From Robiginitalea sediminis (GTDB lineage: Bacteria > Bacteroidota > Bacteroidia > Flavobacteriales > Flavobacteriaceae): DNA of 64,000 bases. Positions 1-64,000 of the stretch are shown here, one piece after another; position 1 is the stretch's first letter; each line of letters starts with the position of its first letter. The notes beneath the pieces were generated by a model. It made no database searches. It saw nothing but the letters and a program-made list of their open reading frames with translations, and had not been told where the DNA came from. The position numbers and the translations under genes are program-made. The DNA is taken from assembly GCF_002198115.1 (NCBI RefSeq), contig NZ_NGNR01000002.1, positions 186,001-250,000 on the forward strand, read 5' to 3'.

Positions 1-2
1 CC

Positions 3-1607
3 GGGGGAGGGGTTTCCCCCCTGGCAAACGGCATGGCCACCGCTGCAGACTGGATGTCCGCGGCTTCGTTTATCTCTATGGCGGGGATCATCGCCTTTGC
101 CGGATACGACGGGTCTGTCTATTTAATGGGCTGGACCGGGGGTTACGTATTACTGGCACTTTTGTTGGCGCCTTACCTGAGGAAATTCGGGAAGTTTACC
201 GTCCCAGATTTTATAGGGGAGCGCTATTATTCCTCCACAGCCCGCATTGTAGCGGTGCTCTGTGCCCTGCTGGTGTCCTTTACCTATGTGGCCGGGCAGA
301 TGCGGGGGGTAGGGGTGGTTTTTTCCCGTTTTTTGGAGGTAGATGTAAACACCGGGGTGGTAATCGGGATGGTTATTGTCCTGTTCTATGCAGTATTGGG
401 AGGGATGAAGGGAATCACCTATACCCAGGTGGCCCAGTATTGTGTCCTGATCTTCGCCTTTATGGTGCCCGCTATCTTTATCTCTATCCAGATGACAGGT
501 AACCCGGTACCCCAGCTGGGGATGGGGGACACCCTGGCCGACGGCTCGGGGACCTACCTGCTGGACAAACTGGACGGCCTTTCGGAAGAGCTGGGTTTTA
601 CGGCTTATACCGATGGTTCCAAAAGCATGGCAGACGTTTTTGCCATCACCCTGGCCCTGATGGTGGGTACGGCCGGCTTGCCCCATGTCATCGTTCGGTT
701 CTTCACGGTTAAAAGGGTGCGGGATGCCCGTAAATCGGCCGGGTTGGCCCTGTTGTTTATCGCCATCCTCTACACGACGGCCCCGGCAGTGGCCGTATTT
801 GCCAAGACCAACCTTATTGAAACCGTGAACGGCAGGCCCTATGCGGAGATGCCGGCCTGGTTTACCAAATGGGAGGCTACCGGCCTGCTCACCTTTACCG
901 ATCGAAACGCAGACGGGATGGTCCAGTACGTAAAAGACCCGGCCCGGAACGAGCTGGTGGTAGACAACGACATTATGGTCCTGGCCAACCCGGAGATCGC
1001 CAACCTGCCCGCCTGGGTGATTGCCCTGGTGGCAGCAGGGGGGCTCGCGGCGGCCCTTTCCACGGCGGCCGGCTTGTTGCTGGTTATTTCGTCTTCCATT
1101 TCCCACGACCTGATCAAGAATGTCTTCAAGCCCGACCTCCCGGAGCGGCAGGAACTGTGGTATGCCCGGGGTGCTGCCACTCTGGCGGTGGTGGTTGCCG
1201 GGTATTTCGGGATTAACCCCCCGGGGTTTGTGGCTGCTGTGGTGGCCCTGGCCTTCGGGTTGGCAGCGGCCTCCTTTTTTCCGGCGATCCTGCTGGGCAT
1301 CTTTTACAAGAAAATGAATTCCAAAGGGGCGGTAGCCGGGATGATTACCGGTATTTCCCTGATGCTTTTTTATATGCTCAAATTCAAATTCGGGCTTTTT
1401 GACGGTGGTAAGGAAGCCGTGGCAGGATTGACTTCCCAGTGGTGGTTTGGGATCAGTCCCGAAGGTTTTGGGTCGGTTGCCATGGTAGTTAACTTTGCCG
1501 TGGCCCTACTCGTAAATCGTTTTACAGCCCCGCCCCCGGAGCACATCCAGGACCTGGTGGAGGATATCCGCATCCCTGGAGGAGCACCCCCTCCATCGTC
1601 CCATTGA
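3..1607 (+). CDS. Cation/acetate symporter, ActP-like (sodium:solute symporter family), 5' end outside window
   Basis: Inner-membrane symporter predicted to take up acetate or another small carboxylate with sodium or protons. The frame is open to the left edge and residues before the first in-window ATG (at 33) already read as family sequence (ANGMATAADWMSAASF resembles the conserved loop of ActP proteins), so the true start lies upstream. About ten hydrophobic helices follow; the stretch GGMKGITYTQVAQY fits the family core. The last ~20 residues are polar and proline-rich. It ends 75 bp before acetyl-CoA synthetase on the same strand, the classic actP-acs pairing, which supports acetate as substrate. 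Substrate is inferred; family membership is firm. Confidence 0.88.
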   Translation, partial: GGGVSPLANGMATAADWMSAASFISMAGIIAFAGYDGSVYLMGWTGGYVLLALLLAPYLRKFGKFTVPDFIGERYYSSTARIVAVLCALLVSFTYVAGQMRGVGVVFSRFLEVDVNTGVVIGMVIVLFYAVLGGMKGITYTQVAQYCVLIFAFMVPAIFISIQMTGNPVPQLGMGDTLADGSGTYLLDKLDGLSEELGFTAYTDGSKSMADVFAITLALMVGTAGLPHVIVRFFTVKRVRDARKSAGLALLFIAILYTTAPAVAVFAKTNLIETVNGRPYAEMPAWFTKWEATGLLTFTDRNADGMVQYVKDPARNELVVDNDIMVLANPEIANLPAWVIALVAAGGLAAALSTAAGLLLVISSSISHDLIKNVFKPDLPERQELWYARGAATLAVVVAGYFGINPPGFVAAVVALAFGLAAASFFPAILLGIFYKKMNSKGAVAGMITGISLMLFYMLKFKFGLFDGGKEAVAGLTSQWWFGISPEGFGSVAMVVNFAVALLVNRFTAPPPEHIQDLVEDIRIPGGAPPPSSH

Positions 1608-1682
1608 AGAATTCAGGATTTGTCAGCATTGTGTACATTTAAGGGCACAACGCATTTCCCATACCAAACAAACAACATATCC

Positions 1683-3590
1683 ATGAGTAATTACCACATC
1701 AAACACCTGGAGGAATATTTCCAGGTTTATCGCAAATCGGTGCGGGATCCCGAAGCGTTCTGGGAGGAAATCGCAGAAGAACATTTCGTATGGCACAGGA
1801 AATGGGACCGGGTCTTGCGGTGGGATTTCCAAAAGCCGGAAGTCGCCTGGTTTGAAGGGGCCCAACTGAATATCACAGAAAACTGCATAGACCGCCACCT
1901 GCCGACCCGGGGCGACCAGACGGCCATCCTGTTTGAACCCAACAACCCGGAAGAGGCGGCCGAGGCGATCACCTACTCGGACTTGCACCGGCGGGTTTGC
2001 CGGATGGCAAACGTTTTAAAGGGGCAGGGGGTTGGCAAGGGGGACCGGGTGTGTATCTACCTACCCATGATCCCGGAGCTGGCTGTAGCCGTTCTGGCCT
2101 GTGCGCGCATCGGGGCCGTACATTCCGTGGTTTTCGCCGGTTTTTCTGCCACGGCCCTGGCTACCCGGATTAACGATTGCGATTGCCACCTGGTGATTAC
2201 TTCGGACGGTTCCTACCGCGGGGCCAAGACCATAGACCTGAAAGGGATTGTAGACACGGCCCTGGAGGACTGCCCCGGGGTACGGTCGGTCCTGGTGGCC
2301 CGGCGGATCGGGTCGGAAATCGGGATGCAGGACGGGCGCGACCACTGGTTGCAACCGCTCCTGGAGCAGGCGGCCCCAACCTGTCCGGCCGTAGTCATGG
2401 ATGCGGAGGACCCCCTGTTTATCCTCTATACCTCCGGGTCTACCGGTAAACCCAAGGGTATGGTGCATACCTGTGCCGGGTATATGGTCTATACGGCCTA
2501 TACCTTCAAGAACATCTTCCAGTACCGCCAGGGCGATATTTACTGGTGTACCGCAGATATCGGCTGGATTACCGGCCACTCGTATATCGTATACGGCCCC
2601 CTGGCCAACGGGGCTACCACGGTAATGTTCGAAGGCGTGCCTTCCTACCCGGATTTCGGGCGCTTCTGGGCGGTGGTGGAAAAGCACAAGGTGACCCAGT
2701 TCTATACGGCCCCCACAGCTATCCGGGCCCTTGCCAAGGAGCGCCTGGACTTCGTGGACAAATACGACCTTTCTTCCCTCAAGGTCCTGGGCTCGGTAGG
2801 GGAGCCCATCAACGAGGAGGCCTGGCACTGGTATAACCAGAACATCGGGAAGAAACACAGCCCCATTGTCGATACCTGGTGGCAAACTGAAACGGGCGGC
2901 ATCATGATTAGCCCCATCCCCTATGTTACGCCCACCAAACCCACCTATGCCTCCCTGCCCTTTATCGGGGTTCAGCCGGCCCTCATGGACGAAGAGGGCA
3001 ATGAAATCCGGGGCAACCAGGTAAGCGGCAGGCTGTGCATCAAGTTCCCATGGCCCTCCATGGCACGGACCATCTGGGGCGATCACCAGCGGTACCGCGA
3101 CACCTATTTTTCGGCCTATCCCGATAAATATTTTACAGGGGATGGCGCCAACCGGGACGAAGTGGGATATTACCGCATTACGGGCCGGGTAGACGATGTG
3201 ATTATCGTTTCAGGACACAACCTGGGCACCGCCCCCATAGAAGACAGTATCAATGAGCACCCGGCCGTGGCCGAATCGGCTATCGTAGGCTTCCCGCACG
3301 ACATCAAGGGCAATGCCCTCTATGGGTTTGTGATTCTGAAGGAAACCGGATCCGGACGGGACAGGGACAACCTCCGCAAGGAGATCAACCAACAGATTAC
3401 AGAGCAAATCGGGCCCATTGCCAAATTGGACAAAATCCAGTTTGTACCCGGGCTTCCCAAGACCCGAAGCGGTAAAATTATGCGCCGCATCCTTCGTAAA
3501 ATAGCCTCTAAGGACACCTCCAACCTGGGAGATATCAGTACCCTTCTCAACCCGGAGGTAGTGGAACAGATAATGGACGAAGCCCTTTAA
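1683..3590 (+). CDS. acs: Acetyl-CoA synthetase (AMP-forming)
   Basis: Cytoplasmic enzyme making acetyl-CoA from acetate, ATP and CoA through acetyl-AMP. The 635-aa product has the usual family length. Visible motifs: the AMP-binding P-loop YTSGSTGKPKG near residue 251, WWQTETGG near 400, and the C-terminal PKTRSGKIMRR near 592-602 with the lysine normally controlled by acetylation. The frame is open upstream to a TTG at 1620, but the 21 extra residues are not family-like, so I chose ATG 1683 (MSNYHIKHLEEY). It follows the acetate-type symporter with a 75-bp gap and converges on the DUF294 gene, 3 bp away. Confidence 0.96.
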   Translation: MSNYHIKHLEEYFQVYRKSVRDPEAFWEEIAEEHFVWHRKWDRVLRWDFQKPEVAWFEGAQLNITENCIDRHLPTRGDQTAILFEPNNPEEAAEAITYSDLHRRVCRMANVLKGQGVGKGDRVCIYLPMIPELAVAVLACARIGAVHSVVFAGFSATALATRINDCDCHLVITSDGSYRGAKTIDLKGIVDTALEDCPGVRSVLVARRIGSEIGMQDGRDHWLQPLLEQAAPTCPAVVMDAEDPLFILYTSGSTGKPKGMVHTCAGYMVYTAYTFKNIFQYRQGDIYWCTADIGWITGHSYIVYGPLANGATTVMFEGVPSYPDFGRFWAVVEKHKVTQFYTAPTAIRALAKERLDFVDKYDLSSLKVLGSVGEPINEEAWHWYNQNIGKKHSPIVDTWWQTETGGIMISPIPYVTPTKPTYASLPFIGVQPALMDEEGNEIRGNQVSGRLCIKFPWPSMARTIWGDHQRYRDTYFSAYPDKYFTGDGANRDEVGYYRITGRVDDVIIVSGHNLGTAPIEDSINEHPAVAESAIVGFPHDIKGNALYGFVILKETGSGRDRDNLRKEINQQITEQIGPIAKLDKIQFVPGLPKTRSGKIMRRILRKIASKDTSNLGDISTLLNPEVVEQIMDEAL

Positions 3591-3593
3591 GAA

Positions 3594-5039
3594 TTAGCGC
3601 AAGCCCGCCACGCGAAAGCGCACCTCGATGAGCTGCCGCAGCTGAGCCACTGTTCTCAGGTGTGCTTTCAGCTGTTTTCTGCGGTAGGGTGAAAGGGCTT
3701 TCAGGTCAATATACCTGCCGGAATCCCCATTTGTCAGCCCGGATTGCACCCGGAGGGCTGAGAGGTCGAGGAAGGCCTGGGCACAGCCCGCAAAAAGGGC
3801 CTGGTTCTGGGGTTCGGCCTTCGCCATAAACCGAAAGCGTTGTTCTGTATTCCGGAACCCCGTAGTTGTTCTGGAAAGGACCAGGAGCCTGGCGGCATCC
3901 ACCAGGGCCAGGAGTCCCCTTGCTTTCAGGTCAAAATACCCGCGATGCTCCCCGGAGCTCTCCTTCCGGAGTTGCCCGAAGAAGCCAAAGGCAGGCGGCG
4001 CATTCAAGGCTGAAACAGCCAGGTAGGACAAGAAGGGGGGCGCCTCCCCCAGCAGAAGGTTAATCTTTTCCATAATGTCCTCTTCCAGCATAGTGTCTCC
4101 CCAAACGGGTCGCATGTCCAGCATGGCGCTGCACACCAGGATACTGTCTTCGTCCGGTTCCCGAATCCACCGGGTAAAAAGGCTTTTCCACTCGCTAACA
4201 GACAGGCACCACCTGGGGTTGGACGCCATCATCCCCGCCGGGCATGGCGCATAACCCATGGCGGCCAGGCCGTCATTTACCGCTCGTGCCAGTGGCAGGA
4301 GCCGCTCCCGGGTGTCCTGGGAGGATGTCCCAGGCAGATCCTCAAAGACCAGGGCATTATCCTGGTCCGTGGGCAGGAGTTGTTCCCCCCGCCCCAGGCT
4401 TCCAGTGGTCAGCCAGCAAAAGCGCAAATGTTCCAACCCCAGCCGTGCCGCCTCCCAGCCAATCCATTTAGAGACCAGGGCATCTTTTAAGGCGGTAAAC
4501 ACCTCACAAGAGTACGAAACAGGTAGTTCCTGGCGCATGTACTCCGTTAGCAGCTGTCGCATTTCGGAGCCTATCTGAAGGAGGTCCTTGGGATCGGATG
4601 CCTCCCGGATCCCGCGCATGAGCATAGCGGGGCTGTGACTTTGGGTGATCAGGATATCCCGCTGAGAAACCATCCCCACAACCTTCCCGGTATCCATCCC
4701 GTCCTCGGTAAGGACCAGGTGCGAGATTCCAAACCGCAGCATTGCAGCCTGCGCCGCGCCAGTGCTGAGGTGGTGGGAAAAGGTTCGCACCGGCGCGCAC
4801 ATCCACCCCGAAACCCGGTCTGTCCGGGGTCCGGCCCCGGAGGCCACGGCCCTGCGCAGGTCCTTATCCGTAAGGATCCCCTCAAGGCGGCCCGGGCCCT
4901 GCACCAATACAGCCGTATGCCCCCCGGTTTGCATGGCGGCGGCGGCCTCCTGCAGGGTAGCCCCGGCATCCAGAATAAGGGCAGGGCTGCACCGGGCGTG
5001 CACCGGCAGTTCGTGCCAGGAAGTTTCAGGTAAATCCAT
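3594..5039 (-). CDS. CBS-pair / DUF294 nucleotidyltransferase-like protein
   Basis: Putative cytoplasmic regulatory protein of 481 aa. Residues about 10-145 form two CBS repeats, which usually bind adenine nucleotides; around 215-235 lies LGRGEQLLPTDQDN, the GRxE..TDxD signature of DUF294 nucleotidyltransferases (GlnD-like fold); the rest fits the DUF294 C-terminal helical domain. An N-terminal cyclic-nucleotide domain found in many relatives is absent. A GTG at 5093 would add 18 residues, but a -7-like box (minus strand, 5067-5060) lies between the two candidates, so ATG 5039 is preferred. In many bacteria this family sits beside acs/actP, as here (convergent), suggesting a role in acetate metabolism; the actual activity is unknown. 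Confidence 0.82.
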   Translation of the reverse strand: MDLPETSWHELPVHARCSPALILDAGATLQEAAAAMQTGGHTAVLVQGPGRLEGILTDKDLRRAVASGAGPRTDRVSGWMCAPVRTFSHHLSTGAAQAAMLRFGISHLVLTEDGMDTGKVVGMVSQRDILITQSHSPAMLMRGIREASDPKDLLQIGSEMRQLLTEYMRQELPVSYSCEVFTALKDALVSKWIGWEAARLGLEHLRFCWLTTGSLGRGEQLLPTDQDNALVFEDLPGTSSQDTRERLLPLARAVNDGLAAMGYAPCPAGMMASNPRWCLSVSEWKSLFTRWIREPDEDSILVCSAMLDMRPVWGDTMLEEDIMEKINLLLGEAPPFLSYLAVSALNAPPAFGFFGQLRKESSGEHRGYFDLKARGLLALVDAARLLVLSRTTTGFRNTEQRFRFMAKAEPQNQALFAGCAQAFLDLSALRVQSGLTNGDSGRYIDLKALSPYRRKQLKAHLRTVAQLRQLIEVRFRVAGLR

Positions 5040-5059
5040 AGCCGGAGAGGCACTTTTTT

Positions 5060-5067
5060 TAAAGATA
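5060..5067 (-). promoter_or_regulatory. -7 promoter box upstream of the DUF294 gene
   Basis: Reading the minus strand the octamer is TATCTTTA, one base off the Bacteroidota TAnnTTTG box, 20 nt before ATG 5039. No matching -33 TTG is seen. The same variant octamer occurs before several other genes here (6519, 31974, 32019, 35110), which raises its credibility. It helps decide the start of the DUF294 gene. Confidence 0.45.
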
Positions 5068-5125
5068 GCAAATTCGGCCTCGGGTTCCCGCACGAGATTT
5101 TTTAGGGCAATCTTCCCCTTCGTCG

Positions 5126-5133
5126 TATATTTG
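5126..5133 (+). promoter_or_regulatory. -7 promoter box of tRNA-Arg
   Basis: TATATTTG fits TAnnTTTG exactly and ends 11 nt before the mature tRNA 5' end, so transcription would begin only a few bases upstream of the tRNA. No clear -33 element was found. Confidence 0.6.
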
Positions 5134-5144
5134 CGGGGCCCTTA

Positions 5145-5218
5145 GGTCGCGTAGCTCAGCTGGATAGAGCATCTGCCTTCTAAGCAGACGGTCCCAGGTT
5201 CGAATCCTGGCGCGATCA
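5145..5218 (+). tRNA. tRNA-Arg (anticodon TCT)
   Basis: A full cloverleaf can be drawn: acceptor GGTCGCG pairs with CGCGATC (one G-U), D arm GCTC/GAGC, anticodon stem TCTGC/GCAGA with loop CTTCTAA giving anticodon TCT, and T arm CCAGG/CCTGG with loop TTCGAAT. The discriminator is A and the CCA end is not encoded. It reads the AGA codon (and AGG by wobble). A -7 box precedes it and a strong hairpin terminator follows 15 nt downstream, so it is a single-gene unit. Confidence 0.97.
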
Positions 5219-5232
5219 CTACAAGCACACCC

Positions 5233-5260
5233 CCCCGCAACGCAAGTTGCGGGGTTTTTT
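5233..5260 (+). terminator. Rho-independent terminator after tRNA-Arg
   Basis: A perfect 9-bp stem (CCCCGCAAC / GTTGCGGGG) with a GCAA tetraloop followed by six T residues, starting 15 nt after the tRNA. Confidence 0.9.
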
Positions 5261-5280
5261 ATTCCTAGAATCCGTCAAAA

Positions 5281-5565
5281 GCCTGCTTTTGTAAGGGTTC
5301 GAAGGAATAAAAAACACACTGCCCGCCAGGGCAGTGCCGGGGGTGTATTTGCAAAGGGGATTGCCCTCAGGATCACCGCAGGTACTCCTGGCAAGCTCGC
5401 TTTTGTAAGGACCTGAAAAGCAAAAAACACACTGCCCGCCAGGGCAGTGCGGGGGTGTATTTGTAGAGGGGATTGTCCTCAGGATCACCGCAGGTACTCC
5501 TGGCAAGCTCGCTTTTGTAAGGACCTGAAAAGCAAAAAACACACTGCCCACCAGGGCAGTGATAA
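5281..5565. repeat. Tandem repeat, ~113-bp unit, about 2.5 copies, each with a hairpin
   Basis: Copies start at about 5281, 5395 and 5507 (periods 114 and 112 bp); the last stops after about 59 bp. Copies two and three are nearly identical; copy one differs at scattered bases. Each unit contains a perfect 8-bp inverted repeat, CACTGCCC / GGGCAGTG, at 5317-5336, 5430-5449 and 5542-5561. On the minus strand each hairpin is followed by TGTGTTTTTT, so it looks like an intrinsic terminator, yet no minus-strand gene ends here. Open minus-strand frames of 68 and 126 codons run through the array but resemble nothing I know. It lies directly downstream of a tRNA gene, a common site of insertion and decay. 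Confidence 0.85.
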
Positions 5566-5635
5566 ATAGCGAAGCGCAACTACACCTGGTGAAATCCAAA
5601 TTTCTCCCTTCCTTTGTTGTAAGGGAGCTACTACC

Positions 5636-5910
5636 ATGTACTTTGAAGGCCTTTTACCGGAAGATAGAAAATTGATGGATCTCCTGTTTCCTTTGCCAAA
5701 ATCCCATCATGGTATCGATTACCACCTAAACCATTTTTACGCTGGGACATGGCCAAAATCATGTCCGAATACCGGCTGCAAAACAATGGCCGAACCATTC
5801 CCTATGAAGTCCTTTTTCGAAAACTCCGCATGATTGAGGATGATCACCTTTTTACTCATCAGCTCCTTGTAGGCCTTGTGTTGCTAAAAGCCAACGAATA
5901 CTGCTATTGA
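5636..5910 (+). pseudogene. Remnant of an unrecognised protein gene
   Basis: Frame starting ATG 5636 gives MYFEGLLPEDRKLMD and then turns to unlikely residues. A second frame, open from just after a TAG near 5662 to a TGA at 5908-5910, reads like real protein, for example KPFLRWDMAKIMSEYRLQ and later HQLLVGLVLLKANEYCY, but has no good start upstream. The pattern fits a gene broken by a frameshift and 5' loss. I do not recognise the family. It lies between the repeat array and the phosphoesterase gene. It could also be chance open frame; the stretch 5566-5635 holds nothing I can name. Confidence 0.35.
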
Positions 5911-5946
5911 GTTGCCGGATCGCCTTTAGGTGAGCAGCTGCAGGCC

Positions 5947-6456
5947 TTAAAGGTCGACACGGGTAACCTGCATGCGGCTCGTTTCGAGAACCAAAAACGT
6001 AGCCGGCAGGTCCCGGAGCTCCCCCCCGTGATACCCCATGATGGCCCCCGGGTTCAGTAATAAGGTGTCGTTGACCTTTTCGGTGTGAATCGTATGGTTA
6101 TGCCCGTAACAAACCACATCGTACCCCCCGTTTTCCGCAAGCGCGCGGGCTTTGTCCGGGTAGTGGTTCACAGCAATGGTAATGCCTCCGAGGCTTCCTC
6201 TGTAATATTCGCCATGGAGGCGGACATTCGGGTATTTGGCGGCGTTGGCGATGATGGCCGCAACATCCCCGTCATTATTGCCCAACACCAGGTGCGTAGG
6301 CTTTGAATACGCCTTCCCCAGCAGGTGGACGATAAAGGGCGCGCAGAGGTCGCCGCAAAACAGCATGGCTTCGGTCTCCTGGAGCAGGGGGTGTGCCAGT
6401 GCTTTCTGGAGGTTCCAGACATGGTCGTGGATGTCTGAGAGGATGGCTATTTTCAT
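5947..6456 (-). CDS. YfcE/MJ0936-type metallophosphoesterase
   Basis: Cytoplasmic dinuclear-metal phosphoesterase of 169 aa, a usual length for this subfamily, predicted to hydrolyse phosphodiesters; the natural substrate is unknown. Metal-site motifs are all visible in order: SDIHDH at residues 7-12, CGDLCAP near 37, GNNDGD near 62, NHYPD near 105 and YGHNHT near 125. The frame extends upstream to 6537, but the extra 27 residues are not family-like and a -7-like box (6526-6519, minus strand) lies inside them, so ATG 6456 (MKIAILSDIH) is chosen. It is divergent from the carboxypeptidase gene. Confidence 0.88.
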   Translation of the reverse strand: MKIAILSDIHDHVWNLQKALAHPLLQETEAMLFCGDLCAPFIVHLLGKAYSKPTHLVLGNNDGDVAAIIANAAKYPNVRLHGEYYRGSLGGITIAVNHYPDKARALAENGGYDVVCYGHNHTIHTEKVNDTLLLNPGAIMGYHGGELRDLPATFLVLETSRMQVTRVDL

Positions 6457-6518
6457 CTTGGAGCGATTTTTATGAAGCGGGTTTAGGTCTTTGGATGGGA
6501 CCCTTGGCCGGGACCCCT

Positions 6519-6526
6519 TAAAGATA
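6519..6526 (-). promoter_or_regulatory. -7 promoter box upstream of the phosphoesterase gene
   Basis: Minus-strand octamer TATCTTTA, a one-base variant of TAnnTTTG, 62 nt before ATG 6456. No -33 element identified; moderate support only. Confidence 0.35.
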
Positions 6527-6629
6527 CCCATATTCATTTTGGTCCTTTGGGGGGTGCCCTTTTTTTGACGGGACAGCCCTGCTGCGTTCAGGATTTCTTA
6601 TTTTCAGCGGATGTAAACAAGAAGTAAGC

Positions 6630-7907
6630 ATGAGGATTCTATATGTAGTAGCAGGGCTTGGAGTGAGCCTTCTGCTGGGGTGTAAAAACACCAGTTCCAC
6701 CCCTTCCCCCACGGGGTATCAGGGGCAGGGGCCCACCCCGGTGGTCTCTACCCGGACCAAACCCGTGCAGAAGCAATGGCGTGGGACCTGGTCCTTTCAG
6801 GACAGCACGGTTTTTTTCAGCAATGCCTTCGACGGGGCACGCTTAAACGGGGTGGCCCACGACGGGGGGACGCATTATACGTTATGGATCACAGCGGAGA
6901 ATACCCCCATTAACCCAAGCCCCTGGTATGCCTTCCAGGTCTGGAGCACCGAGGCGAAGGAGGTAACCCTCAGGTTTACCTATGACGGCAGTAGGAGTCG
7001 GTACTATCCCAAAATCAGCCGGGACGGGGTCCACTTCAAAGCCCTGGACAGTACCCGGTTCAAAGCGATTAACCCCGGGGAGGGGGACTTCGGTATCCGG
7101 GCGGCTCCCGAAGAAATAGAGATCAGCATAACCGTAGACCAGCAGCCTACCTGGGTGGCTGCCCAGGAACTGTATCCCTCAGGGGCCGTAAAAAAATGGG
7201 TGGACTCCCTGGCAGCCAAACCGTTTGTTACCGCCTATGAGATTGGCAGGAGCCGCGAAGGGCGGCCCATGAACCTCGTGGAGGTAAACGGGGCAGGTGC
7301 CAATAAAGCCCTGATGATTATCTCCCGCCAGCACCCGCCGGAGGTTACCGGTTTTCTGGCGATGAAATCCTTTATGGAGACCCTTGCCGGGGATTCCGAG
7401 CAGGCCCGGGCCTTCAGGAAGGCGTTTACCGTATTCAACGTCCCCCTAATGAACCCTGACGGGGTCGATAACGGGCATTGGCGCCATAACCATGGCGGCA
7501 TAGACCTGAACCGGGATTGGCAGGAATTTAACCAGCCGGAGACGCGGGCCGTCCGGGATTTTCTGAAGGCGAAAAGCGAAGCAGGCTATGAGTTTGTTTT
7601 CGGGGCTGATTTCCACTCGACCTGGGATGATATCTATTACCCTATAGACTCTGTGGTTACCGGGGAAAGGGGCAAGATCGTATTCGATTGGATCAGGGGC
7701 ATCACAGCGCGGTTGCCCCAGAAGCAAACCAACATCAGCGCCTCGGATAAGATCCGGCCTACCATGGTTTCCCGCAACCACTTCTACGTGGCCCATGGGA
7801 TGCCTGCCATCGTCTTTGAGCTGGGGGACAACACCCCCCGGGATTTCCTCAGGGAAAAGGGCAGGGTCGCAGCCGAGGAACTCATGCGGCTGCTGATGGA
7901 GCAATGA
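6630..7907 (+). CDS. M14-family zinc carboxypeptidase, lipoprotein
   Basis: Predicted exported peptidase of 425 aa. The N-terminus MRILYVVAGLGVSLLLGC is a lipoprotein signal with the lipobox cysteine near residue 18. Residues about 50-190 form a beta-rich N-terminal domain seen in cytosolic-carboxypeptidase-like (M14C) proteins. Catalytic elements follow: zinc ligands in RQHPPE near 232, the substrate-binding stretch NGHWRHNHGGIDLNRDW near 279-295, a further zinc His in ADFHSTWDD near 328, and the probable general base in VFELGDN near 396. It would remove C-terminal residues of peptides or trim muropeptides at the envelope; substrate unknown. It stands alone, ending at an inverted repeat shared with the convergent next gene. 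Confidence 0.87.
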   Translation: MRILYVVAGLGVSLLLGCKNTSSTPSPTGYQGQGPTPVVSTRTKPVQKQWRGTWSFQDSTVFFSNAFDGARLNGVAHDGGTHYTLWITAENTPINPSPWYAFQVWSTEAKEVTLRFTYDGSRSRYYPKISRDGVHFKALDSTRFKAINPGEGDFGIRAAPEEIEISITVDQQPTWVAAQELYPSGAVKKWVDSLAAKPFVTAYEIGRSREGRPMNLVEVNGAGANKALMIISRQHPPEVTGFLAMKSFMETLAGDSEQARAFRKAFTVFNVPLMNPDGVDNGHWRHNHGGIDLNRDWQEFNQPETRAVRDFLKAKSEAGYEFVFGADFHSTWDDIYYPIDSVVTGERGKIVFDWIRGITARLPQKQTNISASDKIRPTMVSRNHFYVAHGMPAIVFELGDNTPRDFLREKGRVAAEELMRLLMEQ

Positions 7908-7922
7908 ATTATGGGGGCATTA

Positions 7923-7958
7923 AATAAGCGCACCCAGTCCCCACCCGGTGCGCTTATT
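7923..7958. terminator. Perfect 12-bp inverted repeat between convergent genes
   Basis: AATAAGCGCACC and GGTGCGCTTATT pair perfectly around a 12-nt loop, between the ends of the carboxypeptidase gene and the small coiled-coil gene. No long T-run follows on either strand, so it is a probable bidirectional transcription-end hairpin rather than a textbook terminator. Confidence 0.6.
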
Positions 7959-7985
7959 CGGAAAACGCAAACATCTGTTTGGGTT

Positions 7986-8375
7986 TCACATATACTCCGT
8001 CAGAAAAGCGAAGAATTCCTTTTTGAAATCGGCGTAGACATCGCGTTCGGTTTCCATTTTCTCGCGGGTGGTCCTATGGGCGTTAACCATCGTAATGTCC
8101 ATATATTCTGCCCCTCCGCTGCGGGTTTGCCCCGCTATCCGGGCTTCGTGTTTTTCAATGTCCTCCAGCAAATCCAAAATCCGAATTTCATGCAGGCGGA
8201 TTTCGTTCTGGTAATGCTCCAGGCGCTTTAAGAACGTAATGTCGGTATAGCGGGACACCAGGTCTTCCAGTCGGTGGTTAAAGGTCCTTAGTTCATCTTC
8301 CCAGAAACGCAGTTCTGCGGTCCAGTTGCGGTGTTCGAAGTGGAGGTCGGAATTGTGGATGATGGTTTTCAACAT
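7986..8375 (-). CDS. Small coiled-coil protein of unknown function
   Basis: A 129-aa soluble, highly charged protein without signal peptide or membrane segment. From about residue 20 to 85 it is strongly helical with heptad-like leucines (for example RLEHYQNEIRLHEIRILDLLED), suggesting a coiled coil. It begins MLKTIIHNSDLHFEHRNW. I do not recognise a family; similar short uncharacterised proteins occur in flavobacteria. It is convergent with the carboxypeptidase gene and divergent from the MFS gene. Composition and start ATG support it being real. Confidence 0.7.
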   Translation of the reverse strand: MLKTIIHNSDLHFEHRNWTAELRFWEDELRTFNHRLEDLVSRYTDITFLKRLEHYQNEIRLHEIRILDLLEDIEKHEARIAGQTRSGGAEYMDITMVNAHRTTREKMETERDVYADFKKEFFAFLTEYM

Positions 8376-8498
8376 GATCTACGGATTTAATGAGACGTTT
8401 CAGGTGCCCGGGTCCCGGGTAAGTTTCTACAAGTTATCCCCATCATCAATGCCATACAATGACCTTTGTCACCATTTTGGGCCAACTTTGGGCCGCCG

Positions 8499-8528
8499 TT
8501 GGGAGCATCTTCGGATTGTGTATTTTTG
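8499..8528 (+). promoter_or_regulatory. Promoter of the MFS gene (TTG-N19-TATTTTTG)
   Basis: A -33 TTG at 8499-8501 is followed after exactly 19 nt by TATTTTTG (8521-8528), matching the Bacteroidota sigma-A consensus in both boxes and spacing. The start codon lies 21 nt downstream. Confidence 0.7.
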
Positions 8529-8549
8529 GGTCCTCAATCCTAACCTTCA

Positions 8550-9821
8550 ATGGCTGCAGCCCAGGATCCTTATGCCGCCCTGCGCTTCCGGGAATTCAAT
8601 GTGTTTCTCGGGGTGCGGTTTGCCATGGTGCTGGCCTGGTCCATGCAGTTTATCCTGATCGAGTGGTTCGTATATACCCTCACTAAGGACCCGCTTTCCC
8701 TGGGGCTTATCGGTCTGATGGAGGTTATCCCTTCGGTGGGGATGGCTCTGTTTGCCGGGCATATCGTAGACCAGCGTGAAAAGCGCAACCTGTTGCTCGC
8801 TTGTATCCTGGCCTTTTCCGTCCTGAGCCTGGGCCTGTTTATACTTAGCTTGCCCACGGTGACTGAAAGCCTGGACCAGGGGAATCTTTTGGCGGGCATC
8901 TATACTCTGGTCTTTTTCGGGGGGTTGGTGCGTGCCTTTATCGGGCCTACGATATTCTCCCTGATTGCCCTGATAGTCCCGAAGCGGATTTACCCCAACG
9001 CTGCCACCTGGAGCAGCAGTACCTGGCAATTGGCTTCGGTGCTGGGTCCGGCCCTTGCCGGGTTTTCCATTAGCTGGATCGGGGTGCACTGGTCCCTTAG
9101 CCTGATTTTCGCATTTTCCGCCCTCGCGTTTTTGATGCTGCTGCGTATCGGGCGCAAGCCCATCCTCAACCCTAAAATTGGGGAACCGGTACTGCAAAGC
9201 CTCAAGGACGGTTTGCAATTTGTCTGGCGCACCAAATCCATCCTCGGGGCCCTTACCCTGGATATGGTGGCGGTGTTGTTTGGCGGGGCGGTGGCCCTGT
9301 TGCCTATTTATGCCCAGGACATCCTCCATGTGGGGTCCGAAGGCTTTGGGATCCTGAGGGCAGCCCCTGCAGTGGGGGCCTCTATTACCATGCTGGGTTC
9401 CACCCGTTTTCCTCTGCACCGCAACGCCGGCCGTAAATTACTCTGGGCCGTTTTTGCCTTTGGAATTTGTATCCTGGTATTTGGCATTTCCACCTCGTTC
9501 TGGCTCTCCGTAACGGCCTTGTTCCTGAGCGGGGCGGTAGACGGGGTCTCTATGATTATCCGACAGACCATTTTGCAGCTGAAAACCCCGGACCACATGC
9601 GTGGGCGTGTGGCTTCGGTCAATTCCATATTTGTAGGGTCCTCCAATGAGCTGGGGGCTTTCGAAAGCGGATTGGCCGCCCGGCTCATCGGGACGGTGCC
9701 TGCGGTGGTTTTCGGGGGCGTCATGACCCTGCTTACGGTAGGGGCCACCGCGGTGGTTTCCCCCCGATTCCGCCGGCTTGACCTTTCGGATGAGGTGGAG
9801 GTATCGGAGGCCGCCCCTTAG
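8550..9821 (+). CDS. Major facilitator superfamily transporter
   Basis: Inner-membrane protein of 423 aa with about twelve hydrophobic helices. It resembles the EntS-like branch of exporters: the loop after helix 2 reads AGHIVDQREKRNLL, a variant of the MFS GxxxDRxxRR motif, and the C-half contains PDHMRGRVASVNSIF, a conserved loop of this branch. It is a probable drug, siderophore or metabolite exporter; the substrate cannot be read from sequence. It has its own well-formed promoter and ends 1 bp before the sulfatase gene on the opposite strand. Confidence 0.85.
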   Translation: MAAAQDPYAALRFREFNVFLGVRFAMVLAWSMQFILIEWFVYTLTKDPLSLGLIGLMEVIPSVGMALFAGHIVDQREKRNLLLACILAFSVLSLGLFILSLPTVTESLDQGNLLAGIYTLVFFGGLVRAFIGPTIFSLIALIVPKRIYPNAATWSSSTWQLASVLGPALAGFSISWIGVHWSLSLIFAFSALAFLMLLRIGRKPILNPKIGEPVLQSLKDGLQFVWRTKSILGALTLDMVAVLFGGAVALLPIYAQDILHVGSEGFGILRAAPAVGASITMLGSTRFPLHRNAGRKLLWAVFAFGICILVFGISTSFWLSVTALFLSGAVDGVSMIIRQTILQLKTPDHMRGRVASVNSIFVGSSNELGAFESGLAARLIGTVPAVVFGGVMTLLTVGATAVVSPRFRRLDLSDEVEVSEAAP

Positions 9822-9822
9822 G

Positions 9823-11328
9823 TTAGTTTATCAGGGCTTCGTATTCCCGTCGCAGGATCTGAAGGGTATCGGGTAAGGTCCCGGCCAGATTGCGGGTTTG
9901 CCCCGGGTCTGAATTCAGGTCATAGAGCTGATAGTCATCCCCATTCGCCAATTCGATATCAGGCCCCCAGGGGGTTATAGCCGCCCCCGGATAGGGCGGG
10001 ATCAACGCCCAGTTTCCCCTGCGGTATGCCCTGCGCCCCATGGCCTCCAGAATGAGGTTTTTCCGTCCCGTGTGGCTGCGCCCGAGGAGGGCGTCGCCCA
10101 GAGGCTCGCTGTCTCTGGGGCGGGAAGGCTTTCCGATGACCTCCCCAAGGCTCGCCATCAGGTCTACCTGGGAGATCAGGGCTTCGGATTGGCCCCTGGG
10201 CACCACGCCTTTCCAATATGCGATAAAGGGGACCCGGGTCCCGGCTTCAAAAAGGCTGTACTTCCCTCCCCGATACGGTCCCGCCGGTTTATGGGTACCT
10301 ACAAGCTCCGCCGCCTGGTCCTCATACCCATCGTCCAGCACTGGGCCATTGTCTGAGGAAAACAGGATAAGGGTATTGCTATCCAAGCCCCAGGCCTGTA
10401 AACTATCCATTACAGCCCCAACCATAGCATCCATCTCGGCGAGGGCATCCCCCCTGGGGCCTTTTCCGGTAACCCCTTCAAACCGCGGGTGAGGGGTGCG
10501 GGGGACGTGGAGTTGAGGGAAAGACAGAAACAGGAAGAAGGGGTTGGCTTTGTTTTTCTTTATGAAGCCCAGGGCCCGCTGCAGGAGGGTGTCCCCCATG
10601 GTTTCATCTTGCCACAGGGCACGCTTCCCGCCCTTCATATACCCGATCCGGGAAATGCCGTTGTGGATACTCATGTCGTGGCCGTGGCTAGGCCGCAGTT
10701 TCAGTAACTCCGGGTTCTTGGCCCCCGTGGGTTCCCCCTCGAAGTTTTCGCGGTAGTGCACCTGGAGGGGGTCTGCCGGGTCCAGCCCAAAAACCCTGTC
10801 ATTTTCTACGTAAACCGTGGGTACCCGGTCGTTGGTAGAGGCCAGGATAAAACTCTCATCAAACCCCAGGTCATTGGGGCCCGGCCTTATCAGGCCATTC
10901 CAATCCAGCGTATCAGCTCCCAGACCGAGGTGCCATTTTCCAATAACAGCCGTGCGGTACCCGGATGACCGGAAGAGGTCTGCCAGGGTATGGGTTTCGG
11001 GGTCTATGATAAGGGGGGCATTCCCAGGGAGTACTCTGGCCCGGGACTCCCTCCAGGGATACACTCCGGTAAGAAGGCCATAGCGGCTGGGGGTACAGGT
11101 GGCCGATGTCGCATAGGCATGGGTAAAGCGCATCCCTTCTTTTGCCAGGCGGTCTAGGTGAGGGGTTCGTATTTCTCCCCCATAGGATGAGAGGTCTCCA
11201 TACCCCAGGTCGTCGGCATAGAGGATCAGGACATTGGGAGGCTCTGGTTCCTGCTTGTTTTGGGGCGAACAACCCAGGACAAGTCCCAGGCAAACCAACA
11301 GCCCTGTATGTGGACGAAAAAGGATCAT
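9823..11328 (-). CDS. Sulfatase (formylglycine type), lipoprotein
   Basis: Exported sulfate-ester hydrolase of 501 aa. Signal peptide MILFRPHTGLLVCLGLVLGC gives a lipobox Cys20. Metal-site Asp pair in YADDLGYGD (about residues 38-46); the maturation motif CTPSR at 78-82 carries the cysteine converted to formylglycine by an anaerobic-type or FGE enzyme encoded elsewhere. Later segments SSDNGPVLDD and GKYSLFEAGTRVPF fit the S1 arylsulfatase core. The frame runs on to 11706, but that part overlaps the upstream gene; ATG 11328 overlaps the preceding stop as ATGA, which implies translational coupling. Third gene of a minus-strand operon with the amidohydrolase and DUF1593 genes. It probably desulfates a sugar; substrate unknown. 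Confidence 0.92.
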   Translation of the reverse strand: MILFRPHTGLLVCLGLVLGCSPQNKQEPEPPNVLILYADDLGYGDLSSYGGEIRTPHLDRLAKEGMRFTHAYATSATCTPSRYGLLTGVYPWRESRARVLPGNAPLIIDPETHTLADLFRSSGYRTAVIGKWHLGLGADTLDWNGLIRPGPNDLGFDESFILASTNDRVPTVYVENDRVFGLDPADPLQVHYRENFEGEPTGAKNPELLKLRPSHGHDMSIHNGISRIGYMKGGKRALWQDETMGDTLLQRALGFIKKNKANPFFLFLSFPQLHVPRTPHPRFEGVTGKGPRGDALAEMDAMVGAVMDSLQAWGLDSNTLILFSSDNGPVLDDGYEDQAAELVGTHKPAGPYRGGKYSLFEAGTRVPFIAYWKGVVPRGQSEALISQVDLMASLGEVIGKPSRPRDSEPLGDALLGRSHTGRKNLILEAMGRRAYRRGNWALIPPYPGAAITPWGPDIELANGDDYQLYDLNSDPGQTRNLAGTLPDTLQILRREYEALIN

Positions 11329-12893
11329 CCTCGTGCCTTTAATACAACCCTCCGATAGCGGGTCATAGGGTGTTCCGCCACATCGGAAACCTCCAGGATC
11401 AGGTGAAGGTCTTCCCCGGGGCCTAAATCTTCCGGTATCTGGAGGAGCAGCTCGGGTTGGGAGGCACTGCCCAGCTCCAATCTCCCGCCATAGCTGTCCA
11501 CTTCCCAGTACTGCCACCAGCGGTATTCGAGTTGGTCCCCGTCCGGGTCGGTGGCCATCCCTTTCAGGGAGAGGGCCTCCCCCGGAAGGACTTCCAGCAC
11601 GGCGGGGTGGTCCAGGGTTACGACAGGCGGGTGGTTGGCTTCGGCAAAGGGCTTCACACACCAGTCTGCCCGCGCCGCAAAATCGTGCTGTAAGGCAGGA
11701 ACCCACCGGGTTTGCGGATAGGTGGGGTCTATTTCCTCCCGGAAGGGATTAAAATCGGCTGCCTGTGGGCCGTCCTCCCATCGGGTGGGTACACTGTCGG
11801 ATTGGACCAACCGGCCTCCCCAGCCCCCAATATGGGGTTGTTCCAGGTTGCCCAACCCAACATCTACCAGATGCAGATAGGCCGGGGAGTCCCCTTCTGA
11901 GATAAAATCGTAGGGTTCGAATGGCCCCCAGTTTTGCCCCATTCGGCCCAGGTTAAAGGAATCCAGGGCTACCCCGTGGATATGCTCGGGGTCCCCTGCC
12001 TGTTGCTGCCCGTCCCCGTAGCTGTAGTAGTGTTCCAATAAAGGGCCATGGCCCTGCACCAAATGGGATTTCATAAAGGCGCCTTCCATATACGGGTGCC
12101 AGGGTTCGGGCACCGCCCGCTTCCAGGGATAGGCGAAGCACCAGAACTGGTTGGCATTGTAGAACACCTTCAGGTCCGGCCAGTTCGGGGCGATGTATTC
12201 CCGGTACGTGGCATCCTGGTCCAGGATGGCGTATATAACGGCTTTTGCGCATACCTTGCGGTAGATTTCCTCCCATTGGTCTGTATCCCCATACTGGTCC
12301 TGGATAGATTTCAGGGCCCGGGCAATGGTATTGGTCCCGCCCCAGACCTGCAGGTAAATGGGTTCGGGGTTCTGGTCCAGCAACTTGGCTTTAATCCAGT
12401 CCGAACCTTCGGTATCCCTGGCCATACTCCCCTCAAAATCGATATTGCCAACCTTTACGAGGGCCCTGAGGGAATCCGGGTGGGGGAAGCGCGCATCGTG
12501 CAGGAGCAGGTTGGGATAAACCTCCCCGTAGGCGGAAAGCAGCGTATCCATCCAGGTGGTGCCCGGCCAGCGCAGGTCGGTGCGCTCCCCGTAGATGTTG
12601 CGGGTCATTTCCATTTTCGATGTAAAGGGGGTACCCTGCCCATCGCCCTTGTAATGCCACATGGAACTGCTGTATACCAGGCCTTCCACCTGGAGTTCAT
12701 TGGTGTACAGGAGCATCCTTATAAAGGAATCCACATCGTCTATTTCCCCGTCGGTGGTTACAATGGTCCGGGGGCCGTGTGTTGCCGGCACGTCTTGTGG
12801 GGCTGTGGTTTCATTTTTGCTTTCAGGTGCGCAGGCCGTAAACACAATGATTCCGGCAGCTGCCACCAGACGTAACAGAGTTGTTCCTGACAT
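11325..12893 (-). CDS. DUF1593 nucleoside-hydrolase-like lipoprotein
   Basis: Exported lipoprotein of 522 aa: signal MSGTTLLRLVAAAGIIVFTAC with lipobox Cys21. Residues about 42-300 match the DUF1593 domain, related to inosine-uridine nucleoside hydrolases, with the acidic calcium-site-like stretch TTDGEIDDVDS near 46-56. The last ~95 residues (from PPVVTLDHP, with TDPDGDQLEYRWW) form an immunoglobulin/cadherin-like beta domain usual at the end of this family. The upstream frame to 13001 overlaps the amidohydrolase gene and is rejected; ATG 12893 sits 1 bp from its stop. The family is found in carbohydrate loci of Bacteroidota and Planctomycetes and may cleave an N- or O-glycosidic bond; the activity is not established. 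Confidence 0.85.
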   Translation of the reverse strand: MSGTTLLRLVAAAGIIVFTACAPESKNETTAPQDVPATHGPRTIVTTDGEIDDVDSFIRMLLYTNELQVEGLVYSSSMWHYKGDGQGTPFTSKMEMTRNIYGERTDLRWPGTTWMDTLLSAYGEVYPNLLLHDARFPHPDSLRALVKVGNIDFEGSMARDTEGSDWIKAKLLDQNPEPIYLQVWGGTNTIARALKSIQDQYGDTDQWEEIYRKVCAKAVIYAILDQDATYREYIAPNWPDLKVFYNANQFWCFAYPWKRAVPEPWHPYMEGAFMKSHLVQGHGPLLEHYYSYGDGQQQAGDPEHIHGVALDSFNLGRMGQNWGPFEPYDFISEGDSPAYLHLVDVGLGNLEQPHIGGWGGRLVQSDSVPTRWEDGPQAADFNPFREEIDPTYPQTRWVPALQHDFAARADWCVKPFAEANHPPVVTLDHPAVLEVLPGEALSLKGMATDPDGDQLEYRWWQYWEVDSYGGRLELGSASQPELLLQIPEDLGPGEDLHLILEVSDVAEHPMTRYRRVVLKARG

Positions 12894-12894
12894 G

Positions 12895-13881
12895 TTATTC
12901 GAAATCTTCAGGGTTGAGGTTGAAAAAACGCACGGCATTATTGAAAAAGATATCCCGTTTCTGGTCTTCTGAGAGGTAGTTGGCATTTTCGATGACCCCA
13001 ATGGAGGTCTCCAGCAATTTGGGCCACATCATCAGGTCGGTCCCATAGAGGATCCGCTTGCCAAACCCAGCCTGGACCAGACGCCTGAGGTAGGCGTGGA
13101 TCTCTTCCAGGGGATAGCTCCAGATAAAGCCGGCCAGGTCCACGTAGACGTAGGCATTGGCCCCCATAAGGGCAATCATCTGGTCTATCATGGGGTACCC
13201 GGCATGCATGACCCAGATCTTGAGTTTCGGGTGGCGGGCCAGGACATCTTCCAGCAGGAAGGGCTGGCCCAGGGAGGCCCGGTATTTTGGGTTGCTGATG
13301 TTGATCATGCCATTACCCCCCGTGCCCATATGGATCCCCACAGGGATTCCCATTTCCTCGGCTACGGCAAAATAGGCATCCAGGGACAGATCGCTGGGAG
13401 ACATCCCCTGATACTGGGGCGCTACTTCTCCCATCACCTTATAGAAACCGGTTTCCAGGGAATCCCGGAAGGCTTCCACACTCATCTGGTCCGCGCTGCT
13501 GAGCGACAGGGACGGGATAAACCGATCCGGGGCCGCATCGTGCCAGTCGTGGATCACCGCGGCATCCCCGCTGACCACCATAGTGACGTTCAAGCGCTCG
13601 CAGGCCTCCAGGAGTTTGGCCTGCATATCGGCGTCCGAAGTTGCAGGCTGCAGGGGGTTGGCACAGGCCGTGTTGATAAAGGAAGGGGCGGGCTGGTTGG
13701 GGCCGCTCCCGGGCATATCGCTCAGGAACCAGGGGCACATGGTGGCAGCAAAATTGGGGTTAACCCGCATGGCGTGGACATGGACATCAATAATGGGAGG
13801 GCGTTTCCCGTTTTCCTGGGCATTCCCGGCAGCCATGCCGATTAACAGGGCAAGGAAGGCGATTTTACAAGTTGTTTTCAC
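12895..13881 (-). CDS. Exported amidohydrolase (amidohydrolase_2 family)
   Basis: Predicted periplasmic TIM-barrel hydrolase of 328 aa with a cleavable signal peptide (MKTTCKIAFLALLIGMAAGNAQ). Metal ligands visible: DVHVHAM near residues 32-38, GIHMGTGG near 180, MHAGYPM near 230 and YGTDLMMW near 285. The family includes decarboxylases and lactonases such as 2-pyrone-4,6-dicarboxylate hydrolase. First gene of the operon with the DUF1593 protein and sulfatase, so it may open a lactone or process a product of the sugar pathway; this is inference. The 129 bp upstream, divergent from the carboxylesterase gene, show no promoter box I trust. Confidence 0.83.
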   Translation of the reverse strand: MKTTCKIAFLALLIGMAAGNAQENGKRPPIIDVHVHAMRVNPNFAATMCPWFLSDMPGSGPNQPAPSFINTACANPLQPATSDADMQAKLLEACERLNVTMVVSGDAAVIHDWHDAAPDRFIPSLSLSSADQMSVEAFRDSLETGFYKVMGEVAPQYQGMSPSDLSLDAYFAVAEEMGIPVGIHMGTGGNGMINISNPKYRASLGQPFLLEDVLARHPKLKIWVMHAGYPMIDQMIALMGANAYVYVDLAGFIWSYPLEEIHAYLRRLVQAGFGKRILYGTDLMMWPKLLETSIGVIENANYLSEDQKRDIFFNNAVRFFNLNPEDFE

Positions 13882-14010
13882 AAGGGCAATAGGATTTGTT
13901 AGGAATGTCTCAATAGGTTGTGCGCCGGTCCCACTGCGGGACAGGAGGCCTTAATTTAGGATATAAAATCCGCAAAAAGAGGGTATATTGTGTAAATCAA
14001 ACACAATTAA

Positions 14011-15660
14011 ATGGAAATGTCCGAATGTAGACCTGCCCGATGGCTGGTTACCCTTTGTTTACTCATTAGCATGACCGATGCCACTGCCCAGAACCCCAAT
14101 GCCTTTCCCGTACAGGTCCAAACCGATAAGGGCCTTATAGAAGGCGATTATAACACCCACACGGGTATCCAGACCTATTTCGGGGTCCCTTTCGCCAAGC
14201 CCCCGGTAGGGGAGTTGCGCTGGCAGGCCCCCCAGCCCATGGATTCCTGGGAAGGGGTAAAAGCTACCAAGGCCTTTGGCCCCAGGCCCATGCAAACGCT
14301 GGTTTTCGGGGATATGAAGTCCCGGTCTGCAGGCGTAAGTGAAGATTGTTTGTACCTGAATATATGGACCCCGGCCACCCGCGATGACAAGGACCTCCCG
14401 GTTTTGCTCTACTTCTATGGGGGGGGGAATGTGGCCGGAGATGCCTCCGAATACCGCTACGATGGGGAAAGCATGGCTAAAAAAGGGATTGTGACCATCA
14501 CGGCGAATTACCGCCTGAATATTTTTGGCTACCTGGCCCACCCGGAATTGAGCGCTGAGACCCCCTATGGTGGCTCGGGCAATTACGGGGCCATGGACCA
14601 GGTGGCGGCCATCCGGTGGGTGCGCGACAATATCGCTGCCTTTGGGGGGGACCCCAACCGGATTACCATTGCCGGAGAATCTGCCGGTTCCATTGGGGTG
14701 AGCACGCTTATGGCATCGCCCTTGTCCCGCGACATGATTGCAGGGGCCATAGGGGAGAGCGGGGCCTCCATCCACCCAACCATGGGTCCGGTACCTCTTT
14801 CGGAGGCGGAGGCCCAGGGAAAAGCATTCCTTGACGGTGCCGGGGTTTCCTCCATCGCTGCCTTGCGCCAACTGCCTACCCGGGACATTTATGAGTTGTA
14901 TAACGCCTCCGGCCGCTTTGGCTTTCCCATAAACGTGGATGGCCACTTCCTGCCGGCCACCCTGCCCGAGATTTTCGGGGCAGGTCAGCAGGCCGATATC
15001 CCGTTGCTCCTGGGGTGGAATTCGGCGGAAATCCCCGGGATGGCCTTTATGCAAGGCATGCCTTATACTCCTGAGAATTTCCAGGCCAAAGTACGGGAGG
15101 CCTATCCGGAACGGCACGCGGAAGTGCTGGCGCTTTACCCCCATACCACGGATCAGGATGTGGAGCAATCCGCTACAGACCTGGCCTCGGACCGCTTCAT
15201 TGTTTACAGTACCTGGAAATGGTTCGACCTGCACCGCAAAAACAGCGACCAACCGGTATACCGGTACCTCTACAGCAAGTTAAGACCACCCCTCAAGGAC
15301 CAGAACCTGCGTCCCGGTCTGGCCGGGGGGACCGTTCAGGCCGAATCCGATGCCCCGGCCATGCCACAGCCCATAGGGGCGCCCCATGCTTGTGAAATCG
15401 AGTACTGTATGGGGAACCTCCACCTGGTTGACGATTATGCCTGGACCCCGGAAGATTTTGCAGTATCGGAAACCATGCAGGAATTCTTTGCCAACTTTAT
15501 AAAAAAAGGAGACCCCAACAGCCTCTCCCTTCCCAACTGGAGCGCTGCAGGAGGGCAGGACCCGAACCCACCCGTCATGATACTCGATACCCGCAGCACC
15601 CAAACCCAAGCCCGGAATGATAAAAGGTTCCTCTTTCACGATTCCTATTATCGGGAATAA
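14011..15660 (+). CDS. Type-B carboxylesterase, exported
   Basis: Serine esterase of 549 aa with a signal peptide ending near residue 27 (TDATAQ). Oxyanion-hole loop YFYGGGN near 133, nucleophile elbow GESAG with Ser near 224, and catalytic His in GAPHACEIEY near 456 are all present. In catabolic loci such proteins often remove acyl or feruloyl groups from glycans; the substrate here is unknown. The ATG at 14011 is followed by another at 14017; either is possible. Its 3' end overlaps the following esterase by 44 bp, so the two are probably co-transcribed. Confidence 0.88.
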   Translation: MEMSECRPARWLVTLCLLISMTDATAQNPNAFPVQVQTDKGLIEGDYNTHTGIQTYFGVPFAKPPVGELRWQAPQPMDSWEGVKATKAFGPRPMQTLVFGDMKSRSAGVSEDCLYLNIWTPATRDDKDLPVLLYFYGGGNVAGDASEYRYDGESMAKKGIVTITANYRLNIFGYLAHPELSAETPYGGSGNYGAMDQVAAIRWVRDNIAAFGGDPNRITIAGESAGSIGVSTLMASPLSRDMIAGAIGESGASIHPTMGPVPLSEAEAQGKAFLDGAGVSSIAALRQLPTRDIYELYNASGRFGFPINVDGHFLPATLPEIFGAGQQADIPLLLGWNSAEIPGMAFMQGMPYTPENFQAKVREAYPERHAEVLALYPHTTDQDVEQSATDLASDRFIVYSTWKWFDLHRKNSDQPVYRYLYSKLRPPLKDQNLRPGLAGGTVQAESDAPAMPQPIGAPHACEIEYCMGNLHLVDDYAWTPEDFAVSETMQEFFANFIKKGDPNSLSLPNWSAAGGQDPNPPVMILDTRSTQTQARNDKRFLFHDSYYRE

Positions 15661-16429
15661 CCCCTTGGCTTTGGTGGTAGGGCTTTTTGCATGCGGGTTT
15701 GCACCCCGGGCACGCTATGGCTTGCTTTGCACCCTCTGCGGGTTTTGGTTGCTTTCCGGGTGTGCCGACCCGCCCAGGCTCGGTTCCGGACGTTTTGAGG
15801 CTACCGTTTCGGAGCCTCTGGAGTACTACCTCTATGTTCCTCCCCAGTACAGCCCGGACGGGCCGCCATCGGGTCTTATACTCTTTTTACACGGTGGGGG
15901 GGAGTCCGGTCAGGACCTGGAGAAACACAAGGCCCAGGGGCCGCCCAAAAGGTTGCTGGAGGGCCCGGATCTGCCTTTTATGGTCCTGGCCCCCCAGCAC
16001 CCGGAGCCGCGCAAGTGGTGGAATACCCGTGCTGTCAAAGAATTACTGGACCATATTGTGGATCGGTACAATGTGGACCCGGACCGGATCTATCTGAGCG
16101 GCCTGAGCCGGGGCGCAACAGCCTGTTGGGAAATGGCGGTGCATTACCCGGATACCTTTGCCGCCATGGCCGTAGTTTGTGGGATGACTCCCGTTCCCTA
16201 TGCCCATTGGATGCGTCCGGACATGCCGGTTTGGGTCTTTCACGGGACCGAGGACCCGGTAATCCCATTTTCGGAGTCCGATGATATGGTAGAGAAACTC
16301 AGGTCCATGGGCCGCCCGGTGCGCTTTACCCCGTACGAAGGGGTGGGGCACAATGCATGGGACGCCGCCTATGCCGACGAGGCGCTCTATTCCTGGCTGG
16401 CTGCCCAGCGCCGCAAGCCGCAGCAGTAG
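15617..16429 (+). CDS. Alpha/beta hydrolase (feruloyl-esterase/PHB-depolymerase-like), lipoprotein
   Basis: Exported serine hydrolase of 270 aa. The first ~50 residues are hydrophobic and end in GFWLLSGC, a likely lipobox; the signal is longer than usual, so an internal GTG may be the true start. The catalytic triad is visible: nucleophile in GLSRG near 163, Asp in [10 protein letters not shown] near 208, His in GVGHNAWD near 243; the oxyanion loop is [10 protein letters not shown] near 92. It starts inside the end of the carboxylesterase gene (44-bp overlap). Likely role: de-esterification of glycan substituents alongside the previous enzyme. Substrate unknown. Confidence 0.82.
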
Positions 16430-16442
16430 GGGGTATTGTTCG

Positions 16443-16450
16443 TATATTTG
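16443..16450 (+). promoter_or_regulatory. -7 promoter box immediately before the DUF255 gene
   Basis: TATATTTG, an exact TAnnTTTG match, ends only 5 nt before ATG 16456. If used, transcription would start at or next to the start codon (leaderless mRNA). No good -33 TTG at the normal spacing. Confidence 0.5.
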
Positions 16451-16455
16451 CCCCC

Positions 16456-18549
16456 ATGAGGCGCATTTCCTTTTTGTTTCCTGTTTTTATTCTCGTGTTG
16501 CTGATGGGGTCCGGTTGTGCGGAAGTCCCCCGGCGAAACCTTTTGGGGGAGGAAACCAGTCCGTACCTGCTGCAGCATGCAGAAAACCCCGTGCACTGGC
16601 AACCCTGGAGCGATGCCATCTGGGAAATGGCCCGGAAAGAAGATAAACTGGTGCTTATCAGTATCGGGTATTCCTCCTGCCACTGGTGCCATGTGATGGA
16701 GGAAGAGACCTTTGAGGACGATTCGGTAGCCCAGCTTATGAACCAGCGCTTTATCAACGTAAAAGTAGACCGGGAGGAACGCCCGGACGTGGACCAGGTC
16801 TATATGACGGCCGTCCAGTTGATGACCGGCAGGGGCGGCTGGCCCTTGAATGTCCTGGTGCTCCCGGATGGGAAACCCCTGTACGGGGGTACCTACCACA
16901 CCCGCGAGCAATGGATGGGTGTCCTTGCCGAAATGGACCGGCTCTACCGGGAAGACCCGGCCCGTGCCCGGGAGTATGCCGACAAGGTAGCCCAGGGGGT
17001 AGCTCAGACTAATAGTCTGGTACCCGCGGCAGACACCCGTCCCGTGCGCCCGGCGGAAGTGACTACAGCGGTATTGGGCTGGAAGGCCAGCTGGGACCCG
17101 GAGTGGGGGGGCAACACCGGGCAGCAGAAGTTTATGATGCCCGCCAACATGAATTTTCTCCTGGATTACGCCTTTTTAAGTGCGGATTCCCTGGCCCTTA
17201 CCCATGTCCGGAACACCCTGGACAGGATGGCTCGAGGCGGGGTGTTCGACCAGGTAGGGGGCGGTTTTTTCCGCTACAGCACAGACCCTGAGTGGCGCAT
17301 CCCGCATTTTGAAAAGATGCTGTATGACAATGCCCAGCTCCTGGGCCTGTATTCCAGGGCGTTTAAGTGGTTTCCCTCGGGGGAATACCGGGAAACGGCC
17401 GGGCGAATTTTTGAGTTCCTTCAACGCGAAATGAAAAGTCCGGATGGGGGGTACTACGCTGCCATGGATGCAGACAGCGATGGGGAAGAAGGAGCGTTTT
17501 ATACCTGGGAGGAGCAGGAATTAAAGACCCTCCTGGGGGAGGCCTTTCCCGACTTTGCCACCTATTACGAAATCCGTCCCGAGACGGCCTGGGAAGGCAA
17601 TTACGTCCCGTTCCGCCCCGTATCGGACAGTGTCTATGTTTCCAGCGGTGGTGGGACCCCGGAAGCGCTGAAAGAGCAGCAAGCCGGGTGGAGGAAGGTA
17701 TTGATGGAAGCCCGCGGGCAGCGGCAGCGCCCGGGGATCGACAACAAGGTGCTCACCTCCTGGAACGCCTTGCTCATTTCCGGCCTGGCAGAGGCGTATG
17801 AAGCCTTTGGGGAAGTCCGGTACCTGGATGCAGGGGAGGAGCTTTTTGCCTATTTACTCCAGCACCAGTTTCAGGGGGAAGCCCTCCGGCACAGCTCCGT
17901 TTCCGGGGTGGCAGGAGGCGAGGGTTTCCTGGAGGATTACGCCTTCCTGGCCGAGGCTGCCATGCGCCTGTATGAGGTTAGCGGAAAACCCGGGTATCTG
18001 GAAAATGCTGAGCGGCTGGTACTCCAGGCAGAGGAGCGATTTGCTTCGGAAGAATCGAGGTTGTTGCGCTATACGGAAACCACCGACCTGATTTCCCCCA
18101 TCCTAAAAACAGACGATGGGGTTATTCCCTCTGCGAATGCAGTTATGGCCGGGCTGTATCTGAAACTGGGTCATTTCTATTACAAGCCGGCCTATCTGGA
18201 ACGGAGCCGCACTATGGTGTTGGCCCTCAGGGAACGCTTTGGCCAGGCCCCCCAGAATTACAGCGCCTGGGGGCGGTTAATGCTGGCACATAGCTGGCCG
18301 TATTTCGAAGTGGCCGTTGCCGGGCCACAAGCCAGGGAGCTACGCATGGCACTGGGGAAGGAATTCCTGCCGAATGCCTTGCTGGTCTTTACAACGAGCC
18401 CCAGCGACCTCCCGCTCTATGCCAACCGGCACGAAGAGGAGGCTACCTATTTCTATGTCTGCCGCGACCACAGTTGCCGCTTCCCGGTGGAAACCCCACA
18501 GGAAGCTATGGCGCAGATTCAGGAGGACTTGCTGGCAGAAAGACCCTAA
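16456..18549 (+). CDS. DUF255 thioredoxin-fold / six-hairpin protein (YyaL/SPATA20-like), lipoprotein
   Basis: A 697-aa protein combining an N-terminal thioredoxin-like DUF255 domain (about residues 28-185) with a C-terminal alpha/alpha-barrel like N-acylglucosamine epimerases and glycosidases. The motif SSCHWCHVM near 74-82 supplies the CxxC. Unlike most relatives it begins with a lipoprotein signal ([21 protein letters not shown], Cys21), so it should act outside the inner membrane. The frame is open from 16357, overlapping the esterase gene; the signal peptide and the -7 box decide for ATG 16456. The function of the family is not settled. It shares a 4-bp convergent overlap with the FG-GAP gene. 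Confidence 0.88.
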
Positions 18550-21500
18550 CCTTCGCTGTCCACCGTGCGGGTAACGGCCCCGGTCTGGTCGAAGAATTCC
18601 ACGGACTTCATTTCCGGGGTGCGCAACAGGTACCTTTCGGACTGGCTGTTAAAGCCGCTGCCCCAGTACCATTCCCGAAGTTCCGCGCGCCCGTCTGCAT
18701 AATGCACCCGCGCCCCGACCTCGTTAGGGGCCACTTTGAGGGTAGCAGTTGCCGGGGTCCCATAGGCCCGGATGCGGTCGTTGTTTTGGGAGGCCACCCA
18801 GAGCAGGGTGCCATCGGCTGCAGGCAGGCCCACCAGGGCCTTGGCATCCCCAGGCAGGTAAAACCCGCTTTCGGTGTTGTTTAAGGCTTTGAAATGGCCT
18901 TTCCCGTCTCCCAGGAGCATGAGGCCCATAAAGGCGTCTGCACGGCCCTGCTGAACCTCCATACCGTAGTCGTTGCCGGCCAGTAGGAGGTCCGGGAAGG
19001 TATCCCCGTTAAAATCTGCGGAAACAATCCCGTAGACGGGGGCGATTTGGGCATTCACCGGGAGGGCATGGCGCCGGAACGTTCCATTGCCGAGGTTTTC
19101 TACCCAACTGGTTTCCTGGGTATTGAATTCCAGGACGGTAGCGTCATCCAACAAGCCATCCGGGAACATTTCCGGGAGGGTGGAGGCCCCGAATTCCCCA
19201 AAGGAATTGAAGCGTTTGCGGATGGCAGAAAACTGCTTGACCACGTCCTGCCAGGGGTGGTAGAGGTATTCCCGTTTTACCCCGGCGCTGTCGCGCAGGT
19301 AATAGGAAATAAGCGGATCTATCATCCCGTTGTCGTCCAGGTCCTTGGCATAGACCCGTACCGGTTCGGATTGGGTACCCCGGAAATAAATATTGGTCCC
19401 GGAATTCCCGGCGATATAGTCCATGTCCCCGTCCTGGTCCAGGTCTGCTGCGGCCAGGCTGTTCCACCAGCCCTTGTCTTCCTGCAGGCCTGTGGTTGCG
19501 GTAATCTCGCGCAAGCTGCCCTGGCGGTTTTCAAAGAAGCGCAAGGGGCTCCATTCCCCGGCCAGGATGAGGTCCGGCCAGTGGTCCCCGTTGAAATCGG
19601 TCCATAGGGCATCGCTTATCAGCCCTGCGAATTCCAGGGCGGGTTCCACTTGAACCGTGACATCGGTGAAGGTAACCTTGCCGTTGGCGCTGTCGTTGCG
19701 CAAGAGGTAACTGCGATCTGCCATGGGGTAGGCAAAGGGCAGTACCCGGCTACCCACAAAGAGGTCCAGATCGCCGTCCTGGTCGTAATCGGCCGCTTTT
19801 ACCACAGAGGTATTGGCGCGGATATCCGGCAGGGCAGTGGTCGCCCGGCTGAATTCCCCGCTGCCATCGTTGAGCAGTAGGATATCCCTGTAGCGCTCAT
19901 CCCCAGCTTCGTACTGCCCGGAACCGCGGGCGAGGTACAGGTCCGGGTCCCCGTCCCCGTCTGCGTCGAACAGGAGGGCTGCCGTATCTTCTTCCTCCAA
20001 CTCCGGATGGGACTTATAGTTCACCTCAGCGGCCTTAAAGGAGCCGTCTTCTCCCTGGATGAGCCAGGTCTGGGTAAAGTTCCGGGTACCCGGGATAAAT
20101 AAGTCCGTGCGTCCGTCGGCATTGACATCGGCCGCTGCCAGGGCTGGGCCATACTGGGAGAACTTGTGGGGCAGGGTGCGCTGGAAGTTAAAATCGATAA
20201 AGTCGATATCGCGGATGCGGATATCCAGCCCACGGGTGGAATCCTGGGCAGTGAGCAGTGCCAGGCTTCCCGCTTTTCGGGTCGGGGAGGGGAGGGCCTC
20301 GTTATACCGGAAGACCAATTCCTGCCGTGCCTCCGGTGCAACGGCCCAGGCTTCCCGCCCGTCGGCCCAGCGCACATGTACCGAGTCTACCGAAGCCTGG
20401 CCTAACCCGAAATGCAATACGCCTTCGGGTTTTGAGAGGTATCCCCGACCAGAGAGTACCCTGAGTTTCTGGATGGCACCATCACGGTAAACCGCTACTT
20501 CGCTGCCATACCCTGCCGGGTTGGCTTTCGGCCCTTCGAGTCGGACCCGGAGGTATCCGTTCTGGGGCTGGAGTTCATTCTGCCTGTTCTCCATGAGCAG
20601 GGCCTTTTCGTTCAGGTTGTTGATGACCAGGTCCAGGTCTCCGTCTTTGTCGAGGTCCCCATAGGCCGCCCCGTTGGAAAATGTCCCAAAATTGAGGCCC
20701 CAGGCCGCTGTGGCATCTTCGAAACGCAACCCGCCCATGTTGCGGAAGGCGAAATTCGGGATCTTGATTTCCGGGATGGCCTCAATGAGTTTTTCCTTGG
20801 TGACGAGCCGGCTTGCCGTAACCCGGAAATCCCCAAAATCCCTGTCGGTTACATCTTTTGGAAAACCATTGGTGATGAGCAGGTCCTGCAGGCCGTCGTT
20901 GTCGAAATCGGCAAAGAGGGGCGCCCAGCTCCAGTCAGTTTCCTGTACGCCGGCAAACATCCCGGCCTCGGAAAACACCGGCAACCCTGTTTCGGGGTCT
21001 GTCCCGTTGGCAATCTGCAGGGTATTGCGGGCGTACTGGTATTCGTACCCGTAGGAGCGCGTAAAGATTTCCTTGTTGTAGCTGCTGGGGCCCTGAAACA
21101 GCTTTTTACGCTTGTTGTAATAGGGTTGCATTTCCGTGGTGAACAGGTCCAGCTCCCCGTCGTTGTTAACGTCGGCCAGGTCGCTGCCCATGGAGGAAAG
21201 GCTAAAGTGTTTGAAGATGTCCCCGGCCCGGTTAGTAAAGGTCCCGTCCTGGTTGTTGATATACACCAGGTCATTGCTGAAAAAATCGTTGGCGACGTAA
21301 ATGTCCATCCAACCATCCTTGTTGAAGTCGTGGATCAGCGTACTGTGGCTGTATCCATGGTAGCGGATTCCCGCACTGTCTGACACATTGGTAAAGCGGG
21401 GGTGTCCCAGGGCTTCGTCCCAGCGGTTCTCATACAGGCGGTCGCGGCTCAGGGAGCTCCCGTCGTCCTGGTTGGGCCGGAATTCCGCCGGGTTGATGCC

Positions 21501-22103
21501 TTCAATGCGGTTCACGCCAATGAAGACGTCCAGGTCCCCGTCATTGTCGTAATCGAAGAATTGGGCATGGGAGGAGTACGTATCGTCGTCCAGCCCATAG
21601 GCTGCAGCTTGTTCACTGAAGGTGGGTACCCCGTTGGCCGTATTGCCCTGGTTGATGTACAACAGGTTGCGGCGGCTGAGGCTGTCGCGGTAAAACGTGT
21701 TGCAGATATAGATATCCAGGCGGCCGTCCAGGTTCAGGTCCACAAGGCTTACCCCTGAGGACCACACCAGGGAATCCGGTTTGCCTATCCCCGAAGCAGT
21801 AGAAACGTCTTCGAATGCCAGTTTGCCCCTATTGAGGTAGAGGGCGTTATTGGCCTGGTTGCCGGTAAAAAAGATGTCGTCGAGACCATCTCCGTTTACA
21901 TCGCCCAGGGCTACTCCGCTCCCGTTGTAAACAAACTCATTGTCGAGGATGTTGATGGAGTCGTTTTCCGTCAGGCGGTTTTCGAAATGAATCCCACTGT
22001 ACTCCGGAGACACAGGGCGAAACAGGTGAGGGGTTTCCGGCTCACTGCAAGCGTGCATGCTTATCAGTAAAAGGGCGGCAAAAGCCCCATATAATACTCT
22101 CAT
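18546..22103 (-). CDS. FG-GAP/VCBS repeat protein with UnbV/ASPIC domain, lipoprotein
   Basis: Surface-exposed or periplasmic lipoprotein of 1185 aa (signal [19 protein letters not shown], Cys19). It holds two sets of beta-propeller FG-GAP repeats with calcium-loop motifs such as [12 protein letters not shown] (near 70), [24 protein letters not shown] and, in the C-half, [12 protein letters not shown]. Between them, around residues 525-590, is an ASPIC/UnbV domain ([18 protein letters not shown] ... HFGLG). This CRTAC1-like architecture is common near SusCD pairs in Bacteroidota, where it is thought to bind glycans or aid adhesion; the role is unproven. It lies 111 bp downstream of the susD terminator, in the same orientation, so it may be transcribed separately. 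Confidence 0.88.
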
Positions 22104-22155
22104 GTCGGGTTGTTTGCTTTACGAACAAAAATGCGGGAATTCCGAGGAAGGCACA

Positions 22156-22184
22156 AGAAAAAGGCCGCTATTTCAGCGGCCTTT
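22156..22184 (-). terminator. Rho-independent terminator after susD
   Basis: On the minus strand AAAGGCCGCT pairs with AGCGGCCTTT around a 5-nt loop and runs into a T-rich tail (five A residues at 22158-22162 on the plus strand). It lies about 30 bp past the susD stop and should end the susC-susD transcript. Confidence 0.85.
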
Positions 22185-22214
22185 AATTCTTCATTAAATG
22201 AATTTAACCAATAA

Positions 22215-23969
22215 TTACCATCCCGGGTTCTGAGTAAGAACGTCAGATCCCTGAATATCGATCTGGGCCTGAGGGATAGGCTGGTATTCGTGCTTGCCTG
22301 CCTGGAAGCTGGCGCCTCCGAACTTGGTCACCAGGTACTGGCTTTCATAGTTCAGGTAGCGGTTCAGCTCATCGGCTGCGATCCCCCAGCGTACCAGGTC
22401 GAAGAAGCGGTGTCCTTCGCCGGAAAGCTCGAGTTTACGCTCGAAACGAACGATATCGCGGGCAGTGGCTTGGTCGGAGAAATCCGAAGCAGCGTACTCG
22501 CTGATTACGTAGTTGGCAGCATTGGCATTGGGATCGCTGTACTCCTTAACCCAGAATTGAGCATTGGCGGCACGGGCACGAACCTGGTTAACCAGGGCAC
22601 GTGCGGCCTCCAGGTTACCCAGTTCCACTTCGGCTTCGGCAGCCATCAGCAGCACATCGGCATAGCGGATAATGGTGTAGTTCATCAATGCATAGCCACG
22701 GGTCCAGGAGCTGGCATCTGTCAGGCTTCCTTCCTGAGAACGATAGTAGATGTACTTCTTAGGAGAGTACGGACCAGCGTAGGGGAAGCTACGGATCCAG
22801 GCAGAGCCCGGGTGCTCGATCCAATCCAGGTAAGGGATTCCCTTACGCCCGATAGACCAGTCGATACGCGGATCCAGCGGACCGGCATCTTCGGTAAAGG
22901 TGCCTTCATCCTGCCCGTCGGTAAAGACATGGCGGTAGACGTTGGCCACTTCGTTGGCCGGGTCGCTGAAAGAACCATCGAGCAGGGGCAAACCAGCAGC
23001 CGTGGTACGGAAGTGGTTGGCCAGGTCGATACTCGGCTGGAAGAATCCGCAGCAGTTACCGGGACCGTCAGGACCGGTGTTGTACGGGTAGTTCAGGTCG
23101 TCGAAATAGTTGGCGTTCTGAGTGCTACCGGTGTTGTTGGCGGATTCCACATCGAATACGGACTCTGCATGGTTATCGAACTCGGCATTGAAAATGTTGG
23201 CGTAGTTGTCCAGCAAGGCGTATTTCTCACCCAGGGGGGTTACCCCGTTGGCGATCACATCGTCGAACCAGGTTTTGGCCTGGGAGAATTTGCCCTGGTA
23301 CAGCATGGCCTTACCCATAAGGGCTGCAGCCGCCCAGCGGTTAACCCGACCGGCAGAGGTGGTCTCCGGCAGGTTGTCGTAGGCGTATTGAAGGTCTGCT
23401 TCGATAAGCGCCCAGGCATCACCATTATTGGGAACCAGGATCACTTCTTCCGGCGGGACGGTTTCGTCGAATACCGGAATGTTGTTGAAGTGCTTCTTCA
23501 AATCGAAGTAGAAGTGGGCACGAAGCATACGGGCCTCCCCGGAAATGCGGGCATAGTCCGAAGCGGTGAGCTGGTCCTGGATCAGGTTGGCCGTAGCCAC
23601 CACCTTGTTGGCACGGGAAACCCCTTCGAAACGACCTCTCCAGAGGTTGTTAAGGTCACCTTGTGTGGCATCGTGCGTAAACCGCTGTACCGGGTTGATA
23701 GAGGAATAATCCCCTGCATCTGTACCCTTGTTGGCGTCTCCGCCGAGGATAGCACCGGTTACCCAGTGGTTAGGACCTTCGAAACGGTTGCCGAAAACCC
23801 CGTTCAGGGCAGCGTACGTTCCAATTAACAGGCCTTCAACCCCGTCCTTGGTCTGCAGCTGAGCGTCTCCCAGGGAGTTGGCCGGCGGCACTTCCAGGAA
23901 TTCGTCGCTACAGGCCCCGACAAGCAGGAGACCCGCAGTAAGTAGCGCAAAAAATCTGTTTGTTTTCAT
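22215..23969 (-). CDS. SusD/RagB-family glycan-binding lipoprotein
   Basis: Outer-membrane surface lipoprotein of 584 aa that caps the SusC channel and binds the substrate. Signal MKTNRFFALLTAGLLLVGAC has lipobox Cys20; then SDEFLEVPPANSLG is a typical SusD opening. Tetratricopeptide-like helices fill the N-half, and the C-terminus has the family ending WGIAADELNRYL ... YQPIPQAQIDI. The frame extends to 24017, but the extra 16 residues precede the signal peptide, so ATG 23969 is used. It follows susC with a 58-bp gap and ends at a strong terminator. The substrate cannot be read from sequence. Confidence 0.95.
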   Translation of the reverse strand: MKTNRFFALLTAGLLLVGACSDEFLEVPPANSLGDAQLQTKDGVEGLLIGTYAALNGVFGNRFEGPNHWVTGAILGGDANKGTDAGDYSSINPVQRFTHDATQGDLNNLWRGRFEGVSRANKVVATANLIQDQLTASDYARISGEARMLRAHFYFDLKKHFNNIPVFDETVPPEEVILVPNNGDAWALIEADLQYAYDNLPETTSAGRVNRWAAAALMGKAMLYQGKFSQAKTWFDDVIANGVTPLGEKYALLDNYANIFNAEFDNHAESVFDVESANNTGSTQNANYFDDLNYPYNTGPDGPGNCCGFFQPSIDLANHFRTTAAGLPLLDGSFSDPANEVANVYRHVFTDGQDEGTFTEDAGPLDPRIDWSIGRKGIPYLDWIEHPGSAWIRSFPYAGPYSPKKYIYYRSQEGSLTDASSWTRGYALMNYTIIRYADVLLMAAEAEVELGNLEAARALVNQVRARAANAQFWVKEYSDPNANAANYVISEYAASDFSDQATARDIVRFERKLELSGEGHRFFDLVRWGIAADELNRYLNYESQYLVTKFGGASFQAGKHEYQPIPQAQIDIQGSDVLTQNPGW

Positions 23970-24027
23970 AACTTTTTTTTCAAATATATTCAAAAAATTT
24001 GTTCTCATCTCACTCATGTTTAAAGAA

Positions 24028-27000
24028 TTACAGGCGTAGATTCACATTAAACAGGTAAGAAGGAGTAACAGGGTAGTTACCTACATCAACCCCGAAACGG
24101 GTATCGGCATCCCCACCAACCACGGGATCAAGTCCGCTATAGTTGGTGATTGTCCAGATATTGTTAGCGGAAATTCCGATGGAGAAACGCTTTACACCCA
24201 GTGATTCGAGGATATTATCATCGAAGTTGTACATCAGAGCCAAACGCTGCAGACGGATGTAGTCTCCATCTTCCACATACCAGCTGTTGGAAGCACCACT
24301 TGTAGATAAGTTGGATTCGCTTTCCCAGATAGGAGCGGCTGCGTTGTTGCCCAGTTCAGGTGTCCAGGAGCGAAGTGCAGCAACACCCTTGGCAGAACCT
24401 TCGAAAGTACCGAAGAAATCGCGGAACCATTTCCCCTGGTTGAAGATTTCAACTCCACTTACCCAGTTCCAGAAGGTTTCCAGGGTAAGGTTCTTGTAGT
24501 TCAGGGTAATGGTGGCACCACCACTGTACTCCGGTACCGGATCTCCCAGGTACGTACGGTCGTCCGGGGTGATCACCCCGTCACCGTTCACGTCGCGATA
24601 GCGGAAACGCCCTACACCGGCACCATCCTGGGCGGGTGAGCTGTCCACTTCTGCCTGAGAATTGAAGTAACCGATTACGTCATAACCGAAGAAGGAAGAC
24701 AGCGGCCTGCCCAATTGGTTTCGAGTGGGGGAGATGCCACGGAAAGTTCCTCCATCCAGGAACTCAATTCCATCGGCAAACTTAACAACCTCGTTTTTCA
24801 AGAAAGAGTTGTTAAGAGTCACATTGAAACTCAGATCTTCGGTGATGTTTCCACGACCTACGATCTGGAAGTCGACCCCTTTGTTGAGCATGGCTCCTAC
24901 GTTACGCGAGGGAGCAGATGCGAAGTTTCCGGTTACACCGGCCAGTGGCACAGTGAAAAGCAGGTCTTCGGTATCCTTCTTCCACCAGTCGAGGATGATG
25001 TCCACATGCCCATCGAGGATGGTGGCATCGAAACCGATATTGAGGGTGGTTGAGGTTTCCCACTTTGCATCGGGGTTTCCGATACGGGTGGTGGCAAAAC
25101 CTTCGTTGGCACCGCTGTTCTGGCCGTCGATCGGGTAAATGGTATTCCCGATATTAATACCAGCCAGTGAGAACTGGTTGGCCGGATCCACGTTGTTGGA
25201 GTTACCCATTTGCCCCCATCCACCACGGATTTTCAGGTCGGTGAAGATGTTCTGGTTTTCCATGAAAGACTCGGCAATAACCCGCCAGGCACCGGAAACC
25301 GCAGGGAAGGTTCCGTAGCGGTTGTTGGAACCGAAAACAGAGGAACCGTCGCGCCGGATAACCCCGGTCAGATAGTATTTCTCATCCCAGTTGTAGTCCA
25401 GTTTTCCAAAGACGGAGTTGAAGTTCACCCCTTTGCGAATGAAGCTCTGTACTACGGGGGATCCAACGGTTTGCAGGTTTACGAAATCCAGATCGGTAGA
25501 GAAGGGGTTGATCCCCGATCCCTGAATCCGGCGTCCTCGGGAAGCGGTGGTCGGCGTGCTGGCACCTTCTATAGCTTCATAACCTACGAAAGCTTTGATT
25601 CCGTGCTTTCCGAAGATTTTCTCGTAGGTAGCCGTATTGGTCCAGATCCACTGGAAGCCGTACTCCTGGCCTTCGTTAAAGCTAAAGGATGCCTGCGGCT
25701 CGGAATCCCCAAGGTAGCGGTAGTTGTAATCCAGGTTGGTGAAATTGTAGTAGTTACCACCTATGCTAGTGCGGATAACTAAACCTTCAATGGGCTTCAC
25801 CAAAGCGTACAGGTTACCGAAACCGCTTACGGAGTAGGCCTGGTCATTCCCGCGGTCCTGTACCAGGCGGCGTACCGGGTTCCGTGGGTTGTTGAAGCCC
25901 GCGGCACGGGTACTGGCGTAGCTGCCGAACTCATCGAATACCGGGATAATGGTAGGCATCCGATATGCGGAAAGTACTTCGGATTCGTCATCGGCAATAC
26001 CGAGACCACCGTTTCCACCAGTTTGACCGCGCACGGAGTTATAAGTAAACTGCAAATTCTCACCCAGGGAAAGCCAGGGGGTGACGTCCCATTCGGAATT
26101 GAAGCGGGCGGTGTAACGATCTTGTTCGTTCTCCAGCAGAATTCCATCGAGAGATTGCAGGCTAAGGCCAACGAAGAAGCGTGAATTTTCCGTTCCCCCG
26201 TTAAAGCCAAGGCTGGCGCGCACTGCAGGAGCAAGGCGTGTAATCTCTTTATACCAGTTGGTTCCGCGCAGGTTGGGGCGGATCAGGAATACGTTTTCAG
26301 GGTTAGCCTCATAATTGGCACGGATCTGCGCCAGGTTGATGTCAGACTCATTAACCCCGTTCTGCCCGTCCGCATGAAGATAGTCCGGGAAGGTAGGGGT
26401 GGCGTTGGAGCCATACTGAGGGTGGGTGTACTGCGGGGCAGTTCCGTTGGCTGCGGCATTGTTTTCATACCCGATATGCGTCCATTCTGCCATTTGCTGA
26501 GGATTCAGCATTTTGGGAGAACCATTTACGTTCGGGTCGGTAACCCCACTCTGGATGTCGACAGATATTTCGGTCTTCTTGTTGCGACGGCCCTGCTTGG
26601 TGGTATAAACGATTACCCCGTTGGCAGCACGTGCCCCGTAGATAGAAGCAGCGGCAGCATCTTTAAGAACCGTAGTAGTCTCGATATCGTCCGGGTTCAG
26701 GAAGGAGATGTCGTTGATCGGCACCCCGTCTACCACATACAGCGGCTCGTTACCTCCGAAGGCCCCGAAACCGCGGACGCGGATTTGACTGGCAGTACCA
26801 GGCTGTCCGTTGGTTACTACGTTTACACCGGCAACCCTACCGGCCAGCTGCTGTTCAACGTTACCGGAAGGGATGGCGGCCAGTTCCTCGGCCTTCACGA
26901 TAGAAACGGCTGCGGTGGTTTCCCGCTTGGTTTCCGTGGTATATCCCGTTACGATCACTTCGTCCAGTGCCTGGGAGTCTTCGGCCATGGTAATGGAAAC

Positions 27001-27351
27001 CGAAGAGCGTCCGTTAATGGCAACCGACTGTGTCACGTAACCCAGGTAGCTCACGACAAGTGTAGCATTCGGGTCGGCCTCGATGGTAAAATTACCGTCG
27101 AAATCCGTTTGGGTACCTGTGGTGGTACCCTGCACGATGACGTTGGCGCCGGGAAGCGGAACCCCATAGGAATCCACTACAGTACCGGAAACGACATTTT
27201 GCAGTGCGTTTTCTCCGGTCGTTTCATTGGGCATTTCGACTGCTGCATGTGCCGGCAGCAAACCGAAACACAGAAACATCATTATGAATCCGGAGAAGAG
27301 TCGTAAAAACGATTTCAGTCCCATCGGATTCCAGTCAGCGTTTCGAATCAT
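24028..27351 (-). CDS. SusC/RagA-family TonB-dependent outer-membrane transporter
   Basis: Outer-membrane importer of 1107 aa working with the SusD protein and powered by TonB-ExbBD. After a signal peptide (to about residue 37, LLPAHA) comes a carboxypeptidase-regulatory-like domain (VSGTVVDSYGVPLPGANV, about 53-130), the TonB-box region DEVIVTGY near 138-145, a plug domain (PLYVVDGVPINDI) and a 22-strand barrel ending NVNLRL, with aromatic/hydrophobic C-terminus expected for BAM recognition in this phylum. A second in-frame Met (residue 10) is possible as start. The 250 bp upstream hold a LacI-type palindrome. Substrate: probably an oligosaccharide processed by the neighbouring enzymes. Confidence 0.95.
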   Translation of the reverse strand: MIRNADWNPMGLKSFLRLFSGFIMMFLCFGLLPAHAAVEMPNETTGENALQNVVSGTVVDSYGVPLPGANVIVQGTTTGTQTDFDGNFTIEADPNATLVVSYLGYVTQSVAINGRSSVSITMAEDSQALDEVIVTGYTTETKRETTAAVSIVKAEELAAIPSGNVEQQLAGRVAGVNVVTNGQPGTASQIRVRGFGAFGGNEPLYVVDGVPINDISFLNPDDIETTTVLKDAAAASIYGARAANGVIVYTTKQGRRNKKTEISVDIQSGVTDPNVNGSPKMLNPQQMAEWTHIGYENNAAANGTAPQYTHPQYGSNATPTFPDYLHADGQNGVNESDINLAQIRANYEANPENVFLIRPNLRGTNWYKEITRLAPAVRASLGFNGGTENSRFFVGLSLQSLDGILLENEQDRYTARFNSEWDVTPWLSLGENLQFTYNSVRGQTGGNGGLGIADDESEVLSAYRMPTIIPVFDEFGSYASTRAAGFNNPRNPVRRLVQDRGNDQAYSVSGFGNLYALVKPIEGLVIRTSIGGNYYNFTNLDYNYRYLGDSEPQASFSFNEGQEYGFQWIWTNTATYEKIFGKHGIKAFVGYEAIEGASTPTTASRGRRIQGSGINPFSTDLDFVNLQTVGSPVVQSFIRKGVNFNSVFGKLDYNWDEKYYLTGVIRRDGSSVFGSNNRYGTFPAVSGAWRVIAESFMENQNIFTDLKIRGGWGQMGNSNNVDPANQFSLAGINIGNTIYPIDGQNSGANEGFATTRIGNPDAKWETSTTLNIGFDATILDGHVDIILDWWKKDTEDLLFTVPLAGVTGNFASAPSRNVGAMLNKGVDFQIVGRGNITEDLSFNVTLNNSFLKNEVVKFADGIEFLDGGTFRGISPTRNQLGRPLSSFFGYDVIGYFNSQAEVDSSPAQDGAGVGRFRYRDVNGDGVITPDDRTYLGDPVPEYSGGATITLNYKNLTLETFWNWVSGVEIFNQGKWFRDFFGTFEGSAKGVAALRSWTPELGNNAAAPIWESESNLSTSGASNSWYVEDGDYIRLQRLALMYNFDDNILESLGVKRFSIGISANNIWTITNYSGLDPVVGGDADTRFGVDVGNYPVTPSYLFNVNLRL

Positions 27352-27412
27352 AATGTTTAGTTGTTAAGTTAGTTAAATGTTTGATTTACACTTGTTTAAT
27401 TCGAGCTTTGGC

Positions 27413-27426
27413 CGAAAACGTTTTCG
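27413..27426. promoter_or_regulatory. Perfect 14-bp palindrome resembling a LacI-family operator
   Basis: CGAAAACGTTTTCG with the central CG step typical of LacI/GalR operators lies 62-75 bp before the susC start and about 175 bp before the GMC dehydrogenase gene on the other strand. A -7-like box for susC (TATTTTTA on the minus strand, 27475-27468) is upstream of it, so a bound repressor would block elongation from that promoter. A shorter palindrome TAACGTTA (27431-27438) is next to it. No lacI gene is in the window. Confidence 0.6.
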
Positions 27427-27601
27427 CTGATAACGTTAACAAAACCCAAAAATCGTGTTAATAATACTAAAAATAGGGGGAATATAAAGTAGCCTCTACC
27501 AAATTTTTATCAAAAATCTTTCAATCTGTTAAAAATTTTAGAGGAATATTAGCAATCCATAAATTAGGCGTATTTATCGCTAACCAACCAAAATCACACC
27601 T

Positions 27602-29320
27602 ATGCAGATAAAGGAAAACGCCACGGTCTACGATGCCATTATTGTAGGATCGGGAGCCGGGGGCGGAATGGCTACCAAAATACTGGCAGATGCCGGCCTC
27701 AAAGTAGCCGTGGTTGAAGCGGGGCCGTTTTTCGACCCCAAGGACCCCAAACAGCAGACCCAGATGAAATGGCCGTATGAGTCCCCGCGCCGGGGCGCAG
27801 CCACAACCCGGGACTTCGGCGAATTCGATGCCGCTTATGGCGGATGGGAGATAGAAGGGGAACCTTATACCCATAAGGATGGCACTAAATTCGACTGGTT
27901 CCGTTCGCACATGCTGGGGGGACGTACCAACCACTGGGGAAGGATTTCCCTCCGTTTCGGCCCCAAGGATTTCAAGCATAAGGATGTGGATGGCCTGGGG
28001 GAAAACTGGCCCATTAGCTATGAGGACATCAAACCCTATTACGACAAGGTAGACAAACTCATTGGCGTGTTCGGCACAAACGAAGGGCTGCCCAATGACC
28101 CGGACGGGTTTTTCCTCCCCCCGCCCAAGCCCAGGCTCCACGAGCTGTACTATATCAAAGGGGCGCGGAAGACAGGCATCCCGGTGATTCCCTCCCGGAT
28201 GTCCATGCTCACCAAGAAAATCAACAATGAGCGCGGGGTTTGCTTCTATTGCGGGCAATGCAGCCGCGCCTGCCAGGTCTATGCGGATTTTTCGGCCGGG
28301 ACCTGCCTGATCTTCCCGGCCCAGAAGGGCAGGGGGCAGGTGGACCTGTTTACCAACTGCATGGTGCGGGAAGTAACCACGGACGAAAATGGCAAGGCTA
28401 CCGGGGTCTCCTATATTAATAAGGAAGATCGCAAGGAATATTCCCTGAAGGGAAGGGTAGTGGTGCTGGCGGCCTCGGCCTGCAGTACCGCCCGCATCCT
28501 GCTGAACTCCAAGAGCAAACAACACCCCAACGGGCTGGGCAATGGCAGCGACCTGGTCGGGAAATACCTGCACGATTCCACCGGCAGTAGCCGGGCTGGG
28601 TTTATCCCGGACCTGATGAACCGGGAAATCTACAACGAAGACGGGGTTGGCGGCATGCACGTATACTCCCCCTGGTGGGGCGACAACAAAAACCTGGATT
28701 TCCCCCGGGGCTACCACATTGAGGTGTGGGGTGGGATGGGGATGCCCAATTACGGTTTCGGCTTCAACCCGAACGATTTCAACAGGTTTTTCGGCCTGCC
28801 CACCGGCGGCTACGGCGAACAGCTACGCAAGGACGTCAAGAAGTACTACGGTTCGGTGGTCGGTTTCGGCGGCCGGGGCGAGGCGATTGCCCGCAAGGAC
28901 AATTACTGCGAAATAGACCCCACCACGGTGGACGAATGGGGGATTCCAGTATTGCGCTTCCACTACAAATGGTCCGATTACGAACGCAAACAGGCCCGCC
29001 ACATGCAGGCCACCTTCGAGGAACTCATCCACAATATGGGGGGAGAGGTCCTGGGCGATACCCCATCGGCCGAACAGGATTACGGCTTACTGGCCCCGGG
29101 CCGTATTATCCACGAGGTAGGGACCACCCGGATGGGGGACGACCCCAAAACCTCGGTAACCAACCGCTACCAGCAGCTGCATGAGGCAGACAACGTCTTT
29201 ATTACGGATGCAGGACCCTTTGTGTCCCAGGCGGACAAGAACTGTACCTGGACCATCCTGGCGCTCTCCTGGAGGGCTTCGGAGTATATCGTAGAACAAC
29301 TCAAGCAACAAAATATCTGA
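27602..29320 (+). CDS. GMC-family oxidoreductase, large catalytic subunit
   Basis: FAD-dependent dehydrogenase of 572 aa. The dinucleotide-binding motif VGSGAGGGMATKILADAG is at about residues 14-31, followed by VVEAG; the C-terminal active-site region includes HEVGTTRMG near 500 and DAGPFVSQADKNCTW near 538. A cysteine-rich segment CFYCGQCSRACQVYA near 217-231 is unusual for simple GMC oxidases and is seen in multi-subunit sugar dehydrogenases. No signal peptide is present; co-export with the Tat-signal small subunit encoded 1 bp downstream is the likely route to the periplasm. Related complexes oxidise C3-hydroxyls of sugars or gluconate; the substrate is inferred from context. Confidence 0.88.
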   Translation: MQIKENATVYDAIIVGSGAGGGMATKILADAGLKVAVVEAGPFFDPKDPKQQTQMKWPYESPRRGAATTRDFGEFDAAYGGWEIEGEPYTHKDGTKFDWFRSHMLGGRTNHWGRISLRFGPKDFKHKDVDGLGENWPISYEDIKPYYDKVDKLIGVFGTNEGLPNDPDGFFLPPPKPRLHELYYIKGARKTGIPVIPSRMSMLTKKINNERGVCFYCGQCSRACQVYADFSAGTCLIFPAQKGRGQVDLFTNCMVREVTTDENGKATGVSYINKEDRKEYSLKGRVVVLAASACSTARILLNSKSKQHPNGLGNGSDLVGKYLHDSTGSSRAGFIPDLMNREIYNEDGVGGMHVYSPWWGDNKNLDFPRGYHIEVWGGMGMPNYGFGFNPNDFNRFFGLPTGGYGEQLRKDVKKYYGSVVGFGGRGEAIARKDNYCEIDPTTVDEWGIPVLRFHYKWSDYERKQARHMQATFEELIHNMGGEVLGDTPSAEQDYGLLAPGRIIHEVGTTRMGDDPKTSVTNRYQQLHEADNVFITDAGPFVSQADKNCTWTILALSWRASEYIVEQLKQQNI

Positions 29321-29321
29321 T

Positions 29322-30035
29322 ATGGACAGAAGACAAAGCCTGAAATCCCTCGCCTTGGGTACCGCCGCTGCAGGCCTCGCCCTCCACGGCTGCAAAATGG
29401 AGGATCAGGAACTACAGGAGGCTGTTTCTGCGGGAGCCGAACACTATTTCGGACGGACCCCGGAGGAATTGGAGCAAATTGCAAAACTCCATGCCGAAAC
29501 CTTCTTTAACCCCCATGAAATGGAAACCCTTTCGGTACTGGCCGAATTGATCCTCCCACCGGTGGAGCAATATGGCGGGCCGCTGGAGGCCGGTGTGCCG
29601 GACTTCATGGAATTCATGGCCAAGGACATCCCCGAACTGCAGGTGACCCTCCGAGGCGGGCTGATGTGGCTGGACCACAAGAGCAATACCGAGTTCCAGA
29701 CGGAGTTTAAAAGCGCCCAGCAAGCCCAGCAAAAGGAAATCCTGGATGCTATCGCCTTCTACGACCCGGAGGTCCCCTTGCAGGAGCAGCCACTGGAAAT
29801 CCAGTTCTTCAGCCTGGTGCGCAACCTGACCGTTTCCGGGTATTATACATCCAAGCTTGGCATAGAGGAATTGGGTTACAAGGGGAATACCCCGAATATC
29901 TGGGATGGGGTGCCCCAACACGTACTGGACAAACACGGCCTGGCCTATGAGGAGGAGTGGCTGGCCAAATGTGTGGACCAGAGTAAGCGCGGGGTGATTG
30001 CCGAATGGGACGAAAACGGGAACCTATTAACGTAA
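29322..30035 (+). CDS. Gluconate 2-dehydrogenase subunit 3 family protein (Tat signal)
   Basis: Small subunit, 237 aa, of a GMC-type sugar dehydrogenase. The N-terminus MDRRQSLKSLALGTAAAGLALHGC is a twin-arginine signal, with a cysteine at its end that may also be a lipobox. The body (HEMETLSVLAELILPP ... GVPDFMEFM) matches the family that escorts and activates the flavin subunit. The gene begins 1 bp after the large-subunit stop and overlaps the region before the TIM-barrel gene, so the three form one operon. No cytochrome c subunit gene is adjacent, so the electron acceptor is unknown. Confidence 0.87.
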   Translation: MDRRQSLKSLALGTAAAGLALHGCKMEDQELQEAVSAGAEHYFGRTPEELEQIAKLHAETFFNPHEMETLSVLAELILPPVEQYGGPLEAGVPDFMEFMAKDIPELQVTLRGGLMWLDHKSNTEFQTEFKSAQQAQQKEILDAIAFYDPEVPLQEQPLEIQFFSLVRNLTVSGYYTSKLGIEELGYKGNTPNIWDGVPQHVLDKHGLAYEEEWLAKCVDQSKRGVIAEWDENGNLLT

Positions 30036-30046
30036 AAACCAGTGAC

Positions 30047-30871
30047 ATGAGAATCAGATCATGGATTGCCGCCTTGGCTGTCTCCGCCTTTTTTGCCCCT
30101 CAGGGGCTTGACGCACAAGAATTTGGCATTCAGTTGTACAGCCTGCGCAACCAGTTTGAAAAGGATGTGGAAGGCAGCCTGAAGCAAATCCGGGACTGGG
30201 GGATCACCTACATCGAAGGCGGGGGAACCTATGGGTATTCCCAGGAGGAATTCCTGGGGTTGCTTGGAAAATATCGCCTGAAAACCATCAGCGTGGGGGC
30301 GTCCTACGAGGAATTGCGGGATAATCCGGAGTCTCTGGTCGAAAAAGCCCGCGCATTTGGGGCGGAGTACGTGATGTGCGCCTGGATACCGCACCAGAAC
30401 GAATTCGACCTCACGGAGGCATTAGCGGCCATTGACGTCTTCAATAAAGCCGGGAAACTCCTGAAGGAAGCGGGTTTAACCCTGGCCTACCACCCCCATG
30501 GGTACGAATTCAGCGCGCATGAAGAGGGCACGCTGTTCGACATTATGGCCAGGAACGCCAGGGACTTTGCCTTTGAAATGGATGTGTACTGGGTATTTCA
30601 CGGCGGGGCCGACCCCCTGGAACTCCTGAACCGTTATCCGGACAAGTTTGTGCTGTATCACCTGAAGGATATGGCCCACGGCGTGAAAGGGAATACCTCC
30701 GGGCACGAAGATGTGGAAACCAATGTAGTGCTCGGTACGGGGCAGATTGATATTGCAGCCCTGGTGAAACGGGGCGCCGAGCTGGGAATCCGGTATATGT
30801 TCATAGAGGATGAATCCAGCAGTGTGGTGGAACAGGTGCCCCAGAGTCTGGAATTCCTGCGGGGGCTCTAG
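30047..30871 (+). CDS. Exported TIM-barrel sugar isomerase/epimerase-like protein
   Basis: Predicted periplasmic protein of 274 aa of the xylose-isomerase-like AP-endonuclease-2 fold. The signal peptide (WIAALAVSAFFAPQGLDAQ) ends near residue 22. Barrel landmarks: FGIQLYSLRNQF, YHPHGYEF (possible metal His), FEMDVYWVFHGG and a C-terminal MFIEDESSS. The frame opens at 30005, but ATG 30047 starts the signal peptide and lies 11 bp after the small-subunit stop. Some members in Bacteroidota act on 3-keto-glycosides as lyases or isomerases, which would fit its place behind a sugar dehydrogenase. Activity here is inferred. Stops of this gene and the GH130-like gene overlap. Confidence 0.82.
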   Translation: MRIRSWIAALAVSAFFAPQGLDAQEFGIQLYSLRNQFEKDVEGSLKQIRDWGITYIEGGGTYGYSQEEFLGLLGKYRLKTISVGASYEELRDNPESLVEKARAFGAEYVMCAWIPHQNEFDLTEALAAIDVFNKAGKLLKEAGLTLAYHPHGYEFSAHEEGTLFDIMARNARDFAFEMDVYWVFHGGADPLELLNRYPDKFVLYHLKDMAHGVKGNTSGHEDVETNVVLGTGQIDIAALVKRGAELGIRYMFIEDESSSVVEQVPQSLEFLRGL

Positions 30872-31956
30872 CCCCCCGGTTTTATTGCCACCCCTACCAT
30901 GGAGTCTGCGGTTCCGTAATACAGGAACCAGTTCTTCCTGAAATACACCAGTCCCTGGATAAAGGTTGTCCCCGCCTGGTACTGCCCGCTTACCTCATGG
31001 GGCAGGCTGGGGCAGATAAAAGGCGCTTCCAGGCGCCGGACAAATTCAGTTGGGTCGTCTTTGCTGAATAATGCCTGGCCCCCGCAGTAAGTGCCCTCAG
31101 GGGTTTCAGGCCCCGCACCCTCCCCGGAAAGATTTTTGCCGTTATACAACAACAGAATGCCTTCTTCGGTATACAAAGCCGGAGGCCCGGGTTCCGTGAG
31201 GTGGCTGTCGAAGGTTCCCGGGGTGGGAACAAAGGGCTTGATCAGTTCCCCGGAGCCGTTTGTTACCGGGGTCCAGTCGCGGCCATCTTCCGAAACGGCC
31301 ACATTCACAAAAAGCTCCCCCCAGTACATGTAGTAAGCACCCTTGATTTTTTTGGCGACCAGCCGTCCGTCCTTAAGCTCGGTTACCACCGATCCCGATT
31401 TGCTCCAAACATCCCGGAAAGCCCCGCCATGGGCTGTTTCAAAGACCGGACCGTGTTTGGTCCAGTGGACCAGGTCTGTGGAAGTGGCGCTGGACAAACG
31501 GGCTGTTTCCCGGTTCCAGCTGGTATAGAGCATCAGGTAGGTGCCGTCTTCCAATTCGGTTACCCTGGGGTCCTCAACCCCGCCCGGGAAATCCCATTTG
31601 CTGAAGGGCCCGGGTTCGGGATACAGCACCGGATCCTTATGCCGGGTAAAGTGCAGCCCGTCCGTACTCCAGGCCAGCCCGATACGGCTGGTACGCTCGC
31701 CTAGGCGGGCGTCGCGGTCATCCTCCGCCCGGAACAGGAGAAAAACCGTGTCGTTACGGACCACGGCACCCGGGTTAAAAACATCGGCCTGCTGCCAGCG
31801 AACCGGCCTGTTTTGCATGGGGCAATCGAAAATATAGGTGGAATCGGGCCCGAGGATGGGCTGCCCCTCCGGTTTCTCGAATCCAAGCATCCAGGGCTCC
31901 TGGGCGAGACCCGCAATCGGGAAGAACAATATCAGCAGTAAAATGGAGCGCATCAT
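30868..31956 (-). CDS. GH130-like five-bladed propeller glycosidase/phosphorylase, exported
   Basis: Secreted protein of 362 aa (signal MMRSILLLILFFPIAGLAQ). The pattern VFNPGAVV ... LLFRAEDDRD ... GLAWSTDGLHF ... GGVEDPRVTE (about residues 60-150) is that of GH130 beta-mannoside phosphorylases/hydrolases, where the Asp of VEDPR region takes part in catalysis. Later blades carry YYMYWGE and LLLYNGKN. Being periplasmic, it may act as a hydrolase, since phosphorylases are normally cytoplasmic; the specificity cannot be told. It is divergent from the VanX-like gene and is the only clear glycoside-active enzyme in the SusCD island. Confidence 0.83.
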   Translation of the reverse strand: MMRSILLLILFFPIAGLAQEPWMLGFEKPEGQPILGPDSTYIFDCPMQNRPVRWQQADVFNPGAVVRNDTVFLLFRAEDDRDARLGERTSRIGLAWSTDGLHFTRHKDPVLYPEPGPFSKWDFPGGVEDPRVTELEDGTYLMLYTSWNRETARLSSATSTDLVHWTKHGPVFETAHGGAFRDVWSKSGSVVTELKDGRLVAKKIKGAYYMYWGELFVNVAVSEDGRDWTPVTNGSGELIKPFVPTPGTFDSHLTEPGPPALYTEEGILLLYNGKNLSGEGAGPETPEGTYCGGQALFSKDDPTEFVRRLEAPFICPSLPHEVSGQYQAGTTFIQGLVYFRKNWFLYYGTADSMVGVAIKPGG

Positions 31957-31973
31957 TCAGAGGGCTTTAAGGC

Positions 31974-31981
31974 TAAAGATA
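31974..31981 (-). promoter_or_regulatory. -7 promoter box of the GH130-like gene
   Basis: Minus-strand TATCTTTA, a one-base TAnnTTTG variant, 17 nt before ATG 31956. It lies back to back with the promoter of the divergent VanX-like gene. Confidence 0.45.
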
Positions 31982-31996
31982 CAATCCTTTTTGGGC

Positions 31997-32026
31997 TTTG
32001 AAGGTTTGAAAAAGGGGTTATCTTTA
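31997..32026 (+). promoter_or_regulatory. Promoter of the VanX-like gene (TTTG-N18-TATCTTTA)
   Basis: TTTG at 31997-32000 and TATCTTTA at 32019-32026 are 18 nt apart, within the range for this phylum. The -7 box ends 4 nt before ATG 32031, which predicts a leaderless or nearly leaderless transcript. Confidence 0.55.
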
Positions 32027-32030
32027 GCTC

Positions 32031-32801
32031 ATGCCCAGTACGACAAAGTTCTTTAAAACAGGTCTGCCAGCCCTGCTGGCTGTTGCCGTGAGCGTGGTAT
32101 CCGGATGCCGGGAAGGCGGTACTTCGACTCCTGCACCGCGTACCATGCCGGAAAAAATGGAAGTTGCCGATACCACCGCCATTACTCCGGAGGTAACGAC
32201 CCCACCCGCCCCGCCCCCCCTGGAGCAACTGCCCGACACCGCGTTCGTTCGCCTGGCGGATTACAGCGAGGCTTTCGGGTTTGAGATGCGCTATGCCACC
32301 GCCGATAATTTCCTGGAGGCTGTCGTTTACCCGTGTGGGGAATGCTATACCAGGGCCATTACCGCCAGGGCCCTGCTGGCGGCCAATGCGGCCCTGAAGC
32401 CACATGGGTACCGGATCCGGTTTTTTGATTGCTACCGGCCCCACCGGGTGCAATTCAGGATGTGGGAACTGGTGCCCAACCCCCAGTATGTTGCCAACCC
32501 CGAAAAAGGGTCTATCCACAACCGGGGAGGGGCCGTGGATATAACCCTGGAAACGCTGGAGGGGCAACGGGCCGATATGGGTACGGATTTCGATTTCTTC
32601 GGCCCTAAGGCCCACCACGACCATCTGGACCTTCCCAAAGAAGTGCTGGAGCGCCGGGCGCTGCTGAAATCGACCATGGAAGCGCATGGGTTCTGGTCTG
32701 TCCGCACCGAATGGTGGCATTACAACCTGGCTGCTGCTTCCCGCTACCCGGTAGCCGATTTTATCTGGACCTGTCCGGAAAAAGAACCCGCGCTGCCATG
32801 A
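32031..32801 (+). CDS. D-alanyl-D-alanine dipeptidase (VanX/DdpX family), lipoprotein
   Basis: Zinc dipeptidase of 256 aa, M15D family, exported as a lipoprotein (TGLPALLAVAVSVVSGC). Zinc and catalytic motifs: SIHNRGGAVD near residues 161-170 (His and Asp ligands) and TEWWHYN near 226-232 (catalytic Glu and third ligand). YRPHRVQ near 140 is the conserved family arginine loop. It would release D-Ala from D-Ala-D-Ala outside the inner membrane, for wall recycling; vancomycin resistance is not implied. Residues about 25-65 form a Pro/Thr-rich linker. Its stop overlaps the next start as ATGA. Confidence 0.9.
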   Translation: MPSTTKFFKTGLPALLAVAVSVVSGCREGGTSTPAPRTMPEKMEVADTTAITPEVTTPPAPPPLEQLPDTAFVRLADYSEAFGFEMRYATADNFLEAVVYPCGECYTRAITARALLAANAALKPHGYRIRFFDCYRPHRVQFRMWELVPNPQYVANPEKGSIHNRGGAVDITLETLEGQRADMGTDFDFFGPKAHHDHLDLPKEVLERRALLKSTMEAHGFWSVRTEWWHYNLAAASRYPVADFIWTCPEKEPALP

Positions 32802-33709
32802 AAAAAACTCTACTAGCCCTTCTGTTGATCCTGGTGCTGCCTTGTGCAGCCCAGCACTTCCGGCTCCCGATCTGGCCCGATGGGGCCATCGCACACCGCG
32901 TGCCCACCAATGAGGCCGAAATACGCGACAGTACCGATATTCTGCGCATCAGCAAGGTCCAGGTGCCGGAAATCGAAGTATACCTGGCCGATACCACCCG
33001 GCAGACCGGGAAGGCCGTGCTGATCCTGCCTGGAGGCGGGTACCGCATTCTGGCCTACCACTGGGAAGGCACCCAGTTTGCCAGATGGCTTCAGGCCAGG
33101 GGGATAACCGGGGTGGTGCTGAAATACCGCCTTCCCGATTCCCGCTCCCTTACCGAGGCCCACCTGGTCCCTTTATCGGACGCCCAAAGGGCCATGCGGC
33201 TGCTGCGGGAAAAAGCTACCCAATGGACTATTGACCCGGGTAAAATCGGGGTAATGGGCTTTTCTGCCGGAGGCCACCTGGCCGCGAGCCTGAGTACCCA
33301 GTACGAGGCAAGGGTCTACGAACCTGTGGATCGTGCCGATTTGCTAAGTTCCCGCCCGGATTTCTCCGTTTTGGTCTATCCGGTTATTACTTTCTCGGCG
33401 TCTGCCGTGCATTCCGGCTCCCGGGAAGCCCTCCTGGGGCCTTCCCCCTCAGATAGTTTGCTGCGATTCTTTTCCCCGGAGCTCCAGGTAGGGCCCGAAA
33501 CCCCGCCCGCTTTCCTGCTGCACGCTGCAGACGATACCGGAGTTCCCGTGGCAAACAGCCTGGCTTATTACGAGGCCATGCGCGCCGCAGGCCGGCCTGC
33601 TACGCTCCACCTAGTGCCGGAAGGCGGCCACGGTTTTGCCATGGCGCGTGGAGACGCCTACCTGAGCCGGTGGGTCGAATGGCTGGAAGCCTGGCTCCTC
33701 AACTTATGA
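32798..33709 (+). CDS. Exported alpha/beta hydrolase, acetyl-esterase-like
   Basis: Secreted serine esterase of 303 aa. Signal MKKTLLALLLILVLPCAAQ; oxyanion motif LPGGGYRIL near residue 71; nucleophile GFSAGG near 154; Asp in HAADDTGVPV near 245; His in EGGHGFAM near 277. It fits the BD-FAE/acetylxylan-esterase-like group often found in carbohydrate loci. The open frame begins at 32711 inside the previous gene; the signal peptide and the ATGA overlap at 32798-32801 identify the start and imply translational coupling with the VanX-like gene. Likely removes acyl groups from a glycan; substrate unknown. Confidence 0.88.
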   Translation: MKKTLLALLLILVLPCAAQHFRLPIWPDGAIAHRVPTNEAEIRDSTDILRISKVQVPEIEVYLADTTRQTGKAVLILPGGGYRILAYHWEGTQFARWLQARGITGVVLKYRLPDSRSLTEAHLVPLSDAQRAMRLLREKATQWTIDPGKIGVMGFSAGGHLAASLSTQYEARVYEPVDRADLLSSRPDFSVLVYPVITFSASAVHSGSREALLGPSPSDSLLRFFSPELQVGPETPPAFLLHAADDTGVPVANSLAYYEAMRAAGRPATLHLVPEGGHGFAMARGDAYLSRWVEWLEAWLLNL

Positions 33710-33719
33710 TTGGGAAGGA

Positions 33720-35087
33720 TTAAAGGGTTCCGGCAGGGTGCTCATACCCGCTCCGGTAAGGCCGTTGTAGCCTTCCTGTAGCTTCCGGATCTCCTTCGAT
33801 GATGCGCTTTGCGGGATTATAGCTAAGAGGCCTGCCCAGGTCCATGGCCACGTTGGCCAGGATACAGCTGGCCGACGAAATATGGCCCTGTTCGATGTCC
33901 GCAAATGGGCGGTTGCCGTTTTCAATGGCCGCAAGGAAATCGATCATATGCCGGCGGGTCGCCGGAACGGCGTGCAACTCGATATTGGCCTCATTGACGT
34001 CTTCCGGATACTTTTCACGCTCGTAAATCACGTCCCCGTGAATGGGGTTGCTGCCGTCTGCCGGGGTGAAGTCGTACTGCATCACGCTGCCCGCCAAGGT
34101 CCCTTTTTCCCCATAAATCTTAAAGGCCCAGGGGTAATCGGGGTCTGCCGGGGCGCCCCAGCTGCGGTGCTGCCAGTGGCAGCTGAAATCCGGGAATTCG
34201 AAAACAGCCGATTGGGTGTCCGAAATATTGGATTTCCCATCCTTCTGCACATAGATTCCGCCGCTGGAGCTGATCCGCGTGGGCCATCCCAGATCCAGCA
34301 GCCACCGGACGGTGTCTAACATGTGCACGCACATATCCCCCATAATGCCATTGCCATACTCCATAAAGGTGCGCCACCAGCGGATATGGGGCAGCCCGTC
34401 ATAGGGCCTGAGCGGCGCCGGCCCGGTCCACATCTGGTAATCCAGATGGTCCGGGACCTCCTGCAACGGTGGGTTTCCGTTAGCCCGCATATGGTAGTAA
34501 CAGCACATCTCCACATGGCCTACCTTGCCCAACAGGCCTGCATCCACAATCCGGCGTTTGGCTTCCTGCAAATGCGGGGTACTGCGCCTTTGGGTCCCGA
34601 TCTGCACCGTCCTGCCATGCCGCCTTGCGGCCGCCAGGATGGCCTCGCCTTCGAGCACGTCCACACTAATGGGTTTCTGCAGATAAACATGACAACCCTT
34701 CCGGATGGCTTCAATAGCAATCAGGGCGTGCCAGTGATCCGGGGTGGCAATCAGTACGATGTCCATTTCGGTTTCTGCCAGCATTTTGCGATAATCCCGG
34801 AAAAGCCTCGGTTTGGCGGAGGGCTCCCGTTCCAGTACCATGGCGGCGGCTTCGTCCAGGAGCTTCTGGTCTGCGTCGCATAGGGCTGCCACCTCCACGG
34901 GGGCCACCTGCATCAGGCGCCAGAGGTCCATTTTTCCGTACCACCCGGTACCGATAAGCCCGACCTTCCAGGGTTTGCCCCGGTAGATGAGGTCCATGCC
35001 ATAGGAGCCGAAACTGCTCAGCAGGGCCAGGGCGCCTGCTCCTTTCATAAAGCGCCTTCTGTTGATGTTGAAATGCGGGTGTTCCAT
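33720..35087 (-). CDS. Gfo/Idh/MocA-family oxidoreductase with Tat signal
   Basis: NAD(P)-dependent sugar oxidoreductase of 455 aa. NRRRFMKGAGALALLSSFG at residues 9-27 is a twin-arginine signal, so the enzyme is exported with its cofactor bound. The Rossmann fingerprint VGLIGTGWYG is near 43-52; LQKPISVD near 135 gives the family catalytic Lys (KP motif); GDMCVHMLDTVRWL near 255 matches the conserved His-containing helix. Periplasmic relatives keep a tightly bound nicotinamide and interconvert keto- and hydroxy-sugars. This suits the dehydrogenase/isomerase genes upstream. It has a -7-like box 22 nt before ATG 35087 and converges on the esterase gene. Confidence 0.88.
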   Translation of the reverse strand: MEHPHFNINRRRFMKGAGALALLSSFGSYGMDLIYRGKPWKVGLIGTGWYGKMDLWRLMQVAPVEVAALCDADQKLLDEAAAMVLEREPSAKPRLFRDYRKMLAETEMDIVLIATPDHWHALIAIEAIRKGCHVYLQKPISVDVLEGEAILAAARRHGRTVQIGTQRRSTPHLQEAKRRIVDAGLLGKVGHVEMCCYYHMRANGNPPLQEVPDHLDYQMWTGPAPLRPYDGLPHIRWWRTFMEYGNGIMGDMCVHMLDTVRWLLDLGWPTRISSSGGIYVQKDGKSNISDTQSAVFEFPDFSCHWQHRSWGAPADPDYPWAFKIYGEKGTLAGSVMQYDFTPADGSNPIHGDVIYEREKYPEDVNEANIELHAVPATRRHMIDFLAAIENGNRPFADIEQGHISSASCILANVAMDLGRPLSYNPAKRIIEGDPEATGRLQRPYRSGYEHPAGTL

Positions 35088-35109
35088 CGGTTGTCGGGTT
35101 GGTTGTTCC

Positions 35110-35117
35110 TAAAGATA
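35110..35117 (-). promoter_or_regulatory. -7 promoter box of the Gfo/Idh/MocA gene
   Basis: Minus-strand TATCTTTA, a one-base variant of TAnnTTTG, 22 nt before the start codon. No -33 box recognised. It overlaps the 36-bp gap to the next upstream gene. Confidence 0.4.
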
Positions 35118-35123
35118 GGAAAT

Positions 35124-36311
35124 TCAATCCGTGCACCGGCGGGCGGTTATAACTGCCTTCTTCCCGTCTGCAAGGGTGGTGTAGAAAAGAAAGGTATCCC
35201 CACCCGGGGAAATGCGGTTTTTAGATCGTATCTGTGCCACCGAAAGCGGGAAGTTCCGGCTCACCACATGGGCTTGTCGCAGTGGGGGTTTCCCAGCTTT
35301 GTACCCCATGTAACCTAGGATTTCAAAACGCCTCCCTGGGAATTGGGGCATGTCGGCCTGTGCGGTGTAAAGGTGGGTACTGGGATGTAATTTTTTTAAC
35401 CCGAGGCGCTGGGCCACCAGGCGGAAGGCCCCGGCCTTCATCAAGGCGGCATGGGGTTCGAAAAGGTAGCCTTCGGGAGATCCGGAAGCTGCAACTGCCG
35501 TTTGCTCATCTTGCGGGTGGAACGTAAAGGAGGGCCAGGTGTCGCGGGCCAAATCCACGGCGGTAATCCGGGGGGCTCCTGTACACCCGGGTTGGAGGTG
35601 CCAAAGGAGTTCCTTTACCTCGTTGTGGACCCCGATGACATAAACCGCCTTTACCGGGCCCAGCTGCCGGATGCCCTGGGTGATATCCAGCAGGGGGGAG
35701 GTTTTCAGCAGGAGGTTATCTGCCGACTCCAGCCATTCTGCAAGGTGGGAAAGAACATCCGGGGTGTACTCCTCCAGCCGGAAGACTTTGCCCCCATCCT
35801 TCCCCCTCCTGGCCGGGTCGGCGTAGAGCCAATCTGCCTTTAAACCTCCATGGCGAAGCGTACGGAGTACTTCAAGGCCGTCCTTGGCATGTACGACAAT
35901 GTTCTTGATTCCGAGGGCTGCAAAATTGTGTGCGGTAATTTCGGCCAGGCGGAGATCAATTTCACAGTAGTGTACAGTGGTTACTGCGGCGGCAAAAAAG
36001 GAAGTATCCAGACCCATCCCACCGGTCAGGTCTACCAGGATTTCGCCCGAAACCAAACCGGCCTTGAACCGTGCCGTGATTTCCGAGGAGGCCTGCTCCA
36101 AATGAAGTTTAGGGGGGTAATAGATTCCTGTAGCCGATGCCCAGAAAGGGGATTTCTGTGCCAGGGTTTGGGCCCCGGAGACCTGCGTTGCGAGTTCCCG
36201 GGGCGTAACCCCGTCAAAAGGGGATTTTGAGAGGGCTACTGACACTATGTCAGTGGTTAAATTATTTTTTATAAAATTCTGTACACCAGTATTTAGAATT
36301 TCTTTATTCAA
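35124..36311 (-). CDS. THUMP-like domain, class I SAM-dependent methyltransferase-like protein
   Basis: Cytoplasmic protein of 395 aa. The middle (about residues 85-190) is a Rossmann methyltransferase core: LVDLTGGMGLDTSFFA is the SAM-binding loop, followed by DLRLAEITAHN, VHAKDGLEVL and YADPARRGKDGGKVF (DPAR catalytic-type loop of RNA methyltransferases). The C-terminal ~80 residues match the THUMP-like domain of Bacteroidota relatives. The substrate, probably RNA, is unknown. The start appears to be TTG at 36311 (next residues NKEILNTG); it is 7 bp after the AI-2E gene and last in a six-gene minus-strand operon. Confidence 0.83.
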   Translation of the reverse strand: MNKEILNTGVQNFIKNNLTTDIVSVALSKSPFDGVTPRELATQVSGAQTLAQKSPFWASATGIYYPPKLHLEQASSEITARFKAGLVSGEILVDLTGGMGLDTSFFAAAVTTVHYCEIDLRLAEITAHNFAALGIKNIVVHAKDGLEVLRTLRHGGLKADWLYADPARRGKDGGKVFRLEEYTPDVLSHLAEWLESADNLLLKTSPLLDITQGIRQLGPVKAVYVIGVHNEVKELLWHLQPGCTGAPRITAVDLARDTWPSFTFHPQDEQTAVAASGSPEGYLFEPHAALMKAGAFRLVAQRLGLKKLHPSTHLYTAQADMPQFPGRRFEILGYMGYKAGKPPLRQAHVVSRNFPLSVAQIRSKNRISPGGDTFLFYTTLADGKKAVITARRCTD

Positions 36312-36318
36312 AGCAATG

Positions 36319-37419
36319 CTATAAATCTCTGGTGAGTTTCTGAACGATCTTGTTATCGGATAGGAATTCCTTTAAAATAACCTTTATGGCGGTATATCCG
36401 GGCACGGCGACGATCATTCCCACTACCCCGAAAAGGAGCCCGGCTATGATGATGATCAGGAAGATTTCCAGGGGGTGCGACCGGACACTGTTAGAGAAGA
36501 TAAAAGGCTGGGAAAAGAAGTTGTCTACCGCTTGTCCAATGGCGAGGCCCAGCAGGACCCAACCTACGTCCGGGAGGATCACGGTGCTGAAATCAGCACC
36601 CAGGTTACTGGTCATGGTCAGGACCACCATGATGACTCCGCCTATGATGGGACCCACGTAGGGGATGACATTGAACAGGGCGCAAAGGAAGGCAATGACC
36701 AGGGCGTTCTCGATCCCCACCAGGAGCAGGACAATGGTATAAATGGCAAATAGTACCAGAATCTGACCAAGCAGCCCTATAAAATACCGGGATAGCAACC
36801 CCTTGATTTTTTCAATGGAATGCTTCAGCCGGCTTTCCTTGCTCTGTGGCACCAGGGTGAGGAGCGCATTTTCAAAAAGGCGGCTATCCTTCAGGAAGAA
36901 AAAGGAGATAAACAGCACGGAAAACAGACCGATGCTGAGGCTGCTCAAGACGGCAACGAAGGAGTTGAGCAGTTTGGGGATAAAGCCGAAATCGAGTTCG
37001 TTCAGGAAGCTGCCGCCCCATTCGGATTCCTGCACCATGGCGCTGAAAGATTGGGGGGAGGTGCCCAGGAAGGTAGTAACCTCCCGGTAGAGGCGTTCCA
37101 GGTCCCGTTCCAGGTCGTCCATATGGAGTAGGGACAGGTTTTTGCCCTGCTCGGTCAGGACCGGGACGAATAAGGATACCAGGCCAACCAATACCCCCAG
37201 CATCAGAACCATGGTTACGACAACGGCCAGGGTATTCGGGAATTTGACCCGACGCCGCAGGAAGAGTACCACGGGGCGGCCGATAAGGGCTGTCACGGCT
37301 GCAATGCTGACGTAGGCAATTACAGAACGCACCAGGTAGAGGAAATAGCAAAACAGCCCAATGGCCACCAGGATTAAAACAGCCCGAACAATGCCACTAG
37401 CTAAGGTCTTGGCGTTCAT
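36319..37419 (-). CDS. AI-2E family (PerM/YdiK-type) membrane transporter
   Basis: Inner-membrane protein of 366 aa with two N-terminal helices, a helix, a soluble region (about residues 95-150), and a cluster of helices in the C-half including NVIPYVGPIIGGVIMV, the family signature. Relatives export small molecules or act as sodium/proton antiporters; the AI-2 exporter name comes from one member and should not be taken as function. It starts 4 bp after the DUF4159 gene. Confidence 0.88.
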   Translation of the reverse strand: MNAKTLASGIVRAVLILVAIGLFCYFLYLVRSVIAYVSIAAVTALIGRPVVLFLRRRVKFPNTLAVVVTMVLMLGVLVGLVSLFVPVLTEQGKNLSLLHMDDLERDLERLYREVTTFLGTSPQSFSAMVQESEWGGSFLNELDFGFIPKLLNSFVAVLSSLSIGLFSVLFISFFFLKDSRLFENALLTLVPQSKESRLKHSIEKIKGLLSRYFIGLLGQILVLFAIYTIVLLLVGIENALVIAFLCALFNVIPYVGPIIGGVIMVVLTMTSNLGADFSTVILPDVGWVLLGLAIGQAVDNFFSQPFIFSNSVRSHPLEIFLIIIIAGLLFGVVGMIVAVPGYTAIKVILKEFLSDNKIVQKLTRDL

Positions 37420-37423
37420 ACAA

Positions 37424-38065
37424 TCAGTTTTTGAAGGCGTAATTCACGATGTTGGCTCCCATCTGCAGGGCCTTCCTCCGTACGGGCTCCGGATCGTTGT
37501 GTACCGCCGGGTCTTCCCATCCGTCCCCCAGGTCTGTCTCGAAGGTGAACAACAGGATAAGCCTTCCTTCATAGGTTATGCCCAGGGCCTGGGGCCGCTT
37601 CCCGTCGTGTTCGTGGATTTTGGGCAGACCCTCGGGGAAGGCAAACGGTTCCTGGAAAATGGGGTGGTTGGCCGGTAGCTCTTCCAGGGGGAGGTCCGGG
37701 AATAATTTCGGAATTTCCTTTTCCAGGTAGGGTGCCATCCCGTAATTGTCATCTATATGCAGGAAACCGCCTCCCATCAGGTACTGCCGTAGGTTTTCGG
37801 CTTCCGTATCGCTGAACAGGACATTGCCATGCCCGGTCATGTGTAAGAAGGGGTACTGGAAGACCGCCGGGCTGTCTGCCTCCACGGTGGCTGGGTCTGC
37901 TTCCAGCTCTGTCCCAATTTCAGCATTGCAGAAGCGGGAGAGGTTGGGCAGGGCAGTTGGGTTTGCATACCAATCGCCTCCTCCCCGGTATTTGAGGATG
38001 GCAAGCTGTTGTCCGTATCCCCAGGTAAAGGGAATCAGCAGGAAGAGAAAGAAAAGCTGCCTCAT
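37424..38065 (-). CDS. DUF4159 protein, exported
   Basis: Periplasmic protein of 213 aa with signal MRQLFFLFLLIPFTWGYGQ. Residues about 20-210 fit DUF4159, a glutamine-amidotransferase-like fold: LHMTGHGNVLFSD near 74 and GGGFLHIDDNYG near 98 are its hallmark stretches. The family is widespread in Bacteroidota, its function unknown. It is transcribed with rsmE (66 bp upstream) and the AI-2E gene (4 bp downstream). Confidence 0.88.
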   Translation of the reverse strand: MRQLFFLFLLIPFTWGYGQQLAILKYRGGGDWYANPTALPNLSRFCNAEIGTELEADPATVEADSPAVFQYPFLHMTGHGNVLFSDTEAENLRQYLMGGGFLHIDDNYGMAPYLEKEIPKLFPDLPLEELPANHPIFQEPFAFPEGLPKIHEHDGKRPQALGITYEGRLILLFTFETDLGDGWEDPAVHNDPEPVRRKALQMGANIVNYAFKN

Positions 38066-38131
38066 GGTTCCAGGCTATTAGACTCGCCTGAATTCAAATG
38101 TAGTGATAAAGCGGGAGTTGTGTCCTTAGGC

Positions 38132-38839
38132 TTAGCCGCCATTTATCAGGTTGACCACGGCGCAGGCCATCAGGGCTGCCGTTTCGGTGCGCAAGCGGTA
38201 CTGCCCCAGGGATACCGGAAGGAAGCCCTTGTCCTCGGCCATCCGGATTTCCGATGGGCTGAAATCCCCCTCGGGTCCGATCAGCACCACCACGTCCTTG
38301 TCTGCCGCCAGCCGCCTTTTGAGCTCTACCTTGTCGTCCTCCTCGCAATGGGCTATAAACTTCAGGCCGGGATGCTTCCCTTCCAGGAAGGTGACAAGGG
38401 GCACCGGATCGCTGAGGGTAGGCAGGTACGCCCTGAGGCTTTGTTTCATGGCTTCCTGCAGGATGCGTCGCATACGCTCCATTTGCAGGTGTTCCCGCTC
38501 GGAGTGTTCGCAAATCACCGGGGTAATCTGGTCTACGCCCATCTCTGTGGCCTTTTCCAGAAACCATTCAAAACGATCTGCTTTTTTGGTAGGGGCCACG
38601 GCCAGATGGAGGCTGTGCATGGTGGGGTGTACTTTCCGCGTTTCCAGGATCCGCCCCATGCAGCGCTTTGGGTTGGCCTCCAGGATTTCGGCGGTAAAAA
38701 CCAGTCCTTTCCCATTGGTGATGTGGACGGTATCCCCTTCGCGCTTGCGAAGGGCTTTAACCATATGCCGGCTTTCTTCCGGTGAGAAGGCAAATTGGGT
38801 TACGCTGTTGTCCAGGTTTTCCTGATAGAAATAATTCAT
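38132..38839 (-). CDS. rsmE: 16S rRNA (uracil(1498)-N(3))-methyltransferase
   Basis: Cytoplasmic SPOUT methyltransferase of 235 aa that methylates U1498 of 16S rRNA. The N-terminal ~70 residues form the PUA-like RNA-binding domain (HMVKALRKREGDTVHITNGKG in part), and the C-terminal trefoil-knot motifs are IGPEGDFSPSEI near 178-189 and LRTETAAL near 210-217. Length and motifs are standard. It sits 6 bp after the TfoX-like gene in the tsaD operon. Confidence 0.95.
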   Translation of the reverse strand: MNYFYQENLDNSVTQFAFSPEESRHMVKALRKREGDTVHITNGKGLVFTAEILEANPKRCMGRILETRKVHPTMHSLHLAVAPTKKADRFEWFLEKATEMGVDQITPVICEHSEREHLQMERMRRILQEAMKQSLRAYLPTLSDPVPLVTFLEGKHPGLKFIAHCEEDDKVELKRRLAADKDVVVLIGPEGDFSPSEIRMAEDKGFLPVSLGQYRLRTETAALMACAVVNLINGG

Positions 38840-38845
38840 GCGCCT

Positions 38846-39199
38846 CTATTGATGTTCTTCCCCGCATTTGGCCCGGGCATGTGCCAGTCCCCACTCGATC
38901 CAGGTCGTTAAGTCGGCCTCGGTACGCAGCCCTTCAGGAGCGACCTGTACAAATTCCTTCATGGTGCGGCCTGTAAAATCCATCGGACGGGCGCCGTAGC
39001 GCTCCAGGGCTTCCTCCATCGCTGAAGCAGGGACCCTGGCCATGAGTTCATCGGCAATGATGCCGATACTCATCTTGCCTTTATACAGGTAGGCCAGGCC
39101 ACCAAACATCTTTTTGAGTTCCATGTGCTTGTACGCATCGTCCCCGCGGCGGGTAAGCAGGGTATTTATTCTCATTTCGAGGGAGGTGTCGTAAGCCAT
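38846..39199 (-). CDS. TfoX N-terminal-domain protein
   Basis: Cytoplasmic protein of 117 aa consisting of the TfoX/Sxy N-terminal domain only: KKMFGGLAYLYKGKMSIGI near residues 26-44 and RPMDFTGRTMKEFV near 71-84. The C-terminal TfoX domain of the competence regulator is missing, as in many free-standing members of unknown function. The frame opens at 39241, overlapping tsaD; ATG 39199 (MAYDTSLEMRIN) matches family starts and leaves a 10-bp gap to tsaD. The last residues are Cys/Glu-rich and atypical. Confidence 0.85.
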   Translation of the reverse strand: MAYDTSLEMRINTLLTRRGDDAYKHMELKKMFGGLAYLYKGKMSIGIIADELMARVPASAMEEALERYGARPMDFTGRTMKEFVQVAPEGLRTEADLTTWIEWGLAHARAKCGEEHQ

Positions 39200-39209
39200 A
39201 GGGTACTGT

Positions 39210-40238
39210 TTAACTGCCCAGGCGGTAGCGCGCCTTGGCACTGACGTTTAGGGTGGCAAAATCCCCTTGAAGATACTTGAAATAGCCCACAATTCCTATC
39301 ATGGCCGCATTGTCTGTACAGTATTCGAATGGCGGGATGTAAGTAGTCCATCCCCATTCGCGCTCGGCATCCTTCAGGGCCTGGCGGATCCCGCTGTTGG
39401 CCGATACCCCGCCCCCGATAGCTACGTGTTTTATGCCTGTTGCTTTGCTTGCTTTCCGGAGCTTTTGCATCAGGATCCGTACAATAGTGTATTGAATGGA
39501 AGCACAGATATCGTCCCGGTTTTGTGAGATGAAATCCGGGTTGGCTGCCGTTTCCCGCTGCAGGAAATACAGGATACTTGTTTTCAGGCCGCTGAAGCTG
39601 AAATCGAACCCACCTACCTTGGGGATGGGGAATGTGAACCGCGTGGGGTCTCCCTGGGCGGCGTGCTTGTCTATAAGCGGGCCCCCCGGGTAGGGAAACC
39701 CCAGGAGCTTTGCGCTTTTATCGAAGGCTTCCCCTGCAGCGTCGTCCAGGGTTTCCCCCAGGATTTCCATCCGGAAATAATCGTCCACGCGGATAATCTG
39801 GGTATGCCCCCCGCTTATGGTCATGGCGAGAAAGGGGAAGGGGGGCGGTTGCTTCCCGGGGGTTTCCAGGAAATGCGCCAGGACATGGGCTTCCATGTGG
39901 TTGACCTCAATTAGCGGGATGCCCAGACCCAGGGAAAGGGATTTAGCAAAGGAGGTGCCCACCAGGAGGGATCCGAGCAGTCCCGGCCCCCGAGTAAAAG
40001 CTATGGCGGATAGCTGTTTTTTGTCGATATTTGCTTTGGCCAGGGCCTGGTGTACCAGGGGGACAATATGTTGCTGGTGGGCCCGGGACGCCAACTCGGG
40101 GACCACACCCCCGTATTCTTCGTGGATGTGCTGTGTGGCCACCACGTTGCTCAGCGCCTCCGCGCCCCGCAAAACGGAAGCGGAGGTGTCGTCGCAGGAA
40201 GATTCTATCGCCAGGATGTAAACAGGGGGCAGGCTCAC
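39210..40238 (-). CDS. tsaD: tRNA N6-adenosine threonylcarbamoyltransferase
   Basis: Catalytic subunit of the t6A37 tRNA-modification complex; essential in most bacteria. The 342-aa length is normal. ASKHA-fold motifs: ILAIESSCDDTSASV near residues 7-21, metal ligands in NHMEAHVLAHF near 111-121, ISGGHTQI near 137, and GGGVSANSGIRQAL near 270. An open frame runs up to 40496, but the family sequence begins at VYILAIESS; the only start just before it is GTG 40238. A TAnnTTTG box lies 28 nt upstream of it. First gene of the operon to the left; its start almost touches the divergent TamB-like gene. Confidence 0.95.
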   Translation of the reverse strand: MSLPPVYILAIESSCDDTSASVLRGAEALSNVVATQHIHEEYGGVVPELASRAHQQHIVPLVHQALAKANIDKKQLSAIAFTRGPGLLGSLLVGTSFAKSLSLGLGIPLIEVNHMEAHVLAHFLETPGKQPPPFPFLAMTISGGHTQIIRVDDYFRMEILGETLDDAAGEAFDKSAKLLGFPYPGGPLIDKHAAQGDPTRFTFPIPKVGGFDFSFSGLKTSILYFLQRETAANPDFISQNRDDICASIQYTIVRILMQKLRKASKATGIKHVAIGGGVSANSGIRQALKDAEREWGWTTYIPPFEYCTDNAAMIGIVGYFKYLQGDFATLNVSAKARYRLGS

Positions 40239-40239
40239 C

Positions 40240-43200
40240 TTGGTTTGGAACGGATTTTGGATACGCAAAGGTAAAACAATAGGGTCTATCAGGAAACTTC
40301 GCAAAATAGTCGTCCGCATACTGCTGGTTGTCCTGGTGGTCTGTGTCCTGGGCACGGTGGTCCTTTCCCTGCCTGCGGTCCAGACGCGGCTCGCGCAAAT
40401 GGCTACCGAACGGATCAACCGGGATTTCGGGACCGATATCCGGATAGACCGGCTCCGGATTTCCCTCATTAGCTGGGATACGGCGTTAAGGGACATCTAC
40501 ATTGAAGATTACAAGGGAGATACCCTTGCATATATCCGGGACCTGAACACCTCCATCCTGAGTTTGCGGGACCTGGTGGGAGGAACCCTGGAGTTCGGGG
40601 ACATCGACATCGAAGGGTTGTACCTGAACATGAAAACCTACCGGGATGCCCCGGATACGAACCTGGGGATTTTTATAGATAAGCTGGACGACGGTAAGCC
40701 ACGGGACCCCGGGACGCCTCCATTTTACTTCTACGCCTCGGGCATTGAAGTGGAGGACAGCCGTTTTTCGCTTGTGGACGAGAACCTGGAGAAACCCACC
40801 ATCCTAAATTTCAGCAGGCTCAACATCGATGCAGAGGAATTCACTATCCTCGGGCCTCAGGTTCGCGTCCAGATCCGGGGGATGTCCTTGAAAAGCCCAA
40901 GGGACCTTCAGATCGATACCCTTTCCACGGCCTTTACCTATACCAGGGAGCAAATGCGCTTCGATACCCTCCGGATCCGTACCCCGGAATCCGATATCCG
41001 GGGAGGTTTGGTATTCGACTACCAACGGGAGGATCTGGCTTCCTTTACCGACAAGGTCCGCATTACGGCCAATTTCGAACAATCGGAAGTGGGCCTGGAT
41101 GAGGTCAACCGGCTTTACGATGTATTCGGCACGGGCCGCAAGGCGATGTTCAGCACCGGGGTATCCGGCACCCTGAACGCCCTCCGCCTGGAAGACCTCT
41201 TTCTGGTCACCGACCAGACAGGCATCCGCGGCACCTTCGATTTCGCCAACCTCTTCAGTAAAGAAGCGCCATTCAGCCTGGATGCCCAGATCCGGGATAT
41301 CACCACGACGTATTATCAGATGCGGGGGCTCATGCCCAACCTCCTGGGCAATACCCTGCCTTCCTCCATGGAGAAACTGGGGCAGTTCACTGTCCGCGGG
41401 AGTTCCCAGATCACAGAAAATACCGTAGCTGCCCAGGTCAATATCAACAGCCGTATCGGCAACTGCTATGCGGACCTGGACCTGAGTGGGATCACCAATG
41501 TGGACAACGCGGCCTACCGGGGGTTTGTTTCCCTGATCGATTTCGACCTGGGCCGGTTTACCGGGAACCCCTCCTTTGGCAGGTCTACCCTCGATGTGAA
41601 TGTGGAAGGTCAGGGATTCACCCAGGACAAACTCAATACCGAGGTGATCGGGGAGGTTTACACCTTTGGGTTTAACGGGTATGACTACAGGGATATCTCT
41701 GTTTCCGGGGTGCTGAAGGACCAGCTCTTCGACGGCTCCCTCAACAGCCGCGACCCCAATATGGTCTTTACCTTCAAGGGGCTTGCGGATTTCGGAAGCC
41801 AGCCCAACACCTTCAATTTTGTCGCCTCGGTAGACCATGCAGACCTGCATGCCGTAAATTTTATTTCGGATTCCGTGTCCGTCTTCAAGGGGAACATCGA
41901 CATGGACATCACCGGGGATGACCCGGACAACATCCGGGGTGAAATGCGCTTTAGCAAGACCCAGTTCCAGAATGCCAACAACACCTATTATTTCGAAGAC
42001 TTCCAGGTTGTTTCCCGGGTTGGCGAAGATTCCCTGCGCACGGTGGAGATCAATTCCCCGGATATCATTACCGGCTATATGCGCGGGAGGTTCCGGGTCC
42101 GGGAACTGGGGCGGCTGTTGCAGAATTCCGTGGGTAGTATTTACACCAATTACAAGCCCTACCAAATATCCGGCGGGCAGCAGCTGAGTTTTAATTTCAG
42201 GATTTACAACAAGATTGTCGAAGTCTTTTACCCGGAGGTATCCTTCGGGCCCAATACCTTTATCCGGGGCGACATTGCAGCAGATGAGGGCGATTTCAAG
42301 CTTAACTTTAAGTCGCCGGACATTGCGGCATTTGGCAATCGTCTGGGGGAGGTGGATGTGCGTATAGACAACAAAAACCCCCTTTTCAACACCTATGTCT
42401 CGGTGGAAGAGGTCTCCACAGTCTATTATGACCTCAAGGATTTTGAATTGATCAACACCACCCTGAATGACACCCTGTTTTTCCGTACGGAATTCAAGGG
42501 GGGTAGCCAGTATAACGACCGCTACAACCTGAACTTTTACCACACCTTCAACGAGCAAAACCGTTCGGTCATTGGCCTGAAGCGTTCCGATGTGAGCTTT
42601 AAAGGCAATACGTGGGTCCTGAACCGGCAGGGGAATAACCGCAATAAGGTTATCGTCAACAGTAGCCTTGACAGCATTCAGATAGAGGAAATCGTCATGA
42701 ATAATGAAGAACGGGAGGAAATTGTCCTGAACGGATCCATGGCAGATTCCACCTATAAAGACCTGGAGTTGCGCTTTAAAATCGTATCCCTGAATAAGAT
42801 TACACCTGCCATAGACAGCCTGAAACTCACCGGAGAGGTGAACGGGGTGCTCAATGTCCGGCAGGAGGACGATGTATACCTGCCTATCGGAAACCTGAAA
42901 ATAGGCGATTTCGGCATCAACGGGATGCAACTCGGGGAGTTGGATATCGGGATTGTGGGAAACAAGGACCTCACAGAGTTCTCGGTCAATACCCTGCTCT
43001 CGGAAGCGGGGCGGGAGAAATTTTCCGTTATCGGAACCATTCTGAACCGGGAGGAGTACCCCACGGCCAACCTGATGGCCAGTTTTACCGATTTTCAGCT
43101 GGACCCTTTCAGCCCGCTTGGGGAGGGGGTCATTGACCAAATCCGTGGGAATGTCAACGGGACAGCCCAGATCCGGGGCGACCTCAGAAACCCCGATATC

Positions 43201-44781
43201 TCCGGTTTGCTCACCCTTACCGGGGCGGGCCTGGGGATCCCTTACCTGAATGTCAACTACGATTTTGCCCCCAATTCCACAATCAGGCTTCAGGACCAGA
43301 CCTTCGATTTTCAAAGCATCCGCCTTACGGATGTGGACGAGGGGACAAGGGCTGTGCTGGATGGGACTATTTCCCACACGGCTTTCGATGACTGGTTGCT
43401 GAACCTCAATGTAGATACTGAAGGGGATCGCCTTCTGATCCTCAATACGGAATACGACGAAGATGAATTGTACTACGGCCAGGCCTTCGCCACGGGTTTT
43501 GGTCGGATTTACGGACCAACAAGCGCTCTGAATATCGACTTTGAAGGTTCCACAGCCCGGGGGACTTCCCTGAAAATCCCAATCAGCGATGTGGCCACAG
43601 TGGGCGATTACAGCTTTATCAATTTTGTGCAAAGAGGCAGCCTGGAGGCCCTGGAGGCCGAACGCACACTCCGGGAGTACCAGGGGCTGGAACTGAATTT
43701 CGACCTTGACGTAACCCCTGAAGCGGAGGTGGAAATTGTAATAGACCAGCAAACCGGCAGTTCCCTCAAGGGCACGGGAGCCGGGCTTATTTTTATTGAG
43801 ATCAACACCAACGGGAAATTTAATATGTGGGGGGACTTCGTGGTGGTCACCGGTTCGTACAACCTGAAATACGGGGGTATTATAGACCGAACCTTCCGCG
43901 TAAAACCGGGGGGTACCATTAACTGGGACGGGGAACCCCTGGCTGCCATCCTCAATATGGAAGCCGTGTACGAACTCAATGCCAACCCGGCCCCGTTATT
44001 GGAGAATACTCCATACACGCGAAGCATCCCAACGGAGGTTATGGTCCGTCTTACAGGCGAACTGGAGCAGCCCACGGTGGAGTTCGACATCGGCTTCCCG
44101 GGTACCAGCTCAATCATTAAATCGGAGCTGGAATACCGCCTGCAGGACCCTACTGTAGAAGAGCGCAATGCCATTTTCCTGCTGGCCCAGGGTACTTTTG
44201 TGGCCGATGGGAGCGGGCTCAATCAGAACGCTGTGGCCGGGAGCCTCATCGGGTCCGCCACCACCAACCTGTTTAACCAGGTGCTGGGCGGTGGCGATGA
44301 AAACTTCAATCTAGGCGTTTCCTACGAGGCGGGGTACAATGACCCCGGTGCCGATGTGAACACCGAGGACCGCATCGGGGTTACCGTTTCGACCCGCATT
44401 TCAGACCGGATCCTGTTTAACGGCCGGTTTGGGGTACCGGTAGGCGGTGTGAGCGAATCTGCCGTTGCGGGCGATGCCGAGGTGCAGTTGCTCCTAAATG
44501 AAGAGGGCACCCTGAGTATGCGCATTTTCAACCGGCAGAATGAAATCCAGTCTTTCCTGGCAGAACGCCAGGGATACACCCAGGGGGTGGGGCTTTCCTA
44601 CGAAGTGGATTTCAACAGTTTCCAGGACCTGCTGCGGCAAATCTTCAAAAAGCGGGAAAACCCGCCGCAAAACCCCGGCCAGACCGCACCGGACAGTACC
44701 CTGCAGCGGGCAGTGCCCATTACCACCACCGGGAAAGACAGTTTGATACGGTTTTATGCCAAAGACCATAAACCTTTTTAA
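40240..44781 (+). CDS. TamB-like translocation/assembly module protein (DUF490)
   Basis: Very long envelope protein of 1513 aa, anchored by one N-terminal helix (about residues 25-47) with a long beta-rich periplasmic body and the conserved TamB/DUF490 C-terminal domain (about 1050-1470; for example GGIIDRTFRVKPGGTINWDG, ELEQPTVEFDIGFPG and LLAQGTFV). TamB spans the periplasm and is linked to outer-membrane protein assembly and lipid transport. The start is uncertain: no ATG or GTG precedes the anchor helix, and TTG 40240 is the only usual start codon there, adjacent to the divergent tsaD start. The last 40 residues are proline/glutamine-rich. Long open frames on the opposite strand are shadows. 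Confidence 0.88.
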   Translation: MVWNGFWIRKGKTIGSIRKLRKIVVRILLVVLVVCVLGTVVLSLPAVQTRLAQMATERINRDFGTDIRIDRLRISLISWDTALRDIYIEDYKGDTLAYIRDLNTSILSLRDLVGGTLEFGDIDIEGLYLNMKTYRDAPDTNLGIFIDKLDDGKPRDPGTPPFYFYASGIEVEDSRFSLVDENLEKPTILNFSRLNIDAEEFTILGPQVRVQIRGMSLKSPRDLQIDTLSTAFTYTREQMRFDTLRIRTPESDIRGGLVFDYQREDLASFTDKVRITANFEQSEVGLDEVNRLYDVFGTGRKAMFSTGVSGTLNALRLEDLFLVTDQTGIRGTFDFANLFSKEAPFSLDAQIRDITTTYYQMRGLMPNLLGNTLPSSMEKLGQFTVRGSSQITENTVAAQVNINSRIGNCYADLDLSGITNVDNAAYRGFVSLIDFDLGRFTGNPSFGRSTLDVNVEGQGFTQDKLNTEVIGEVYTFGFNGYDYRDISVSGVLKDQLFDGSLNSRDPNMVFTFKGLADFGSQPNTFNFVASVDHADLHAVNFISDSVSVFKGNIDMDITGDDPDNIRGEMRFSKTQFQNANNTYYFEDFQVVSRVGEDSLRTVEINSPDIITGYMRGRFRVRELGRLLQNSVGSIYTNYKPYQISGGQQLSFNFRIYNKIVEVFYPEVSFGPNTFIRGDIAADEGDFKLNFKSPDIAAFGNRLGEVDVRIDNKNPLFNTYVSVEEVSTVYYDLKDFELINTTLNDTLFFRTEFKGGSQYNDRYNLNFYHTFNEQNRSVIGLKRSDVSFKGNTWVLNRQGNNRNKVIVNSSLDSIQIEEIVMNNEEREEIVLNGSMADSTYKDLELRFKIVSLNKITPAIDSLKLTGEVNGVLNVRQEDDVYLPIGNLKIGDFGINGMQLGELDIGIVGNKDLTEFSVNTLLSEAGREKFSVIGTILNREEYPTANLMASFTDFQLDPFSPLGEGVIDQIRGNVNGTAQIRGDLRNPDISGLLTLTGAGLGIPYLNVNYDFAPNSTIRLQDQTFDFQSIRLTDVDEGTRAVLDGTISHTAFDDWLLNLNVDTEGDRLLILNTEYDEDELYYGQAFATGFGRIYGPTSALNIDFEGSTARGTSLKIPISDVATVGDYSFINFVQRGSLEALEAERTLREYQGLELNFDLDVTPEAEVEIVIDQQTGSSLKGTGAGLIFIEINTNGKFNMWGDFVVVTGSYNLKYGGIIDRTFRVKPGGTINWDGEPLAAILNMEAVYELNANPAPLLENTPYTRSIPTEVMVRLTGELEQPTVEFDIGFPGTSSIIKSELEYRLQDPTVEERNAIFLLAQGTFVADGSGLNQNAVAGSLIGSATTNLFNQVLGGGDENFNLGVSYEAGYNDPGADVNTEDRIGVTVSTRISDRILFNGRFGVPVGGVSESAVAGDAEVQLLLNEEGTLSMRIFNRQNEIQSFLAERQGYTQGVGLSYEVDFNSFQDLLRQIFKKRENPPQNPGQTAPDSTLQRAVPITTTGKDSLIRFYAKDHKPF
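40266..40273 (-). promoter_or_regulatory. -7 promoter box of the tsaD operon
   Basis: Minus-strand TACCTTTG, an exact TAnnTTTG match, 28 nt upstream of the GTG start of tsaD. It lies inside the 5' coding region of the divergent TamB-like gene. A -33 TTG at usual spacing is not evident. Confidence 0.55.
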
Positions 44782-44900
44782 GGCTCCCCGGATTTTTTAC
44801 ATTTCTTTCAGGAAAACCCCAAATTCGTTACGAAATCGTTTTCGGGCCCCGGGAACCCCAGAATTCCCGACACGACATTCCTTTTTTGGCCAAAGTTTGT

Positions 44901-44908
44901 TAATTTTG
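44901..44908 (+). promoter_or_regulatory. -7 promoter box of pfkA
   Basis: TAATTTTG matches TAnnTTTG and ends 16 nt before ATG 44925. The TTG at 44886-44888 is too close to serve as a normal -33 element. Confidence 0.55.
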
Positions 44909-44924
44909 CCATTCATTTTTGACC

Positions 44925-46932
<2,008 letters not shown>

Positions 46933-46949
46933 TACATAGACTCACTTTA

Positions 46950-47000
46950 GGGAACCTGTCCGGATTGCCCATTGCCGGCAGGGGGCAGGTCCCTTTTTTT
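46950..47000 (+). terminator. Rho-independent terminator after gapA
   Basis: GGGAACCTGTCC pairs with GGGGCAGGTCCC (one bulged A, one G-U) around a 19-nt loop, directly followed by seven T residues. It would end or attenuate the pfkA-gapA transcript before the kinase gene. Confidence 0.75.
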
Positions 47001-47013
47001 ACGCCTCCACCCT

Positions 47014-47865
47014 ATGATCCTGATAACCGACAGCGGGGCCACCAAGGCCGACTGGATTGCCCTCGACAAGAAAGGCGACCAGATCTTTATGACCCAGACC
47101 CTGGGCCTTAGCCCGGAAGTGCTTTCCAAAGAAGTCATTGAAGAACGCCTGGCCAATAACTTTGAACTGGCCCGCAATGCCCACAAGGTAGAGCGGCTGT
47201 ATTTCTACGGTGCCGGGTGTGGGACAGACCGGATGCGGAAGTTTCTCAAGGAGATCTTCAGCGACTTTTTCCCGAATGCCAAGGTGGAGGTCAAGGAGGA
47301 TACCTATGCCGCCATTTATTCCACCACAAAAATCGGCCACCAGGGAATCGTCTGTATCCTGGGTACAGGCTCTAACTGTAGCTACTACGATGGCCACCAG
47401 CTTTTCCAGAAAGTGACTTCTCTGGGGTATATCCTCATGGACGACGGGAGTGGGAATTTCTTCGGGCGCAAGCTGATACGCGACTATTACTACCACAAAA
47501 TGCCCCAGGACCTGGGCATCCTCTTCGACAAGGAATACAACCTGGATGCGGATGTCATCAAGGAGAATCTCTATAAAAAGCCCAATCCGAATACCTACCT
47601 GGCCACCTTTGCCCGGTTTATTGTGGAACACCGGGAGCACCCCTACTGCAAAGGGGTCATAGACAAGGGTTTCCAGCAGTTCATCAACAACCACGTGATG
47701 CAGTTTGAGCTGGCTACCAAGGTGCCGGTGCACTTTGTGGGCAGTATTGCGTTTTACCTCCAGGATGAGCTCAAGGCTGTGGTGGAACGCAACGACCTGG
47801 TTCTGGGTCAGATCCGCCAGCGCCCCATAGACGGTCTGGTGGAATTCCACAAGGATACGATTTAA
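47014..47865 (+). CDS. BadF/BadG/BcrA-type ATPase, N-acetylglucosamine-kinase-like
   Basis: Cytoplasmic sugar kinase of 283 aa with the ASKHA fold. Phosphate-1 loop ITDSGATKADWIAL at residues 3-16, phosphate-2/adenosine region GIVCILGTGSNC near 110-121, and MDDGSGNFFGRKLI near 144-157. Bacteroidota members are annotated as N-acetylglucosamine kinases, which fits a location beside glycolytic genes and peptidoglycan-recycling genes further right; the substrate is inferred. The frame opens at 46972, inside the terminator; ATG 47014 gives the proper N-terminus. A weak hairpin (47864-47885) overlaps the stop. Confidence 0.85.
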   Translation: MILITDSGATKADWIALDKKGDQIFMTQTLGLSPEVLSKEVIEERLANNFELARNAHKVERLYFYGAGCGTDRMRKFLKEIFSDFFPNAKVEVKEDTYAAIYSTTKIGHQGIVCILGTGSNCSYYDGHQLFQKVTSLGYILMDDGSGNFFGRKLIRDYYYHKMPQDLGILFDKEYNLDADVIKENLYKKPNPNTYLATFARFIVEHREHPYCKGVIDKGFQQFINNHVMQFELATKVPVHFVGSIAFYLQDELKAVVERNDLVLGQIRQRPIDGLVEFHKDTI

Positions 47866-48413
47866 CGTTCCCTGTCCGGGAGCGTTTCCTGATTTCTTTC
47901 ACGATTCGGTCACACCTGCACACTGTTGCTCGGGGTGAACATTTCTCATGGAGTAAGGCAGCCCTTGACTAATAGCTAATGGGTAACCCGCTATGGCTGG
48001 TTCTAGTTATTTATGAGTTATGCGGGGATTAAGGTTTGTGCTTGGAATTGCACTGGTTCCGATGGGTTTTTGCAGCCTGGAAGGTTATGTTGTCCCTATA
48101 AGGGCGGGGGGGTCCTCCAGATTTGAAATCTGAAATAATACTGATTTAGAACATTTTCTGGTCGAACTGCGAGGGGATTGCAGGGAAAGACAATAACTTG
48201 AATCTGGGGGTTTTGGGGCCCCTTTAGGTAAGTGTGTTGAAAATTACACCCCCGGGTTTAAACGGCAAAGTGCTTGGGGCTTGCAGCTGCAATCCGTAAC
48301 TTGGTATTGGGGTGGGGGAGATACCCCCCCAAACGGTCGACCCTAAAATCTGGATGCTAACCCACCCACCAAAAATGGCAACTCCCAAACCTTAGACCAG
48401 GTGCTGAAGGCTA
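47866..48413. other. Gene-free region, no feature recognised
   Basis: About 548 bp with no convincing coding frame on either strand. An imperfect hairpin (AACGTTCCC / GGGAGCGTT, one wobble) starts at the kinase stop and may weakly terminate it. G- and C-runs (for example around 48106-48116 and 48311-48335) give several local stems. I compared by eye with tmRNA, RNase P RNA, SRP RNA and 6S RNA patterns and saw no match. It may hold an unrecognised small RNA or be decayed sequence. Confidence 0.5.
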
Positions 48414-48797
48414 CTACCCACCAATGGCAATCACAGAAATTTCCACATTGACAAACTTGGGCAGGTTGGCCACTTCAACCGTTTCCCGCGCCGGGGCGGT
48501 TTCAGGGTCAAAATAACCGCCATACACGGCATTGATCCGGCTAAACTGGTGCATGTCGGCCACGAAGATGCTCGCCTTAACCACATTGTCGAACCCCATG
48601 TCTGCAGCGGCCAGCACAGCCTTCAGGTTTTCCATCACCTGCTTGGTTTCGTCTTCAATACTGGCGTCTTTCAATTCCCCGGTAGCGGGGACCAACCCTA
48701 TTTGTCCGGAAACATAAAGGGTATTGCCGTACATTACAGCCTGGTTGTAGGGCCCTATGGGTGCCGGGGCGTCCGGGGTTTTGATGATCCTTTTCAT
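48414..48797 (-). CDS. RidA-family enamine/imine deaminase
   Basis: Small cytoplasmic enzyme of 127 aa (trimeric in the family) that hydrolyses reactive 2-aminoacrylate and related enamines. APIGPYNQAV near residues 11-20, LYVSGQIGL near 27-35, and the C-terminal APARETVEVANLPKFVNVEI near 101-120 with the catalytic Arg are all present, so this is an active-type RidA. It lies 11 bp after the LptD-like gene in the same direction and may share its transcript. Confidence 0.95.
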   Translation of the reverse strand: MKRIIKTPDAPAPIGPYNQAVMYGNTLYVSGQIGLVPATGELKDASIEDETKQVMENLKAVLAAADMGFDNVVKASIFVADMHQFSRINAVYGGYFDPETAPARETVEVANLPKFVNVEISVIAIGG

Positions 48798-48808
48798 CGG
48801 TTTTGCGT

Positions 48809-51526
48809 TTAGTTAAAATTAGAGCGCTGGCTCCGGTTTTCCCATTTCAGGTCTTTCAGGACGCTGGCCTTGATGCCTATAAAAAAGTACCAGCGTTCGA
48901 ATTGCCCGAACGGCGTCCAGTCAAACTTCAGGTTGAAACTACCCAAATCCCGCTGGAATCGAAGTTGCGTGACCCCAAAACCGTTGCGGACAAAATCGTA
49001 GGACGAGGAGACCCCCACCTCCCAGCGCGGGGACAAACTGATATTCCCCGAGAACATCAGGGAATGGTTGGAAATATCTCCGTTTCGGTTGGTGTTGGTG
49101 TAATTCATAGCATACTGGAGTCGCACATCCCAGGGTATTTTGGATCCCCAGGAAGGGTTTTCCACATTGTCAGGGTCCCGGTTGTCGAAAGCGCTCTGGT
49201 TAAAGTTTTCGGCCCGGCCAAACAAATCGTCCGTACGGCCACCACTGGCGGCTACGTAGTTATCTCCGCTATAGGGGTCATCCTCGTCTTCACGGTCGCC
49301 CGCTTCGTCCCGCCTGAAATCTTCGCTGCTCAGGCGGTAACTGATATTGAGCCTGGCATTGGTAAGGCGCAGCAGGCCTCCGCCGCTGTTGATGTTGAGG
49401 GTATTGATCCGTCGTCCATTGTTGTCGATGGTGTAGGGGTCCAGGCTGGCACCGAAGTTGACAGACATCTTGTTGTCCAGCAAATTGGTCCCTCCGGTCA
49501 TACTTATCGGGCTCAGTTTTAAGGAGTCCGCTTCAAAGTTGTAACTCGTGCTGAAGTTCAGGCTGTTGAGCAGAAAAATCTTTTTGGGCTCTGTGGCAGT
49601 CGAATCCCGGTCCCGGACCTTAGCCTCCAGGGTGTTGGCCAGGGAAAAGGACATAGAGCTGGATTGTTGCCTTCTTGGGGTGCCGTAGAGGGTGTTTTCG
49701 AAGCGTGTAAAATAGATCTGATCACCCGTGGTTTCATTGACCACCTCTTCGTAATACTGGTCGAAGGAGGGCGCCCAGCCATAGCTCACTTGCGGCCTTA
49801 CGATATGCCGGAGTGCCTGGATGGTCTTATCTTCCCCGAAGTTGAAGGTACCGTACAGGGTGGTCCCTATACTGGCATTGAGGCTGTATTGGTTAAACCG
49901 GTCAAAACCTTCTACCGTATCGCGCACAATGGTTTGAGTTTCCTCGTCGTAACGCTGGTCAAAGGTGTCTCCTGTCCAGATTTCCTCGTAAGTACCGCCC
50001 AGGCTGACACTGAAATACTTGGCAACCTTGAAGTTGGTTGCGATAGGGATGCGGTGGCGGGCTCCCATCCGGGCATCGTCAAACATCCGGCCGGTCAGGA
50101 AGTCCTCACTGTTGGTTCGGATACTGTTGCGGCCGTTCAGGTCGTACTGGAAGTTGATATTCTGAATGGCCCCTTTCTTGATCCCGTCCCTTTTGGCAAA
50201 AGGGAAAATCCGCTCCATACTGGCCTGCAGGGTGGGCAGGGTCACATCTACAACATCGGTGTTGGTATTCTGGTTATGGGTTGCTGTAAGGCTTACATTC
50301 ACCGAGGGGTAGGCCGGGAAGGTTTTCGAATATGAAATGGAAGAAGAGAGGTTGTTTACCTGGGTGTTGGGCAGGTTTTGCTGGATAAGGGAGTTCCGGA
50401 AATACTGGCTGCTCCCCAGGTTCACCGAGGCGGAAAACCGGGAATTCGGGTTAGACTTAGGGTCCTGGCTGTGGCTCATCTGGATGTTGTAGATGGTGGT
50501 CCGGCTGTAATCGTCGAAACCTTTCTGCGAGGTCACCAGGTTTTCGTACCGGAAATTCAGGTTCCCCCGGAAACGGTACCGTTTGGCATAGACGCTTTGT
50601 GTCCGGAAGCCGTAGCTACCGTTGGTATACAGGTCTCCCGTAAGGGTGAGGTCCACATAATCCGAAATGGGCAGGTAATACCCCCCGTTTTGAAGGAAGT
50701 AACCCCGGCGGGCATCGTTGCCGAAGGTTGGCATCATAATCCCCGCAGTGCGCCCTACGGTAAGCGGAAAGTAGGCAAAGGGCAGGGCCACGGGGGTTGG
50801 GACATCCACAATATACAGGTTGCTGTAGCCCGCGATCACCTTTTTACCCGGAACAAATTTGGCCTTGCGGATCCGGATGTAATAGTCCGGGTCCAGCGTG
50901 TCTTTGGAGGTGGTAATACGGCCTTCGCTGAGGAAGTAAACCGAGTCGTTTTCCTTCTTGGTCCGCTGGGCATACACCTTCATCGCTTCGCTTCCCAGGC
51001 GCCCGATCCCACCGGCCTGCTGTTCGGTGCGGGAATTCCAGATAATGGCTTTTTCGGATTTGAAGTTAAAGCGGATAGAATCCGGGATGACCTCGTTGGA
51101 ACCCTGTTTGAAGAAGGGCAGCTGGGAATAGGTGCCCAGCGAATCCTTGATCCGCCCGGCATAGACCTCATTATTCACGTAGTCCAGTACGATAACACCG
51201 GCCTTTAGCTCGGTATCCTGGTAATAGATCTCCGCCTCATTGTAGAGGTAGATTTTCTTTTCCTTCTGGTTGATGCGGACATAATCCTTGGCCTTGTAGA
51301 TGACCTTATCCAGCAAAGCTCCTCCGGAAGGTTGAATCGTATCCTGAAGGGTCGTGTCCGGGGCCTGCCCCATTTCCACCATGAGGTCGGAGAGGTCGGG
51401 GGCTACAAGGGAATCTCCTACGGGGGCTATGGGAAGGGCAACAGGGGCACCCTCCTGAGCCGATAATCCAAGCGACGCCAGCAAAATCACACCCAGGAAA
51501 AGAAAGTTCCGTTTATTTGAAAGCAA
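48809..51526 (-). CDS. LptD-like outer-membrane assembly protein
   Basis: Large exported protein of 905 aa: signal peptide FLFLGVILLASLGLSAQ, an N-terminal OstA-like beta-jellyroll (about residues 70-230; YNEAEIYYQDTELKAGVI) and a long beta barrel rich in Tyr/Asn strands. Bacteroidota counterparts are taken as LptD, which inserts lipopolysaccharide into the outer membrane with LptE. The conserved barrel cysteines of proteobacterial LptD are absent, as in the phylum generally. The start appears to be TTG 51526, since no ATG precedes the signal peptide. It is divergent from the amidase gene, with overlapping promoters. Confidence 0.83.
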   Translation of the reverse strand: MLSNKRNFLFLGVILLASLGLSAQEGAPVALPIAPVGDSLVAPDLSDLMVEMGQAPDTTLQDTIQPSGGALLDKVIYKAKDYVRINQKEKKIYLYNEAEIYYQDTELKAGVIVLDYVNNEVYAGRIKDSLGTYSQLPFFKQGSNEVIPDSIRFNFKSEKAIIWNSRTEQQAGGIGRLGSEAMKVYAQRTKKENDSVYFLSEGRITTSKDTLDPDYYIRIRKAKFVPGKKVIAGYSNLYIVDVPTPVALPFAYFPLTVGRTAGIMMPTFGNDARRGYFLQNGGYYLPISDYVDLTLTGDLYTNGSYGFRTQSVYAKRYRFRGNLNFRYENLVTSQKGFDDYSRTTIYNIQMSHSQDPKSNPNSRFSASVNLGSSQYFRNSLIQQNLPNTQVNNLSSSISYSKTFPAYPSVNVSLTATHNQNTNTDVVDVTLPTLQASMERIFPFAKRDGIKKGAIQNINFQYDLNGRNSIRTNSEDFLTGRMFDDARMGARHRIPIATNFKVAKYFSVSLGGTYEEIWTGDTFDQRYDEETQTIVRDTVEGFDRFNQYSLNASIGTTLYGTFNFGEDKTIQALRHIVRPQVSYGWAPSFDQYYEEVVNETTGDQIYFTRFENTLYGTPRRQQSSSMSFSLANTLEAKVRDRDSTATEPKKIFLLNSLNFSTSYNFEADSLKLSPISMTGGTNLLDNKMSVNFGASLDPYTIDNNGRRINTLNINSGGGLLRLTNARLNISYRLSSEDFRRDEAGDREDEDDPYSGDNYVAASGGRTDDLFGRAENFNQSAFDNRDPDNVENPSWGSKIPWDVRLQYAMNYTNTNRNGDISNHSLMFSGNISLSPRWEVGVSSSYDFVRNGFGVTQLRFQRDLGSFNLKFDWTPFGQFERWYFFIGIKASVLKDLKWENRSQRSNFN

Positions 51527-51546
51527 GGCGATAAATCCTATTTTTG
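51516..51546 (+). promoter_or_regulatory. Promoter of the amidase gene (TTTG-N19-TATTTTTG)
   Basis: TTTG at 51516-51519 and TATTTTTG at 51539-51546 are separated by 19 nt, an ideal match. It begins inside the first codons of the LptD-like gene. The predicted leader to ATG 51637 is about 85 nt. Confidence 0.65.
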
Positions 51547-51572
51547 TAAGCGTTGGCTTCGGATTCCGTCGT

Positions 51573-51580
51573 CAAACTTA
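51573..51580 (-). promoter_or_regulatory. -7 promoter box of the LptD-like gene
   Basis: Minus-strand TAAGTTTG, an exact TAnnTTTG match, 46 nt before the TTG start. No -33 TTG at normal distance. Because the amidase promoter lies downstream of it, the two transcripts would overlap at their 5' ends. Confidence 0.5.
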
Positions 51581-51636
51581 CATATTTTTCAGGCTGCAGC
51601 GCCTACATTACCATAAATTTAACCCGCTTGAAATCC

Positions 51637-52926
51637 ATGATGTTGCCCGCTATCAAAGGGATACACCCCAAACTGACTGTCTTGTTGGCGCTTTGTTTCG
51701 CCTGGCTTACGCCCGCCTTGCCGCAGGCGGCCGATCCCGTCGGGGCAGGGGCATTTACCGTGGTTCTGGATGCGGGTCACGGAGGGCACGACCCGGGAAA
51801 CCTGGGTAATGGTTTTCTGGAAAAGGATATCGCCTTGAGGATCGTCCTGGAAGCGGGAAAGGTGCTCCAGCAAACCGAAGGGGTAAAAGTGATTTATACC
51901 CGGGACAATGACAGTTTTGTGGACCTTTACGTCCGGGGGGAAATCGCCAACAAGGCCAAAGCCGACCTTTTCGTCTCGGTCCACTGCGATTCCCATACCT
52001 CCAATGCCCATGGTGCAGGAACATTCGTGCTGGGCCTCCATGCCAACAAGCAAAATTTTGAGATTGCCAAGAAAGAAAACTCGGTCATCTACCTGGAAGA
52101 CAATTATGAGACCCGGTATGCGGACTACGATATCAATTCCCCTGAATCCGTTATTGGCCTTACCATCATGCAGGAAGAATTCCTCGACCAGAGCATCCTG
52201 TTGGGAAAGCTCATGCAAGACCGGTTTACAGGTAATTTGGGACGCAATGACCGGAAGGTGAAGCAAGCGGGCTTTATCGTGCTCCACCAGACCTTTATGC
52301 CCAGTGTTCTGGTAGAAACCGGATTCCTTACCAACAAGGAAGAAGGCCGGTACCTGAACTCCCAGAAGGGGCAACGGGAGATCGGTCAGGCTATTGCCGA
52401 TGCCATACTGGAGTACCGCCATTCGGTTCGCGTAGGGGGCCCCGTGCCCACTCTGGCCCCGGATCCTGAACCCGCCGTAACCCTTAAGGAAGAAGCGCCT
52501 GAAATGGTTCCGGTACCAGATGATCCCAATCCTGACCCCATAGTCCTGGAAAACGCCAAACCGGACCCGGCTGCTGCGGAGACCACGGAAGTCGTGGCCG
52601 GAGTAGTGGAAAATACCCGTACAGAAGAGGCAGCGGATACTGAGGTAGGAAAGCCGGAAACCGGCAAGATCGTCTATAAAATCCAGCTCATGGCGGTCAG
52701 CAAGGATCCGGACTTGTCCCCGGAGCGCTTCGGGGGGCTTGGCAACCTTTCCAAGGAGGCCTTTAACAATGTGTACAGGGTCCTGTACGGCCAGACCATT
52801 TCCTACGAGCACGCCAAGCTCCTGCAAAAAAATGCCGTTCAGAAGGGGTTCCCTTCGGCATACATCGTGGCCTATAAGGACGGACAGCGCATACCCATTA
52901 CGGACGCCATGGAATCCAGCCAGTAG
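51637..52926 (+). CDS. N-acetylmuramoyl-L-alanine amidase (AmiA/B/C type)
   Basis: Exported zinc amidase of 429 aa that cleaves the bond between MurNAc and the stem peptide. After a signal peptide (to about residue 32) come zinc motifs VLDAGHGGHDPG near 43-54, a Glu in NGFLEKDIAL near 57, FVSVHCDSH near 112-120 and VLVETGFLTN near 226-235 with the catalytic Glu. A Pro/Glu-rich linker (about 270-345) leads to a C-terminal SPOR-like region (YKIQLMAVSKDP...), expected to bind denuded glycan at the septum. The frame opens at TTG 51553; ATG 51637 (or 51640) starts just before the signal helix. Divergent from the LptD-like gene; the MCE gene follows after 59 bp. Confidence 0.92.
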   Translation: MMLPAIKGIHPKLTVLLALCFAWLTPALPQAADPVGAGAFTVVLDAGHGGHDPGNLGNGFLEKDIALRIVLEAGKVLQQTEGVKVIYTRDNDSFVDLYVRGEIANKAKADLFVSVHCDSHTSNAHGAGTFVLGLHANKQNFEIAKKENSVIYLEDNYETRYADYDINSPESVIGLTIMQEEFLDQSILLGKLMQDRFTGNLGRNDRKVKQAGFIVLHQTFMPSVLVETGFLTNKEEGRYLNSQKGQREIGQAIADAILEYRHSVRVGGPVPTLAPDPEPAVTLKEEAPEMVPVPDDPNPDPIVLENAKPDPAAAETTEVVAGVVENTRTEEAADTEVGKPETGKIVYKIQLMAVSKDPDLSPERFGGLGNLSKEAFNNVYRVLYGQTISYEHAKLLQKNAVQKGFPSAYIVAYKDGQRIPITDAMESSQ

Positions 52927-52954
52927 CTGGCAGCATGCATCCGAAAATTATTTC

Positions 52955-52962
52955 TAATTTTG
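52955..52962 (+). promoter_or_regulatory. -7 promoter box of the MCE gene
   Basis: TAATTTTG matches TAnnTTTG and lies 23 nt before the TTG start at 52986. No -33 box recognised. Confidence 0.5.
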
Positions 52963-52985
52963 TTTGAAACGCAAAACGGGACGGA

Positions 52986-53954
52986 TTGAAACTCTCCAGA
53001 GAATTTAAAACGGGAATTATCGTTATCGGAGGCATCCTCCTGTTCATCCTCGGGTTCTCCTACCTGAAAAGCTCCCCCTTGTTCGACGACAGCAAGACCT
53101 TTTACGCCGTTTACAGCCATGTTGGGGGACTGCAACCCGGTACCCAGGTCAGCATTAACGGGTTCTCTGTAGGCAAAGTGAACGATATCCGCTTTAAGGA
53201 TGAGAGCGGGCAACTGGTAGTGACCTTTTCTGTGAATAAGTCCTTCGAATTCTCCAGCAACAGTATTGCGGAGCTCTACGACACGGGAATTATCGGGGGT
53301 AAAGGGATCCAGATCCAGCCTGTTTTTGATGGGGCACCAACCGCCAAAAGCGGTGATACCCTGCAGGCAGCTACCCGACCGGGCCTTACCGAGCTGGTAC
53401 AGCAAAAATTAACCCCACTGCAAATGAAGGTGGAAGGCGCTGTATCCAATGCGGACTCCCTGTTGGTTAATGTTAATGAAGTATTGGATCCCACTACCAA
53501 GAAGAACCTGAGGGAAGCCATCAGCGGCCTTAATACCCTTGTTGCCACTTTTCAGGGAAGCGCCGATAAACTCAATACTCTTCTGGGTGAAAACCAGACC
53601 CAGCTGGACAGCAGTCTGAAAAACATCGACCAGATTACCCGGAATTTTGCCCGCATCTCCGATACACTTGCCGATGCCGGCCTGGGCGAGACTGTGGCTC
53701 GTTTGGAAACCACCCTGGCCAGCCTCGATGCCCTTATGGCGCGTCTGGAAAGCGGGGAGGGCAGTATGGGTAAGCTGATGAAGGACGAGGCCCTGTATGA
53801 TAACCTGGAAGCCTCCTCGCGTCAATTGGAATTGCTCCTGCAGGACTTCCGCCTGAATCCGAAGCGGTATGTAAACGTCTCGGTTTTCGGGAAGAAGCAA
53901 AAGGAATACACCGTGCCGGAAAATGATCCGGCCGACCAAAACCAACCCGATTGA
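52986..53954 (+). CDS. MlaD/MCE-family lipid-transport protein
   Basis: Membrane-anchored periplasmic protein of 322 aa. One N-terminal helix (residues about 9-25) is followed by an MCE domain (about 36-115: FYAVYSHVGGLQPGTQVSINGFSVGKV is its hallmark in parts), then a long helical tail (about 140-290) as in proteins that form hexameric channels for phospholipids. The ATPase and permease partners (MlaF/MlaE type) are not in this window. The start is TTG 52986: KLSREFKTGIIVI directly matches flavobacterial family starts. The stop overlaps the next ATG as TGATG, implying coupling with the Fe-S gene. Confidence 0.92.
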   Translation: MKLSREFKTGIIVIGGILLFILGFSYLKSSPLFDDSKTFYAVYSHVGGLQPGTQVSINGFSVGKVNDIRFKDESGQLVVTFSVNKSFEFSSNSIAELYDTGIIGGKGIQIQPVFDGAPTAKSGDTLQAATRPGLTELVQQKLTPLQMKVEGAVSNADSLLVNVNEVLDPTTKKNLREAISGLNTLVATFQGSADKLNTLLGENQTQLDSSLKNIDQITRNFARISDTLADAGLGETVARLETTLASLDALMARLESGEGSMGKLMKDEALYDNLEASSRQLELLLQDFRLNPKRYVNVSVFGKKQKEYTVPENDPADQNQPD

Positions 53955-55291
53955 TGGAGTACCTCCCGAACATCCTTTTCCTCCTGGCTCTCGTAGCCGG
54001 GGTGGGTTTTTTCTCGCGAAACATTCACAGGCTTATCCGCAACATACGCCTGGGGAGGGAAGTAACTCCCGAAGGCCCCCGAAGCGAGCGCTGGAAAAAT
54101 ATGGCCCGCATCGCACTGGGGCAGCAAAAAATGGTGGTCCGCCCCCTGGCGGGCATCCTCCACATGATAGTCTATGTGGGGTTTATCATCATTAATATCG
54201 AGGTCCTAGAAATCATCATAGACGGTCTGTTGGGCACCCACCGCGTCTTTGCTTTTCTGGGTCCGGTCTACGATTTCCTGATTGGCAGTTTTGAGATCCT
54301 GGCCTTGCTGGTTATCGTTGCTGTAATCCTCTTCTGGCTCCGCCGGAATGTGGTAAAGCTCGCCCGCTTTTGGAAACCGGAGATGAAGGGTTGGCCCAAG
54401 AAGGACGCAGACTGGATCCTGTATATCGAATTTGTCCTAATGTGCCTGTTCCTGACCATGAATGCGGCCGACTTTCGCTTGCAAGAACTGGGAGAGGCCC
54501 ATTATGTCCAGGCAGGTGCCTTCCCGGTAAGCAGTATTTTGGCTCAGGCCTTTCAGGGGATGTCGGCAGCCTCCCTTGTTGTTCTGGAGCGCGCCGCCTG
54601 GTGGCTGCATATTCTGGGAATCCTGTTTTTCCTGAATTACCTCTATTACTCCAAGCACCTGCACATCCTGCTGGCGTTTCCCAATACCTGGTGGGCTAGT
54701 CTCTCCCCTAAGGGTGAGATGGGCAACCTGGAATCGGTGAAACGGGAAGTGGCCCTGATGATGGACCCCAATGCCGATCCGTTTGCTGCCCCTGCTGCCG
54801 ATGCCCCCCCGCCCGAAAAGTTCGGGGCTTCGGACGTCATGGACCTCACTCGGGTGCAATTGCTGGCAGCCTATACCTGTACCGAATGCGGCCGGTGCAC
54901 CAGCGAGTGCCCTGCCAACCAGACCGGTAAGAAACTCTCGCCCCGGAAAATCATGATGGACACCCGGGACCGGCTCGAGGAAGTCGGGCGTGCTCTTACA
55001 GCCTCCGGTGGTGCCTGGGAACCGGATGGTAAACAACTACTGGACGATTACATTACCCGGGAGGAACTCTGGGCCTGTACAACTTGCAACGCCTGTACCG
55101 AAGCCTGCCCAGTGAGTATTGATCCCCTTTCCATCATCCTGGATATGAGGCGCTACCTGGTTATGGAACAATCGGCGGCTCCTTCAGAACTCAATGTCAT
55201 GATGGGCAATGTAGAGAACAATGGGGCGCCATGGCCGTTTAACCAGATGGACCGGTTGAACTGGGCTAGCGAAAACGAAACAAGCGCGTAA
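53954..55291 (+). CDS. Membrane-bound 4Fe-4S oxidoreductase (heterodisulfide-reductase/NarI-like)
   Basis: Inner-membrane redox protein of 445 aa. The N-half has five or six hydrophobic helices (first at 4-20; others near 60, 100, 155, 195 and 215) resembling a cytochrome-b-type quinone-reacting domain; several His lie near helix ends. The C-half has two ferredoxin clusters, CTECGRCTSECPAN near 308 and CTTCNACTEACPVS near 374. The product with the next gene probably passes electrons between quinone and an unknown partner. The pair follows the MCE gene by a TGATG overlap. Function unassigned, though conserved in flavobacteria. Confidence 0.85.
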   Translation: MEYLPNILFLLALVAGVGFFSRNIHRLIRNIRLGREVTPEGPRSERWKNMARIALGQQKMVVRPLAGILHMIVYVGFIIINIEVLEIIIDGLLGTHRVFAFLGPVYDFLIGSFEILALLVIVAVILFWLRRNVVKLARFWKPEMKGWPKKDADWILYIEFVLMCLFLTMNAADFRLQELGEAHYVQAGAFPVSSILAQAFQGMSAASLVVLERAAWWLHILGILFFLNYLYYSKHLHILLAFPNTWWASLSPKGEMGNLESVKREVALMMDPNADPFAAPAADAPPPEKFGASDVMDLTRVQLLAAYTCTECGRCTSECPANQTGKKLSPRKIMMDTRDRLEEVGRALTASGGAWEPDGKQLLDDYITREELWACTTCNACTEACPVSIDPLSIILDMRRYLVMEQSAAPSELNVMMGNVENNGAPWPFNQMDRLNWASENETSA

Positions 55292-55295
55292 GGCA

Positions 55296-56090
55296 ATGGA
55301 AGGACAGATGAAAATACCGACAATGGCAGAACTTGCGGCGGAAGGAAAAACGCCTGAGGTTTTGTTTTGGGTGGGATGTGCCGGGAGTTTCGACGACCGC
55401 GCCAAGAAAATTACCAAGGCCTTTGCACGCCTGCTCCAGAAAGCCGGCGTTGGCTTTGCGGTGCTGGGTACTGAGGAGAGTTGTACGGGAGACCCAGCCA
55501 AAAGGGCCGGGAACGAATTTCTCTTCCAGATGCAGGCCGCGGTGAATATCCAGGTACTCAACGGTTACGGAGTACGCAAAATAGTAACCACCTGCCCCCA
55601 TTGTTTCAATACCCTTAAAAACGAATATCCCGGCCTGGGCGGAGACTATGAGGTGATGCACCATACCCGCTTTTTACAGGACCTGATCCGGGAAGGTCGT
55701 CTTACCCTGGAGGGTGGAACCTTCAAAGGAAAGCGGATTACCTACCACGACCCGTGTTACCTGGGCCGTGCCAACGGGATATACGAAGCCCCCAGGGCAC
55801 TAATCCGCCAGTTGGATGCCGAGCTGGTGGAGATGAAGCGTTGTAAGACACGTGGGTTGTGCTGTGGAGCGGGAGGAGCCCAAATGTTCAAGGAGGCCGA
55901 AAAGGGCGACAAGGAAATCAATATTGAACGTACGGAGGAAGCCCTGGACACCCGGCCGGAAGTGGTCGCCGCTGCCTGTCCGTTTTGCAATACCATGCTA
56001 ACGGATGGCATTAAGAACAAGGAAAAGGAGCAGGAAATCAAGGTTTTTGACCTGGCCGAACTTTTGGCCCAGGCTGCAGACCTGGAATAA
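55296..56090 (+). CDS. CCG-domain Fe-S oxidoreductase subunit (HdrB/GlpC/LutA-like)
   Basis: Cytoplasmic protein of 264 aa with two cysteine-rich CCG domains: WVGCAGSFD near 25 and TTCPHCFNTLKNEY near 98-111, then CYLGRANG near 156 and GLCCGAGGAQMF near 188-199. Such domains bind unusual Fe-S clusters in heterodisulfide reductase, glycolate oxidase and lactate-utilisation complexes. It starts 4 bp after the membrane Fe-S gene and is surely its partner. Starts at ATG 55296, 55308 or 55323 are possible. Confidence 0.9.
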   Translation: MEGQMKIPTMAELAAEGKTPEVLFWVGCAGSFDDRAKKITKAFARLLQKAGVGFAVLGTEESCTGDPAKRAGNEFLFQMQAAVNIQVLNGYGVRKIVTTCPHCFNTLKNEYPGLGGDYEVMHHTRFLQDLIREGRLTLEGGTFKGKRITYHDPCYLGRANGIYEAPRALIRQLDAELVEMKRCKTRGLCCGAGGAQMFKEAEKGDKEINIERTEEALDTRPEVVAAACPFCNTMLTDGIKNKEKEQEIKVFDLAELLAQAADLE

Positions 56091-56104
56091 ATGCAAAGGA
56101 TGGT

Positions 56105-56593
56105 ATGTTAGTAGATTTTCAGCAGCTACCGGATAATGCCCGGATTTGGGTCTACCAGTCGGACAGGCCCTTTACCGAAGAGGAATGTGAACAGATCCTA
56201 CGGGATACAGCGGCCTTCCTGACGGCATGGACCGCCCATGGAGCTTCTCTTAAAGCAGGTTTCGAACTCCGGTACCGGCGCTTCATCGTTATCGGGCTCG
56301 ACCAGAGCCTCAACAGTGCCTCGGGTTGTTCCATCGACGCCTCTGTCCATTTCATCCAGCAATTGGAAAAGCGCTATGGCGTTACCCTGCTCGACAGGAT
56401 GAATGTCACCTATCGCCAGGGCGATTACATTGCCTATAAATCCCTTTCGGACTTCCGTAAAATGGCAGGTGCCCGATCTGTTAGTGCCAATACGGTTGTC
56501 TTTAACAACCTGGTAGCCACCAAAAAAGAGTATATCGACGATTGGGAGGTGCCGGCAGCGGAAAGTTGGCACAATCGTTTTTTTAAGGCCTGA
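56105..56593 (+). CDS. Conserved flavobacterial protein, often labelled ABC transporter ATPase
   Basis: Soluble protein of 162 aa with no signal peptide. It is recognisable as a family conserved in flavobacteria (WVYQSDRPFTEEE, GCSIDASVHFIQQLEKRYGV, NNLVATKKEYIDDW). Databases often name it an ABC transporter ATPase, but no Walker A, Walker B or ABC signature is visible, so that label is not supported. It starts 14 bp after the CCG Fe-S gene and may belong to the same operon; a role with that complex is only a guess. Confidence 0.8.
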   Translation: MLVDFQQLPDNARIWVYQSDRPFTEEECEQILRDTAAFLTAWTAHGASLKAGFELRYRRFIVIGLDQSLNSASGCSIDASVHFIQQLEKRYGVTLLDRMNVTYRQGDYIAYKSLSDFRKMAGARSVSANTVVFNNLVATKKEYIDDWEVPAAESWHNRFFKA

Positions 56594-56644
56594 GACGGTT
56601 CCTAATAGGGCCGGATAGGATTCACGATATAAACCATAATACCC

Positions 56645-59560
56645 ATGCGCTTGTACCGGGCGTGCAGCTTACTGATTTTCTTATCTGTCCAGTTTCTTAT
56701 GGGGCAGCGCCACCCCCTTCAGGCAGAAGACAGCCTGGCCCAGGCCCGTTGGGTAGACGGCCAGTACGAAAATATGACCCCCGAACAACGCATAGGCCAG
56801 TTGTTTGTGGTTATGGCCCATTCCGATCAGGGCCCTGCCCTGGAAGCTAAAATCCTCTCCTGGATCCGAGAGTACCAAATCGGCGGGCTGGTGTTCAGTA
56901 CAGGCGGACCGGTCCGCCAGGCCAGATTAACCAATACCTTCCAAAACGCTTCATCCACCCCGCTGCTAATCGCCATGGATGCCGAATGGGGCCTGGCGAT
57001 GCGTCTGGATTCTACCTACGCTTTCCCCTGGAATGGCACCCTTGGGGCTGTAAGGGATACCGCCCTGCTCGAGCAGATCGGTTACCGCATGGGCCAGCAT
57101 GCCCGGAGGCTGGGGGTACAAATGAATTTTGCGCCTGTAGCCGATATCAACACCAACCCTGAAAACCCGATAATAGGCAACCGCTCCTTTGGGGAAACCC
57201 CTGCCGGGGTAGCCCTTAGGGCCCGCCTGTTGATGCAGGGGATGCACCGCGCCGGCATACTCACCAGCGGGAAGCATTTTCCCGGTCATGGCGATACCTC
57301 GGTAGACTCCCATAAGGCCTTGCCACAGATTGGGTTCGGGAAGGAGCGCCTGGATTCCATTGAGCTTCTCCCATTTCGGGAACTGGTAGATGCAGGACTA
57401 TCTTCGGTCATGATCGCCCACCTGAATGTCCCAGCCCTTACCGGATCTGAAACCCTGCCGACTTCCCTTTCCGAGACGCTCATTAACAGGACCTTAAAGC
57501 AGGAGCTGGGGTTCCGGGGCCTTGTTGTTACGGACGCCCTCAACATGAAAGGGGTTACAACTTATTCCGCAGGGATAAACCCCACTCTGGAAGCGTTCCT
57601 GGCCGGGAATGACATGTTGCTGATGCCCCAGAATCTGGAGGCAGACCGCGCAGCCCTTTTAGAAGCATACCGAAACGGGACCATCAGCGAGGAGCGCCTG
57701 GAGTACTCCGTCAAGAAGATCCTTATGGCCAAATACAAGGCAGGTCTTCCGGAACTTCAGCCCGTTCAAGAGGAGAGCCTTTTCCAGGACCTGAATGCCC
57801 CGGAAGACGACCTCCTTTACGAGGCCGCCATGGAATCGGCCATCACGGTGCTGAAAAACCATGTGGATATCCTGGGTATCCGTCGGTTGGAGAATAAGAA
57901 AATCGCCTATGTAAAGCTTGGCGATTCAGATCATGGACCTTTTCTCGAAGCCCTGCGGCGTTATGCCCGTGTCGACGAGGTTTCGGGAGGTAATCCGCAG
58001 GAGTTGCTTTCCCGGTTGGCCGATTACAACCTGGTATTGCTGGGGATGCACACCTCAAATGCCTCTCCCTGGAAGGCGCATCACTTCAGTGAGGAGGACA
58101 GGCAACTCCTGCAGGGCGTTAGCCGGCTGCGCACGGCCAATTCTATCCTGACGGTGTTTGCCCGCCCCTATATCCTGGGGGAATTTGCGGATTATAACGG
58201 TATTGACGGCTTGGTAATGGCGTACCAGAACAGCCCGATAGCCCAGCAGAAGGCTGCTGAACTCCTTTTCGGGGCCATCCCGGCCAAAGGCCGGTTACCG
58301 GTCACGGCGCATCCGGATTTTCCCGTGGGGAGCGGCCTGGACGTTCCGGCCCTGGGGCGCCTGGGCTACAGCTACCCGGAACGCGTCGGGATGGATCGCC
58401 TGGCCCTTTCCCGGGTCGATACGCTGGTGCAGCACGGCCTGGATTCCCTGATGTTTCCCGGGGCGCAAGTCCTGGTGGCCCGGCACGGGAAGGTCATATA
58501 CCACAAGGCGTTCGGGCACCATACCTACAACCGGAACCAGGAGGTTCGCCTCACGGATTTGTACGACCTGGCCTCCCTGACCAAAATCCTGGCGACCCTG
58601 CCCATCCTCATGCAGATGGAAGAGGAGGGATCCATCCGCCTCAATGACACCTTTGCCGACCTGCTCCCGGAGTATGCCGATACCGAACTCCGGGACGTTA
58701 CCGTTCTTAAGGCCCTAAGCCATTACGGCCGGCTACCCTCCTGGATCGCATTTTACCTGGATACCCTCAATAAGAACCGCAGGCCCTCGGACGTGTTTTA
58801 CACCGAGCGCCCGCAGGAGGGGTATTCCATAAAGGTGGCAGACCGGCTATACCTTACAGATGCCTACAAAGACACCATCTACAACCGTATTGGCCGGCAG
58901 GAACTCAAATCCAATCGCTACCGCTATAGCGATGTGGCGTACTACGTTTTCAAGAAATACATCGAACAGCAAAAAGGGGTACGCCTCGATACCCTGGCCC
59001 GGGTGTTCCTTTACGACCCCCTGGGCGCAACCCGTACTGCCTTTAATCCCATTGAGCGCTTTTCCAGGGGAGAGATAACCCCAACAGAACGGGACGACTA
59101 TTTCAGGTACCAGGAAGTCCGCGGCTATGTCCACGACATGGGTGCTGCCATGCAAGGTGGAGTAGGGGGGCATGCCGGTTTGTTTGCAACGGCCGGGGAT
59201 GTAGCCAAAATTATGCAGATGTACCTCCAGGGGGGGTACTACGGCGGAACACGATTCCTTCAGGACCGCACTGTGGAGAAATTCAACAAATGCTATTTCT
59301 GCCACAAGAATGTAAGACGTGGCGTCGGCTTCGACAAGCCCCAACTCGAGGATCCCGGTCCAACCTGTGGTTGTGTTTCCAAACGCAGCTTTGGCCATAG
59401 CGGGTTTACCGGCACCTATACCTGGGCAGACCCGGACTCGGGTATCCTCTATGTCTTCCTTTCCAACCGCACCTACCCAAAGTCGTCCAATACCCTGCTG
59501 ATCCGCTCGGGCCTCAGGACCCGCATCCAGCAGGCTATTTATGATTCCATTAGACTTTAG
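56645..59560 (+). CDS. Fusion of GH3 beta-N-acetylhexosaminidase (NagZ-like) and serine beta-lactamase-like domain
   Basis: Exported bifunctional protein of 971 aa. Signal peptide ends near residue 22. Residues about 35-390 form a GH3 barrel with the NagZ signature KHFPGHGDTSVDSH near 210-223 (His of the catalytic Asp-His dyad) and nucleophile Asp in VTDALNMKGV near 300. About 400-560 is a GH3 C-terminal-like domain. From about 580 a class-C beta-lactamase/PBP4-like domain has SLTK with Ser644, YSDVAYY near 765, and GHSGFTG near 918 as the third motif. It probably trims peptidoglycan sugar and peptide parts together. Such fusions are known in Bacteroidota. Confidence 0.9.
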   Translation: MRLYRACSLLIFLSVQFLMGQRHPLQAEDSLAQARWVDGQYENMTPEQRIGQLFVVMAHSDQGPALEAKILSWIREYQIGGLVFSTGGPVRQARLTNTFQNASSTPLLIAMDAEWGLAMRLDSTYAFPWNGTLGAVRDTALLEQIGYRMGQHARRLGVQMNFAPVADINTNPENPIIGNRSFGETPAGVALRARLLMQGMHRAGILTSGKHFPGHGDTSVDSHKALPQIGFGKERLDSIELLPFRELVDAGLSSVMIAHLNVPALTGSETLPTSLSETLINRTLKQELGFRGLVVTDALNMKGVTTYSAGINPTLEAFLAGNDMLLMPQNLEADRAALLEAYRNGTISEERLEYSVKKILMAKYKAGLPELQPVQEESLFQDLNAPEDDLLYEAAMESAITVLKNHVDILGIRRLENKKIAYVKLGDSDHGPFLEALRRYARVDEVSGGNPQELLSRLADYNLVLLGMHTSNASPWKAHHFSEEDRQLLQGVSRLRTANSILTVFARPYILGEFADYNGIDGLVMAYQNSPIAQQKAAELLFGAIPAKGRLPVTAHPDFPVGSGLDVPALGRLGYSYPERVGMDRLALSRVDTLVQHGLDSLMFPGAQVLVARHGKVIYHKAFGHHTYNRNQEVRLTDLYDLASLTKILATLPILMQMEEEGSIRLNDTFADLLPEYADTELRDVTVLKALSHYGRLPSWIAFYLDTLNKNRRPSDVFYTERPQEGYSIKVADRLYLTDAYKDTIYNRIGRQELKSNRYRYSDVAYYVFKKYIEQQKGVRLDTLARVFLYDPLGATRTAFNPIERFSRGEITPTERDDYFRYQEVRGYVHDMGAAMQGGVGGHAGLFATAGDVAKIMQMYLQGGYYGGTRFLQDRTVEKFNKCYFCHKNVRRGVGFDKPQLEDPGPTCGCVSKRSFGHSGFTGTYTWADPDSGILYVFLSNRTYPKSSNTLLIRSGLRTRIQQAIYDSIRL

Positions 59561-59576
59561 GGCAGGAATAAAATGG

Positions 59577-59584
59577 TAGCTTTG
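59577..59584 (+). promoter_or_regulatory. -7 promoter box immediately before bshA
   Basis: TAGCTTTG, an exact TAnnTTTG match, ends 5 nt before ATG 59590, so the transcript would be leaderless or nearly so. No clear -33 box. Confidence 0.5.
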
Positions 59585-59589
59585 CTATT

Positions 59590-60729
59590 ATGAAGATCGC
59601 CATCGTATGCTACCCTACCTTCGGAGGGAGCGGGGTAGTGGCTACCGAACTCGGCATCGCCCTGGCACAGCGGGGGCACGAAGTGCACTTTGTCACTTAC
59701 CGCCAGCCGGTACGCCTGGAGCTGCTCAGTAACAATATCCATTTCCACGAAGTCCATGTACAGGAATACCCCCTGTTCCACTACCAACCGTATGAACTTG
59801 CCCTTTCCAGCAAGCTGGTGGACACAGTGAAAATGTACGGGATAGACCTGTTGCACGTCCATTATGCCATTCCGCATGCCTATGCCGGCTATATGGCCAA
59901 GAAAATGCTCGAGGAAGAAGGCATTCAGCTGCCCATGATCACCACCCTCCACGGGACGGATATCACCCTGGTGGGCAAGCACCCGTTCTACAAACCTGCG
60001 GTAAACTTCAGCATCAACCAGTCCGATGTGGTGACATCGGTTTCCCAGAGCCTGAAGGAGGACACCCTGTCTTTTTTCGAGATCCGCAAGGATATCCATG
60101 TGATCCCGAATTTCATAGACAAGCGCAAATACACCCGGACCCCAGAAAATTGCCAGCGCCACCTGATGGCGGATGCCGATGAGCGCATCATCACCCACAT
60201 CAGTAATTTCCGGAAGGTAAAGCGGGTTCGGGATGTGGTGGAGGTCTTCTACAAGGTGCAGCAGCAAATCCCCTCCAAGCTTATCCTGGTGGGCGAAGGC
60301 CCCGAGCGGGAAGGGGTGGAGCTCATGATTGAAGAGCTGGGGATTGTAGACAAGGTCATTTTCCTGGGCAACAGTAATGAAATAGAACACATCCTTTGTT
60401 TTTCCGATTTGTTCCTCTTGCCTTCAGAGAAGGAGAGTTTTGGCCTGGCGGCCCTTGAGGCTATGATCAATAAGACCCCGGTCATTTCCAGCAATACCGG
60501 GGGGATTCCCGAACTCAACGTGCATGGGGAAAGTGGTTTCCTCAGCGACGTGGGCGATATCGATTCCATGGTAGGACACGCCCTTACCATCCTTGGGGAC
60601 GATACGGTCCTTCAGGGGTTTAAAGAACGGGCCTACGACCGCGCCCTGGAGTTTGATCTCCTCCGCATCCTCCCCATGTACGAAGCCGTCTACGAATCGG
60701 CCTATGAAATGCGCCTGAAAAAGGCATAG
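59590..60729 (+). CDS. bshA: N-acetyl-alpha-D-glucosaminyl L-malate synthase
   Basis: Cytoplasmic GT4 glycosyltransferase of 379 aa making the first intermediate of bacillithiol from UDP-GlcNAc and L-malate. Family-specific start MKIAIVCYPTFGGSGVVATELG, then HVHYAIPHAYAG near 95-106, TTLHGTDITLVG near 118-129, VSQSLKEDT near 152, and the nucleotide-sugar EX7E segment EKESFGLAALEAM near 280-292. No other bsh gene is in the window. It follows the GH3 fusion by 29 bp and has its own -7 box. Confidence 0.95.
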   Translation: MKIAIVCYPTFGGSGVVATELGIALAQRGHEVHFVTYRQPVRLELLSNNIHFHEVHVQEYPLFHYQPYELALSSKLVDTVKMYGIDLLHVHYAIPHAYAGYMAKKMLEEEGIQLPMITTLHGTDITLVGKHPFYKPAVNFSINQSDVVTSVSQSLKEDTLSFFEIRKDIHVIPNFIDKRKYTRTPENCQRHLMADADERIITHISNFRKVKRVRDVVEVFYKVQQQIPSKLILVGEGPEREGVELMIEELGIVDKVIFLGNSNEIEHILCFSDLFLLPSEKESFGLAALEAMINKTPVISSNTGGIPELNVHGESGFLSDVGDIDSMVGHALTILGDDTVLQGFKERAYDRALEFDLLRILPMYEAVYESAYEMRLKKA

Positions 60730-60770
60730 GGTGTTTTTCAGCGGTCATCCGTTGCAGTAGGTCGAACGGG

Positions 60771-60786
60771 CGTTCATCGACGAACG
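60771..60786. promoter_or_regulatory. Near-palindrome upstream of the OmpA-family gene
   Basis: CGTTCATCGACGAACG matches its own reverse complement at 14 of 16 positions, and flanking GTCGAACG (60761-60768) adds a further related half-site. It lies about 83-98 bp upstream of the OmpA -7 box and may be an operator; the regulator is unknown. Confidence 0.4.
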
Positions 60787-60868
60787 ACCATTTTCACTTT
60801 TCTTTCCCCTTAGGTCGAATAATGTGGTATTTCATGGATATGTCGGTGCAGCCCACTTGGCTGCCTCC

Positions 60869-60876
60869 TACCTTTG
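60869..60876 (+). promoter_or_regulatory. -7 promoter box of the OmpA-family gene
   Basis: TACCTTTG, an exact TAnnTTTG match, ends 21 nt before ATG 60898 and rules out the longer open frame from 60874. Confidence 0.55.
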
Positions 60877-60897
60877 GTGTATCCTAAATCTGACATT

Positions 60898-62079
60898 ATG
60901 GACCTGCGCAAACAACTACTACTATGGCTATCCGTTACCCTGGCCTTCTCAATGAGGGCCCAGGAAACCCTGCCCGAATTCACAAAACAGGACAGCGTTG
61001 CCAGCAGCTACTGGCTCCTTGGTCTTGGGGTTAATGCTGTGGACGATTCCGGCCAGACCCTGAGTTATTTCCCGGATTTCGGGAATCACCTCAATATGGT
61101 TCCCTATCCTTCCAGGATCAGTGCAGGCCGGTATTTCAAAAGCGGATTGGGCCTGGAACTTATCGGTTCCTATAACCGGTATAAGGAAGGTAACCTGATA
61201 GACGGAGTCATTATCACAGAGGACATCCCCTACTGGGCCATTGATACACGCCTTAGCTATGATTTGAACAAACTGGTTGGCCACACAGGTTTTTTTGACC
61301 CGTACCTCGGAGCCGGGATAGGGTATACCGATGCCAATAACGTAGGGCGCGGCACCTATAATGCGGTTGTTGGTTTCCGCATCTGGCTTTCGGATGACTG
61401 GGGCCTGGACCTAAATTCCAGCGGGAAGTGGTCCTTTGGAGACGAAGCCAGTAATCATATGCAGCATGCGGCAGGAGTGGTTTACCGCTTCGACACCGAA
61501 TACGAACTTACCCGCAAGGGCAGGGAAAAGGCGCAATTGCGCCAGGAACTGGAAGAAGCCATGCAGCGTCGCCAGGATTCCCTGATGGCAGCCCGTGCAG
61601 AAGAGGAGCGTCAGCAACGACTGGCGGAGGCTGCGGAGGCCGAGCGCCTGGCAGCCCTTGAACGGGAAGAAGCAGCCCGGAAGGCCGCCGAGCAAAGCCG
61701 TAAGGATAGCCTCAAAGCAGAGCTGTCTTCCATGGGGCGGGTGCAATACGCATTCGATTCGTCTTACCTGAGCAAGGAGTCCAAGGAGGTATTGCGACAG
61801 GTGGCAGCTTTCATGCAAGCTAACCCCACCCTGAAAATCGGGATACACGCACATGCCGATTCACGTGGTCCGGCGCCGTATAACCAATGGCTCTCCGAAA
61901 GGCGCGCAGAACGCGCCAGGGACTATCTCATCTCCCAGGGGACCGATGCCTCGAGGCTTACCGCCACCGGGCACGGGGAAACCCAACTCCTAAACGACTG
62001 TGCCGACGGGGTGCGGTGTAGTTCTGCCCAACATGCCGAAAACCGGAGGTGTGACTTGGAAATCACGGTTTTCGAATAA
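60898..62079 (+). CDS. OmpA-family outer-membrane protein
   Basis: Envelope protein of 393 aa. Signal peptide (MDLRKQLLLWLSVTLAFSMRAQ), an N-terminal eight-strand-like beta barrel (about residues 35-200), a charged helical linker (about 205-275, Ala/Glu/Arg-rich, coiled-coil-like), and a C-terminal OmpA peptidoglycan-binding domain (about 280-392; GIHAHADSRGPAPYNQWLSE and RAERARDYLISQG are its hallmarks). It anchors the outer membrane to the wall. The DC...CSS...CDL cysteines near the C-terminus may form a disulfide. A strong terminator follows. Confidence 0.93.
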   Translation: MDLRKQLLLWLSVTLAFSMRAQETLPEFTKQDSVASSYWLLGLGVNAVDDSGQTLSYFPDFGNHLNMVPYPSRISAGRYFKSGLGLELIGSYNRYKEGNLIDGVIITEDIPYWAIDTRLSYDLNKLVGHTGFFDPYLGAGIGYTDANNVGRGTYNAVVGFRIWLSDDWGLDLNSSGKWSFGDEASNHMQHAAGVVYRFDTEYELTRKGREKAQLRQELEEAMQRRQDSLMAARAEEERQQRLAEAAEAERLAALEREEAARKAAEQSRKDSLKAELSSMGRVQYAFDSSYLSKESKEVLRQVAAFMQANPTLKIGIHAHADSRGPAPYNQWLSERRAERARDYLISQGTDASRLTATGHGETQLLNDCADGVRCSSAQHAENRRCDLEITVFE

Positions 62080-62125
62080 AAGTTTATACGGGTCGTTTCC
62101 TGATGCCCATAATACAACCCGTAAG

Positions 62126-62163
62126 AATCCCGCAACCGGTTTCCGGTTGCGGGATTATTTTTT
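62126..62163 (+). terminator. Rho-independent terminator after the OmpA-family gene
   Basis: A perfect 14-bp stem (AATCCCGCAACCGG / CCGGTTGCGGGATT) with a TTT loop, followed by A and six T residues. It overlaps the stop codon of the convergent gene and could act on both strands, though the T-run serves only the plus strand. Confidence 0.9.
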
Positions 62164-63075
62164 CAGGGTGCTGCGGATGCGGCGGTAGAGCTGGTCTGCC
62201 TTCCAGGATTTGAGCTGGTTTTTAAGCCGGAGCAAGCCGATGCGGCTAAGGGCGTAAACGCGGGCCGTTATGGAAGACTTCCGGTAAATAATCCAGGTGT
62301 TGAACCTGTAGGTATAATTGCACCACTCGTCTTTATAGCGCATGGGCCCCATCCCCATGTCGAACAGGAGGTAGTTGTTTTTAAGGGCCCACTCCAGTTG
62401 TTTGTAGATCAGGATATGCCCCATGCCGTAGTTGCCGAATTCCAGGTCGTAGGATGGGATTGAGAAAGAGAAGACGGGTCCCCAGTGTCGGTTAAAGCAG
62501 ATCGCGATGGGTTTGGTTCCCTTGTAGATCAGGAAAAGCGATGCGCGCTTACTGTGAATCAGATCCAGTCCGATTTCTTCAAGGGATTGCCAGGTGCGGA
62601 GGCGCTCGTGCTGGTCACCGCGCTCCTGGAAACGCGCTTGGATCATTTTCTTTAAAGCATCCATAGCTTCCGTATATACTTCCTGAGTCGCATCGGGGCC
62701 AAAAAGCCATTCATAACGGATACTTCCCGAAGCTTCGAGCTTGCGGGTTTTGCTTCTAAGAGACGTGCGTAAACGGGGCTTGAGCTGTTTTCTGACATAG
62801 GAACCGGCATCCTGCAAGCCCTGGAGGTCTATGGCATAGCCGTCCATATCGTAAGCCTTAAAGTGGTCATAGCCAGGTCTCAGAACAGGTTCGAGGTATT
62901 CCGGCACTACCCACCACCGGTACAGGGGAGCCTGGGAGGAGCCTCCTGGTAATAACGGCATCTCTTCGCTTTTCCCAGGCAGCAATAGACCTCTGTAAAC
63001 GAGTTGCTGACAAGCCCAAGGCAGGGGGGCACCTTCATAGAAGTCAAAAAAGAACCGATTGTATATGGGTTTCAT
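62155..63075 (-). CDS. GNAT/FemAB-like acyltransferase-family protein
   Basis: Probably cytoplasmic protein of 306 aa. The region about residues 95-260 (LRTSLRSKTRKLEASG ... LFLIYKGTKPIAICF ... GNYGMGHILIYKQLEWALKN ... FDMGMGPMRYKDEWCN) fits the GNAT-fold BioF2/CelD-like or FemAB-like family that transfers acyl or aminoacyl groups in polysaccharide and wall synthesis. Substrate unknown. Its start overlaps the stop of the upstream paralog as ATGA, so they are coupled. Its stop lies within the shared terminator hairpin. Confidence 0.75.
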   Translation of the reverse strand: MKPIYNRFFFDFYEGAPLPWACQQLVYRGLLLPGKSEEMPLLPGGSSQAPLYRWWVVPEYLEPVLRPGYDHFKAYDMDGYAIDLQGLQDAGSYVRKQLKPRLRTSLRSKTRKLEASGSIRYEWLFGPDATQEVYTEAMDALKKMIQARFQERGDQHERLRTWQSLEEIGLDLIHSKRASLFLIYKGTKPIAICFNRHWGPVFSFSIPSYDLEFGNYGMGHILIYKQLEWALKNNYLLFDMGMGPMRYKDEWCNYTYRFNTWIIYRKSSITARVYALSRIGLLRLKNQLKSWKADQLYRRIRSTLKK

Positions 63076-64000
63076 GCCTCATTTTTTGGGGTTTCAGAAC
63101 CGGAATCGGGCAGCCTGTCCTCCCAGCGATACCCTTCCAGCAGCCGGATGCGGCGCCTGTACAGGAACCGGTCCATCTGGAAGCGTTTACCCAGAAATCC
63201 GATATCGCGCAGCCACTGTCGCAGGCGCAATAGTGCAATGCTTATTTGTGCTTTTATGGCAGCAATTAGGTGCTGCTTCCTGTGGCATACCCAATAGTCC
63301 AGGGTATAGGTATGGTTACACCACTTGTCCTTGAAGGCGTTGTCTCCTTTGGAAAAGTCATACCATGTGACTCCCAATTCCAAAGATCTTTCAAGTTTTC
63401 GGTACATGGCCACATCGCCAAGGTTATAGTGAGCGTAGGCCGGGTCGAAGGTCTGCATAAACCCGAACATGATGGCGTTATGGCAAAAGGCAATGGAATA
63501 GGAAATGGGCCGCTGCCCGTCTTCCATGACCATCAGACAAGCCTTTCCACCACGGATTAGCGGTTTGAAAATAGGGTAGTACTCGGCCCAATAGAGCAGG
63601 TTGCGGTTAAAGGTGCGCTTTTGGTCAAAGCGCTGACGCAGTAATTGGTAAAAGCCCTGCATGTGTTTCAGGTAAAGCGCGTCTGAGATCTCGCCACAAA
63701 AAAAGGAGGTCCGGATGGCACATTCGCGTTCTAACTTTCGGATTTTGCCCCTCAGGGCACTCCGGCGTTTCGCGCTGAATTGTCGTTGCAGGTAGTCGTC
63801 GATGGTCTTTATCTCCCGAAGGTCTGCTGCATACCCATTGTATTGTGGGACTACCTGTACCACCCATTCGGCATGTTCCGATTTGGGCTTTATTTCAAGA
63901 TACCCGGGAATGTCTGTAACATGCAGTACGTGCTGATGTCCGGACGGTTCTTTTCGGGAGGTGGCCGACAGCCACGAGGTGCCCTGGAACCGGATTTGCG
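63072..64000 (-). CDS. GNAT/FemAB-like acyltransferase-family protein, 5' end outside window
   Basis: Paralog of the next gene, with the frame open to the right edge, so its start is beyond the window; about 309 residues are visible. The GTG at 63863 is not the start, because upstream codons (TDIPGYLEIKPKSEHAEWVV) continue the protein. Shared pattern with the downstream copy: RSALRGKIRKLERE ... RPISYSIAF ... YNLGDVAMYRKLERSLELG ... YDFSKGDNAFKDKWCNHTYTLDYW. The arrangement suggests tandem duplication and divergence, perhaps within a polysaccharide or envelope cluster that continues to the right. Confidence 0.75.
   Translation of the reverse strand, partial: QIRFQGTSWLSATSRKEPSGHQHVLHVTDIPGYLEIKPKSEHAEWVVQVVPQYNGYAADLREIKTIDDYLQRQFSAKRRSALRGKIRKLERECAIRTSFFCGEISDALYLKHMQGFYQLLRQRFDQKRTFNRNLLYWAEYYPIFKPLIRGGKACLMVMEDGQRPISYSIAFCHNAIMFGFMQTFDPAYAHYNLGDVAMYRKLERSLELGVTWYDFSKGDNAFKDKWCNHTYTLDYWVCHRKQHLIAAIKAQISIALLRLRQWLRDIGFLGKRFQMDRFLYRRRIRLLEGYRWEDRLPDSGSETPKNEA

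Follow-up and report, generated by a model that had tools for sequence, protein, structure and literature searches.

Three adjacent genes of Robiginitalea sediminis, encoding a flavoprotein of the GMC family, a small subunit with a Tat signal and a TIM-barrel protein with an export signal of its own, probably form an exported system that first oxidises glycosides and then cleaves them by elimination. This had been proposed in a first-pass annotation of the region, and the active-site residues of the TIM barrel, the relatives of the GMC protein and the operon partners, which are led by 3-keto-sugar families, argue for it. The reading is built on observed features, namely the genes, their homology, conserved residues, export-type signals and operon context. 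Carbohydrate biology has only recently come to include the cleavage of glycosides through oxidation and elimination.

Genetic Organization of the Operon

The following features were identified in the window, i.e., the complete 64-kb stretch of DNA that was analysed:

27602-29320, + strand: gene of the GMC-family FAD dehydrogenase (ORF of 572 aa)
28241-28273, + strand: Cys loop CFYCGQCSRAC, residues 214-224 of the GMC protein
29322-30035, + strand: gene of the Gluconate_2-dh3 small subunit, a predicted Tat lipoprotein (ORF of 237 aa)
29322-29393, + strand: Tat signal and lipobox of the small subunit, MDRRQSLKSLALGTAAAGLALHGC, read directly and conserved in relatives
30047-30871, first ATG at 30005, + strand: gene of the xylose-isomerase-like TIM barrel, predicted to be exported (ORF of 288 aa from 30005)
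30860-30878, + strand: terminator-like hairpin, G+C-rich and with a T-run, at the operon end (consensus match only)

The ORFs and their Pfam matches confirmed that the GMC flavoprotein, the Tat-signal small subunit and the exported TIM barrel are encoded in one operon, in which the GMC and small-subunit genes are one base apart and the TIM barrel is present as a single copy. All three genes are on the + strand. The overlap between the TIM-barrel and small-subunit ORFs arises only if the first ATG, at 30005, is used; from the ATG at 30047 the two do not overlap, and the protein then has what looks by eye like a normal signal peptide, MRIRSWIAALAVSAFFAPQGLDAQ. The hairpin is weak evidence for the end of the operon, because the region contains 11 sites of this kind, compared with a mean of 5.3 in shuffled sequences. 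Antisense ORFs across the GMC gene (27521-28717) were, in our judgement, not taken as genes. The operon encodes no 3-dehydrogenase belonging to the BT_2158 or BT_2159 family, its dehydrogenase being the GMC protein; a separate Tat-signal Gfo/Idh protein (33720-35087, - strand) has a BT_2158_fam score of 147.5, the cut-off being 750.

The Flavoprotein Is Related to Sugar Dehydrogenases

The flavoprotein matches the Pfam families GMC_oxred_C (66.6 bits) and GMC_oxred_N (42.9 bits) above their curated cut-offs, and no signal peptide was seen in it. Its best PDB matches by sequence are the FAD glucose dehydrogenase of Burkholderia cepacia (BcGDH; 1.9e-38) and then fructose dehydrogenase (FDH; 1e-33), and the cholesterol- or alcohol-oxidase branch, named in the first-pass annotation as the placement that would speak against its proposal, was therefore ruled out. 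Weaker matches are 7qf8 (5.8e-15), a GMC oxidoreductase family protein that we take to be a glycoside 3-oxidase, as well as pyranose oxidases and related sugar oxidases. Glucose and fructose dehydrogenases, the closest solved relatives, are not known to oxidise C3.

The protein is predicted from these similarities to be a sugar dehydrogenase. Its residues H111, H504 and N547, which are retained in 81/81 orthologues, align with H105, H476 and N519 of BcGDH, whose roles have been described (PMC6719666); H111 is likely the FAD-linking His, and H504 and N547 are the likely catalytic pair. Among the residues examined, none fixes C3 as the oxidation site.

The GMC clade spans the Bacteroidota, with 53-89% identity in genome samples, and its next relatives show at most 40%. 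It is present in 71 of 249 genomes sampled from the Flavobacteriaceae and in 98 of 395 sampled from the Bacteroidota (own genome included in each case); many bacteria may therefore use it for sugar oxidation outside the cytoplasm and pass the electrons to respiration. The placement of the Pseudoalteromonas GMC protein is unsure because the quick tree has long branches, L226_0, L190 and L189 among them.

A Loop with Four Invariant Cysteines

The Cys-rich insert of the flavoprotein had been suggested to hold a metal or Fe-S site. The loop, CFYCGQCSRACQVYA, starts at residue 214, and C214, C220 and C224 align with C212, C218 and C222, the three Cys through which BcGDH binds a [3Fe-4S] cluster (PMC6719666). 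Because of this direct precedent, an Fe-S site in the loop was to be expected, and the fourth Cys, C217, alone is new. All four Cys of the CxxCxxCxxxC motif are present in 81/81 GMC orthologues and in 79/79 GMC proteins called from additional named loci, a set that overlaps the 81; at the position of C217, 14 of 16 other GMC proteins compared have an Arg and the other two a gap. The invariant motif of this Bacteroidota-wide clade would thus be what is new, and a [4Fe-4S] cluster in the loop is plausible. Among the titles listed by a literature search that missed most subscription papers, none concerned a [4Fe-4S] GMC enzyme or this set of genes, which is not evidence of absence.

The chances are about even, however, that C217 is not a ligand, in which case the loop would bind a [3Fe-4S] cluster of the ordinary BcGDH type, with a structural or disulfide role for C217; the oxidation-elimination reading is compatible with either state of the loop. 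A non-ligand C217 would be in line with classic two-cluster ferredoxins, where the Cys of a motif of this kind bind two clusters, and with the behaviour of a neighbouring Cys of BcGDH, C213, which forms a disulfide to the small subunit rather than binding the cluster (PMC6719666). Against this, C217 aligns with N215 of BcGDH and not with C213, and all four loop Cys have been kept throughout the orthologues. Moreover, the small subunit has no invariant or nearly invariant Cys column except that of the lipobox Cys, and thus offers no obvious disulfide partner; an inter-subunit disulfide of C217 was therefore rejected.

The Small Subunit Is a Predicted Tat Lipoprotein

The small subunit matches the Pfam family Gluconate_2-dh3 (105.4 bits, above the curated cut-off). 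An RR motif is present in 74/74 small subunits and the lipobox pattern in 64 of these, and we predict that the protein is a Tat lipoprotein that acts as the carrier of the GMC protein, which would be exported as a "hitchhiker". Searches of the PDB with the sequence gave no match up to E 1, and a profile search gave an antibody as the sole match (E 0.69). The two top VIA matches of its AF2 model (pLDDT 88.1) are both fructose dehydrogenase chain B (Z 5.8 and 5.2), whereas with Foldseek alone no match reached E <= 0.001; homology to the small subunits of BcGDH and FDH is thus only hinted at by the model.

The TIM Barrel Conserves the Active Site of a Beta-Eliminase

The third protein matches AP_endonuc_2 (Pfam, 45.0 bits, above the curated cut-off), and its AF2 model (pLDDT 94.4) has a xylose-isomerase-like fold. 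Nearest by sequence are the 3-keto-glucoside lyases 8tcs, 8tcd and 8tct and AtOGE of Agrobacterium tumefaciens (8bvk). Structural Z values are 25.7 for the 3-keto-beta-glucopyranoside-1,2-lyase AL1 (8tcd), 24.7 for BT1 and 23.1 for AtOGE, to which it is 23% identical in the structural alignment; the 3-keto-glucopyranoside-1,2-lyases (8tcd/8tct) and AtOGE are within the best 13 entries of the structure ranking. The fold leaves the reaction unfixed, because 3obe and 3l23, both among the three best structural matches, come from structural genomics with no reaction stated, and Art22 and IolE, with Z values of 23.4-25.2, rank above AtOGE.

In AtOGE, H132, D163, H189 and E233 are metal ligands and H134 is the catalytic His (PMC10628242). 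These residues align with H126, D156, H182, E231 and H128 of the TIM barrel, respectively (numbered from Q at 30116), and the HxH, D, H and E are invariant in 21/21 aligned proteins, own protein included. An active site suited to another reaction would have counted against the first-pass annotation; all five metal and catalytic residues of AtOGE turned out to be conserved. We predict from these residues that the TIM barrel is a 3-keto-glycoside beta-eliminase (or a 3-keto-glycal hydratase).

It is conceivable, although rather unlikely, that oxidation occurs at C3 but that the TIM barrel hydrates a 3-keto-glycal, or epimerises or isomerises the keto-sugar, leaving cleavage to a DUF1080 protein or a second TIM barrel encoded elsewhere. 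In its favour, the related isomerase-like protein AtHYD, encoded next to AtOGE, appears to hydrate and not to eliminate (PMC10628242), two tandem TIM barrels, as an eliminase/hydratase pair would give, are found at some loci (L037, L052 and L075), and the 3.3-Mb genome contains nine 3keto-disac_hyd matches and 13 AP_endonuc_2 matches (11 above the cut-off), i.e., 12 besides the one studied here, of which one lies about 4 kb upstream of the window (L079). Conservation of the catalytic His argues against this possibility, as does the presence of only one TIM barrel in the operon of the window.

Operon Partners in Other Genomes

Gene neighbourhoods were compared for 81 orthologous GMC loci, picked from among the matches listed so as to span the identity range and in some cases cut by contig ends; L231 and L081 were excluded from the counts because the simple gene caller missed their GMC gene. 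A small-subunit gene lies at most three genes away from the GMC gene in 73/81 loci. Profile searches placed a TIM barrel within this distance in 16/81 loci and a DUF1080 protein in 13/81, and 45/81 had no TIM barrel, DUF1080 or Gfo/Idh protein there; the profiles for TIM, DUF1080 and Gfo derive from the very loci counted and are biased towards them. Since a TIM barrel is near in only 16 loci, the GMC/small-subunit pair can do without it. A TIM barrel was within three genes in 15/41 loci of the family set, and in 30 of the 79 loci with a called GMC gene among 80 additional named loci, which overlap the 81 and were not pooled with them. The proximity of the small subunit (73/81) and of the TIM barrel (15/41) to the GMC gene is more than chance, with counts inflated by relatedness among the loci. 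The core consists of the flavoprotein and lipoprotein, with the TIM barrel as an optional addition.

A Pfam tally, which is free of the profile bias, covered 159 proteins predicted to belong to the operons of 59 of the 81 loci (three members of >1000 aa dropped; best 25 families per scan) and gave at least 26 AP_endonuc_2, 13 3keto-disac_hyd, 10 GFO_IDH_MocA and 9 Sulfatase matches. AP_endonuc_2, 3-keto-disaccharide hydrolase and Gfo/Idh/MocA are the commonest families among the operon partners listed. By comparison, the complete genome of R. sediminis has 13 AP_endonuc_2 and nine 3keto-disac_hyd matches.

Among loci, the partner of the GMC pair swaps between TIM barrel and DUF1080. One locus (L207) has the order GMC (four-Cys), small subunit, Gfo/Idh, TIM barrel, cytochrome c, DUF1080 (the last by our own profile). 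Nine plasmid loci, selected from 40 matches listed, were also examined. A Pseudoalteromonas plasmid has the order Gfo/Idh, isomerase, MFS, DUF1080, GMC (45% identity), small subunit, isomerase. A Hymenobacter plasmid locus with a four-Cys member has no TIM barrel or DUF1080 in the stretch read; of the seven other loci, which have more distant GMC proteins, that of a Spirosoma plasmid has DUF1080 as the sole such partner and that of an Agrobacterium plasmid has none of the TIM, DUF1080 and Gfo/Idh partners.

No Cytochrome Gene Adjoins the Operon

As noted in the first-pass annotation, a cytochrome gene was not found near the triad among the 47 genes of the window (ORFs of at least 80 aa, simple caller), nor was a gene for a multihaem cytochrome c subunit as in the BcGDH and FDH complexes. 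CxxCH occurs in only two of the 47 genes, and neither product is a cytochrome partner: the protein encoded four genes upstream of the triad is of the DUF255/thioredoxin type (CHWCH; Pfam Thioredox_DsbH), and the other, of 971 aa, is encoded 25 genes downstream. A mono-haem cytochrome c gene is present in the operon at 1/81 orthologous loci, and an Arenibacter locus of the additional set (L147) has two mono-haem CxxCH genes four and six genes downstream on the same strand.

We consider it improbable that the two proteins act as a periplasmic dehydrogenase with a broad range of sugars or sugar acids, of the gluconate 2-dehydrogenase/FADGDH kind, oxidising C1, C2 or C5 for energy, with an ordinary isomerase as a chance neighbour. 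The Pfam family of the small subunit, the glucose and fructose dehydrogenases as closest solved relatives of the flavoprotein, and the 65/81 loci in which profiles detect no TIM barrel within three genes would all fit such an enzyme, but it would not account for the lead of 3-keto-sugar families among operon partners or the five AtOGE residues kept in the TIM barrel, and gluconate 2-dehydrogenase differs in its adjoining cytochrome subunit gene.

Proposed Mechanism

In the oxidation-elimination reading that we prefer, the GMC flavoprotein would fold in the cytoplasm, be exported on the Tat signal that the small subunit carries, and be held at the membrane by the lipid of this subunit. A sugar hydroxyl, most likely that at C3, would give up a hydride to an FAD that is probably linked to His, and the electrons would pass via an Fe-S cluster in the loop to an acceptor encoded elsewhere, presumably the quinone pool or a mono-haem c cytochrome. 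The TIM barrel, once secreted, would use its metal and HxH motif to abstract the C2 proton of the 3-keto product, so that the group at C1 leaves; the products would be a 2-hydroxy-3-keto-glycal and the aglycone or sugar in free form. Alternatively, it would add water to the 2-hydroxy-3-keto-glycal. We infer the C3 regiochemistry and the elimination only from homology and context; the cluster type, electron acceptor and substrate are inferences as well.

More tentatively, the clade may consist of lipid-anchored, Tat-exported sugar 3-dehydrogenases with a [4Fe-4S] cluster (CxxCxxCxxxC) and no dedicated cytochrome subunit, which many Flavobacteriaceae would combine with a secreted beta-eliminase that cuts glycosides outside the cytoplasm; we regard this broader proposal as possible, not as probable.

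Comparison with Known Systems

The TIM barrel belongs to the same family as AL1 of Alistipes and BT1 of Bacteroides thetaiotaomicron (PDB 8tcd, 8tcr and 8tct), the closest characterised proteins by sequence. Their gut pathway has a Gfo/Idh/MocA 3-dehydrogenase (NCBIfam BT_2158_fam, glycoside 3-dehydrogenase), whereas a GMC complex is found here, and the Gfo/Idh/MocA 3-dehydrogenase in the operon of pathways of the BT2156-BT2159 kind has no counterpart in the triad. The known gut Bacteroides 3-keto-glycoside route uses a Gfo/Idh/MocA dehydrogenase, and AL1 and BT1 were reportedly described under the title "An alternative broad-specificity pathway for glycan breakdown in bacteria". Gluconate 2-dehydrogenase consists of GMC, Gluconate_2-dh3 and cytochrome c subunits, of which the first two are present here and an adjacent cytochrome c gene is absent. 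The third component of the lactose 3-dehydrogenase LacABC is likewise a cytochrome c, and the triad operon has no third LacABC-like component.

LacABC of Caulobacter crescentus, with its DUF1080 neighbour, is a precedent; its report (PMC9007349) describes a periplasmic enzyme with three required components that is found in Bacteroidetes too, and a neighbour proposed to cleave 3-keto-glycosides. By this described make-up, both systems are periplasmic (here predicted), LacABC having three components and the triad no cytochrome gene. Another precedent is the A. tumefaciens operon encoding GlycDH, AtOGE (PDB 8bvk) and AtHYD (PMC10628242), where C3 oxidation by a flavoenzyme is followed by a Mn2+ TIM-barrel beta-eliminase, as predicted here. 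Unlike in that system, the partner of the flavoprotein in R. sediminis is a small subunit predicted to be a Tat lipoprotein, the TIM barrel carries a separate signal peptide and the operon itself is without Gfo/Idh.

The flavoprotein shares with BcGDH (6a2u, PMC6719666) the GMC family, the His/Asn pair, the FAD-linking His, three Fe-S Cys and a Tat-type small subunit encoded alongside. Gluconobacter FDH (7w2j, 8jej and 9jqa) is also of the GMC family, and in the VIA comparison its small chain ranks first for our small subunit. Unlike BcGDH and FDH, the system described here is without a multihaem subunit gene, has other partner enzymes and carries an extra invariant Cys in the loop.

The operon and its surroundings

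The first-pass annotation described a GMC flavoprotein, a Tat-signal small subunit and an exported TIM-barrel protein encoded in one tight operon, a description that the open reading frames, the Pfam matches and the gap of 1 base between the first two genes confirm.

Genes of the triad, from open reading frames and Pfam
27602-29320 (+): GMC oxidoreductase, 572 aa
29322-30035 (+): Gluconate_2-dh3 protein (small subunit), 237 aa
30005-30871 (+): AP_endonuc_2 TIM barrel, likely start at 30047

A terminator-like hairpin (consensus match) lies at the 3' end of the TIM-barrel gene, and divergently oriented SusC/SusD genes (22215-27351) are located upstream of the triad. The DNA is that of a Robiginitalea-like flavobacterium: among the named relatives of the flavoprotein, that of R. 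aestuariiviva is the nearest (95% identity, 572 residues).

Converging on the triad is a gene for a GH130-like protein (30868-31956, -), whose match to the BT3780 beta-1,2-mannosidase model reaches 461.8 bits, short of the cut-off of 550. A Tat-signal Gfo/Idh/MocA protein (33720-35087, -) scores 147.5 bits with the glycoside 3-dehydrogenase model BT_2158_fam, which is below the cut-off of 750. The window also encodes a Sde182-type cellulose-binding/nucleoside-hydrolase-like protein (11325-13001, -) and a 1185-aa FG-GAP/ASPIC protein (18546-22103, -) adjoining the SusC/SusD pair. Upstream of the window, at a distance of about 4 kb (L079:15661-16539), a predicted lipoprotein TIM barrel matches our TIM-barrel profile at 117 bits and shares a DGKFYG stretch with the AL1 lyase.

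The flavoprotein belongs to a clade with four cysteines

When the GMC protein was searched against the PDB, the FAD glucose dehydrogenase of Burkholderia cepacia (BcGDH) came first (E = 1.9e-38) and fructose dehydrogenase next (1e-33), followed, over the C-terminal part, by 7qf8, a protein of the GMC oxidoreductase family, and by pyranose oxidases. With glucose and fructose dehydrogenases as its best solved relatives, the protein is not confined to the cholesterol- or alcohol-oxidase branches. The study of BcGDH (PMC6719666) describes an FAD linked via His105, the catalytic pair His476/Asn519, Cys212, Cys218 and Cys222 as ligands of a [3Fe-4S] cluster, and a disulfide from Cys213 to the small subunit. 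In a pairwise alignment, the counterparts of the linking, catalytic and cluster residues are H111, H504, N547, C214, C220 and C224, while C217 takes the position of BcGDH N215. The cysteine-rich insert, previously suggested to hold a metal or Fe-S site, thus remains a good candidate for one, since three of its cysteines align with the cluster ligands.

Re-alignment of 81 orthologues with 16 other GMC proteins showed that H111, H504, N547 and all four loop cysteines (CxxCxxCxxxC, residues 214-224) are invariant in 81/81 orthologues. Among the other 16, the FAD-linking histidine is kept in one, and the C217 position is Arg in 14 and a gap in 2. The three GMC paralogues of the same genome (31-35% identity) all have the three-Cys form, without C217, and the Pseudoalteromonas protein (45% identity) keeps the FAD-linking histidine and has Ala for the fourth cysteine.

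At the sequence level, the four-Cys proteins are a distinct clade. Among the matches listed in a survey of 249 genomes of the family, identity drops from 65% to 36% with none between, and a hand count gave at least 74 matches in at least 71 genomes, the window's own included. The corresponding gap in a survey of 395 genomes of the phylum, again among the matches listed, is from 53% to 40%, with at least 98 genomes by hand count. In a 58-row tree, made by a quick method with the Cys-loop columns removed and containing long branches, a branch with an SH-aLRT of 96 separates the 41 four-Cys rows from the rest, with the Pseudoalteromonas protein as their neighbour.

The small subunit and the electron acceptor

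Because the RR motif is present in 74/74 small subunits and a lipobox, by a simple pattern, in 64/74 (of the remaining 10, some carry a Cys not caught by this pattern and others lack one), we read the small subunit as a predicted Tat-exported, mostly lipid-anchored carrier of the signal-less flavoprotein. Export by the small subunit has likewise been proposed for BcGDH (PMC6719666). Its AF2 model (pLDDT 88.1) gave no Foldseek match at E <= 0.001. In a VIA re-alignment of 994 chains, the top two were both chain B of fructose dehydrogenase (the first with Z 5.8 and rmsd 5.8 across 107 residues, the second with Z 5.2; next chain 3.5). Taken alone this likeness is weak, but chain B is the small partner chain in the very enzyme to which the flavoprotein is related in the PDB.

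The absence of a nearby cytochrome partner, noted earlier, was borne out: within the window the triad has no cytochrome gene beside it, and one is found in the operon at 1 of 81 loci. The genome itself has 14 Cytochrom_C matches, of which one (C11:47.8 kb, within a 1133-aa frame) is 47% identical over 79 residues to the cytochrome of locus L207. A mono-haem cytochrome of Rhizobium radiobacter is described as the acceptor of a glucoside 3-dehydrogenase (PMC9915066). We infer that the flavoprotein most likely passes its electrons to a cytochrome encoded elsewhere in the genome. Outside the 81-locus set, in Arenibacter hampyeongensis (L147), two short proteins that each contain a single CxxCH are encoded on the same strand, four and six genes downstream of the GMC gene; these are possible cytochrome c acceptors.

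The TIM barrel resembles 3-keto-glycoside lyases

A PDB sequence search with the TIM barrel matched 8tcd, 8tcs and 8tct (1.7e-19 to 3.9e-18) and 8bvk (2.5e-15); the mature protein repeated these matches, and a profile search found the same entries at 6e-37 to 5.7e-36. By their titles, 8tcd and 8tcr are the 3-keto-beta-glucopyranoside-1,2-lyase AL1, 8tct is BT1 and 8bvk is the O-glycoside beta-eliminase AtOGE. The AF2 model (pLDDT 94.4) gave Z scores of 26.6 with 3obe (an entry without a stated reaction), 25.7 with AL1, 24.7 with BT1 and 23.1 with AtOGE; Art22 scored 25.2 and IolE proteins 23.4-24.1. For AtOGE, the metal ligands H132, D163, H189 and E233 and the catalytic H134 are given in PMC10628242. 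All five have equivalents (H126, D156, H182, E231 and H128, counted from the Q at 30116), invariant in 21/21 aligned rows, so that the active site does not point to a different reaction. Fold and residues fit elimination beside a C3 ketone, though the protein may instead hydrate the glycal. Taking elimination, we infer that the triad oxidises a glycoside and then eliminates, a reading that the analysis supports. At L037, L052 and L075, a tandem TIM-barrel pair, with the HxH motif in both, lies 3' of the small subunit and may represent an eliminase and a hydratase.

Gene neighbourhoods of the orthologues

The 81 loci comprise the window, 40 from the family search, one plasmid (L188) and 39 of the 40 phylum-search loci. 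No more than three genes away from the GMC gene, our profiles detected the small subunit at 73 loci, a TIM barrel at 16, DUF1080 (3keto-disac_hyd, a proposed 3-keto-glycoside cleaver) at 13 and Gfo/Idh at 16; a TIM barrel or DUF1080 was present at 29/81, and neither TIM barrel, DUF1080 nor Gfo/Idh at 45/81. In the family set, the TIM barrel was this close in 15/41. The TIM barrel, DUF1080 and Gfo/Idh all fall off with distance: TIM barrels make up 19/483 genes at 1-3 versus 1/328 at >=6, DUF1080 14/483 versus 0/328 and Gfo/Idh 17/483 versus 4/328. A Pfam tally of 159 same-strand, closely spaced neighbours at 59 loci (best 25 families of each scan) was led, among the families listed, by AP_endonuc_2 (26), 3keto-disac_hyd (13), GFO_IDH_MocA (10) and Sulfatase (9), with SGSH_C, Phosphodiest and GFO_IDH_MocA_C3 at 9 each; the SGSH_C and Phosphodiest counts are presumably the same proteins as the Sulfatase count. 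The whole 3.3 Mb genome has 13 AP_endonuc_2 and 9 3keto-disac_hyd matches. From these neighbourhood counts and the tally, the core is the flavoprotein plus the lipoprotein, and the bond-cleaving partner, where linked, is likely a TIM barrel or DUF1080.

The complete pathway occurs at two loci, the Pseudoalteromonas plasmid and L207, the latter with a mono-haem cytochrome c besides. Near more distant plasmid GMC proteins, isomerase-like TIM barrels adjoin in Croceicoccus, Novosphingobium, Xanthomonas, Catenovulum and Pantoea, some of these loci also having Gfo/Idh, DUF1080 or DUF6379. The Spirosoma plasmid locus had DUF1080 only, with no TIM barrel or other partner, and the Agrobacterium one none of TIM barrel, Gfo/Idh, DUF1080 and DUF6379; a Hymenobacter four-Cys locus has GH92 and SusC/D-type genes in place of those partners. 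On the Pantoea piersonii plasmid (L262, 5986-12268), Gfo/Idh, DUF6379 and xylose isomerase genes lie close to a GMC gene that lacks the Cys loop; we take this combination to resemble C-glycoside deglycosidase clusters.

In Flavobacteriaceae, a sulfatase-cluster gene lies directly 3' of the TIM barrel at L037, L040, L045, L046, L048, L052 and L075; the one scanned alone, at L037, is of SGSH_C type. These neighbours hint at sulfated glycans as substrate. The genome of the window also has a second, larger 3-keto-sugar-like region (C1:747103-784000; L077, L254), with a Tat-signal TIM barrel, a small subunit, a three-Cys GMC, Gfo/Idh, a second three-Cys GMC, a TIM barrel, DUF1080 and, judged by eye, two MFS-like transporters.

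Comparison with known systems

A flavoenzyme 3-dehydrogenase beside a cleaving enzyme is already known, from LacABC with DUF1080 (PMC9007349) and from GlycDH with AtOGE and AtHYD (PMC10628242). Among the matches listed from a literature of limited coverage, no title concerned the four-Cys clade, the missing cytochrome gene or the exported TIM-barrel partner, and these three are what is new here.
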